This document shows positions 1 to 35,321 of a stretch of DNA of 35,321 nt, one piece after another (position 1 is the first letter of the stretch; the number at the start of each line of letters is the position of its first letter). The notes under the pieces were generated by a model. It was not told the origin of the DNA. It made no database searches and saw nothing but the letters and a program-made list of their open reading frames with translations. The position numbers were made by a program, and so were the translations under genes. Origin of the DNA: Flavobacteriales bacterium (lineage in GTDB: Bacteria; Bacteroidota; Bacteroidia; Flavobacteriales; Flavobacteriaceae); NCBI GenBank assembly GCA_027061855.1, contig JAMOVT010000070.1, positions 1 to 35,321 on the forward strand, written 5' to 3'.

Positions 1-2
1 AG

Positions 3-992
3 GATCAAAGTCCTTTGTCACAAAAAGTGATTCAGGCTTTTCAAGACAATGAAGTATTGAATGTACAGGATGTTTTTCCTGACAATACAAATATAGAAAA
101 AGAGCAAATCAAAAAAGATTATGTGGCCGTAATCTCAATACCCGAAAAATTTGAAGCGGATATCCTGCAAAAAAGGTATCCGGGAATTCAAATTGACTTG
201 AATATGAGCAATATTTTGACGGCTAATTTTGCCAGTAAAAATATTCAAAAAGTATTGGCGACCCTACGTGCCGGAATAGAAATGGAAAGTTTGAAAAAAC
301 AAGGTTTGGCACCCCGGTTGGCCCGAAAAGCCTTTGAGCCGTTCCAAATTTCCTATCATAAACTCTATAATCCTGCGGGAAATTATCTCTATTTTATGCT
401 GCCTGCTCTATTGGGGGCTATTATGCAACAGGTTATTTTTCTTGCCATGGCATTGGTATTTGCCCGTGATTTTGAAGACGGATATTTTAAGAAACTAATC
501 AAAATCTCTAAAAATCCTTTTTATTTGATTGCAGTGAAGTTTGTTCCATATTTTGTTTTATCGGCTTTTGTATGGACAATGGTCGGTTTGATTTTCAATT
601 TTTTTCAAATTGACTACCAAGTATTTACCATTCCCATGTTGATAGCCGTTCTTTGGCTTACTCTTGCCGCAATGTTTATCGGAATGTTATTTTCCATATT
701 GATTCCCAATCGATTGAAAGCCACTGAATTTTTAATGGTAATTTCCACACCGGCATTTATTTTAAGCGGATTTACTTGGCCTTTATCGGCGATGCCCGGT
801 TGGGTGACTAAAATCTCTGATGCCATTCCACTTACTCATTTTCTTCAAGCTTTCAAGAAAACAGCTATGTATGGCGGTAATTTACACGATATTATTCCGC
901 AAATAACCGCATTAATTATTATTGCAAGTATCAGTTTTATTTTGATGCTCGTCAGTTTATGGTATAAAATAAAAAGAGCCTCAGGGAAATAA
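3..992 (+). CDS. ABC-2 type transporter permease, C-terminal part (5' end outside window)
   Basis: The frame is open to the left edge of the window: the codons before the TTG at 15 read on as D-Q-S-P-L, so the true start lies upstream and this is a fragment. About 120 residues of a non-cytoplasmic domain come first. At least five or six hydrophobic segments follow, beginning near residue 125 and ending with a helix before the basic tail IKRASGK. The motif NRLKATEFLMVISTPAFILSG followed by WPLSAMPGW is typical of ABC-2 membrane proteins of the YhhJ/YhiG-like exporter family, which work with an ATPase, often HlyD-like partners and TolC. No partner is visible here. It converges on the lipoprotein gene with a 19-base gap and no clear terminator. 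Confidence 0.85.
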   Translation, partial: DQSPLSQKVIQAFQDNEVLNVQDVFPDNTNIEKEQIKKDYVAVISIPEKFEADILQKRYPGIQIDLNMSNILTANFASKNIQKVLATLRAGIEMESLKKQGLAPRLARKAFEPFQISYHKLYNPAGNYLYFMLPALLGAIMQQVIFLAMALVFARDFEDGYFKKLIKISKNPFYLIAVKFVPYFVLSAFVWTMVGLIFNFFQIDYQVFTIPMLIAVLWLTLAAMFIGMLFSILIPNRLKATEFLMVISTPAFILSGFTWPLSAMPGWVTKISDAIPLTHFLQAFKKTAMYGGNLHDIIPQITALIIIASISFILMLVSLWYKIKRASGK

Positions 993-1011
993 AAGCTTCG
1001 ATTTTTAAAAA

Positions 1012-1635
1012 TTAAAGAGAAAACAATTCATTGAGTTTATGTACCTGTTTTTTCTTTAAACGTAAGGTATATGCGTTATCATCAATATAAAAGCGCACTA
1101 TAAAATAACCGGCTTTATCTAATTTTGAAATGAGTTCATCCGGGAGTTCTATAACTGCTTTTACAGGTTTAATCTCGGATGAAACCAAGCTGGAAGTATG
1201 AATAATTATTTCTTTCTCAGCGTCTTTTTCCTCTTTTTTATCCTTCTCCTCTTTGATAATTTTTGTTTCTTGCGTCGTTGTTGAAGTATGTTTTATCACC
1301 GATTGAATATCTTTGAAAGAAAGTTTATACAGTTGATTATCAAACCTAATAAATACAGTCGAATCTAAATTCTGTGCAGGATCCAGATTCAATTTGATTT
1401 TTAGGAGATTCCTTTCGTTTCCATTTTCCTTATAGCGTTCAAAAATCAGATTTGTATAATAATCCATCCGTTTTTTAGGATTCAAAGGATAAGCTCTTGC
1501 AGATAAGGGAAGGTAATGTTTTTCTTGTTTTTTAAAATCATCATACACGGTATTAATCTGATTAAGTTCACGAGATGAAAAGAAAAAACAGGAATTGAGT
1601 AAAACGGCAATGGAAATCAATAAAAATGCTCTCAT
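1012..1635 (-). CDS. Putative lipoprotein of unknown function
   Basis: This 207-residue protein has a short lipoprotein signal: basic start MRAF, a hydrophobic stretch, then the lipobox LLNSC with Cys16 as the probable lipidated residue. The mature part is charged. A Lys/Glu-rich low-complexity stretch near residues 125-145 separates two beta-rich segments that look related (FIRFDNQLYKLSFKDI and FIVRFYIDDNAYTLRLKKK), as if the protein had two similar lobes. I do not recognise a family. It is the last gene in the minus-strand run that begins with the hydrogenase, 61 bases after trmO, so it may be co-transcribed, but nothing ties it functionally to H2 metabolism. Confidence 0.7.
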   Translation of the reverse strand: MRAFLLISIAVLLNSCFFFSSRELNQINTVYDDFKKQEKHYLPLSARAYPLNPKKRMDYYTNLIFERYKENGNERNLLKIKLNLDPAQNLDSTVFIRFDNQLYKLSFKDIQSVIKHTSTTTQETKIIKEEKDKKEEKDAEKEIIIHTSSLVSSEIKPVKAVIELPDELISKLDKAGYFIVRFYIDDNAYTLRLKKKQVHKLNELFSL

Positions 1636-1696
1636 TTTTTATTTTTGATAACAAGAAGCAATAATTATTCCAAAAATCAAAAATTATAGAGGTTTT

Positions 1697-2209
1697 TTAG
1701 TGCTTATGCGGAATTCCTTTGATATGCAAAGCGAGATGATTTTCATCTCCGGTTTCATCTACCCAACCGTAGTTGGCATCACATTTGGCATCCAATTCTT
1801 TTAAATAAGGTTTTATATCAATGACAGGGGTACCGTCAAAAGCATCAATCCCGGAGATATAAATGATATTATTGACAATTTTTTTTATTTTTACGATGCT
1901 CAAACCTATGGGATTCGGACGGTTAGGACTTCGACTGGCAAAAACACCCACCGACATATTTGCTGCCCAGGGAGGTCGTAAAATATTTTCTGTGGTTTTT
2001 ATTTGGATTCTGTCCAAAGCATATAGAACATAAATATAAGTAAAGGTATTAATAAGTTTCAGTCCGTCGGTAAATTTTTTATCCAATACAATTTTAAATT
2101 CCCCTTTCTCGTCAACCACGGGTTGAAAAGGTGCCTTTTCACGATAAGGTGTTCTTAAAATTCCGATACTGCTATAAACATGATAAGATTTGGAATAGTT
2201 ATCCGGCAT
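1697..2209 (-). CDS. trmO: tRNA (N6-threonylcarbamoyladenosine37-N6)-methyltransferase TrmO-like (TsaA/VirR family)
   Basis: The 170-residue product matches the SAM-dependent TsaA-like beta-barrel family. It opens with IGILRTPYREKAPFQP and has the core signature SVGVFASRSPNRPNPIGLS followed by GIDAFDGTPVIDIKPYLKE, which form the cofactor site. In E. coli this family methylates N6 of t6A37 in tRNA; here it is the short single-domain form without the C-terminal extension. Its ATG lies only 4 bases after the hypC stop, so it is probably translated from the hydrogenase transcript. The link is odd for a tRNA modification gene. A metal- or cofactor-related role cannot be excluded, since some members occur in metabolic operons. 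Confidence 0.85.
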   Translation of the reverse strand: MPDNYSKSYHVYSSIGILRTPYREKAPFQPVVDEKGEFKIVLDKKFTDGLKLINTFTYIYVLYALDRIQIKTTENILRPPWAANMSVGVFASRSPNRPNPIGLSIVKIKKIVNNIIYISGIDAFDGTPVIDIKPYLKELDAKCDANYGWVDETGDENHLALHIKGIPHKH

Positions 2210-2213
2210 AATT

Positions 2214-2522
2214 CTATTCCTCTATATTTTCATTGTCTTCCTCGGGTTGTTCCGGTGTTTGAGGAGGTTGATTGCCATAACTCAATTCCGTTATTTCATC
2301 CATTTGGTAGAGTATATCCATGGTTTCACGGGCTTCTTTTTCATCTACGATACTAATGGCACTTCCTACATGCACCAATACATAATCTCCGATTTTTGCT
2401 TCGGGGACCATAGCCAAATTTACATCTTTTACTATGCCGTCAAAACTCACTTTGGCAATTCTGAAAACATCGTCAATTTGATTATCGATACTAATAATTT
2501 TACCTGGGATGGCTAAACACAT
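2214..2522 (-). CDS. hypC: Hydrogenase maturation chaperone HypC
   Basis: The protein starts MCLAIPGKII, the HypC/HupF signature. Cys2 is exposed after Met removal and carries the Fe(CN)2CO unit between HypD and the large subunit precursor. The central DVNLAMVPEAKIGDYVLVHVG segment is the usual OB-like fold. The C-terminal 20 residues are a Pro/Glu/Asn-rich acidic tail not needed for the family. It sits 68 bases after the protease gene, in the structural-gene operon and not with the other hyp genes, which is common for hypC. The ATG at 2520-2522 is required because the Cys must be residue 2. Confidence 0.96.
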   Translation of the reverse strand: MCLAIPGKIISIDNQIDDVFRIAKVSFDGIVKDVNLAMVPEAKIGDYVLVHVGSAISIVDEKEARETMDILYQMDEITELSYGNQPPQTPEQPEEDNENIEE

Positions 2523-2590
2523 ACTAATTAAAATTTAATCTAAAATACAGATTATTTTTGATAAAAAGAATGATTAAAACAAAAAAGAGA

Positions 2591-3151
2591 TCAAGAGCCG
2601 GACTTCACGACTTTGATTTTTTTTAATATGGTATTAATGGTAGTAATTATTTCGGGTATGCTTTTTTGCACTTCATCCGTCAATTGAATACTCATAGGGA
2701 TCATGCCTTTAATAGAAACGGTCACCAGAATAATTTTGGGCAATTCCCATTTAAATTCGAGGGCATCAATCATATCTTTCAGTCCTACATCATGTGCGCT
2801 GAGCACGGTGGGAAAATCGGCTGCAAATTTTGGATACATCACATCTATGGTTCCGGGTGGACGAAAATCCATGGTAGCATCTATAAAAATAACCAGTGGA
2901 TATTGGGCCAATATCGGCATCAAGTCAAAACTTCCGGTACCACCGTCCATAATATCGACAAAATCGGGAAGTTTTTCTTTGCTTAACGCCTGCACCGCAT
3001 GCACGCCTACGCCTTCATCTCCCATGAGATAGTTTCCTATTCCCAGAATCAGCACACGATCTTTAAATTTTCCCTCGGGATAGTCATGGGTTTGATAGAA
3101 AAGCTTTTGCAATTCCATCACATCATCGGAAATCATAGTGGTTTTCTTCAT
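2591..3151 (-). CDS. hyaD: [NiFe] hydrogenase maturation endopeptidase (HyaD/HybD/HupD family)
   Basis: The protease removes the C-terminal peptide of the large subunit after nickel insertion. The family core begins at residue 28 with VLILGIGNYLMGDEGVGVHAV, whose Glu is a nickel-contacting residue. It is followed by DGGTGSFDLMPIL, containing the second metal-binding Asp, and by SAHDVGLKDMIDAL with the conserved His. The first 27 residues are an extra N-terminal segment; ATG 3149-3151 is the only in-frame ATG that gives an uninterrupted product from the spacer, but Met6 (MISDD) is an alternative start. It lies 82 bases after the cytochrome b gene. Its substrate is the large subunit at 4051-5787, which still carries its cleavable tail. 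Confidence 0.93.
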   Translation of the reverse strand: MKKTTMISDDVMELQKLFYQTHDYPEGKFKDRVLILGIGNYLMGDEGVGVHAVQALSKEKLPDFVDIMDGGTGSFDLMPILAQYPLVIFIDATMDFRPPGTIDVMYPKFAADFPTVLSAHDVGLKDMIDALEFKWELPKIILVTVSIKGMIPMSIQLTDEVQKSIPEIITTINTILKKIKVVKSGS

Positions 3152-3233
3152 TTTGCTTGAATAATTTTTATAAACAGACCCGGAAATCTGATTAAATTTC
3201 CAGGCCTGAAATTCAATTTAATTTAATGATACT

Positions 3234-3995
3234 TCAATTTTCATCTTTATCATTTTTCTTTTCTTTTCCTTTTATCTTTTCCAGTAACCAGTCAAAGCTT
3301 TTTCTAAATCTTTCGGCACGGACAAATTTAAATCCGCTAATCATGGAGGAGGCTTCACCGCGGGCTTCCACATAATCATGATAAAGCACCAAATATACAT
3401 GGATTACCACAAAGGTCATGAAAAACCAGGTAAATAAGTGGTGTATATATCGAGTGGGAATATCACCGCCCAGCATGGGAACAATCCAGTGGAAGGCTTT
3501 TGGAAACCACCATCCGGAGGTATCGGCTATCAGTGCCAATCCGGTTATGGCTTGCAAGATAAAAAAGAGGGTCATAATAAAATAGGAAAAAGCAGCCAAA
3601 GCATTATGCCCGATACTGATATCGGATAGTTTATGTTCCTTGTCTTTCATTAAAAAAATATCCACTTTAAGCACATGCATAATATTTTGCCAATGTTTTT
3701 TGGTATAGGGAATAAAATTTCTCCAATTGGCAAATTGATTTCCGGCAAAAGCCCAATAAATTCTGAAAAGTAGATTTGCAATTAAAATATAGGCAAAAGC
3801 AAAATGTATCAGTCGTATATAACCGAACCAAAAAGAATTTGTAGGTTCGACATTGAGATTAAAAGAGGGAGGATTGGCAATAATAAAACCGGTTATTACC
3901 AATACGGTCAATGATAGCACCGTTGTCCAATGAAAAAAACGGACGGCCAATTCCCATACATAAACTCTTTTATAATTAGGAGTTGCGATTTTCAT
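3234..3995 (-). CDS. hyaC: Ni/Fe-hydrogenase b-type cytochrome subunit
   Basis: This 253-residue integral membrane di-haem cytochrome b takes electrons from the small subunit and passes them to quinone. Four membrane segments are visible: near residues 18-40 (RFFHWTTVLSLTVLVITGF), 62-85 (IRLIHFAFAYILIANLLFR), 128-155 (HNALAAFSYFIMTLFFILQ) and 185-208 (HHLFTWFFMTFVVIHVYLVLYHD). Histidines in helices 1, 2 and 4 are the expected haem ligands. The tail is strongly basic and cytoplasmic. It is 55 bases downstream of the large subunit gene. Its presence makes this a quinone-linked respiratory uptake hydrogenase and not a soluble one. Confidence 0.94.
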   Translation of the reverse strand: MKIATPNYKRVYVWELAVRFFHWTTVLSLTVLVITGFIIANPPSFNLNVEPTNSFWFGYIRLIHFAFAYILIANLLFRIYWAFAGNQFANWRNFIPYTKKHWQNIMHVLKVDIFLMKDKEHKLSDISIGHNALAAFSYFIMTLFFILQAITGLALIADTSGWWFPKAFHWIVPMLGGDIPTRYIHHLFTWFFMTFVVIHVYLVLYHDYVEARGEASSMISGFKFVRAERFRKSFDWLLEKIKGKEKKNDKDEN

Positions 3996-4050
3996 TTTTA
4001 TAATTTTTTATTTTAAAACCTGTAAGGATTTAAAAATTTTATTTAATTGA

Positions 4051-5787
4051 TTATATGGAACACGCTCCACCAATTTGCAATTGGCTGATGTGTTTACCAT
4101 GCGGATCATATAAATGTACAGCACAAGCCAAACAGGGATCAAATGAATGGATTGTTCTTAATATTTCCAAAGGTTTCATGGGATCGGCAATAGGAGTTCC
4201 TATCAACGCCGACTCATAGGCTGACATTTGCCCTTTGGGATCTCTTGGGGCGGCATTCCAAGTGGTAGGAACAACCATTTGATAATTGGCTGTTTTTTTA
4301 TCTTTAATCACAATCCAATGTGCCAATCCACCGCGGGGAGCTTCCATATAACCCACTCCTTTTGCTTCTTTGGGCCATGTATTTGGTTCCCATTTTTCCA
4401 TATTGGCCATTCTGGTATCCCCTTTTTTGATATTATTGATCAACTGATCGTAAAATTCCAATCCCCAGTCTGCCAATAAAGCGGATTCCAATCCTCTTGC
4501 CGCCGTTCTTCCCAGTGTGGAGAATAAAGCTTCAACAGGCAAATCCAGTTTTTTCAATGCATAATCAACTATGTTTTTATATTCGGGAATACCTTTGGCA
4601 TACCCTACCAGCATACGTGATAAGGGTCCTACTTCCATAGGTTTGCCTTGGTATCGAGGAGTTTTAATAAAACTGTATTCTTTATCTACGTCAAGATATT
4701 CATACGGAGGTTTAGGACCTGTATAATGGATATTTGTTTCTCCATTATAAGGATGCAGTCCTTTATCTTTACCGACACTGTAATCATACCATGATTTATT
4801 GACAAATTCTTGAATATCATTGGTATTTTCAAGATCTACATCACGCACTGTGGATAAATCTCCATCGACTATAATACCGCGCGGCCATTTATAACTGTTG
4901 ATGTTACGAATGTTATCCGTAGGCAAGTCACCATAAACAAGATAATTTTTGAATTTAGAAATACCAATATTTCCCCAATCTTTATAGAAGGAAGCTATGG
5001 CTAATAAATCGGGGACATATACTTCATTGATAAATTGGTGTGCTTCTTTCAAGAGTTTGCCTACATAGGCTAATCTTTCGGCATTAAGACTACCCGCATC
5101 ATCCAAATTGATAGAACTGGCTAAACCACCTACCAAGAAATGCGGATGAGGATTTTTACCTCCCAAAATAGTATGGATTTTCACGATTTCCTTTTGAAAA
5201 TCCAGAGCTTCCAGATAATGGGTTACCGCCATAAGATTTACTTCCGGAGGGAGTTTCATGGCAGGGTGTCCCCAATAACCGTTGGCAAAAATTCCCAACT
5301 GTCCGCTGTCAACCAGTTTTTTGATTCTTTTTTTTACATCCGAGAAATATCCCGGAGAACTATTAGGCCACTTGGATATACTTTGTGCCAATTCCGAAGT
5401 TTTTTTAGGATCGGCATCCAGTACTTTGGTTATATCTACCCAATCCAAGGCATGTAAATGATAAAAGTGCACTACATGGTCTTGAAAAGCATGAGCTATG
5501 GTAATAATATTACGTGCAATTTCGGCATTGGGAGGGATTACGATTCCCAAAGCATCTTCAACGGCTCGTATGGAAGCAATGGCATGTACGGTGGTACAAA
5601 CGCCACAAGTTCTCTGTACAAATGCCCAAACATCGCGCGGGTCTCTCCCCTCAACGATTTTTTCCATTCCACGTACCATAGTGGAGGAGCTGTATGCGTT
5701 TACGACTTTTCCGTCTTTTATTTCGGCTTCTATTCTTAAATGACCTTCGATACGTGTAATCGGGTCGATAACTATTCTATTTGCCAT
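4051..5787 (-). CDS. hyaB: [NiFe] hydrogenase large subunit (group 1, uptake type)
   Basis: This is the catalytic subunit that splits H2 on a Ni-Fe(CN)2CO site. The N-terminal motif RTCGVCTTVHA lies near residues 60-70 and the C-terminal motif DPCLACAVH near residues 552-560, so all four metal-binding cysteines are present. After the conserved His come 18 residues (LYDPHGK...GGACSI) that the protease removes. The 578-residue length and the start MANRIVIDPITRIEGHLRIE are typical of membrane-associated group 1 enzymes. It has no signal peptide and is exported together with the Tat-bearing small subunit. Spacing to the upstream small subunit gene is 12 bases, consistent with tight co-translation. 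Confidence 0.97.
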   Translation of the reverse strand: MANRIVIDPITRIEGHLRIEAEIKDGKVVNAYSSSTMVRGMEKIVEGRDPRDVWAFVQRTCGVCTTVHAIASIRAVEDALGIVIPPNAEIARNIITIAHAFQDHVVHFYHLHALDWVDITKVLDADPKKTSELAQSISKWPNSSPGYFSDVKKRIKKLVDSGQLGIFANGYWGHPAMKLPPEVNLMAVTHYLEALDFQKEIVKIHTILGGKNPHPHFLVGGLASSINLDDAGSLNAERLAYVGKLLKEAHQFINEVYVPDLLAIASFYKDWGNIGISKFKNYLVYGDLPTDNIRNINSYKWPRGIIVDGDLSTVRDVDLENTNDIQEFVNKSWYDYSVGKDKGLHPYNGETNIHYTGPKPPYEYLDVDKEYSFIKTPRYQGKPMEVGPLSRMLVGYAKGIPEYKNIVDYALKKLDLPVEALFSTLGRTAARGLESALLADWGLEFYDQLINNIKKGDTRMANMEKWEPNTWPKEAKGVGYMEAPRGGLAHWIVIKDKKTANYQMVVPTTWNAAPRDPKGQMSAYESALIGTPIADPMKPLEILRTIHSFDPCLACAVHLYDPHGKHISQLQIGGACSI

Positions 5788-5799
5788 GATTTAATTTTT

Positions 5800-6924
5800 T
5801 TATTCTTCTAAATTTTTTTCGTTGAGTTCTCCCAAGCATTTATTTAAATCCAATTCATCTTTTTTAAAGAAATTAGTAGCAATAGCATGTACGGCTGCTC
5901 CGGCTGCTGCTGCTCCTAAAACCACTTTTCCTATTTTGTCTGCTGTTGCTTCTATACCCATACCCGGCACATTTTCCAATCTCTCATAAAAAGGACCGTT
6001 ATCCCAGAAATTATTTTCACTACATCCGATACAAGGATAACCGGATTTAATCGGGAAACTGACGCCATTGTTCCATCCCATTGTTCCGCATGAATTATAA
6101 GTTACAGGACCTCTACATCCGAGTTTATATAGGCAATAGCCTTTCTTCGCTTCCTCACTGTCAAAACTTTCGGCAAAAAGTCCGGCATCAAAATAAGGCC
6201 TTCGGTAACACGAATCGTGTACTCTTTTTCCATAAAATTGTTTGGGTCTTCCTTCCGAATCCAATTCGGGAAGAGCGCCAAACATTGCATAATAAAGCAC
6301 TACTCCGGTCATGACTTCGGCAATGGGAGGACATCCCGGCACTTTTACAATGGTTTTGTCTTTTATAATGGCATCTACGGGCACCGCTCCTGTCGGATTA
6401 GGGGATGCCGCTTGCACTCCTCCCCAAGCAGAACAACTGCCAAAAGCTAATATGGCGGCTGCTCCGGCGGCAGATTCTTTGATTATTTCAACGGCTGTCC
6501 TTCCGGCAATGGTACAATACACACCCTCATCTTTTGTAGGAATGGCTCCTTCCACCACTAAAATATATTTCCCGTAGTTTTCTTTCATCGATTCTTGCTT
6601 GGCTTCTTCCGCCTGATGACCGGCAGCTGCCATTAAAGTATCCGTGTAATCCAATGAAATAGTATCCAGAATAACATCTGCAACCAAAGGATGATCAGAT
6701 TTTATAAAAGATTCGGTACAACCGGTACACTCCTGAAAATGTTCCCAAATAACCGGAATGCGTTTTTTTGTTTCCATGGTTTTAACCAGTTGGCCTACCA
6801 TACTGTGATCCAAACCCATAAAAGCCGCCATATAAGTGGCGAATTTTAAGAAGTCTCTTCTTGAATAACCCTTTCGAAGTATACTTTCATAGAAGGTTTC
6901 TTCGCGTTGTAATAATTTTTTCAT
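5800..6924 (-). CDS. hyaA: [NiFe] hydrogenase small subunit, Tat-exported
   Basis: The small subunit carries the three-cluster electron relay. A twin-arginine signal SRRDFLKFA is at residues 21-29. The proximal cluster ligands are ECTGCTES (Cys66, Cys69), FGSCSAW (Cys164) and PGCPP (Cys198). The distal cluster segment HDSCYRRPYF and the medial cluster segment CIGCSENNFWDNGP follow. A C-terminal hydrophobic Ala/Gly-rich segment (IGKVVLGAAAAGAAVHAIA) is the usual membrane anchor next to cytochrome b. The proximal motif has CTGC, not the CTCC of six-cysteine oxygen-tolerant (group 1d) enzymes, so a standard oxygen-sensitive type, perhaps group 1b, is likely. It is the first gene of the operon. 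Confidence 0.96.
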   Translation of the reverse strand: MKKLLQREETFYESILRKGYSRRDFLKFATYMAAFMGLDHSMVGQLVKTMETKKRIPVIWEHFQECTGCTESFIKSDHPLVADVILDTISLDYTDTLMAAAGHQAEEAKQESMKENYGKYILVVEGAIPTKDEGVYCTIAGRTAVEIIKESAAGAAAILAFGSCSAWGGVQAASPNPTGAVPVDAIIKDKTIVKVPGCPPIAEVMTGVVLYYAMFGALPELDSEGRPKQFYGKRVHDSCYRRPYFDAGLFAESFDSEEAKKGYCLYKLGCRGPVTYNSCGTMGWNNGVSFPIKSGYPCIGCSENNFWDNGPFYERLENVPGMGIEATADKIGKVVLGAAAAGAAVHAIATNFFKKDELDLNKCLGELNEKNLEE

Positions 6925-7177
6925 GAGATAGATGAAATCTTTAAATTAAATTTTACATAAAATTAACAATTTTTATAGTAAATTTTTGATGATATTTATC
7001 ACTTTTTTATTAGTCGCTCTATTTTCATCTATGTTTCCTTTAAATTATAGTAAAAATATTATCAAAACTGATATATGTCAGTTATTTTTAATAAATATTT
7101 ATATTAAAACTTAAAAATTAAAATTAGTCTCTTTACTTATTCTTTTTAATCATTAAATTTGTTTATAATTTGATAAA
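6925..7177. promoter_or_regulatory. Divergent control region between the hydrogenase operon and hypA
   Basis: These 253 very AT-rich bases separate two divergent operons of one pathway, so they should hold both promoters. A TAAATTTG at 7154-7161 matches the Bacteroidota -7 consensus TAnnTTTG, upstream of hypA, but I see no convincing -33 TTTG at the right distance. An inverted repeat AACTGATATATGTCAGTT at 7066-7083 (arms AACTGA/TCAGTT) and a shorter TGATA-tt-TATCA at 6990-7001 are candidate operators. In this AT-rich stretch the shorter one may be chance. No repeat family member of the kind seen downstream lies here. Confidence 0.45.
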
Positions 7178-7516
7178 ATGCATGAATTATCCATTGCTAT
7201 GGGAATAGTGAAAATAGCGGAGAAAGAAGCGGAGAAACTTAATATTTCAGAAGTGAAAGCCATAGATTTAGAAATAGGAACACTCTCCGGTATTGAAATA
7301 GAATCTTTAAATTTTGCTTGGCCTATGGCTATTGCGGGGAGTGTATTGGAAAAAGCGGAAAAACGAATTTATATCATTCCCGCAAAGGCTAAATGTTTGG
7401 AATGTGAGCATGTTTTCGAAATAAAAAATTTATTTGACGATTGCCCGGTATGCGGCAGTCATTTCAAAGATATATTTCAAGGAAAAGAAATGAGAGTAAA
7501 AAGCATAGAGATTTGA
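7178..7516 (+). CDS. hypA: Hydrogenase nickel incorporation protein HypA
   Basis: HypA delivers Ni to the large subunit together with HypB. The start MHELSIAMGIV carries the Ni-binding N-terminus (Met1-His2-Glu3). The zinc site is made of two CxxC pairs, Cys73/Cys76 (CLEC) and Cys89/Cys92 (CPVC). The 112-residue length is typical. It is first in the plus-strand maturation operon, directly opposite the hydrogenase structural genes. A 696-base repeat-rich spacer follows before hypB, which is unusual because hypA and hypB are normally adjacent. Confidence 0.96.
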   Translation: MHELSIAMGIVKIAEKEAEKLNISEVKAIDLEIGTLSGIEIESLNFAWPMAIAGSVLEKAEKRIYIIPAKAKCLECEHVFEIKNLFDDCPVCGSHFKDIFQGKEMRVKSIEI

Positions 7517-7656
7517 TATGGTTAATTGATGATTTGATGATATGATAAATTGTGGAATCGTGTAATAGTTATGAGTTATAAGTTATGAGTTATGGGTTAT
7601 GAAATTGGGGAATTGTTGAATCGTTGAATCGTTAAATCGTTGAAGCGCTATATAAA

Positions 7657-7704
7657 GGTGGCTGAGTGATTGACGAGGAACGAGGAAATCGTATCGAAGC
7701 CACC
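7657..7704 (+). repeat. 48-base hairpin repeat, GGTGGCT/AGCCACC arms
   Basis: Arms GGTGGCT (7657-7663) and AGCCACC (7698-7704) are perfect complements; the interior holds GAGTG after the left arm and TATCGA before the right arm. A nearly identical copy lies on the minus strand at 26889-26936, where the arms read GGTGACT/AGTCACC. That compensatory change keeps pairing. Related copies with other cores are at 7799-7844 and 12533-12589. Confidence 0.7.
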
Positions 7705-7780
7705 GGTTTTGGAATCGTGGAATCGTGGAATTGATAATTTGATAATATTATGACGTGAAGATGCCGTAAATGGTGAAATC

Positions 7781-8025
7781 GTGGAACTGATATATAAAGG
7801 TGGCTGAGTGTCCCGAACTCGCTTCGGGATGTATCGAAGCTACCGAGTATGTAATGATTAAATTGTGGAATTAATTATAGATTAAACAAATAAACAGTTA
7901 AACAAAAAAACATTTGCCGGATGAACGATGCCAGATGACCAAAATTAAAATATAAAAAGAGATAATAACTAACAATAGATTATCAGATTATCAAAAAAAC
8001 AGTAAATCAATCTGACTAACAAACT
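7781..8025 (+). repeat. Leader repeat copy A (upstream of hypB), homologous to 12515-12772
   Basis: This segment matches 12515-12772 along its whole length. Shared blocks in the same order are GTGGAACTGA, the GGTGGCTGAGTG hairpin, TAGATTAAACAAA, CATTTGCCGGATGAACGATG with the following CCAGATGACC and AAAATTAAAATATAAAAAGAG, and TATCAGATTATC plus the A-tract before CAGTAAATCAAT. The main differences are the hairpin core and small indels. Each copy runs into an AACTGACAAC array and then a hyp start codon. Confidence 0.8.
7799..7844 (+). repeat. Hairpin repeat with inner TCCCGAA/TTCGGGA stem
   Basis: Same outer frame as the element at 7657: GGTGGCTGAGTG at the left and TATCGAAGCTACC at the right, with one G-T pair in the outer stem. 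The core is replaced by a perfect inner stem TCCCGAA (7811-7817) and TTCGGGA (7823-7829) around a five-base loop. Confidence 0.65.
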
Positions 8026-8202
8026 AACAACTGTCAACCAATAACTAACCCCTAATAACCAACAACTAAAAACTGACAACTAACAACTAACAACTGATAA
8101 CTAACAACTGATAACTAACAACTGATAACTGACAACTGATAACTAACAACTGATAACTGACAACCAACAACTGATAACTCACAACTGACAACTAACAACA
8201 AA
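8012..8202 (+). repeat. A/C-rich AACTGATAACTAACAAC tandem array before hypB
   Basis: About 19 degenerate units of a 7-10 base word (ACTGATA, ACTAACA, ACTGACA) fill the last 190 bases of the hypB leader. G occurs only in the CTGA words, so an RNA copy would have almost no secondary structure. Similar arrays in the same orientation relative to the next gene precede hypE, the NuoD-like and the NuoH-like genes. It lacks the equal spacers of a CRISPR array. Confidence 0.75.
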
Positions 8203-8212
8203 AAATAATACT

Positions 8213-9016
8213 ATGTGCACAACTTGCGGATGCGGTGTAACCGACGATATAAAAATACAAACACCGGGAGAAATTTCGGAAATGATCACTGAACTGAATA
8301 TTCATACTCATCACGATCACAATCACGATCATCCTCACACTCATCATCACCACCATCATCATGACAGAACCATAATTGATGTGGAACAGGATATATTACA
8401 ACAAAATCAATTATTGGCGGAACGTAATCGCGGTTATTTTCTCGGGAAAAATATTTTTGCCATTAATTTGGTCAGTTCTCCGGGCTCCGGAAAAACCTCT
8501 TTACTTGAAAGAACACTTGCCGACAATAAAGACAAAATAAAATTTTATGTCATAGAAGGCGATCAACAAACCATGAATGATGCCGACAGAATTGACAGCT
8601 TACAAATTCCAGTAGTGCAAATCAATACCGGAAAGGCTTGCCATTTGGACAGTGATATGGTCAGCCAAGCCATTTTAAAATTAAATCCCGAACCCAATGC
8701 TATTGTCATGATTGAAAACGTCGGTAATTTGGTCTGTCCTTCGGCTTTTGATTTAGGCGAAAATGCCCGTGTCGTTATTATCAGCACTACGGAAGGTGAC
8801 GACAAGCCCATCAAATATCCCGATATGTTTGCCGGTTCGGATGTATGCATTATTAACAAAATAGATCTCTTACCTTATGTTAACTTTGATGTGGAAAAAG
8901 CCAAAGACTATGCCCGCCGTGTCAATCCCAATTTAATTTTCTTTGAAGTATCCGCTACCACCGGCGAAGGCATGGAAAAATGGTATGAATGGCTGGAAAA
9001 ACAAATCAAAGGCTAA
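8213..9016 (+). CDS. hypB: Hydrogenase nickel incorporation GTPase HypB
   Basis: HypB is a SIMIBI-class GTPase that passes Ni to HypA and the large subunit. The N-terminus has MCTTCGCG, the high-affinity Ni motif CxxCGC, followed by a His-rich segment at residues 31-50 (about 13 His) that can store nickel. The P-loop SSPGSGKTS is at residues 88-96, the switch/metal-site region ACHLDSDMV follows the GDQQT segment, and INKIDLLPY is the G4 motif. Both the CxxCGC and His-rich modules are present. It is the first gene of hypB-hypF-hypD, and its ATG follows the A/C-rich array. Confidence 0.97.
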   Translation: MCTTCGCGVTDDIKIQTPGEISEMITELNIHTHHDHNHDHPHTHHHHHHHDRTIIDVEQDILQQNQLLAERNRGYFLGKNIFAINLVSSPGSGKTSLLERTLADNKDKIKFYVIEGDQQTMNDADRIDSLQIPVVQINTGKACHLDSDMVSQAILKLNPEPNAIVMIENVGNLVCPSAFDLGENARVVIISTTEGDDKPIKYPDMFAGSDVCIINKIDLLPYVNFDVEKAKDYARRVNPNLIFFEVSATTGEGMEKWYEWLEKQIKG

Positions 9017-9059
9017 AAATCAGTTTGCCTTAAATTGAAGACAAAACGGGCGACAAAGA

Positions 9060-11342
9060 ATGAAAACATATCATATCCACATCAAAGGCATTGTCCAGGG
9101 CGTCGGTTTTCGCCCTTTTGTCTATCAAATGGCACATAAACAAGGCTTGAAAGGTTGGATTAATAATACCAACGACGGTGTGCATATCCATATCAATGCC
9201 GATTTATCTACTGCCAAAAAGTTTTTGAATGATTTATTGCTTCAACTCCCTCCGCTTGCAGTGGTAACGGAAAGTAAATTATCAGAAGTTCCTTTTCAAG
9301 CTTATACCGATTTCGAAATTATCCATAGTGAAGCTAATAGCAAACCGAATTTGCTCATCTCTCCCGATGTGGCAATCTGTCAAGATTGTCGTAATGAATT
9401 ACACTCAAAAAATGACAGACGCTATAACTATCCGTTTATTACTTGCACCAACTGTGGTCCCAGATATTCCATAATCACCTCGCTTCCCTACGACCGGCCC
9501 AATACGACCATGGATCCGTTTGAAATGTGCCCGGTTTGCAAAACCGAATATAACAATCCGATGGAGCGGCGGCATTATTCGCAAACAAATTCATGCCCCG
9601 ACTGCGCCATAAAAATGCAATTATTTGAAAACGGACAACTTATCGAAGATTTTTCCGATTTGGACTATATTGTACAACAATGGCAGAAAGGAAAAGTCAT
9701 TGCAATCAAAGGCATCGGCGGTTACTTACTTACTTGCGATGCCACTAATGAAAAGGCTATACAATCATTGCGAAACCGAAAAAAACGGCCTGTCAAACCT
9801 TTTGCTTTGATGTATCCCGATTTGCAAAGCATTCATAAGGATTGCTACCTTAATAAAAAAGAAATATCGGAATTGCAAAGTAATGCCGCTCCGATTGTTT
9901 TATTGCAAACCAAAGAAAAACAAAAAAGCGGAATTGCCACTTTCGAAATCAATAAAGGTTTATCCAAATTGGGTATTATGCTTCCCTATACTCCTTTGTA
10001 TGAAATATTACTTCAAAAATTCAATCAACCCATTGTCGCTACCAGTGGCAATTTATCTGGTGCCAGTATCATTTTTAAAGATGAAATAGCCCTCAAAGAA
10101 TTACCAAAAATTGCAGACATTATTTTGATGAATAACCGTGAGATTGTAATACCACAAGATGATGGTGTGGTACAATTCAGTCCCGAATATAAACAAAAAA
10201 TTATTTTAAGACGTTCTCGGGGTAAAGCTCCAATATATATCAATCCTACACTTGATTTTTCCGATAAAAATATTTTGGCCACCGGATCAATGCTTAAAAG
10301 TGTATTTGGCATTACCACTCAAAACCATATTTATATCAGTCAGTTTTTGGGAAATACGGAAAGTTTTGAGGCGCAACAAAATTATGAAGCCACCTTCGAT
10401 CATTTAATTCAACTACTGGAACCAGAAATACAAACAGTCGTCACAGACAAACATCCGGGATATTTTGCTACACAATTCGGCAAAGAATATGCCAGCAAAA
10501 AAAATATGCAACATATTGAAATACAACATCATAAAGCGCATTTTTTGAGTGTGCTTGCAGAAAATAATTTGCTAAATAATTCCCAACCGGTATTAGGCAT
10601 TATTTGGGATGGTACCGGATTAGGAGATGACGGACAAATTTGGGGCGGGGAATTTTTCAGATATGAAAATCAAAACATAAAACGTGTTGCCCATCTAGAA
10701 GCTTTTGATTTTATTTTGGCTGATAAAATGGTGAAAGAACCGCGTATCTCCGCCTTATCTGTTTTACATAAATTTGCTCAGGCTAAAAAATATCTTCAAC
10801 CGAAATTTACCGAAACCGAATGGCAAATTTACCGGAAATTATTAAGCACCACAAAACTCAAAAGCACGAGTATGGGACGTGTGTTTGATGCTGTTTCATC
10901 ATTGCTTTTTGATAATGATATACATCGTTTTGAAGCCGAAGCAAGTATAAGACTAGAACAAAAAGCTTATGCTTATATCCAAAAAAATGGCATCGATTTA
11001 AGTGATTCATACTTACCACAATATGAAAAAGAACAATTAATAAAGCCTCTATTTGAAGGAATTTTTAAGGATTTAGATAAAAACTTGTCCAAAGAATATA
11101 TTGCAGCCAAATTTCACATCACCTTAGTTGATTATATCACAAAAACCGCTCAAAAAACAAATATACCACATCTGGCATTCAGTGGAGGTGTTTTTCAAAA
11201 TACTTTATTGGTAGACCTGATAATTAGACACTTAAAAGACAATTATTTTTTGTATTTTCACAAAGAATTGTCTCCCAATGATGAAGGAATCCCGTTAGGA
11301 CAACTCATAGCAGGCAAAAATGTCAAAAGCAAAAGTGAATAG
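9060..11342 (+). CDS. hypF: Carbamoyltransferase HypF
   Basis: HypF uses carbamoyl phosphate and ATP to make the carbamoyl-AMP/thiocarbamate that becomes the CN ligands of the active-site iron. The 760 residues show the full domain set: an N-terminal acylphosphatase domain (GIVQGVGFRPFVYQMA), tandem zinc-finger-like CxxC motifs (CQDC, CTNCGPRYS, CPVCKTEY, CPDC), a YrdC-like domain (AIKGIGGYLLTCDATN, RKKRPVKPFAL) and a Kae1-like carbamoyltransferase domain with HHKAHFLSVLAEN, IWDGTGLGDDG and FSGGVFQN. It begins 43 bases after hypB. It acts with HypE, whose C-terminal Cys it modifies. Confidence 0.97.
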   Translation: MKTYHIHIKGIVQGVGFRPFVYQMAHKQGLKGWINNTNDGVHIHINADLSTAKKFLNDLLLQLPPLAVVTESKLSEVPFQAYTDFEIIHSEANSKPNLLISPDVAICQDCRNELHSKNDRRYNYPFITCTNCGPRYSIITSLPYDRPNTTMDPFEMCPVCKTEYNNPMERRHYSQTNSCPDCAIKMQLFENGQLIEDFSDLDYIVQQWQKGKVIAIKGIGGYLLTCDATNEKAIQSLRNRKKRPVKPFALMYPDLQSIHKDCYLNKKEISELQSNAAPIVLLQTKEKQKSGIATFEINKGLSKLGIMLPYTPLYEILLQKFNQPIVATSGNLSGASIIFKDEIALKELPKIADIILMNNREIVIPQDDGVVQFSPEYKQKIILRRSRGKAPIYINPTLDFSDKNILATGSMLKSVFGITTQNHIYISQFLGNTESFEAQQNYEATFDHLIQLLEPEIQTVVTDKHPGYFATQFGKEYASKKNMQHIEIQHHKAHFLSVLAENNLLNNSQPVLGIIWDGTGLGDDGQIWGGEFFRYENQNIKRVAHLEAFDFILADKMVKEPRISALSVLHKFAQAKKYLQPKFTETEWQIYRKLLSTTKLKSTSMGRVFDAVSSLLFDNDIHRFEAEASIRLEQKAYAYIQKNGIDLSDSYLPQYEKEQLIKPLFEGIFKDLDKNLSKEYIAAKFHITLVDYITKTAQKTNIPHLAFSGGVFQNTLLVDLIIRHLKDNYFLYFHKELSPNDEGIPLGQLIAGKNVKSKSE

Positions 11343-11363
11343 TTTAAATATTTTTTTATCTAT

Positions 11364-12464
11364 ATGAAATACTTAACCGAATATCGAAATCCCGAATTAG
11401 CCAAAAAAATTCTGAAACAAATTGAACAAACAGCCACTAAACAATGGCATATAATGGAGATTTGCGGGGGACAAACGCATAGTTTGGTTAAAAACGGTAT
11501 TTTATCGGTTTTACCCAAAAACATACAAATGCTTCACGGCCCCGGTTGTCCGGTTTGCGTTACGCCATTGCACCTGATTGACAAAGCTATTTATCTGGCG
11601 GAACAAGAAAAGGTTATTTTATGTAGTTTTGGCGACATGTTACGCGTTCCGGGCAGCGAAAAAAGTTTATTGGAAGCCAAAGCAAAGGGTGCAGACATTC
11701 GTATACTCTATTCTCCTTTGGAAGCCGTTCAAATAGCCCAACAAAATCCCGATAAAGAAGTAGTGTTTTTTGCCGTAGGATTTGAAACTACCGCTCCGGC
11801 AAATGCTTTATCGATCATTCATGCTAAAAAACTCGGTTTAAAAAATTATAGCATACTCAATTCGCATGTATTGGTGCCTCCGGCTATTAAAGCCTTAATG
11901 GAAGATCCCGAAGCCAAAATTGATGCTTTCTTGGCCGCAGGCCATGTTTGCTCGATTATGGGTTATTGGCAGTATCATGAATTATCAAAAAAATACAAAA
12001 TCCCAATCATTGTAACGGGTTTTGAACCCCTTGATTTATTGAAAGGAATCTTGGCCGCTGTAAAACAATTGGAAAATGGCGAATATTATGTGGAGAATCA
12101 ATATACCCGGATTGTAAAGGAACAAGGTAATCAACAAGCCCAAGAAATCATCAAACAAGTATATGAAGATACCGACCAAATATGGCGCGGCATAGGGACA
12201 ATACCAGACAGTGGTTGGCAACTAAAAAAAGAATTTAAAATCTTTGATGCCGATAAAAAATTTGCTATTGATATCAATAAAGCACAAGAAAATGCCGAAT
12301 GTATCGCGGGAGACATTATGAAAGGGATTAAAAAACCTTATCAATGTCCTCATTTCGGCAAAACCTGTACCCCGCAAAACCCATTGGGCGCACCTATGGT
12401 CAGTAGTGAAGGAGCATGTGCCGCTTATTATAATTTTAGAAATATGTTTGAAGTAGTTGACTGA
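11364..12464 (+). CDS. hypD: Hydrogenase Fe-ligand assembly protein HypD
   Basis: HypD is the Fe-S scaffold on which the Fe(CN)2CO group is built with HypC. Conserved elements seen are MEICGGQTHSLVKNGI, HGPGCPVCVTPL (the iron-binding/redox cysteines), FFAVGFETTAPANA, and the C-terminal cysteine set around CPHFGKTCTPQNPLGAPMVS and EGACAAYY that holds the [4Fe-4S] cluster. The 366-residue length is normal. It starts 21 bases after hypF, in the same operon. A 423-base repeat-rich spacer separates it from hypE. Confidence 0.97.
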   Translation: MKYLTEYRNPELAKKILKQIEQTATKQWHIMEICGGQTHSLVKNGILSVLPKNIQMLHGPGCPVCVTPLHLIDKAIYLAEQEKVILCSFGDMLRVPGSEKSLLEAKAKGADIRILYSPLEAVQIAQQNPDKEVVFFAVGFETTAPANALSIIHAKKLGLKNYSILNSHVLVPPAIKALMEDPEAKIDAFLAAGHVCSIMGYWQYHELSKKYKIPIIVTGFEPLDLLKGILAAVKQLENGEYYVENQYTRIVKEQGNQQAQEIIKQVYEDTDQIWRGIGTIPDSGWQLKKEFKIFDADKKFAIDINKAQENAECIAGDIMKGIKKPYQCPHFGKTCTPQNPLGAPMVSSEGACAAYYNFRNMFEVVD

Positions 12465-12514
12465 CTGATAATTTGATGATACAATGATATGATAATGTGT
12501 TAAATTGTGGAAGC

Positions 12515-12772
12515 GTGGAACTGATTTATAAAGGTGGCTGAGTGTCCCGATCCCCAACATAGTTGGGGACGGGAAATATCGAAGCTACCGATTATGGAAT
12601 AGTTAAATTATGGGATTAGTTATAGATTAAACAAATTAACAGTTAAATTAGAAAACATTTGCCGGATGAACGATGCCAGATGACCAAAATTAAAATATAA
12701 AAAGAGTTAATAATAACTAATAATAGTTTATCAGATTATCAAAAAAAACAGTAAATCAATCATACTAACAAA
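12515..12772 (+). repeat. Leader repeat copy B (upstream of hypE), homologous to 7781-8025
   Basis: This is the second copy of the leader described at 7781-8025. The block from GCCGGATGAACGATGCCAG through AAAATTAAAATATAAAAAGAG is identical in both copies; the hairpin core differs. Duplication of a whole leader next to two genes of one pathway is clear from the sequence. Its direction of copying is not known. Confidence 0.8.
12533..12589 (+). repeat. Hairpin repeat with inner TCCCCAAC/GTTGGGGA stem
   Basis: Outer arms GGTGGCT (12533-12539) and AGCTACC (12583-12589) are followed and preceded by the family words GAGTG and TATCGA. The core is a strong inner stem, CCCG-a-TCCCCAAC (12546-12558) with GTTGGGGA-c-GGG (12562-12573), around a three-base loop. 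Confidence 0.65.
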
Positions 12773-12885
12773 CTGACCATAAACAACAAACAACAGAAAA
12801 CTGACAACTGACAACTAATAACTGACAACTAACAACAGAAAACTGACAACTGACAACTAATAACTGACAACTAATAACTAAAAAC
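12763..12885 (+). repeat. A/C-rich AACTGACAAC tandem array before hypE
   Basis: About a dozen degenerate ACTGACA/ACTAATA/ACAACAG words end 3 bases before the hypE ATG. Same type and same orientation relative to the next gene as the array at 8012-8202. An RNA copy would be nearly free of G and unstructured. Confidence 0.72.
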
Positions 12886-12887
12886 AA

Positions 12888-13940
12888 ATGAACAAAAGCC
12901 TATTCAAATTACAATGTCCGGCTCCCAAATTTGATTTTGACATTATCACTTTGGCCCATGGCAGCGGTGGATTATTAACTAACCAATTACTGGAAACAGG
13001 TGTTTTTGATTTATTGAAAAATGAGACTTTGGATAAACACCACGATGGTGCTTTCTTGGAATTAAATGGAAAAGTAGCTTTTTCTACCGATAGCTTTGTG
13101 GTTTCCCCTATTATATTTCCGGGAGGTGATATTGGTGAATTAGCCGTGAACGGCACTGTAAATGATGTGGCTATGTGTGGTGCTATTCCCCAGTATTTAT
13201 CTTTGAGTTTTATCATAGAAGAAGGTTTACCTATCAGTCAATTTTGGGATATTTTGGTATCAATTAAATATGCCGCAGAAAAATCAGGCATAAAAATAGT
13301 TACCGGCGATACAAAAGTGGTGGACAAGGGGAAAGGCGATAAAATTTTTATCAATACTACCGGAATCGGAAGGATACATCCGCAAGCGGATATTGATATG
13401 AACCGGATAAAAACAGGCGATAAAATCATTGTTAGCAATTCGGTTGCTACCCATGGGATAGCTATTTTGTCTGTACGAGAAGGCTTACAATTTGAAACGG
13501 ATATTAAAAGTGATACTACCAATTTAAATCATATAACAACGAAGTTATTGGATGAATTTGAAAAAAATATACATTTGTTTAGAGACCCTACTCGAGGCGG
13601 TGTAGCTGCTACTCTCAATGAAATTGCGAGTGAAATAAAGAAAGGTATCTTATTGCAAGATGAAAAAATTCCCGTATTACCACAAGTAAAAGCCGCTTGT
13701 GAAATACTGGGACTGGACCCGCTATATTCGGCCAATGAGGGGGTATTTATGGCTTTTGTAGAACCCGGGATTGCCCATGATGTCATAAAAATCCTACAAG
13801 AATTTGATGAAGCCAAAAATGCCGCTATTATCGGAGAAGTAGTTGATGAACATAATGGCAAAGTATTAATTACTAACCCAATGGGGGGAAAACGTGTGGT
13901 ACATATGCCCATCGGGGAGCAATTGCCTCGAATTTGTTAG
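12888..13940 (+). CDS. hypE: Carbamoyl dehydratase HypE
   Basis: HypE converts the carbamoyl group that HypF places on its C-terminal cysteine into a cyano group, using ATP. It is a PurM/AIR synthase-like protein of 350 residues. The glycine-rich LAHGSGGLL, the metal/ATP-site segment STDSFVVSPIIFPGGDIGELAVNG (shown split: STDSFVVSP, then FPGGDIGELAVNGTVNDVAM) and GDTKVVDKGKGD are visible. The end is PRIC, with Cys350 as the modified residue; any C-terminal extension would abolish function, so the stop at 13938-13940 is right. It is separated from hypD by a repeat leader but reads in the same direction. Confidence 0.97.
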   Translation: MNKSLFKLQCPAPKFDFDIITLAHGSGGLLTNQLLETGVFDLLKNETLDKHHDGAFLELNGKVAFSTDSFVVSPIIFPGGDIGELAVNGTVNDVAMCGAIPQYLSLSFIIEEGLPISQFWDILVSIKYAAEKSGIKIVTGDTKVVDKGKGDKIFINTTGIGRIHPQADIDMNRIKTGDKIIVSNSVATHGIAILSVREGLQFETDIKSDTTNLNHITTKLLDEFEKNIHLFRDPTRGGVAATLNEIASEIKKGILLQDEKIPVLPQVKAACEILGLDPLYSANEGVFMAFVEPGIAHDVIKILQEFDEAKNAAIIGEVVDEHNGKVLITNPMGGKRVVHMPIGEQLPRIC

Positions 13941-13954
13941 ATGACGAGTGTTAG

Positions 13955-14000
13955 GGTGTCATTTCGATACAATTTTCTTCATGCGTCAGAAAACCACTCA
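13955..14000 (-). repeat. Degenerate GAGTG...GTATCGAAA hairpin-family remnant
   Basis: Read on the minus strand this short spacer contains the words GAGTGG, then a changed core, then ATTGTATCGAAATGACACC, in the order of the hairpin repeats at 7657 and 26889. The outer arms no longer pair well. Unlike the other copies it lies opposite to the direction of the flanking genes. Confidence 0.4.
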
Positions 14001-14060
14001 ATGAACTAGTATAATCAAAAAAGTGACTAAATAATAAACAATTAAACAATTTCACAAAAA

Positions 14061-14732
14061 ATGAAACTACCATTATTTATCGGATTTATTGCTGCTTTAT
14101 TGCATGTATTATCAGGGCCTGATCATCTGGCTGCGGTTACCCCTTTGGCACTTGAAAGGAAAAACAAATATTGGAAAATAGGAATGGCATGGGGATTAGG
14201 GCATGTTTTAGGAATGTTGCTGATTGGGGTTCTATTTTACTTTTTGAAGGAAGTAATTCCTGTGGACAGGATTTCACATTATAGTGAAAAATTTGTCGGA
14301 TTTATGCTGATTGCCATTGGTCTTTGGGCCATCTATCGCATAAATAAACCTAAAAAATTGGCTTATCCACACAGGCATGATGAGATCATTCATATACATT
14401 CTACTTCAGATGAAATGCATAGTCATGATGAATTGAAACCGAACAGCAATGTTTTGTTATCTTTCGGAATCGGTATTGTGCATGGTTTTGCCGGGGTATC
14501 TCATTTTATTCTGATGTTACCGGTATTAGGCTATCAATCCAAATGGGAATCCTTGGAATATATGATAGGTTTTGCCATCGGTATTGTTGCTGCCATGGTA
14601 TTATATGTCAGTGTGTTGGAAAAAGTAACAAACAAATCGAAAAAAGGTTCTACCAAAATACTTGAATCCTTACAATATTTTGGTGCCTTTGCTGCAATAG
14701 CAATCGGGTTTTATTGGATATTAATTAATTAA
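14061..14732 (+). CDS. UreH/NicO-superfamily membrane transporter, probable nickel importer
   Basis: This 223-residue membrane protein has about six hydrophobic segments. The first carries LHVLSGPDHLAAVTPLA, the GPDHL signature of UreH-like proteins and a relative of the HX4DH nickel motif of NiCoT transporters. A second His segment GLGHVLGM and a third, GIVHGFAGVSHFILM, resemble metal-path motifs. A cytoplasmic or external His-rich loop (HRHDEIIHIH, MHSHDE) lies between helices 3 and 4. Position directly after hypE makes nickel uptake for the hydrogenase the likely role. Heavy-metal efflux or TauE-like anion export is possible for distant relatives but less probable here. Confidence 0.82.
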   Translation: MKLPLFIGFIAALLHVLSGPDHLAAVTPLALERKNKYWKIGMAWGLGHVLGMLLIGVLFYFLKEVIPVDRISHYSEKFVGFMLIAIGLWAIYRINKPKKLAYPHRHDEIIHIHSTSDEMHSHDELKPNSNVLLSFGIGIVHGFAGVSHFILMLPVLGYQSKWESLEYMIGFAIGIVAAMVLYVSVLEKVTNKSKKGSTKILESLQYFGAFAAIAIGFYWILIN

Positions 14733-14791
14733 TCTTTCCATATACAATATATTTCTCTATCCAAACTTAACCCGTAAAGAATTCCCTTTTA

Positions 14792-16582
14792 CTATTCCCC
14801 CATCAACATTTTATCAATGGCTTTGGTCGCAATAAATCCGTCGGCAATGGCAGAAATGGCATCATTTCGACCGCTGGTAATGGCGTCACCACCGGCAAAT
14901 AATTTGGGTATGCTGGTTTGACGGTTTTCATCCACTACAATTTTATTTTTTTGCATTTCCAATTTTGCCAATATATGTTCGGGAAGTAAACTGAAATCCG
15001 CTTTTTGCCCGATAGCGGCAATTACCGAATCACATTCGATAACGGTTTCACTACCCGGAATGGGTTTAGGTCGCGGACGTCCTCCCCCTTCGGACACCAT
15101 TTCGGCTTTTACATATTCCAAACCTTTTACTTTGCCGTTTTCATCTTTAATTACCCTTGTAGGAATGGTTTGCGGCATGAAATGTACTCCTTCTGCTTCT
15201 GCTCCTTCAATTTCTTCCAAATCTGCAGGCATGTCTTGAATTCGCCGCCTGTATGATTGATAAACTTCCGCTCCCAAGCGTCTGGAAACTCGCGAACAGT
15301 CAATGGATACATCTCCTCCTCCCACAACTACGACTTTCTTTCCTATATCCACTTGCTCTCCGGCATTGATTTTACCTAAAAATTTAATCGCCGACCATAC
15401 ACCTTCGGCATCTTCTCCTTCAATACCCAAATTCCAAGCATCTTGTAAACCTACCGCCATAAATACAGCATCATTATTATTATAAATCTCATCAAAAGAA
15501 ATGTCTTTTCCCACGCGGGTATTGAAATTGATTTTCACCCCTACTTTTTTCATATAATCAACCTGCTTTTGGATACTGTCATAAGGTAAACGATATTTTG
15601 GAATACCATACATAATCATTCCTCCGGGATCTTTATGTGCTTCATAAACCGTCACATTATACCCTCTTAACGAGAGGTAATAAGCAGCTGTTAATCCACC
15701 GGGTCCTGCTCCGATAATACCCACTTTATATTGATTGGGTTCTCTGATTTCCGGATTAACAATTTCTTTGATCACATCGGCATTTTCGGCTCTTGAGGTA
15801 GCATACCCCTTTAGCCAACGAATTGCAACAGCCTCACCTCTCACTTGTAACGCACAGATATCTTCACAACGCCGTGTACAAACTTTACCGCACATTTCGG
15901 GCAGGTCGTTATTGTCGTAAATAATTTTGATGGCCGCCTCATCATCGGCATTGGCAATGGCATTGATATACTCAGGGATATGCATATGCACGGGGCAATT
16001 TTCCGTACATAAACCGCAGCTTATACAACGGCTGGCCTCAATGCGTGCTTCTTCTTCGTTGTAACCTAAAAATACTTCGGCAAAAGATTTCACCCGTTCT
16101 TCCGGGTCCAACTCCCTCATAGGCACACGATCAAATACATTGAGTGAAGTGCCCAAGTCGGCCGTAAAGCTCAATTTATCCTTAGCCTCTGGATTGTCTT
16201 TACCCGGCACCCATAAGAAATCATAAGGATTGTTACTTACTTTTATAAAATCTTGGGTCATATTCAACGATCCCGATGGACAAACATCCACACAAAGCGC
16301 ACAGTAACAACATCTTCCGTAATCAATCTGCGGACGCAAACCGCTGTCTCCGGGTTGCCTTTCGATTTCAGATAATGCCACCATATCGATGGCTTCATTC
16401 ATACAAATAGTCGCACAGTTGGCACAGCCTATACAGGCTTCCAAATCGTTGTAATGAAAACCACGATAACGTTTTGAAATTTCTTTTTCTTCATACGGGA
16501 AATTAATCGTATGCGGCTCCTTGCCTATTTGTTTTAGTGCCGTAAGCGGGGTTAATATGCCTTTTAAGTTAAGAATACTCAT
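14792..16582 (-). CDS. NuoI/MbxN-like ferredoxin domain fused to GltD/NfnB-like NAD(P)H flavoprotein
   Basis: This 596-residue fusion has two parts. Residues 1-130 look like NuoI/MbxN: YRGFHYNDLEACIGCANC with the first [4Fe-4S] set Cys50/53/56/60, and the second set Cys91/94/97/101 ending in CPSG. Residues 160-596 look like the small subunit of glutamate synthase or NfnB/SudA. They hold a CISCGLC...CP motif (Cys186/189/192/196), CGKVCTRRCEDIC (Cys231/235/239/243), an FAD Rossmann motif GAGPGG at 291-296, and a second dinucleotide site VVVVGGGDVSIDCSR with YRRR near 444-447 that suggests NADPH. The end FAGGDAITSGRNDAISAIADG is the usual FAD-binding close. It is the last gene of the MBX-like operon, so it probably supplies or receives the electrons. 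Confidence 0.88.
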   Translation of the reverse strand: MSILNLKGILTPLTALKQIGKEPHTINFPYEEKEISKRYRGFHYNDLEACIGCANCATICMNEAIDMVALSEIERQPGDSGLRPQIDYGRCCYCALCVDVCPSGSLNMTQDFIKVSNNPYDFLWVPGKDNPEAKDKLSFTADLGTSLNVFDRVPMRELDPEERVKSFAEVFLGYNEEEARIEASRCISCGLCTENCPVHMHIPEYINAIANADDEAAIKIIYDNNDLPEMCGKVCTRRCEDICALQVRGEAVAIRWLKGYATSRAENADVIKEIVNPEIREPNQYKVGIIGAGPGGLTAAYYLSLRGYNVTVYEAHKDPGGMIMYGIPKYRLPYDSIQKQVDYMKKVGVKINFNTRVGKDISFDEIYNNNDAVFMAVGLQDAWNLGIEGEDAEGVWSAIKFLGKINAGEQVDIGKKVVVVGGGDVSIDCSRVSRRLGAEVYQSYRRRIQDMPADLEEIEGAEAEGVHFMPQTIPTRVIKDENGKVKGLEYVKAEMVSEGGGRPRPKPIPGSETVIECDSVIAAIGQKADFSLLPEHILAKLEMQKNKIVVDENRQTSIPKLFAGGDAITSGRNDAISAIADGFIATKAIDKMLMGE

Positions 16583-16600
16583 AGGTTTTTGTTTTATTAT

Positions 16601-16757
16601 GCTTGATGACCGATGACCGGTGCCGGATGATATTTGCTTCCGGATTGCACAGGTCTCTGTTATTCTTTTTATACTATTAATAATTTACGCTTGATGACCG
16701 ATGACCGGTGCCGGATGATATTTGTTTTCGGATAGCACCAAGTTTCGGTTATTCTTT
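16601..16757 (+). repeat. Two direct repeats (period 88) with GATGACCGATGACCGG core
   Basis: Units begin at 16601 and 16689 with GCTTGATGACCGATGACCGG followed by TGCCGGATGATATTTG; the second runs up to the stop codon of the four-helix-bundle gene. The GATGACCGATGAC family reappears in reverse complement at 17274-17336 on the other side of that gene, so the two arrays bracket it as inverted repeats. Confidence 0.75.
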
Positions 16758-17120
16758 TTATTTCTTTAATGTATTTACAAATGCCAGCATCATATTCATC
16801 AATTTATATGATAGTAAATAATGCTTGTCAAAATCATTTTCATTTAAATAATTTCTTCTTTTGGCTTTATGTAAGCATGTAACTACTTCTGCCAATGAAC
16901 GTATGGAATATCCCATAAATTTTCTTTGCTCAGGATTTGATTGAAAAATGGAACCTTCTGCAATATTCAATGCAATACTATCGGATGCTCTTCTCAATTG
17001 TGATGATAGATTAAATTTTTCTTTTTCAGGAAAAGTATCGGCTAGCGCATACATATCTTCCCCAAAATCCATAGCCTCTTGCCAAATTCTTAATTTTTCA
17101 AATTTAAATTTATTTTCCAT
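16758..17120 (-). CDS. Four-helix-bundle protein of the 23S rRNA intervening-sequence (S23/IVP) family, copy 1
   Basis: The 120-residue protein has the family hallmarks FEKLRIWQEAMDFGEDMY, LSSQLRRASDSIALNIAEGS, KFMGYSIRSLAEVVTCLHKAKR and a helical end. The family was first seen as an ORF in 23S rRNA intervening sequences and is distantly related to the Avd accessory protein of diversity-generating retroelements; no molecular function is established. It lies between the NuoD-like and NuoI-like genes of the operon, where no such gene belongs, with inverted repeat arrays on both sides. It is about 60 percent identical by eye to copy 2 at 20307. No reverse transcriptase or transposase is near. 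Confidence 0.9.
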   Translation of the reverse strand: MENKFKFEKLRIWQEAMDFGEDMYALADTFPEKEKFNLSSQLRRASDSIALNIAEGSIFQSNPEQRKFMGYSIRSLAEVVTCLHKAKRRNYLNENDFDKHYLLSYKLMNMMLAFVNTLKK

Positions 17121-17199
17121 ATCAAAAAACTTTAAAAGCCTAATTTCAATCTAATGTATCCAATACTTATATCTGCTATCGTGCATTTATTTTTTTAGA

Positions 17200-17336
17200 T
17201 TATTCGGTAAAAGATTGCCACCTCGTTCATGCCTTACTCCTCACAATGACATTCAACACCCCATATTTCTACAACACCTGACATCATTCATCCAGCATCC
17301 AACACCAGTCATCGGTCATCTAACATCCTGCATCAT
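17200..17336 (-). repeat. Intergenic repeats upstream of four-helix-bundle copy 1
   Basis: 17211-17255 resembles a common Bacteroidota repeat (minus strand: AATGTCATTGTGAGGAGTAAG, shortened here to TGTCATTGTGAGGAG, ending GGTGGCAATCTT). 17274-17336 is a tandem array of GATGNNNG words, densest as GATGACCGATGACTGGTG, ending at the stop codon of the NuoD-like gene. Confidence 0.5.
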
Positions 17337-18445
17337 CTTTCAATCTCCGGCGGACAAACTCCCAATGAATTCAAAATAAACGAAACATCGGCAATATTTT
17401 GTCCGGGTAATATTTTTTCCAATACTTTTACACCATGCGTATAAGCCGCTCCTTTTAAGTGAACTCTTCGAGGCTTGTTGCTTCCATCGCTTATTACATA
17501 AAAACCTATTTCACCTCGTACACTCTCGGTTTTTACCCAGGCTTCACCGGGAGGCAGTTTCCATTTCATCGGATTAGGAATTCGGTTGTAATAACTTCCT
17601 CCCGGTAAATTATCTAAGGCCTGTCTGATAATGCTTATAGACTGCTTTATTTCATCTCTTCGAACCAAGGCTCTTGCCCATACATCTCCTCCTTCATAAG
17701 TAGGAACAATAAAATCCATATCGGCATAAGCTTCATAAGGTTCATCTATGCGCACATCGTGTTTGATTCCGGTTCCTCTTAAAGGGGCTCCTACCACTCC
17801 CCATTCAATTGCTTTATCCTTGGGAATAATGCCGACTCCTTGAGCCCGTTTTTGAAAAACGGCATTATCAAATAAAAGCTTATTATAATCGTCCAATCGC
17901 TTTTCAAGATAGTCCATGGTTTTATAGGCTTTATCCACCCAGCCCTCGGGCAAATCACGCCTTACTCCACCGGGCCACATATACATATGATAAATTCGTG
18001 CACCGGTTAAGTCTTCAAATAGATCCAAAATATAGTTTCTGTCTCCCACACTCCATTGCCCCAAAGTATAAAGCCCGGCAGACCCCGACTGACCGCCATA
18101 CCATAATAAAAAAGACTGAATACGGGCCAATTCGGCTACTATAGTACGGATATACTTCCCTCGCGGAGGCACTTCTCTTCCTTCAATCGCTTCTACAGCT
18201 CGCGCAAAAGTCAGTTCCATGGGATCGGGTTCGGGAACACAAAACCGGCACATCAAAGTAAAAGATTGAAGCCAGTTACGGCGTTCCACCAATTTTTCAA
18301 AGGCACGATGTAAGTAACCCACATGGGTTTCGGCACTTGTTACAATATCACCTTTTACTTTAAGCTTAATCATCATATTACCGGTTATCCCGGGATGCTG
18401 AGGGCCCAAATATAAAGTGGTTTCTTTTTCTCTATTTATGTTCAT
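17333..18445 (-). CDS. NuoD/MbxL/MbsL-like large subunit ([NiFe]-hydrogenase-derived, 49-kDa family)
   Basis: The 370-residue protein belongs to the complex I 49-kDa/group 4 [NiFe] hydrogenase large-subunit family: it opens LYLGPQHPGITG and has ETHVGYLHRAFEKL and AELARIQSFLLWYGGQ. It keeps the N-terminal CxxC of a [NiFe] site, LMCRFCV (Cys66, Cys69), but the C-terminal DPCxxC is replaced by GVCPPEIER (Cys364, Glu367). Thus one of the four metal ligands is lost and the Glu is as in NuoD. The remaining His after the first CxxC is also not in its usual place. It is neither a standard hydrogenase nor a standard NuoD; the MBX/MBS class fits best. It follows the NuoC-like gene after a 300-base repeat leader. 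Confidence 0.9.
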   Translation of the reverse strand: MNINREKETTLYLGPQHPGITGNMMIKLKVKGDIVTSAETHVGYLHRAFEKLVERRNWLQSFTLMCRFCVPEPDPMELTFARAVEAIEGREVPPRGKYIRTIVAELARIQSFLLWYGGQSGSAGLYTLGQWSVGDRNYILDLFEDLTGARIYHMYMWPGGVRRDLPEGWVDKAYKTMDYLEKRLDDYNKLLFDNAVFQKRAQGVGIIPKDKAIEWGVVGAPLRGTGIKHDVRIDEPYEAYADMDFIVPTYEGGDVWARALVRRDEIKQSISIIRQALDNLPGGSYYNRIPNPMKWKLPPGEAWVKTESVRGEIGFYVISDGSNKPRRVHLKGAAYTHGVKVLEKILPGQNIADVSFILNSLGVCPPEIER

Positions 18446-18745
18446 TTTTTATTAGTTGTCTGTTGATTGTTGTCTGTTGTCAGTTGTTTGTTGTCAGTTA
18501 ATTGTTGTCTGTTTATTTGTTATCTGTTGTCTGTTGTTTGTTGTCAGTTTTCTGTTGTCTGTTATCTGTTAATAGTCTCTGTTTTATTTTTCTTTAATTA
18601 CATTTTAGGGCGGCAATGCCTACTTCTCGATACAATTCCGTCTCCAAGATAGTTGAGGATCGGGACCACTCGAAGTGAAATTGCTCTATACTTATCAATT
18701 CATCCAATTTCTCATATCCATCATCCGGCATCTAACATCTCTCAT
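18446..18745 (-). repeat. Repeat leader between the NuoC-like and NuoD-like genes
   Basis: Read in the direction of transcription the spacer has a GATGTTAGATGCCGGATGATGG array right after the NuoC-like stop, a degenerate hairpin-family member at 18621-18677 (GAGTGGTCCCGATCC ... GTATCGAGAAG), and an A/C-rich array of AACTGACAAC/AACAGACAAC words at 18451-18591 that ends a few bases before the ATG. This is the same order of modules as in the hypB and hypE leaders. No gene is visible. Confidence 0.7.
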
Positions 18746-19300
18746 TTAATCCCTCGAATATTTTTTAGCAAAATCCGGCAATTCTTCTCCCGTACGTTTC
18801 ATCAATTCCTCTCTTACATCTCTTGCATTTTCACGGCCCGGACGTTTTTGATAGGTTTTTTCCGCATAAGCAGCCGTATCAAAATCTTTACGCATGGGCG
18901 GAATTTCTTGCCAGTCTTCCAAAATAAATTCTTTGGCACCCACCAATCCCGGAAATTCAATTCCGAACATTTCTCTCATTTCTCTTTCATAGGTATTGGC
19001 TTGATCCCAAATGGTATCTATATTTTCCATTACCGGATTGGATCTGTCAATTCGCGTATGCACCAACACGGTAATTTTATTTTCCGGATCCCAAACTATA
19101 TAAACCAATTCAAATTCGTTATCTTCAATCCAATCCACACAGGAAATATGATTTAAATGTATAAACCCCAACTGCGTTTTCAGATATAACAATACGCTCG
19201 ATACAAGATTTTTATCTACATCTACTCGTAGCTGATTCTCGTTTTTTTGCTTGGCTTTGAGAGTAAAGGTTTGATTAATTTTTTGAATAATATTGTTCAT
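18746..19300 (-). CDS. NuoC/MbxK-like 30-kDa subunit
   Basis: This 184-residue protein is a complex I 30-kDa family member. Its signature is NTYEREMREMFGIEFPG near residues 107-123, matching the ERE-x-x-D/E-MFGI motif. It ends with the usual region around LEDWQEIPPMRKDF and a Pro/Arg-rich tail that reaches over the NuoB subunit. It contains no cofactor motifs. NuoC and NuoD are separate genes here, as in MBX/MBS and not fused as in E. coli. It starts 168 bases after the NuoB-like gene. Confidence 0.92.
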   Translation of the reverse strand: MNNIIQKINQTFTLKAKQKNENQLRVDVDKNLVSSVLLYLKTQLGFIHLNHISCVDWIEDNEFELVYIVWDPENKITVLVHTRIDRSNPVMENIDTIWDQANTYEREMREMFGIEFPGLVGAKEFILEDWQEIPPMRKDFDTAAYAEKTYQKRPGRENARDVREELMKRTGEELPDFAKKYSRD

Positions 19301-19353
19301 GTTTTAGTTTTTATATATACCATTAAGGCATTAAGAAACATTCAGTTTTTTTA

Positions 19354-19436
19354 TTGTCATTTCGAATGAACTTGTGAGTGAGAAATCTGTTACAAATAAA
19401 AGATTCCTCGTCGCTACGCTTTCCTCGGAATGACAA
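19354..19436 (-). repeat. Palindromic-ended intergenic repeat (TTGTCATT...AATGACAA)
   Basis: Ends TTGTCATTTCG (19354-19364) and CGGAATGACAA (19426-19436) are inverted repeats with one mismatch. Inside are AATCTGTTACAAATAAAAGATT and an internal CCTCG/CGAGG pairing, in short pieces. Elements of this kind are common between genes in Bacteroidota. Just beyond, toward the NuoB-like stop, is the array GATGCCGGATGACCGATG. Confidence 0.6.
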
Positions 19437-19468
19437 ACATCGGTCATCCGGCATCAAGAAACCGATAT

Positions 19469-20122
19469 CTACCAATTATACTCATCCGGAAAATTCCAAT
19501 TTTTTATTACTTTTTGTTGGTTTTCACGATACCAATCCAGATTTTTTCTATAACATTCTCCATTGCCTGCATTCCCATTTTGTATTAATTCTTGCAATTT
19601 TACAAATCCTTTAATCACACTTTCGGGGCGAGGCATACAACCCGCGATATAAACATCCACAGGCAAGTATCTATCCAGCGCATTTATGGTATTATAACTG
19701 TCAAAATACATTCCGCCGTTTATGGTACAGGAACCGAATGCAATCACATATTTGGGATCTTGCATTTGTTCATATACACGAATTACCCTTTTAAGTGTTT
19801 TGGTAGATAAATAGCCGGTAATCAATAGCACATCCGCTTGTCTGGGAGTCGCTGCACCGCGAATACCAAATCGCTCGGCATCATAACGGGAGGTCATGGT
19901 AGCAGGGATTTCAATCGCGCCACAACCTGTTCCGTAGGCCAAAACAAACAAGGAATGCTTACGGGCAAAATCCAGAATGTATCGCACCATTTTTTGGGTT
20001 TCCTTGTCATTCACCCTACCGGCAGAAGAACATCTCGGAGAAAAGTCAATTTGTGCCTGGCGAATTTCTTCTTCGGAGGGAATTCCAATGGTTTTAATTT
20101 TAGTATTTGGATTTTTTGTCAT
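19469..20122 (-). CDS. NuoB/MbxJ/MbsJ-like subunit with three-cysteine proximal cluster site
   Basis: The 217-residue protein is the small (PSST/NuoB) subunit that carries the proximal [4Fe-4S] cluster. Ligand cysteines seen are Cys67 (YGTGCGAIEIPA), Cys132 (AFGSCTINGG) and Cys162 (AGCMPRPESV). The tandem CC of NuoB (CCxxE) is CG here, so only three conserved ligands remain. This fits the site-differentiated cluster described for Pyrococcus MBS; complex I and MBH have four. Cys31 in the N-terminal extension and Cys190 in the tail are extra and could in principle contribute. It lies 184 bases after four-helix-bundle copy 2, with a 47-base tandem repeat in its leader. Confidence 0.9.
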   Translation of the reverse strand: MTKNPNTKIKTIGIPSEEEIRQAQIDFSPRCSSAGRVNDKETQKMVRYILDFARKHSLFVLAYGTGCGAIEIPATMTSRYDAERFGIRGAATPRQADVLLITGYLSTKTLKRVIRVYEQMQDPKYVIAFGSCTINGGMYFDSYNTINALDRYLPVDVYIAGCMPRPESVIKGFVKLQELIQNGNAGNGECYRKNLDWYRENQQKVIKNWNFPDEYNW

Positions 20123-20137
20123 TTTTTTTTATTATAA

Positions 20138-20267
20138 GTCGGAAGTCGGTAGTCCGAAGTCCGAAGTTTTTCCTTTTATTGTGAATCGGAAGTCGGTAGT
20201 CCGAAGTCCGAAGTTTTTCTTTTTATTGTGAATCGGAAGTCGGTAGTCCGAAGTCCGAAGTTTTTTT
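20138..20267 (-). repeat. 47-base tandem repeat (2.7 copies) upstream of the NuoB-like gene
   Basis: Units start at 20138, 20185 and 20232, with period 47. On the plus strand each has TCGGAAGTCGGTAGTCCGAA then GTCCGAAGTTTTT and a TTTTATTGTGA tail. Units 1 and 2 are almost identical; the third is partial. TCGGA/TCCGA within a unit can form a small hairpin. The GAAGTCCG family faces the ACTTCCG array at 20721-20826 across the four-helix-bundle gene. Confidence 0.85.
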
Positions 20268-20306
20268 ATTTTGTTATACTATTGGAAACCGAAAGGCTCC
20301 CAGAAT

Positions 20307-20666
20307 TTAATTTATTTTATTTTTAAAAGCAATCATCATATTCATCAAATCATAAGATTCGTCATAAAAGCGTTTAAAGGTTGATTCATTAATATATTTT
20401 CTTCTCTTTGCTTTATACAAACAAGTTACAACTTCTGCCAAAGAGCGTATAGAATAAGACATAAATCTTTTAAATTCAGGATTAGTTTGCCCTATTGCTC
20501 CTTCTGATATATTTAACGCAATAGAATCAACTGCCCGACGTAATTGAGATGATAAATTATATAACTCAAAATCCGGAAAAGCATAAGCCATCTGATTAAT
20601 CTCTTCGCCAAAATCCATTGACTTTTGCCAAATCCTTAAATCTTCAAACTTAAATTTCTTTTTCAT
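20307..20666 (-). CDS. Four-helix-bundle protein of the 23S rRNA intervening-sequence (S23/IVP) family, copy 2
   Basis: This 119-residue paralogue of the gene at 16758 has FEDLRIWQKSMDFGEEIN, LSSQLRRAVDSIALNISEGA and FMSYSIRSLAEVVTCLYKAK. The most conserved part, the central SSQLRRA-DSIALNI and SIRSLAEVVTCL helices, is nearly the same in both copies. It interrupts the MBX-like operon between the NuoH-like and NuoB-like genes. The reading frame is intact, so the gene is probably expressed from the operon transcript. Function is unknown. Confidence 0.9.
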   Translation of the reverse strand: MKKKFKFEDLRIWQKSMDFGEEINQMAYAFPDFELYNLSSQLRRAVDSIALNISEGAIGQTNPEFKRFMSYSIRSLAEVVTCLYKAKRRKYINESTFKRFYDESYDLMNMMIAFKNKIN

Positions 20667-20720
20667 CTATTCTTTATATTTATAATTTAATTATTAAAAA
20701 AATTACTTTCAAAATCAAAC

Positions 20721-20826
20721 ATCCATCTTCCGACTTCTAACTTCTAACTTCTAACTTCTAACTTCCGTCTTCCGACTTCAAACTTCCGTCTTCCGACTTC
20801 AAACTTCAAACTTCAAACTTCAAATC
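20721..20826 (+). repeat. ACTTCNNACTTC tandem array between NuoH-like stop and four-helix-bundle copy 2
   Basis: A run of 7-base words (ACTTCTA, ACTTCCG, TCTTCCG, ACTTCAA), about 15 copies, with homogenised neighbours: four TAACTTC in a row, then alternating CCG words, then four AAACTTC. Its 3' end merges into the last codons of the NuoH-like gene (stop at 20828). Confidence 0.75.
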
Positions 20827-20827
20827 C

Positions 20828-21787
20828 CTAACTTCCAACCGGATGCAATACCGCCCAAATTACTGCCAATATTCCGAAAAATGTAGGCCATTTCCAAAAA
20901 AACCGGATAGCTTGCTCCGTTCTGAAACGCGGGCTCACTAAGCCTATAAATACAGGAATCATATACAACAAAAAGGTTTTTAAAAGCAATTCTCCCAGTC
21001 CGATCAAAGTTCCGGCCAAACCGCTCATATGTACATTTCCTGCTCCTCCTAAAAATATGTCGACAATTAAGACTAATTTGATAAAAGCAAACACAGATCC
21101 TCCCGTCATCATGGTTCCCAGATATTTTCCTCCGAATTCGGACACAGGTCCGGATGCCAATTCTGCCGGAGCTCCTACAATATCAAAAGGCGAATAGCGA
21201 AACATTCCCAAAGAAGACATGAGAGCTGCTAAAAAGGCAAACGGGTTATCCAAAATAATCCATCTTCCCGTTTGGTATTGATAATTCATTAAATCTTGCA
21301 ACGAAGTGGTATGAAATTGGATCATAATCGCAACAAGGGATAATACAAAAGGAATTTCATAACCCACCATTAAACTCAATCCACGAGTTACCCCGATAGC
21401 CGAATTGGGATTTCCGGATTGCCCTGCTCCCAATGCCATTCCCAAACTTCCGAAGACCATCATATACAAGATAAAAATCAAATCTCCTTTAAAAGTAAGA
21501 TTATCAAACCATAGTCCGTTGTGCAAAATGGGAATAAACATCAAAACAGTCATGGCTGCAATAATAATCCACATAGGAGCCATATGTCCCATGAAACCGT
21601 GAGCAATATTGGTTTGTTTTCCTTGCAATTTCATCAGATCGATAAAGTTCTGATATACCGGAGGTCCTACCCTGTTTTGAACGCGAGCGGTAATTTTGCG
21701 ACGCAATCCCCCGTAAAACATTCCAACGGTAAAAGCCAAAATCGCCGTTAAAAAAGCTCCGAAAATTTTTAATCCTATTCCTTCCAT
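20828..21787 (-). CDS. NuoH/MbxM-like quinone-site-family membrane subunit
   Basis: The 319-residue protein is a complex I subunit 1/NuoH homologue with about eight membrane helices. The early loop RRKITARVQNRVGPPVYQNF is the conserved GPxxxG-like connection to NuoB/NuoD. Other family words are MVFGSLGMALGAGQSGNPNS, RGLSLMVGYEIPFVLSL, and RYSPFDIVGAPAELASGPVSEFGG with acidic residues lining the E-channel. NCBI-type names would be HyfC/EchB/MbxM; the protein links the catalytic arm to the pumps. The last residues (PVGS) are encoded within the ACTTC array that follows, so the C-terminus may have been changed by repeat insertion. Leader: an A/C-rich array at 21791-21966. Confidence 0.93.
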   Translation of the reverse strand: MEGIGLKIFGAFLTAILAFTVGMFYGGLRRKITARVQNRVGPPVYQNFIDLMKLQGKQTNIAHGFMGHMAPMWIIIAAMTVLMFIPILHNGLWFDNLTFKGDLIFILYMMVFGSLGMALGAGQSGNPNSAIGVTRGLSLMVGYEIPFVLSLVAIMIQFHTTSLQDLMNYQYQTGRWIILDNPFAFLAALMSSLGMFRYSPFDIVGAPAELASGPVSEFGGKYLGTMMTGGSVFAFIKLVLIVDIFLGGAGNVHMSGLAGTLIGLGELLLKTFLLYMIPVFIGLVSPRFRTEQAIRFFWKWPTFFGILAVIWAVLHPVGS

Positions 21788-21790
21788 TTT

Positions 21791-21966
21791 TTGTTGTCTA
21801 TTGATAGTTATTAGTTGTTTGTTGTCTGTTGTCTGTTATTAGTTATCTGTTATTAGTTATCTGTTATTAGTTGTCAGTTTTCTGTTGGCTGTTGGCTGTT
21901 GTCTGTTGTCTGTTATCTGTTGTCTGTTGTTAGTTTTCTGTTGTCTGTTGGCTGTTGTTTGTTTCT
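21791..21966 (-). repeat. A/C-rich AACAGACAAC tandem array before the NuoH-like gene
   Basis: On the coding (minus) strand the leader is a run of AACAGACAAC, AACTAATAAC and AACAGATAAC words that ends about 4 bases before the ATG. The threefold AACAGATAACTAAT stretch near 21838-21870 is the most regular part. It has the same strand sense relative to the next gene as the arrays before hypB, hypE and the NuoD-like gene. Confidence 0.75.
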
Positions 21967-21983
21967 ATTTCTCGTCTTTTAAC

Positions 21984-23828
21984 TTACCTAAAAATATAAT
22001 CCTTAAATAATAATAACAAAACTAAGAATCCGATTACATATAAAGCATAGGTTTGTCCGTTTCCCGTATAGATTCGCCGGAAAAAATTAAAGAAGGCTTC
22101 CAAAGCATTTCCAAAATCCTCCCAGATTTTGTTCATCTTATATTTATATAAAGGAGCGGCGGCTCTTTCAAAAGGTTTATAAAAATCTTGTTGAAAAGTC
22201 CAATTCTCTCCTTCTTTCCAAAGCTCTCCCGAGCTGGAAATATCTTTTGTGCCAACGTACCGGGTATTTTTCTTTCCTTTAAATGTCAAGAAAATGAAAA
22301 TCAAGACAAATACTGCTGCTATAAACAAGCCTATCAAACTCAAATCGGTTTGATTTCCCCAAACATTTGATAACGAAGTCATTTCCCAATTCACATTTTC
22401 AAAACCAATTTCCCGCATAGCAGCGGCTGCCGGTTTAAATATCAAGCCCGGCATTATTCCGGTTACTATGGAAATGAGGGCCAATATTAACATGGGAATC
22501 AACATCTTTACCGGGGCTTCTTTCACATTTTCGGTTTCTTTTTCTTCCTGCCCTAAGAACAATCCGAATAAAAACCTATATGCATACAAGAAAGCGGCGG
22601 TGGATGAAAAGAAGATTACAATCACCAAAAAATAATTGTTACTTTCTGTGATTAGGGCTTCATATAATAACCATTTTCCTACAAATCCCCCTACCGGCGG
22701 AATACCTGTCAAGGCAATAACAGAAACCAAAGCTACAAAAAAGGTCCAAGGCATTTTTCTTATCAAACCCGAAATCTTTGTCATATCGGTGGTGCCGGCT
22801 TGTTTCTCTACGGCTCCCGCCACCATAAATAAAGCTCCTTTGAATACTGCATGCAATACGGCCAAATAAAGAGCAGCCATTACTCCGAGTTTGGTTCCCG
22901 TTGATAGAGCAACCACAATATAGCCCAATTGGGAAATGGAAGAGTAGGCCAATAATCTTTTGGCATCGGTCTGAATTAATGCATATATTGTGGCCATTGC
23001 AGCAGTAATTCCGCCCAACCAAGCCAAAATTTGGGTAAAAATATAGGCTTGCGGATTATGCAAGGCATAATAGGTCGATAAAACCAATAACAATCCGAAT
23101 ATTCCCATTTTTGACATTGCTCCCGAAAAAACACTGGTAAAGGACATGGGACTATCGGCATAGGCCGAAGGTGCCCAAATATGAAAAGGCATAATAGCCG
23201 CTTTTATAGCAAATGCCAAGGCAAAAAACAAGGGAATATAAATATGATTTTCGAAAGAAAATACACCTTGATCAATTGCAGTAGCTATATCAAAAGTGCC
23301 ATAAAAATGATATACAAAAACAATTGCCGTGAGCATTGCATAGGCGCCTATGGCACTAAAAATCATATATTTTAAACCTTCGGTTTTTATTTTATAATAA
23401 GCATTGTAAATAATTAACAAAAAGGAAGACCAAGTCATAATTTCCCAAAAAATAAAGAAGGAAACAAAATCTTTACTGATCACCACTCCGAACATTCCAA
23501 GTACCGTAAGAAGAAAAGCCGAATAAAAATAACCTAAACGGGCTTTCCCCTTCATATAATCTATAGAATAAAGAAAAGCCAATAAGTTAAGTATGATAAT
23601 AATATAAGTAAAATATAAACGCAAAGAAGATAATCCCCATTTTAACCGGATTCCTCCTAAACTAAAAACCACATCAGATGCCTGGGTTTGAGAAAGAAGA
23701 TTAAATGTAGCCAGTAATACACTTAAAAAAGCTACCCAACCCGTCCATTTTCTGTTTATGCTATCTATTCCAAATGCCAAAATACTTCCGGCAAATAAAA
23801 CAAGTAATATGTTGATAATCGGATTCAT
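21984..23828 (-). CDS. Second MrpD/NuoL/NuoM-type antiporter-like subunit (MbxH'-like)
   Basis: This 614-residue proton/ion-pump subunit has some 14-16 membrane helices plus a long C-terminal part ending in another helix (YALYVIGFLVLLLLFKDYIF). The key charged residues of the pump core are present: Glu129 in FIFWEIMTWSSF, Lys209 in AIKAAIMPFHIWAPSAY and Lys240 in GAMSKMGIFG. The extension after residue 490 contains an amphipathic region with many aromatic residues and may be a lateral helix. Two such subunits in a row distinguish MBX/MBS from MBH, which has one. It starts 10 bases after the MrpD-like gene stop. Confidence 0.93.
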   Translation of the reverse strand: MNPIINILLVLFAGSILAFGIDSINRKWTGWVAFLSVLLATFNLLSQTQASDVVFSLGGIRLKWGLSSLRLYFTYIIIILNLLAFLYSIDYMKGKARLGYFYSAFLLTVLGMFGVVISKDFVSFFIFWEIMTWSSFLLIIYNAYYKIKTEGLKYMIFSAIGAYAMLTAIVFVYHFYGTFDIATAIDQGVFSFENHIYIPLFFALAFAIKAAIMPFHIWAPSAYADSPMSFTSVFSGAMSKMGIFGLLLVLSTYYALHNPQAYIFTQILAWLGGITAAMATIYALIQTDAKRLLAYSSISQLGYIVVALSTGTKLGVMAALYLAVLHAVFKGALFMVAGAVEKQAGTTDMTKISGLIRKMPWTFFVALVSVIALTGIPPVGGFVGKWLLYEALITESNNYFLVIVIFFSSTAAFLYAYRFLFGLFLGQEEKETENVKEAPVKMLIPMLILALISIVTGIMPGLIFKPAAAAMREIGFENVNWEMTSLSNVWGNQTDLSLIGLFIAAVFVLIFIFLTFKGKKNTRYVGTKDISSSGELWKEGENWTFQQDFYKPFERAAAPLYKYKMNKIWEDFGNALEAFFNFFRRIYTGNGQTYALYVIGFLVLLLLFKDYIFR

Positions 23829-23838
23829 GCTTACAATC

Positions 23839-25320
23839 TTATTTATTAGCTAATATTTGTTGAATATAATGAGTCTTATCGAGTAAAGCCGCAGCCGCTT
23901 GATTGATATAGCCGGTAATTATGTCGGGATATATACCGATAAGAATAATAAAGAGAGCCAAAAAACTCATTGCCACCAAAGCATTTACAGAAGGTTTATG
24001 CGCAATATCTTGCATTTCTTCTTTGGCAAAATATATACGCCCTACCAAACGTAAATAATAGACCAATTCAATAATGGTTACCAATAAAATTCCTATAATC
24101 AAGAAAATCATTTTTTGGTCGGACGCAGCTATCAAAATATAAAATTTACTCCAAAATCCCGAGAAAGGTGGAAACCCGATAATAGCAAATGCCGCCAAGG
24201 AAAAAAGGGCGGATACATAAGGTAATCGCTTATGCATTCCGTTTAAACCTTCCAAGCGTTTTTCTCCGGAATTATAAATAAAATAACTTCCCGTCATAAA
24301 TAAAAGCGATTTGATAACGGCATGATTCAGCATCAAAAACAAGGCTCCGAATACAGCTAATTGACTGCCTATGCCAAAAGCGATCAATACCAAACCTACT
24401 TGACCGATACTGGAATAGGCCAGCATACGTTTCAAGTTTTTTTGAGAGATAGCCGCTATTTCCGCCACAAGCATCGTTATAAAACCCATTACAATTAAAT
24501 ATTGATGTACACCGGAAACATCAAAAAGGGTAAAAAGAACACGCACCAAAGCATAAATCCCGGCTATGGAAACCACAGCGGCAAAGGTCGCACTTGTAGG
24601 AGAAGGTGCCTGTTCATAAGCATCCGGCGTCCATCCGTTGAGCGGAAACATTTCGGCTTCAATTCCAAGGGCAATCAGGAAAAATATCAAAGCCGTGATT
24701 TTGATTCCGGAGGAAACTTCCGGCATTCGCTCGGCTATTTGAGCCATATTAAGGGTACCGGTTTGGGTATAAATAAGTAAAATGGCTAAAAGTAAAAAAA
24801 CGGAAGCCAAACTTCCCAAGAGCAAATATTTAAAACCGGCTTCGGCACCGTTTCTATCCCGATAGAAAGCCGTTAAGGAATAGGCTGTAATCCCTACAAT
24901 TTCAATAAAAACAAACATATTGAACAAATCACCGGTAATAATCACTCCGATAGAACCGGCTATCATCATCATTTGCAGTATTTCATAATATTTTACTACA
25001 CCTCCTTTAAGAGTTCTTTTAAACCGGAAGCCATATAGCCAAATGATAAAACCCATTACCGAAACCATTGCGGCCAAAAATCCCGTAAAAGGTGTAAGAA
25101 CCAAATTTATTCCCCAAGGAGGTTGCCATCCTGCAATTATTTCATTGATCATGCCATGTTTTAGAACTTGCCGCATTAATACAAAGGAAATAATCATATT
25201 GTAGAATAAAACGATTCCAGGCACTACCCTTGCTGCATCTTTATAAATTTTTGACAAAAGCGGAATGGCAAAGGCTGCCAAAAGAGGGGCGACGATATAA
25301 TGAACAGGAGTTATTACCAT
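23839..25320 (-). CDS. mrpD: MrpD/MbhH/MbxH-like antiporter subunit
   Basis: The 493-residue protein is an MrpD/NuoN-type membrane subunit of about 14 helices. Glu140 in NMFVFIEIVGITAYSL is the conserved helix-5 acid. In helix 7, where NuoL/MrpD have Lys (KAA-FPFH), this protein reads GIEAEMFPLNGWTPDAYEQAP, so Lys is replaced by Glu221/Glu223; the second Lys (TK/SK before VG) is also absent (VVSIAGIYAL). EAE-FPLN is characteristic of the MbhH/MbxH class that contacts the Mrp-C/NuoK part. It overlaps mrpC by 7 bases (translational coupling). Confidence 0.93.
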   Translation of the reverse strand: MVITPVHYIVAPLLAAFAIPLLSKIYKDAARVVPGIVLFYNMIISFVLMRQVLKHGMINEIIAGWQPPWGINLVLTPFTGFLAAMVSVMGFIIWLYGFRFKRTLKGGVVKYYEILQMMMIAGSIGVIITGDLFNMFVFIEIVGITAYSLTAFYRDRNGAEAGFKYLLLGSLASVFLLLAILLIYTQTGTLNMAQIAERMPEVSSGIKITALIFFLIALGIEAEMFPLNGWTPDAYEQAPSPTSATFAAVVSIAGIYALVRVLFTLFDVSGVHQYLIVMGFITMLVAEIAAISQKNLKRMLAYSSIGQVGLVLIAFGIGSQLAVFGALFLMLNHAVIKSLLFMTGSYFIYNSGEKRLEGLNGMHKRLPYVSALFSLAAFAIIGFPPFSGFWSKFYILIAASDQKMIFLIIGILLVTIIELVYYLRLVGRIYFAKEEMQDIAHKPSVNALVAMSFLALFIILIGIYPDIITGYINQAAAALLDKTHYIQQILANK

Positions 25321-25706
25321 TTCAAAGATTTTATTTGTTCAATATTTGCTGTTTGATGATGTTTGTATAATCTAATTACCAGTGATAAAGCTAATGCGGT
25401 TACTGCAAAACCAATTACAATAGCCGTTAAGACCAAAGCTTGGGGCACAGGATCTACCATTCTGTTCGCTGCCTTTTCATAACCCGGAGAAAAAATAGGA
25501 GCAGTACCGTTTTGTATATAACCCACCGCTACAAAAAGCAAATGTACACCCGCATCAATTATGGATAGTCCAATTACTATTTTAATCAAATGTTTTTTAA
25601 GCAAAACGGCATACAACCCAATAATAATTAACATAATAGCCGTTCCGTAAACCGCAATGGTAATCAGGTCTTTATATTTGATAAAAAGTTCGTTAAATTC
25701 GTTCAT
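25314..25706 (-). CDS. mrpC: MrpC/NuoK-like subunit
   Basis: The 130-residue, three-helix protein of the NuoK/MnhC family starts the pumping chain next to MrpD. Its first helix is AVYGTAIMLIIIGLYAVLL, the second KIVIGLSIIDAGVHLLFVAVG has the internal acidic Asp, and the third PQALVLTAIVIGFAVTALAL has the typical PQALVLTAIVI. The insert between helices 2 and 3 (GTAPIFSP, DPVPQ) is typical of MrpC. It overlaps mrpD by 7 bases and follows the mrpB-like gene by 20 bases. Confidence 0.93.
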   Translation of the reverse strand: MNEFNELFIKYKDLITIAVYGTAIMLIIIGLYAVLLKKHLIKIVIGLSIIDAGVHLLFVAVGYIQNGTAPIFSPGYEKAANRMVDPVPQALVLTAIVIGFAVTALALSLVIRLYKHHQTANIEQIKSLKW

Positions 25707-25726
25707 CTTTTTATTTCATTTAATAT

Positions 25727-26452
25727 TTATCTTTCTTTACGCGGTTTGATTTTCAATAAAATATCCAAAATATTAGTGAGCTCCGTGCTTACTTTTATTC
25801 CAATGAAAATATATATAAGCGGAATAAATCCTCCACTGATTAAATCATTGAGAGTCCCTACCGAACGGGTATTTTGTAAAAAAGAACCGTAAACGAAAAG
25901 ACCATATAAACCAATGGCCACAAAAGCCAATCCAGCCAAACTTTCCAACCAAAGCATGATATTATGATTGGTATTAAATCTCTTATAGGTAATAAGCATC
26001 AAAAGGAACCCGGTGGCTATAATAGCGCCTCCTTGAAATCCACCCCCGGGAGTTAAATGTCCATGCACAAAAACATAAATTCCTAACAATAGAACCAACG
26101 GAAAAAGAATCTTTGCTCCGGTTCTCAATAAACTGGAAGAACGCAATACAATTCTTTCTTCTTTATCTTCCTCTTCTTCTTTGCGATATAAAATACTTGC
26201 CAAGCCAGTGGCTGCCAAAAATAGTACAGTTACTTCCCCCAATGTATCAAATCCTCTGAAATTTACCACTATGGCGGTTATACTGTTTGCTGTGTGAAGT
26301 GTTTCGGGAGCTTCTTTTAAATAAAAAGCTGCTACTCTATCAGGATTTTCCAAGTTTCCTCTTCTGTCTTTTCCAAAAGGTATATCTTTAAAAGTTTGAG
26401 AAAGTGTCAAACCCAAAATTGCTAAAAACAAAAAAACTATATATCGTTTCAT
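25727..26452 (-). CDS. mrpB: MbhE-MrpB (MbhF) fusion-type subunit
   Basis: The 241-residue protein joins two Mrp modules. Residues 1-90 match MbhE/MrpA-C-terminal: NFRGFDTLGEVTVLFLAATG. Residues 100-241 match MrpB/MbhF: HGHLTPGGGFQGGAIIATGF, then VGTLNDLISGGFIPLIYIFIG. Thus MbhE and MbhF of the archaeal complexes are one protein, with a highly charged linker (KEEEEDKEER) between them. It overlaps the upstream DUF4040 gene by 4 bases (ATGA), so translation is coupled. Six or seven membrane helices are expected. Confidence 0.88.
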   Translation of the reverse strand: MKRYIVFLFLAILGLTLSQTFKDIPFGKDRRGNLENPDRVAAFYLKEAPETLHTANSITAIVVNFRGFDTLGEVTVLFLAATGLASILYRKEEEEDKEERIVLRSSSLLRTGAKILFPLVLLLGIYVFVHGHLTPGGGFQGGAIIATGFLLMLITYKRFNTNHNIMLWLESLAGLAFVAIGLYGLFVYGSFLQNTRSVGTLNDLISGGFIPLIYIFIGIKVSTELTNILDILLKIKPRKER

Positions 26453-26733
26453 TTGCGGTCAAATTTATTTATATGATTCTCTGTATATTCATCTTCATTT
26501 CGTGAAGTATTACGAATAGTGATGATGAAAATAATGGTTGTCAATGCAATCCCGATGGCCGCTTCCGTAATAGCCACATCAGGAGCTTGCAGCAAATAGA
26601 AAAACACTGATAATATCAAACTGATAATTCCCGTAGCCAATACGGCATAGAGCAAATCCTTTTGAATCACGGCATAAATTGCAGCAGAAATAAGTATGAG
26701 AGCCATTATGATTAGAAAAAAGAGAAATGCCAT
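26449..26733 (-). CDS. MbhD/MrpA-C-terminal-like subunit (DUF4040)
   Basis: The 94-residue protein has three membrane helices. The word FYLLQAPDVAITEAAIGIALT is characteristic of the MbhD/DUF4040 family that forms part of MrpA in the antiporters; the acidic residues in it lie in the membrane and are thought to take part in ion movement. It is a separate small gene as in MBH/MBX. The start at 26731-26733 follows a 190-base spacer that contains a repeat and an ATTAAACAAATAAACG block. Its end overlaps the mrpB-like gene. Confidence 0.9.
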   Translation of the reverse strand: MAFLFFLIIMALILISAAIYAVIQKDLLYAVLATGIISLILSVFFYLLQAPDVAITEAAIGIALTTIIFIITIRNTSRNEDEYTENHINKFDRK

Positions 26734-26923
26734 AAGTTGTTATTTTTATTGTTGAATCCTTTAATCGTTTATTTGTTTAATTGTTTTTATATTCAGTCTG
26801 CAATGCTTTACTTAACGAAATATTGCTGTTTTTTTAACAGTCTTTTCCCTTCATTTAATTTTTTATTATTAATTCGTCCATAATATCCGGTGACTTCGAT
26901 ACAATTTCCTCGTAGCTCGTCAA
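26734..26923 (-). other. Spacer between mrpG and the DUF4040 gene
   Basis: Most of the 190 bases are simple AT-rich sequence. On the coding strand it contains AATTAAACAAATAAACGATT, like the GATTAAACAAATAAACAG block of the hypB and hypE leaders, and ends with ATAAAAATAACAACTT before the ATG. It begins inside the hairpin repeat at 26889-26936. An internal promoter here is possible but not evident. Confidence 0.45.
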
Positions 26924-26936
26924 TCACTCAGTCACC
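26889..26936 (-). repeat. 48-base hairpin repeat overlapping the end of mrpG
   Basis: On the minus strand it reads GGTGACTGAGTGATTGACGA, a changed core, then TTGTATCGAAGTCACC. It is the closest copy of the element at 7657-7704, with both arms changed so that pairing is kept (GGTGACT/AGTCACC here; GGTGGCT/AGCCACC there). The mrpG stop codon (26924-26926, TGA) and last three codons lie inside it. Confidence 0.75.
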
Positions 26937-27331
26937 TCTTTTCTTGTTTTACTATTTTCTTTTATCTTAGCCTTATTTCTTCGCTCTTTTTCTCTTTCCA
27001 CTTCTTCTTCATAAGCATCGATTTTTTTCTTAAAAAACGGTCTTATTCCGCGTCTGTATGAAGCACGAGCCAAAGCATGCGAGCTAAGCGGATTGGAGAT
27101 GCCGATAAACAAAATGATTACAATTAATTTTATCAACCAGGAAGGTTGCATAAGTCCCACTCCCAATACCACACTCATGGCTCCCAATGTTGAAGCTTTG
27201 GTTCCCGCTTGTAAACGGTTGTATAAATCGGGCATTCTGAAAATTCCCAAAGCGCCGAGAAATAAAAATATACTTCCCAATAATACAAATCCCAATCCCA
27301 AGTAATATAATATGTCGTTTAATGTATTCAT
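26924..27331 (-). CDS. mrpG: MrpG-like subunit
   Basis: The 135-residue protein is the MrpG/MnhG family (monovalent cation/proton antiporter). Its three helices include LGFVLLGSIFLFLGALGIFRMPDLYNRLQ, given here as LFLGALGIFRMPDLYNRL, and GTKASTLGAMSVVLG, followed by FIGISNPLSSHALARASYR. The C-terminal 45 residues are very basic/acidic (KKKIDAYEEEVEREKERR), longer than in many MrpG proteins. The last residues EVTE and the stop codon are supplied by a hairpin repeat. Its ATG overlaps the mrpF stop by 1 base. Confidence 0.9.
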   Translation of the reverse strand: MNTLNDILYYLGLGFVLLGSIFLFLGALGIFRMPDLYNRLQAGTKASTLGAMSVVLGVGLMQPSWLIKLIVIILFIGISNPLSSHALARASYRRGIRPFFKKKIDAYEEEVEREKERRNKAKIKENSKTRKEVTE

Positions 27332-27588
27332 TACAATGCTTTTTCTATATATCGGGCAATTACAATTATTCCTATAAAACCTAAAACCGCGTATACCAAC
27401 GCCAAATCGATATAGATATAACGTTTAAAAATATAGGCCAATAATACCAAACCGGCTATTCCTATAACCGATAAAGTATCCAAGGCAATGGCACGGTCAG
27501 CAGCGGTAGGGCCTTTTACAAAACGCATGAAAGCCAGCAAACTTCCGATGCCTATTAAAACAATTGAAAAATATATAATGCCGTTCAT
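27331..27588 (-). CDS. mrpF: MrpF-like subunit
   Basis: This 85-residue, three-helix protein of the MrpF/MnhF family contains FMRFVKGPTAADRAIALDTLSVIGIAGLVLLA, shown in short as KGPTAADRAIALDTLS, with the invariant DR-x-x-x-LD motif. It starts 15 bases after mrpE and overlaps mrpG by 1 base. Confidence 0.92.
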   Translation of the reverse strand: MNGIIYFSIVLIGIGSLLAFMRFVKGPTAADRAIALDTLSVIGIAGLVLLAYIFKRYIYIDLALVYAVLGFIGIIVIARYIEKAL

Positions 27589-27603
27589 CTCTAATTTTTT
27601 GTA

Positions 27604-28119
27604 TTAATTGGTTCCATAAATTTTCAATAAAACTTCCTCGAAAGGGGCTGCAATTTCTCGATAAACCTCTTCCGGATCTTGAGTTGTGACATCAATCCAG
27701 TGTATATAAAAATCATTTCCCACTACATCTATGGTTAAAGTCCCGGGAGTCAAAGTAATACTGTTGGCCAAAACCATTTTAGCAAAATCGTTATGTAATT
27801 TTGTTTTAAAATGTACAATTCCGGGATTAATGGGCAATTTGGGATTGATTACTCTACGCGCCACATCAAAATTTGCTTTTATCAGCGCAATGATAAAAAC
27901 AAAAAAGTATTGAATAAAATAAAGAATATGCGACGGAGCTATCAATATGGGATCACAGCAATTAAAATTTACCACCGTGATATAAGCCACCACCAGACTG
28001 ATAATAATTCCGGTTATAATTTCGGCAGGCTGAAAGGAGGTAGTAAAAGCATACCAAATTAAAAAAATGATAAAAAAGGTATAAAAAAATTTGCCGATTG
28101 TAAAATTCTTTGCAGCCAT
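27604..28119 (-). CDS. mrpE: MrpE-like subunit
   Basis: The 171-residue MrpE/MnhE family protein is the first gene of the MBX-like operon. It has two or three N-terminal helices (KFFYTFFIIFLIWYAFTTS, PAEIITGIIISLVVAYIT, YFFVFIIALIKANFDVARR) and a soluble domain with the family words INPGIVHFKT, LANSITLTPGTLTIDVVG, then IHWIDV. Two Cys (NFNCCDP) near the membrane are noticeable. A possible -7 box is at 28140-28147 on the minus strand. The order MrpE-MrpF-MrpG first agrees with mbxA-mbxB-mbxC of Pyrococcus. Confidence 0.92.
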   Translation of the reverse strand: MAAKNFTIGKFFYTFFIIFLIWYAFTTSFQPAEIITGIIISLVVAYITVVNFNCCDPILIAPSHILYFIQYFFVFIIALIKANFDVARRVINPKLPINPGIVHFKTKLHNDFAKMVLANSITLTPGTLTIDVVGNDFYIHWIDVTTQDPEEVYREIAAPFEEVLLKIYGTN

Positions 28120-28139
28120 ATATCTTTGATTATTCGCAT

Positions 28140-28147
28140 CAAAAATA
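28140..28147 (-). promoter_or_regulatory. Possible -7 element (TATTTTTG) of the MBX-like operon
   Basis: On the minus strand TATTTTTG matches the Bacteroidota sigma-ABfr -7 consensus TAnnTTTG, 20 bases before the mrpE ATG. A TTTG occurs upstream but only 7 bases away, not at the usual 19-21-base spacing, so support is weak. It would give a very short leader. Confidence 0.3.
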
Positions 28148-28263
28148 TCGGATACAAACCGGCTTATTTATGAATTAAGTCATTTTTTTATTGATTTTAG
28201 GCCATTTATCGTTAAATATAATCATTCCAAATAACCCTGAAGAAAAAATAAAAATATAATAAA

Positions 28264-29127
28264 TCAATGAGATAAAAAATGCATCACGTTTTTCACCACT
28301 TCATCATCTTTTAAAATACGGCTATGGCCCAGACCTTTGGTAGCATAAATTTGCCCTTTGGAGAGATTTTTAACATTGTTGACTGCATCTTTTAAAGGAA
28401 CTTCATTATCGTTTTCGTCATGTACTATTAACACGGGTATATCAATTTTTTTGGCCAAATTACTTCCGTGAAATTCTTCCATTTTTTTCCCGGTAACTTC
28501 TTCAAAAATATTTATTAACCTTTGCGTAATATCCGGCTTTAACTCCATAAGCTCAATAAATCGATGAAAAATATTGCGGATGGAATCCGGTGCTCCGATA
28601 ATGACCATTTTTTTAAACGAATGTTTATTGGCTTGAACATTCAAAAGGGAAATCCCTCCCATTGAATGCCCTATGGCAATATCAAAAGGCCCATAGACTT
28701 CGACAATTTTTTCAATGGATTTTACAAATTCCGGCATCATCGTTCGTTTGCCACTTGATTTTCCGTGAGCAGGACCGTCAAATCCGTAAACCGTATAACC
28801 TCTTTCCATCAATTGTTCTATAAATTTATGTAATTGAGTAGGTCTTGAAGACCATCCGTGGGCTATTAAGGCTTTTTTAGGACCGTCTCCCCATTTATAA
28901 ACCGCAATTTTCTTTCCGATTTCAGGAACAGCTATATAGCTAATTTCGGCTTTGTCAAGAAGAGGAAATTCATTAGGCCTGGGCTTATGGTCCATTGGGG
29001 TTGAGAAAAGAAAACGTACATACTTTGTAGTTAATGAAGGAGAAATTTTTTCTAGGATTTTTCCGGTGGTAATGATAAACCGGGGAATTTTCACCCCTCC
29101 TTGTTGTTTGGTTTTCTTTTTGGCCAT
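28264..29127 (-). CDS. Alpha/beta hydrolase
   Basis: The 287-residue protein has the alpha/beta hydrolase fold. The nucleophile elbow GHSMGG carries the catalytic Ser (near residue 155); HDENDNEVP carries the Asp, and LGHSRIL the His. The oxyanion-hole strand precedes GWSSRPTQLHKF, then GFDGPAHGKSSG. It lacks a signal peptide; the start is very basic (MAKKKTKQQGG). It resembles monoacylglycerol lipase or thioesterase-like hydrolases, but the substrate is unknown. It is divergent from the BT_3928-like gene and reads toward the MBX-like operon with a 144-base gap; no functional link is evident. Confidence 0.88.
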   Translation of the reverse strand: MAKKKTKQQGGVKIPRFIITTGKILEKISPSLTTKYVRFLFSTPMDHKPRPNEFPLLDKAEISYIAVPEIGKKIAVYKWGDGPKKALIAHGWSSRPTQLHKFIEQLMERGYTVYGFDGPAHGKSSGKRTMMPEFVKSIEKIVEVYGPFDIAIGHSMGGISLLNVQANKHSFKKMVIIGAPDSIRNIFHRFIELMELKPDITQRLINIFEEVTGKKMEEFHGSNLAKKIDIPVLIVHDENDNEVPLKDAVNNVKNLSKGQIYATKGLGHSRILKDDEVVKNVMHFLSH

Positions 29128-29232
29128 ATGATAAAAAATTTGTCTGCTAAATTACAATTTTATCATTCATCAAAAAGTTAAAAAAGAAAAATGATGTTTA
29201 TAATTTGATTAAATTTGTAATAAAAATTACAT
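29128..29232. promoter_or_regulatory. Divergent promoter region between hydrolase and BT_3928-like genes
   Basis: The 105 AT-rich bases must drive both divergent genes. TAAATTTG at 29210-29217, 15 bases before the ATG of the plus-strand gene, fits the -7 consensus TAnnTTTG. A clear -33 box is not seen. Confidence 0.35.
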
Positions 29233-30300
29233 ATGCGCCGATTAATTACTCAAACCTTAGGTTTTATTGTTGCCATTGTCTTTCTCTTCTCGGGATTTGT
29301 TAAATTAATCGATCCGGTAGGTACAAAAATAAAAATGCTCGAATATTTTGAAGTACTGCATTTGGATTTTCTTTCGCCCTGGGTAATGAGTATATCCATT
29401 TTTTTAATTCTTGCTGAATTCGGTCTCGGACTTTTTCTTTTATTCGGTTTATATCCCAAATTTACTATTCGTGCCTTGTTATGGCTCACTCTTTTCTTCC
29501 TTTTTCTAACTTGGTATTCGGCTTATTATAATAAGGTAACCGATTGCGGATGTTTTGGCGATGCGATAAAATTGACGCCTTGGGAAACTTTTTATAAAAA
29601 TGTGGTTTTCCTTTTAATGATTCTTTGGCTTTATTTTCATTATCAATATATTAAAGCCTACCCATCCAAAAAATATGCCTCTGCCATCACACACACCATT
29701 CTTTTGGCTGCCTTTATTCTGAGTATTTACACTCTTTATCATCTGCCGCTGATAGATTTCAGACCCTATGCCATAGGGAAAAACATCAAAAAAGGCATGG
29801 AGATTCCTCCCGGTGCACCGCAAGCAAAATTCAAAGATATTTGGTATTATAAAGTAAATGGAAAAATCAAAGAATTTACTACCGACGAAGAACCTTGGAA
29901 TATACCCGGAGCAGAATTTATCGATCGAAAAACCATTCAATTGGAAGAAGGATATGTTCCTCCCATCCATGATTTCAGTATAGAAAATGAGGAAGAAGGA
30001 GATATTACGGAAAAGGTTTTATCCGAGCCTGAAATTTATCTTATTATTTCTTTCGACCCGGAAAAAATTCATCCCAAAGCCCAAACCAAAATCAATCAAT
30101 ATGCAAAAAAACAGCAAGATGAGGGAAAAAAGGTTATCGGTCTTTTTTCACAAATAGATAATTATAAAGACCAATACATCTTTCCTCTTTATTTGACCGA
30201 TCAAACTACATTAAAAACCATGATTAGAAGCAATCCGGGAATAATTAAGCTCAAAAAAGGAACAGTTAAAGAAAAAAAAGCTTGGAGAGATTTACCATAG
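29233..30300 (+). CDS. BT_3928-family membrane protein (DoxX/MauE-like)
   Basis: The 355-residue protein has four or five N-terminal helices of the DoxX/MauE type, with FSGFVKLIDPVGTKIKMLEYF in the first, shown as FSGFVKLIDPVGTKIK, and the redox-like TDCGCFGDAIKLTPWETF near residues 102-119, followed by further helices and a long soluble C-terminal part. In Bacteroidota these proteins (called BT_3928 family) are common and of unknown function. The CGCFG motif, as in MauE, suggests a thiol/disulfide role in the envelope. It converges on the peptide transporter gene with 20 bases between stops. Confidence 0.85.
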   Translation: MRRLITQTLGFIVAIVFLFSGFVKLIDPVGTKIKMLEYFEVLHLDFLSPWVMSISIFLILAEFGLGLFLLFGLYPKFTIRALLWLTLFFLFLTWYSAYYNKVTDCGCFGDAIKLTPWETFYKNVVFLLMILWLYFHYQYIKAYPSKKYASAITHTILLAAFILSIYTLYHLPLIDFRPYAIGKNIKKGMEIPPGAPQAKFKDIWYYKVNGKIKEFTTDEEPWNIPGAEFIDRKTIQLEEGYVPPIHDFSIENEEEGDITEKVLSEPEIYLIISFDPEKIHPKAQTKINQYAKKQQDEGKKVIGLFSQIDNYKDQYIFPLYLTDQTTLKTMIRSNPGIIKLKKGTVKEKKAWRDLP

Positions 30301-30320
30301 TTTAAAATGATTTCCTATTA

Positions 30321-32108
30321 TTATTCAACGCCATGCATCAACTTACGTAAATATTTGTCCAATGCAAGGATTACCAATCCCGCTACAATCGGAAAAACCG
30401 TAAAAATCAAAAAGAATGACGAAATACTGTATTGAGCGGCAATATCCTCGGAAGCTTCTGCCATTAAACCCGCAAGTTTATTGGCCAAGCCCGTAAAAAT
30501 ATACCAAATTCCGAAAATAAAACCGGTCATTCGTAAAGGGGCTAACTTACTTACATAAGAGAGACCCACCGGTGATATGGCCAGTTCTCCCATCGTGTGT
30601 AATAAATAAGCAAGGATTAACCATATCATACTTACGGAAGCGGTTTTAGCCCCGGCTGGAATTTCAGAAGCGCCCAATGCCAATAAACCGAACCCGGCTC
30701 CTAAAAACAAAAACCCGATAAAGAATTTTTGTGCAGCAGAAAAATTATATTTTTTCCAAACTTGAGAGTAAAGAGGTGCCAATGAAATAATAAATACCGG
30801 ATTCAGAATTTGAAACCATGTGGTATCCACGATAGGAGAATCCGATGTAATTTTATCATATACACGCATCAAAACCAATATCCAAATAATTAAAAAACTG
30901 ATAGAGGTAAATAAAATGGTTAAAGGATATTCTTTGAGAATTAATTTCGCCAGATTAAATATAACATATGTCAATACCAGCATGGGAGCGATTGAAATAA
31001 TAGTATCTACTATTTTGTAAATCAATGCCCAGTTTTCGGTCAATACACGTTCTGTGAAATCACGCGCAAAAATGGTCAAAGTAGTTCCCGCCTGCTCAAA
31101 ACTCGCCCAAAAAATCACTACAAAAAAGGCGATTAAAAACACCACTTTTAACCGGTCTCTTTCAATCTTGTCAAAACGCATCATCCGAATTACTCCCAAA
31201 ATGATAAATAGCACTATGGAGAAAAGAAAAAATAAAGTAGCTAAATCAATGGGAACAATTAAACTTCCGAATTTCAATTCGTAGAGATTGGTAGGAAGGA
31301 AAGTTTTCCCTCTGCTTATTACATTATACAAACCGTGAACCACCCATGTCAAAGCCAGGAAAACTCCGGCACCCGCTAAAATTAATTCCAGTTCGGTAAA
31401 CGGAACTCTTTTTTCCAATTCTTCTTTGGGTAAATCAATCGCTTTAGGTTGAGGTTTATTAGCCGCTTCTCCGAATATATTCCGTGCAAAATAAAATTGT
31501 AACAGGCCGAAAAACATGAAAATTCCTGCCAGCCCAAATCCGAATTTCCATCCGTAATGCTCTCCAATCCAACCTACCAAGAGTGTTCCTATAAAAGCTC
31601 CGGAATTTACTCCCATATAAAAAATAGTATAGGCTCCGTCTTTTTTCTTGCTATGCGGCGGATACATTTTCCCTACAATAGAAGACATATTGGGTTTAAA
31701 AAGCCCGGTCCCGAATACCAGTAGCAATAAGCCTATATAAAAGACAAAATTTAAATTCATACCCAAATCCATATCGGCAATGGCCAAAGCTGCATGTCCG
31801 GCGGTAATGATAGCAGCTCCTATGATAACGGTTTTCACATGCCCCCATTTGTTATCGGCAAGCCATCCTCCTAACATCGGCAAAAAATAAACCAGCATTA
31901 CGTACCAGCCGTATAAAGCATAAGCCTCTTTTTTCTCCCATTCCCATCCTCCTTCGAGGATTTTTGCCGTAAGAAACAAAATCAATAAAGCTCGCATTCC
32001 GTAATAACTGAAACGCTCCCACATTTCGGTAAAAAACAAAACAAACAAACCGACGGGATGCCCCATCAATTGCTTCTGATCATTCTCCTGAATATAACCG
32101 TTTTCCAT
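30321..32108 (-). CDS. POT/PTR-family proton-dependent peptide transporter
   Basis: This proton-coupled oligopeptide transporter of the major facilitator superfamily (about 595 residues) has the signature ExxERFxYY as TEMWERFSYYGMRALLILF, and FYMGVNSGAFIG in helix 5. Some 14 membrane helices are expected. I put the start at the ATG 32106-32108 (MENGYIQEND); the open frame extends 16 codons further upstream from a TTG, but that segment does not look like part of the family. Nearest relatives are DtpT-like symporters for di- and tripeptides. It is 348 bases downstream of the PL9-like gene and may be transcribed alone. Confidence 0.92.
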   Translation of the reverse strand: MENGYIQENDQKQLMGHPVGLFVLFFTEMWERFSYYGMRALLILFLTAKILEGGWEWEKKEAYALYGWYVMLVYFLPMLGGWLADNKWGHVKTVIIGAAIITAGHAALAIADMDLGMNLNFVFYIGLLLLVFGTGLFKPNMSSIVGKMYPPHSKKKDGAYTIFYMGVNSGAFIGTLLVGWIGEHYGWKFGFGLAGIFMFFGLLQFYFARNIFGEAANKPQPKAIDLPKEELEKRVPFTELELILAGAGVFLALTWVVHGLYNVISRGKTFLPTNLYELKFGSLIVPIDLATLFFLFSIVLFIILGVIRMMRFDKIERDRLKVVFLIAFFVVIFWASFEQAGTTLTIFARDFTERVLTENWALIYKIVDTIISIAPMLVLTYVIFNLAKLILKEYPLTILFTSISFLIIWILVLMRVYDKITSDSPIVDTTWFQILNPVFIISLAPLYSQVWKKYNFSAAQKFFIGFLFLGAGFGLLALGASEIPAGAKTASVSMIWLILAYLLHTMGELAISPVGLSYVSKLAPLRMTGFIFGIWYIFTGLANKLAGLMAEASEDIAAQYSISSFFLIFTVFPIVAGLVILALDKYLRKLMHGVE

Positions 32109-32456
32109 AGTTTTAAAAAAATTTCCTGCTAATATACCAATTTTTGAAAAATACAAGGATTATATTTTAGCCTTTTTGAAAAGATTCTTTTATAAAAAGA
32201 AGTGTGGATAATAATAAAGTAAATTTAAAAGTGGCAATCAATTTTAATATTAAAAAATGTTAAAAGCAAGGATATAAAAATATTATTTTTAACATAGTTA
32301 TAATCCCAAAGGGATTCCATATACATGACACAAAATATTGGTAGAATTTTATACGACCCCTTCGGGGTCGCATGTGAGATACAGGAAGTTATCTTTTTAT
32401 AAGTATTCGAACCCTCCGGGTTCTATTTTTATGCATAAAATTTTTGATAAAAAAAT
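32109..32456. other. Intergenic region with hairpins between peptide transporter and beta-helix protein
   Basis: No gene is visible. The 348 bases hold one AT-rich stem ATGTTAAAA/TTTTAACAT (32257-32265 with 32287-32295), three compact hairpins with three-base loops (32302-32316, 32354-32370, 32409-32423), and a perfect 14-base palindrome TTTTATGCATAAAA at 32427-32440. None is followed by a clear T-tract in the direction of the beta-helix gene, so terminator function is uncertain. Confidence 0.55.
32302..32423. repeat. Cluster of three hairpins with 3-base loops
   Basis: AATCCC-aaa-GGGATT at 32302-32316, CGACCCC-ttc-GGGGTCG at 32354-32370, and GAACCC-tcc-GGGTTC at 32409-32423. All share a C-rich left arm, G-rich right arm and 3-base loop, with about 38 bases between them. 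A GACCCCTTCGGGGTC hairpin is a familiar intergenic element in Bacteroidota genomes. Confidence 0.7.
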
Positions 32457-33920
32457 CTAAGGGGTTTTTAAAAATTTGGCATTCAAAATTGTATGGCCGG
32501 AATTGGTTATTTGCATCAAATACAATCCGTTTTTTAAACCTGTAACATTCACCTGTAAAAGATTTTGTTTTTTATTTACCGGTTGCTTTAAAATAAGCCT
32601 TCCTTTTATATCATAAATAAAAATTTCTCCATTTATTTGAAACTCTTTTTTAATTGAAATAAAATGCTTTGCCGGATTAGGATATATTTTTATTGAAATT
32701 GGATTATTTCCACTTATTACTGATGTATAATCACTCTCAAAAGCTCCCAAATCGGGGGCGTTACCGTTATAAATTAGGCCTACATTTACACCTACATCGA
32801 TAAAAATACTGGTTGATTTTAATTTTAAAAAATCACTGTCCGGAATGGTTCCGTCCGTATTTCTTTCACCTGTTATTGTTGTATCATCAGTGCTTATAAA
32901 ATTATCATCGACAATATTTGTATCATTAGGATCGATCAAATTCCATGAATTTGTTTTTTGCTCGATAATAGTTTGTAAAAGAATGTCACTGTTTTGTGTA
33001 ATGGCAGAAATACAGTTTTGTATATCGTGAATACCGGGACTTCCATTGATATTGGAAAATTTATAATTTCTACTATTATTATAAGCCGTACAATTATATA
33101 ATACTTGTGAAACTTCCGTGTCGTTATAATCAAATCCGTTTTGCCGGTTATTCCAGGCGATACATTTTTTTAAGACATGTTGATCTTCCTGTGTTAAATT
33201 TATTCCCAGCTTAAAACCGTTCCCGTCGCCATCATGATTTCCGTTATTATAGGATAAACAAGATTCAAATTCGACCGGATAACCGGCTTTCCAAACATCA
33301 AATCCGTCATCAGAATTATTCCAAGCACGGCAGTTTACAAATTTATTTCCCGGACCGGGGGGAGAATTTTGTCCGTTTACACCAAAACCGTCAGCATTTC
33401 CACCGTTGGTGCCGCTATCATACATATTATAGGCATCACAATTGATTATTAAATTATTTGAAGCATCATCGGCTATATAAATGCCGGTATAATAACAATC
33501 GTGAACAGCACAATTGTTTATAATATTATTAGAAGCTCCTCTAGTGAGAGTTATTCCTGCATCACCGTTTTTAAATTCGAGTCCTTCAATATAATACCAA
33601 TTATGCCGAATTCTGAATCGCCCACCGGTTGAAGTATTTCCAGTCCCTTCCAAAATAATTTCTTGATTTTCATAAGCTTTAATAGAAATTGGGTTTTGTT
33701 CTTCCCCTGATATTTGAGTACTTTGATTAAGTTGATAGGTTCCTTCCAAAATAAAGCCTGTATCACCTGGCTGCAAAGTGTTCAATAATTTTGAAACGGT
33801 AAAAAACGCATTTTCGGTACTTAATCCTGTATTGTTGTCGTTCCCGTTTTTCGATACATAATAATTTGTTCCGTAAACCGGAAAAATTATAAAAAGGAAG
33901 AAAAAAGATAAATATTTCAT
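32457..33920 (-). CDS. Secreted right-handed beta-helix protein, PL9-like (pectate lyase L), with T9SS sorting domain
   Basis: The 487-residue protein has a signal peptide (MKYLSFFFLFIIFPVYG, cleaved before TNYYVSKNG). A right-handed parallel beta-helix follows at residues 20-340 with coils such as NIINNCAVHDCYYTGIYI, ADGFGVNGQNSPPGPGNKF, CRAWNNSDDGFDVWKAG and GDGNGFKLGINLT. These GPGN-F-CRAWNNSDDG and GNGFKLG words match family 9 polysaccharide lyases, whose active site holds Ca2+ and a catalytic Lys (probably K of GFKLG). A C-terminal domain, IKIYPNPAKHFISI ... LKNGLYLMQI, is a type A T9SS sorting signal. It would be exported to degrade pectin-like or other uronic polysaccharides. No other polysaccharide genes are near. 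Confidence 0.88.
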   Translation of the reverse strand: MKYLSFFFLFIIFPVYGTNYYVSKNGNDNNTGLSTENAFFTVSKLLNTLQPGDTGFILEGTYQLNQSTQISGEEQNPISIKAYENQEIILEGTGNTSTGGRFRIRHNWYYIEGLEFKNGDAGITLTRGASNNIINNCAVHDCYYTGIYIADDASNNLIINCDAYNMYDSGTNGGNADGFGVNGQNSPPGPGNKFVNCRAWNNSDDGFDVWKAGYPVEFESCLSYNNGNHDGDGNGFKLGINLTQEDQHVLKKCIAWNNRQNGFDYNDTEVSQVLYNCTAYNNSRNYKFSNINGSPGIHDIQNCISAITQNSDILLQTIIEQKTNSWNLIDPNDTNIVDDNFISTDDTTITGERNTDGTIPDSDFLKLKSTSIFIDVGVNVGLIYNGNAPDLGAFESDYTSVISGNNPISIKIYPNPAKHFISIKKEFQINGEIFIYDIKGRLILKQPVNKKQNLLQVNVTGLKNGLYLMQITNSGHTILNAKFLKTP

Positions 33921-33943
33921 AACTTTAAATTTGTAAGGTTTAT

Positions 33944-34039
33944 TTAATCTATCAATAGAACATTCGTGTTTTTAAAATTATTATCCGTTTGGAGTTTAAT
34001 TATATAAATTCCGGCAGTCAATTTTTCATTATAAATGTT
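33944..34039 (-). pseudogene. Remnant of a T9SS sorting-domain C-terminus
   Basis: On the minus strand, directly upstream of the beta-helix gene, one frame reads NIYNEKLTAGIYIIKL then QTDNNFKNTNVLLID and stop. The pattern L-x-A-G-I-Y-I-I-K-L ... V-L-L-I matches the final strand pair of a type A T9SS sorting domain, but an in-frame stop precedes it (codon just before the first N) and no body of a gene exists. It is probably the scar of a lost or rearranged secreted protein gene. Confidence 0.55.
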
Positions 34040-34283
34040 TTAGTATTCCAAATACCGGCGCTATTTTTTTACTTAAATAATCAAATTTGTAAAACTTATA
34101 TGCAGGCAAATAAAACCGGTTATCTCTAATCAAATTACATACTTGCATAAATCCAAAAAGAGAAAATACAATTAAAAATAAAATAAATTTATTAATTTAT
34201 GTAAATGACTGATAAATAACCTTTTAAATTATAACTCAACAAATATAATTTTATTTTTTTATATTTTCAAAAATGTAGGTAAA

Positions 34284-34312
34284 TAAAAAAAGCCTGCCAA
34301 AAACGGCAAGCT
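34284..34312 (-). terminator. Rho-independent terminator of era
   Basis: On the minus strand, 26 bases after the era stop, AGCTTGCC-gttttt-GGCAGGCT is an 8-pair stem (one G-T) followed by TTTTTTTATTT. It is the only canonical intrinsic terminator I could find in the window. Confidence 0.85.
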
Positions 34313-34337
34313 AAATATTTATTGATTGTGAAAAATA

Positions 34338-35243
34338 TTAATTTTTATAACCGAATCTTCTCAATTGGGCATCTTTTTTTCGCCAATCTTTATTTACTTT
34401 GACATATAATTCCAAGTATATTTTCTTTCCGAAAAATTTTTCAAGATCTTTCCGGGCTTCGGTCCCGATTTTTTTTAAACCTTCTCCTTTGTGCCCGATA
34501 ATAATTCCTTTTTGGGAATCTCTTTCCACATAAATTACCGAACGAATGCGAATGCGGTCGCCTTCATCAATAAATTCCTCGGTATCCACTTCGACAGAGT
34601 AAGGAATTTCCTTTTTATAATATTTTAATATTTTTTCCCTGATTTTTTCATTGACAATAAACCTCTCCGATTTATCGGTCAACTGGTCTTTGTCAAAATA
34701 AGGAGGAGATTCGGGCAAGTGTTTTAAAATCTCGTTAAAGACTTCGTTTATTCCGAATTGATGTAAGGCAGAAATAGGAAAAATCTTGGCATTGGGAAGT
34801 TTTTTTTGCCAAAAATCAATCATCTCGTTAAGTTTCTCCTGATCGGTTTGATCAACTTTATTTATCAAGAGCAAAACCGGAACTTCGGCATTTTTTAATT
34901 TTTCAAAAAACTCTTCGTTTTTCAAATCTTTTTCTCCCGCTTCTACCATATATAGCAGAACATCGGCATCTTCAAAGGATTCTTTTACAAAATCCATCAT
35001 GGATTCTTGCAACTCATAAGCAGGTTTGATAATTCCGGGAGTATCCGAAAAAATCACTTGGTAATCGTCATCATTGACAATTCCCAAAATACGATGTCTT
35101 GTGGTTTGGGCTTTGGGAGTAGTAATAGCCAACTCCTCTCCTACCACGGCATTGAGAAAAGTAGATTTTCCTACATTGGGATTACCTACAATATTTACAA
35201 ATCCCGCTTTATGTTTTTTTTGTTCTGGTTGTTTTTCTGGCAT
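34338..35243 (-). CDS. era: GTPase Era
   Basis: Era binds the 3' end of 16S rRNA and takes part in 30S subunit maturation. The GTPase motifs are GNPNVGKSTF (G1), DTPGIIKP (G3), LLINKVDQT (G4) and SALHQFGI (G5). The C-terminal KH domain contains IYVERDSQKGIIIGHKGEGL, and the end is RRFGYKN. I take the ATG at 35241-35243 (MPEKQPEQKKHKAGF) as the start; the frame extends 9 codons upstream from a TTG, which is less likely. Length of about 301 residues is typical. It ends in an intrinsic terminator. Confidence 0.96.
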   Translation of the reverse strand: MPEKQPEQKKHKAGFVNIVGNPNVGKSTFLNAVVGEELAITTPKAQTTRHRILGIVNDDDYQVIFSDTPGIIKPAYELQESMMDFVKESFEDADVLLYMVEAGEKDLKNEEFFEKLKNAEVPVLLLINKVDQTDQEKLNEMIDFWQKKLPNAKIFPISALHQFGINEVFNEILKHLPESPPYFDKDQLTDKSERFIVNEKIREKILKYYKKEIPYSVEVDTEEFIDEGDRIRIRSVIYVERDSQKGIIIGHKGEGLKKIGTEARKDLEKFFGKKIYLELYVKVNKDWRKKDAQLRRFGYKN

Positions 35244-35321
35244 AATTAATTTTTGATATTTTATGAGCAAGAATTATACAAAATAATATACTCTGCTATA
35301 TTGTCAGTTATTTATTCTTTT

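Follow-up and report, generated by a model that had tools for sequence, protein, structure and literature searches.

Gene content and organization of the operon

The window (the whole stretch of DNA analyzed here, 35,321 nt in length) carries a 13-gene operon on its minus strand, running from 28119 down to 14792, in which the genes occur in the order mrpE, mrpF, mrpG, mbxD, mrpB, mrpC, mrpD, mbxH', nuoH, nuoB, nuoC, nuoD and a fused nuoI, the last gene. The reference structures were 6u8y for MBS and 6cfw for MBH. The subunits encoded are the following:

27604..28119, minus strand: MrpE/MbsA-like subunit, first gene of the operon (PF01899, 142.5 bits)
27331..27588, minus strand: MrpF/MbsB-like subunit (PF04066, 63.5 bits)
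26924..27331, minus strand: MrpG/MbsC-like subunit (PF03334, 89.5 bits)
26449..26733, minus strand: MbhD/MbsD-like subunit (PF13244)
25727..26452, minus strand: MrpB/MbsE-like subunit (194.0 bits to MbsE; 69.4 to MBH F and 35.1 to MBH E)
25314..25706, minus strand: MrpC/MbsG-like subunit, NuoK type (PF00420, 97.3 bits)
23839..25320, minus strand: MbsH/MrpD-like antiporter subunit (320.6 bits to MbsH; 226.9 to MBH)
21984..23828, minus strand: MbsH'-like antiporter subunit (289.8 bits to MbsH', 6u8y_X; 185.8 to MBH H)
20828..21787, minus strand: NuoH/MbsM-like subunit (175.4 bits to MbsM; 96.2 to MBH)
19469..20122, minus strand: NuoB/MbsJ-like subunit (217.2 bits to MbsJ; 136.3 to the best complex I type, NDH-1; 118.4 to MBH)
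18746..19300, minus strand: NuoC/MbsK-like subunit (Pfam/NCBIfam profiles)
17333..18445, minus strand: NuoD/MbsL-like subunit (358.4 bits to MbsL; 248.6 to the best complex I; 135.0 to MBH)
14792..16582, minus strand: fused subunit, MbxN/NuoI domain plus GltD/StnC/NfnB-type NADPH:FAD domain (596 aa)

The 13-gene set is present in the order of the mbx genes of P. furiosus, the locus numbers of which (PF1453 to PF1441 in a table of PMC2678158) match the order found here. Two four-helix genes of the 23S-IVP type sit among the operon genes. A hydrogenase, the subunits of which match models of the Hyd-1/Hyd-2 type, adjoins the operon, and hyp genes are present. No dedicated polysulfide gene was identified within the 35,321-nt window.

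Domain composition of the fused subunit

The ORF at 14792-16582 starts with ATG and encodes 596 aa without any internal stop. An earlier sequence-only reading had given the correct coordinates and no strand, which is the minus one. The parts of the protein are as follows:

16193..16582, minus strand: MbxN domain, residues 1-130, with Cys50, 53, 56 and 60 and Cys91, 94, 97 and 101 as the motifs of two [4Fe-4S] clusters, and an extra invariant Cys92
15782..16096, minus strand: Fer4_20, residues 163-267, with Cys186, 189, 192 and 196 and Cys231, 235, 239 and 243 as the motifs of two further [4Fe-4S] clusters
15809..15811, minus strand: Lys258, aligned without gaps to StnC Lys170 (a proximal-cluster ligand) and to the Glu of NfnB/NfnL
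15590..15592, minus strand: Arg331, aligned with StnC Arg239 and NfnB Arg201 near FAD N5
14837..15730, minus strand: Pyr_redox_2, residues 285-582, with FAD and NAD(P)H Rossmann folds (Pfam, Foldseek)
15242..15253, minus strand: YRRR, residues 444-447, candidate site for the 2'-phosphate of NADPH

The sequence-only reading had divided the protein into an MbxN-type N-terminal domain with two [4Fe-4S] motifs and a GltD/NfnB-type C-terminal domain with two more cysteine sets and the FAD and NAD(P)H folds, and both were borne out by the domain search it had suggested: Pfam detected Fer4_7, a 4Fe-4S dicluster domain, at residues 50-104 (5.8e-13), Fer4_20 at 163-267 (4.2e-27) and Pyr_redox_2 at 285-582 (1.6e-31). 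The N-terminal part has nine Cys residues within positions 50-60 and 91-101, and scores best with subunit N of MBS (6u8y_N, 89.9 bits, versus 60.4 with the best complex I sequence and 53.5 with MBH). The NCBIfam model NF010590/PRK13984 covers residues 6-595 (5.5e-191; model positions 8-608 of 611) with a score of 635.8 bits, which is under the model cut-off of 946. The structural modelling proposed in the same reading upheld only the C-terminal flavoprotein fold: the AlphaFold model (mean pLDDT 67.1) was unusable at residues 1-149, a likely consequence of the shallow alignment of 54 sequences, and its best Foldseek matches were NfnL, Xfn, StnC, NfnABC and GltS, with an rmsd of about 9-10 angstroms to NfnL, StnC and GltS.

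A pattern scan of genome_contigs matched 177 stretches, at least 156 of which encode a relative of the fused protein, and the best 80 were kept. The two-part fusion is encoded in 80/80 of these best 80 of at least 156, in assemblies of other species, with a length of 561-612 aa, the proteins of L017, L023, L068 and L073 running into contig ends. A sequencing or assembly artefact joining two genes, named in the sequence-only reading as what would overturn it, is ruled out because all the kept relatives encode the same two-part protein, and the ORF at 14792-16582 is confirmed to be a genuine MbxN–GltD/NfnB-type fusion. The 17 Cys residues of the Fe-S regions and the YRRR motif are identical in 81/81 sequences (the best 80 of at least 156 relatives plus the window). 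The motif, which had already been taken to point to NADPH, suggests that this nucleotide is preferred over NADH. The four Fe-S sites and the connection to a pump complex, also put forward from the sequence, are supported, the fusion being the last gene of an MBX-like operon that encodes pump subunits as well.

Active-site residues of the core subunits

MBS was the best match for each of the seven parts scored against solved structures (L, J, the N domain, M, H, H' and E). The MbsE-like subunit consists of one chain, as in MBS, whereas MBH has two (E and F). In the NuoB-like subunit, Cys67, Cys132 and Cys162 correspond to C28, C93 and C123 of MbsJ, while the non-ligand C25 of MbsJ corresponds to Gly64. 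This subunit therefore has only three Cys residues for the proximal cluster, as in MBS, Cys66 of the NuoD-like subunit being a possible fourth ligand. The three motifs occur in 67, 67 and 68 of the 68 NuoB-bearing loci among the best 80 of at least 156 relatives, the first being missing from L074 and the second from L065. In the P. furiosus MBS, those three Cys residues alone are described as binding the catalytic cluster, and the variants C25A and C85A/C385A as remaining active (PMC7684303).

Cys69 and Cys364 of the NuoD-like subunit correspond to C85 and C385 of MbsL, two remnants of the four [NiFe] cysteines. The identity of a [NiFe] hydrogenase (MBH) was rejected, since 2/4 of the Ni-binding Cys positions are kept, as in MbsL. 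The extra Cys66, which is Leu in P. furiosus, is found in 74/78 NuoD-bearing loci (among the best 80 of at least 156 relatives); the motif region was not found in L013, L043, L051 and L062. This residue might change how the proximal cluster is ligated or supply a further ligand to it, thus blocking catalysis of the MBS type.

The complex I quinone residues His38 and Tyr87 are replaced by Thr21 and Val70 in the NuoD-like subunit, and the tandem-Cys motif of complex I NuoB is absent from the NuoB-like subunit of the operon. The identity of a quinone reductase was rejected on these active-site residues (no His/Tyr, no tandem Cys). The source genome contains separate complex I genes as well as all six nqr genes, and its other NuoB/NuoD pair, encoded on contig C58, retains both the tandem Cys and the His/Tyr motifs, which serves as an internal control. 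ORFs of the nuoH to nuoN type (assigned by eye) are present on contig C57; the two contigs break off in nuoH (C57) and nuoD (C58), and nuoEFG could lie there. A complex I-like NADPH:quinone oxidoreductase in which the fusion takes the place of NuoEFG would belong to the same superfamily, and would be in line with the fact that the single PF01512 match in the genome is a NuoF-like ORF adjoining the formate dehydrogenase alpha gene and that a NuoF-like domain is absent in 7/14 relative genomes chosen from the 80 loci, the completeness of which is not given. Against the replaced quinone residues, the missing tandem-Cys motif and their retention in the other NuoB/NuoD pair, we regard this as very unlikely. 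The description of the fusion as an alternative to NuoEFG, made from the sequence alone, thus holds only for the input of pyridine nucleotide: complex I with NuoEFG likewise feeds pyridine-nucleotide electrons into a pumping complex of the NuoB/C/D/H/I type (predicted here from the genes), but the input module here is of the GltD type instead of the NuoF type, the site at which the acceptor reacts is not a quinone site, and the genome has complex I genes apart from the operon.

The operon is predicted from these residues and scores to encode a bacterial MBS (MBX)-type complex, a relative of the archaeal ion-pumping sulfane reductase. With the P. furiosus MBS/MBX (6u8y) it shares the gene order, the single MbsE chain, the three-Cys proximal cluster, the Mrp-like membrane arm, the two remnant [NiFe] cysteines and the absence of the quinone residues. 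It differs from MBS in that C25 of MbsJ has been lost, Cys66 has been gained in L, and residues in H, H' and M are altered. Since the N subunit, which is separate and accepts ferredoxin in MBS, is fused here to an NADPH:FAD domain, the complex is classed as a variant working like MBS and not as a plain member.

The flavoprotein half

At residues 185-400, StnC gave the highest score among the solved structures (150.7 bits, the NfnABC chains and NfnL giving 142-144), which is a small preference, and NfnL was at the top when the full flavoprotein domain was used (306.4 bits). The NfnB-type Glu ligand of the FAD-proximal cluster is absent, its position being occupied by Lys258, a residue shared by all 54 sequences of alignment A1. 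Glu250 was considered as an NfnB-type cluster ligand and dropped, since the StnC alignment puts the ligand position at Lys258. In the StnABC paper, this residue is described as Glu in the bifurcating NfnB and as Lys in StnC, the flavin of which does not bifurcate.

The fused subunit thus contains a StnC-type GltD-like domain with Lys at the ligand position and Arg near the FAD. Like StnC of the Sporomusa ovata StnABC (8oh5), it has a GltD-like NADPH:FAD domain, Lys at the proximal-cluster ligand position and a second cysteine set with the same spacing; StnC passes the electrons of NADPH singly to Fe-S clusters, and the same is proposed here. Unlike StnC, the fused subunit has no NuoG-like domain detectable with Pfam and NCBIfam profiles, the operon has no StnAB-type genes, and the NADPH:FAD domain is joined to MbxN in a pumping-type complex. 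It shares with NfnB/NfnL (Thermotoga maritima 4ylf, P. furiosus 5jca) the fold, the Arg near FAD N5, two [4Fe-4S] clusters and the YRR motif, but differs in having Lys for Glu, a second cysteine set two residues shorter, and no NfnA-type partner: PF10418 (NfnA/DHODB Fe-S) had no match in the source genome, which is rated 95.23% complete, and was present in 6/14 control genomes.

The family label NfnB, given in the sequence-only reading, is therefore right as to the fold and wants qualifying as to the cluster region, which is closer to the non-bifurcating StnC. Two NfnABC complexes (9n5u, 9bov) likewise have Lys at the position of Lys258 in their GltD-bearing chains, and since the entry title of 9bov terms its complex bifurcating, Lys258 alone does not settle the question of bifurcation. 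If the fused subunit bifurcated like NfnB, part of the electrons of NADPH would go to the pump and part to another acceptor, a PreA/dihydroorotate-dehydrogenase-like neighbor possibly providing this second site in some relatives. Arg331 does correspond to NfnB Arg201, and a PRK07565-type gene lies next to the operon in 24/80 kept loci (best 80 of at least 156); but Lys258, the StnC-type spacing, the lack of an NfnA-type partner in the source genome, and the absence from that genome of any PRK07565 match over the cut-off (the best one scoring 20 bits) make this highly improbable. The flavoprotein half is probably non-bifurcating and StnC/GltD-like, judging from its residues.

Distribution of the fusion

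The titles of the best 80 of at least 156 relatives belong nearly all to Bacteroidota or Chlorobiota/Ignavibacteria groups, one (L023) being a Sulfurovum, and the seven closest among those kept (90-96% identity) bear the titles Flavobacteriales or Flavobacteriaceae. In 78/80 kept loci, NuoD is matched on the same strand, the two others (L009 and L066) both beginning at contig ends, and all 13 genes were seen in 38/80, most of the remaining loci being too short to show 13. In the 2.04 Mb source genome, the fused protein is the sole full-length match.

Among 395 genomes drawn from the phylum, the fused protein (E <=1e-150) was found in two, the source genome included, and a NuoB of the operon's type (E <=1e-45) was found in the same two; an MBX lacking the fusion was not encountered in this sample at E <=1e-45. 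The fusion is therefore uncommon in the phylum sample. The PRK13984 cut-off was exceeded in 1/14 control genomes. This genome may be that of Thermotoga maritima (gene TM1217), which may share the fusion. How far the fusion extends, a point which the sequence-only reading had left aside, has two sides: at least 156 relatives were obtained in one pattern scan, yet only 2/395 phylum genomes carry it. The curated NF010590/PRK13984, "putative oxidoreductase", is a full-length model of the two-part architecture with no function attached. No description of the fusion was found in the literature searched, which was mostly outside subscription papers. The architecture is thus already in NCBIfam, where its function is unassigned.

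Proposed function of the complex

We consider it fairly probable that the fused gene encodes the electron-input subunit of an MBS-type complex which oxidizes NADPH, reduces polysulfide and moves H+/Na+. From the architecture observed, we infer the cofactors, NADPH as the substrate, the direction, polysulfide as the acceptor, and the transport of ions. NADPH would reduce the FAD of the fused subunit, from which electrons would exit singly, pass first through the Lys258-type cluster and the other cluster of the flavoprotein half, then through the pair in the MbxN domain, and arrive at the proximal cluster in the NuoB-like subunit. With only three Cys residues of this subunit as ligands, the proximal cluster would have an open iron, at which the S-S bonds of polysulfide would be broken. 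Coupling would involve H+ movement through NuoH and the MrpD/H'-like subunits and Na+ movement through the remaining Mrp-like subunits. For MBS, such a route is described with ferredoxin as the starting point (PMC7684303). In the pump studied here, NADPH probably takes the place of ferredoxin as the electron donor; the MbxN domain might nevertheless be able to receive electrons from ferredoxin.

Since reduced ferredoxin is a stronger reductant than NADPH, fewer ions per electron pair would be expected than in P. furiosus. In the pump module, His is lacking at the positions equivalent to MbsH H330 (51/51 of the kept relatives) and MbsH' H336 (54/54), as is Glu at those equivalent to MbsM E104 (62/62) and E193 (63/63); the equivalent of MbsH K250 is Ile or Val in 8/51 relatives, and Ile252 in the window. 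MbsH E138, MbsH' E128, K217, K248 and K399, and MbsM E203 and E211 are conserved in all the sequences examined, while MbsH E219 (47/51), MbsH K393 (50/51) and MbsM D196 (59/63) are nearly universal. The changes in these residues would fit an altered stoichiometry.

The electrons might also run from ferredoxin through the MbxN clusters to the FAD domain, which would then make NADPH, sulfur being reduced by other enzymes. GltD-type modules are reversible, and three POR-type matches over the cut-off are present in the source genome. A ferredoxin-NADP+ link was indeed initially proposed for the P. furiosus MBX (PMC2678158, PMC6349859); its later description is that of a sulfane reductase driven by ferredoxin (PMC7684303). 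On such a route, electrons need not reach the NuoB/NuoD site near the membrane, which would leave pumping unexplained, and the three-Cys proximal cluster, kept in 67/68 NuoB-bearing loci among the best 80 of at least 156, is the sulfane reductase site in P. furiosus (PMC7684303). We find a ferredoxin:NADP+ oxidoreductase unlikely here.

The direction assumed for NADPH-driven polysulfide reduction might likewise be reversed, with sulfide or persulfide oxidized at the proximal cluster and the ion-motive force pushing the electrons to NADP+, yielding NADPH. The redox span between NADPH and sulfur is small, so that either direction is possible. Ion-motive force from oxygen respiration is plausible in view of the three COX1-type matches over the cut-off and the six nqr genes of the source genome, and the names of six of the best 80 of at least 156 loci (L020, L033, L040, L053, L070 and L074) read as sulfur caves, deep-sea dives or Guaymas. 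MBS is described as a reductase (PMC7684303), and we judge reverse operation of the present complex to be unlikely.

A close bacterial system for the proposed NADPH-driven complex is the MBX of Thermotoga maritima, which has 13 subunits, is predicted to be driven by ferredoxin and shows a 4.36-fold increase in mbxA on sulfur (PMC9431562). Both are bacterial MBX operons, that of T. maritima being up-regulated on sulfur; the latter is described, by prediction, as ferredoxin-driven, whereas the present complex would be driven by NADPH. A more far-reaching proposal, which we hold to be possible but on the whole doubtful, is that this is a distinct, uncharacterized respiratory enzyme of the Bacteroidota type: an ion-pumping NADPH:polysulfide oxidoreductase with a StnC-type entry hard-wired to an MBS core, an active site modified by the gain of Cys66 in L and the loss of C25 in J, and a pump adjusted to the narrower span between NADPH and sulfur, which may be reversible, forming NADPH from sulfide and ion-motive force.

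In this bacterial version, a single polypeptide combines the electron-input subunit with an NADP(H)-type site. If the prediction is true, NADPH itself would feed a proton or sodium pump with polysulfide as the acceptor, which would constitute a further entry of pyridine nucleotides into the complex I superfamily, beside NuoEFG, and would provide a testable case of pump stoichiometry adapting to a smaller driving force.

Residues of the NuoD-like and MrpD-like subunits

At two positions, subunits encoded by the operon in the window differ from their counterparts in the sulfane reductase MBS of Pyrococcus furiosus:

18248-18250, minus strand: codon of Cys66 of the NuoD-like subunit (17333-18445)
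24565-24567, minus strand: codon of the MrpD-like pump subunit (23839-25320) at the position corresponding to MbsH K250

Cys66 is an additional cysteine close to the remnant [NiFe] cysteine, and was found in 74 of the 78 loci having a NuoD match (from the best 80 of the 156 relatives of the fused gene), whereas P. furiosus MbsL carries a leucine at this position. In the MrpD-like subunit of the window, the lysine equivalent to MbsH K250 is replaced by isoleucine; isoleucine or valine occurs at this position in 8/51 relatives.

Genes within and beside the operon

The following genes lie inside the operon or 3' of the fused gene:

16758-17120 and 20307-20666: two four-helix proteins of the 23S rRNA-intervening-sequence type, inside the operon
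14061-14732: gene for a small membrane protein, flanked by hypE and the fused gene
2214-13940: [NiFe] hydrogenase cluster of the Hyd-1/Hyd-2 type

Similar four-helix genes are present in the operons of relatives, where their position varies. The hydrogenase gene set comprises the small and large subunits, cytochrome b, protease and hypC, and faces hypA, B, F, D and E; portions of a [NiFe] hydrogenase/hyp cluster likewise occur 3' of the fused gene at three other loci (L009, L011 and L074). The small membrane protein, which gives weak TauE/SafE and DsbD_2 matches, is possibly a metal or sulfur transporter. At two loci from close relatives, L006 and L008 (12264-14535), the gene 3' of the fused gene resembles, by eye, a molybdopterin oxidoreductase.

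Elsewhere in the window genome, locus L105 (contig C47, 5254-9690) has an ORF with the only NuoF-like domain found in that genome (TIGR01959, 350.8 bits, below the cut-off); after it comes a gene for a formate dehydrogenase alpha subunit (TIGR01591, 805.3 bits, above the cut-off).

The PreA-like neighbour gene

A PreA/dihydroorotate-dehydrogenase-like gene (PRK07565) adjoins the operon in 24 of the best 80 loci (of 156 relatives), lying upstream of mrpE in 20/80 and immediately 3' of the fused gene in 4/80; it is present there in 18 of the 32 loci whose sequence upstream of mrpE exceeds 350 bases. No PRK07565 match above the cut-off was obtained in the window genome. Examples are:

L083, 11787-12773: PRK07565-type gene (418.7 bits to PRK07565)
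L076, L078, L080: further loci with this gene
L020, L028, L041, L061, L068, L082 and others: gene at the 5' end of the locus

The pairing of a PreA/dihydroorotate-dehydrogenase-like gene with a GltD-like module recalls dihydropyrimidine dehydrogenase.
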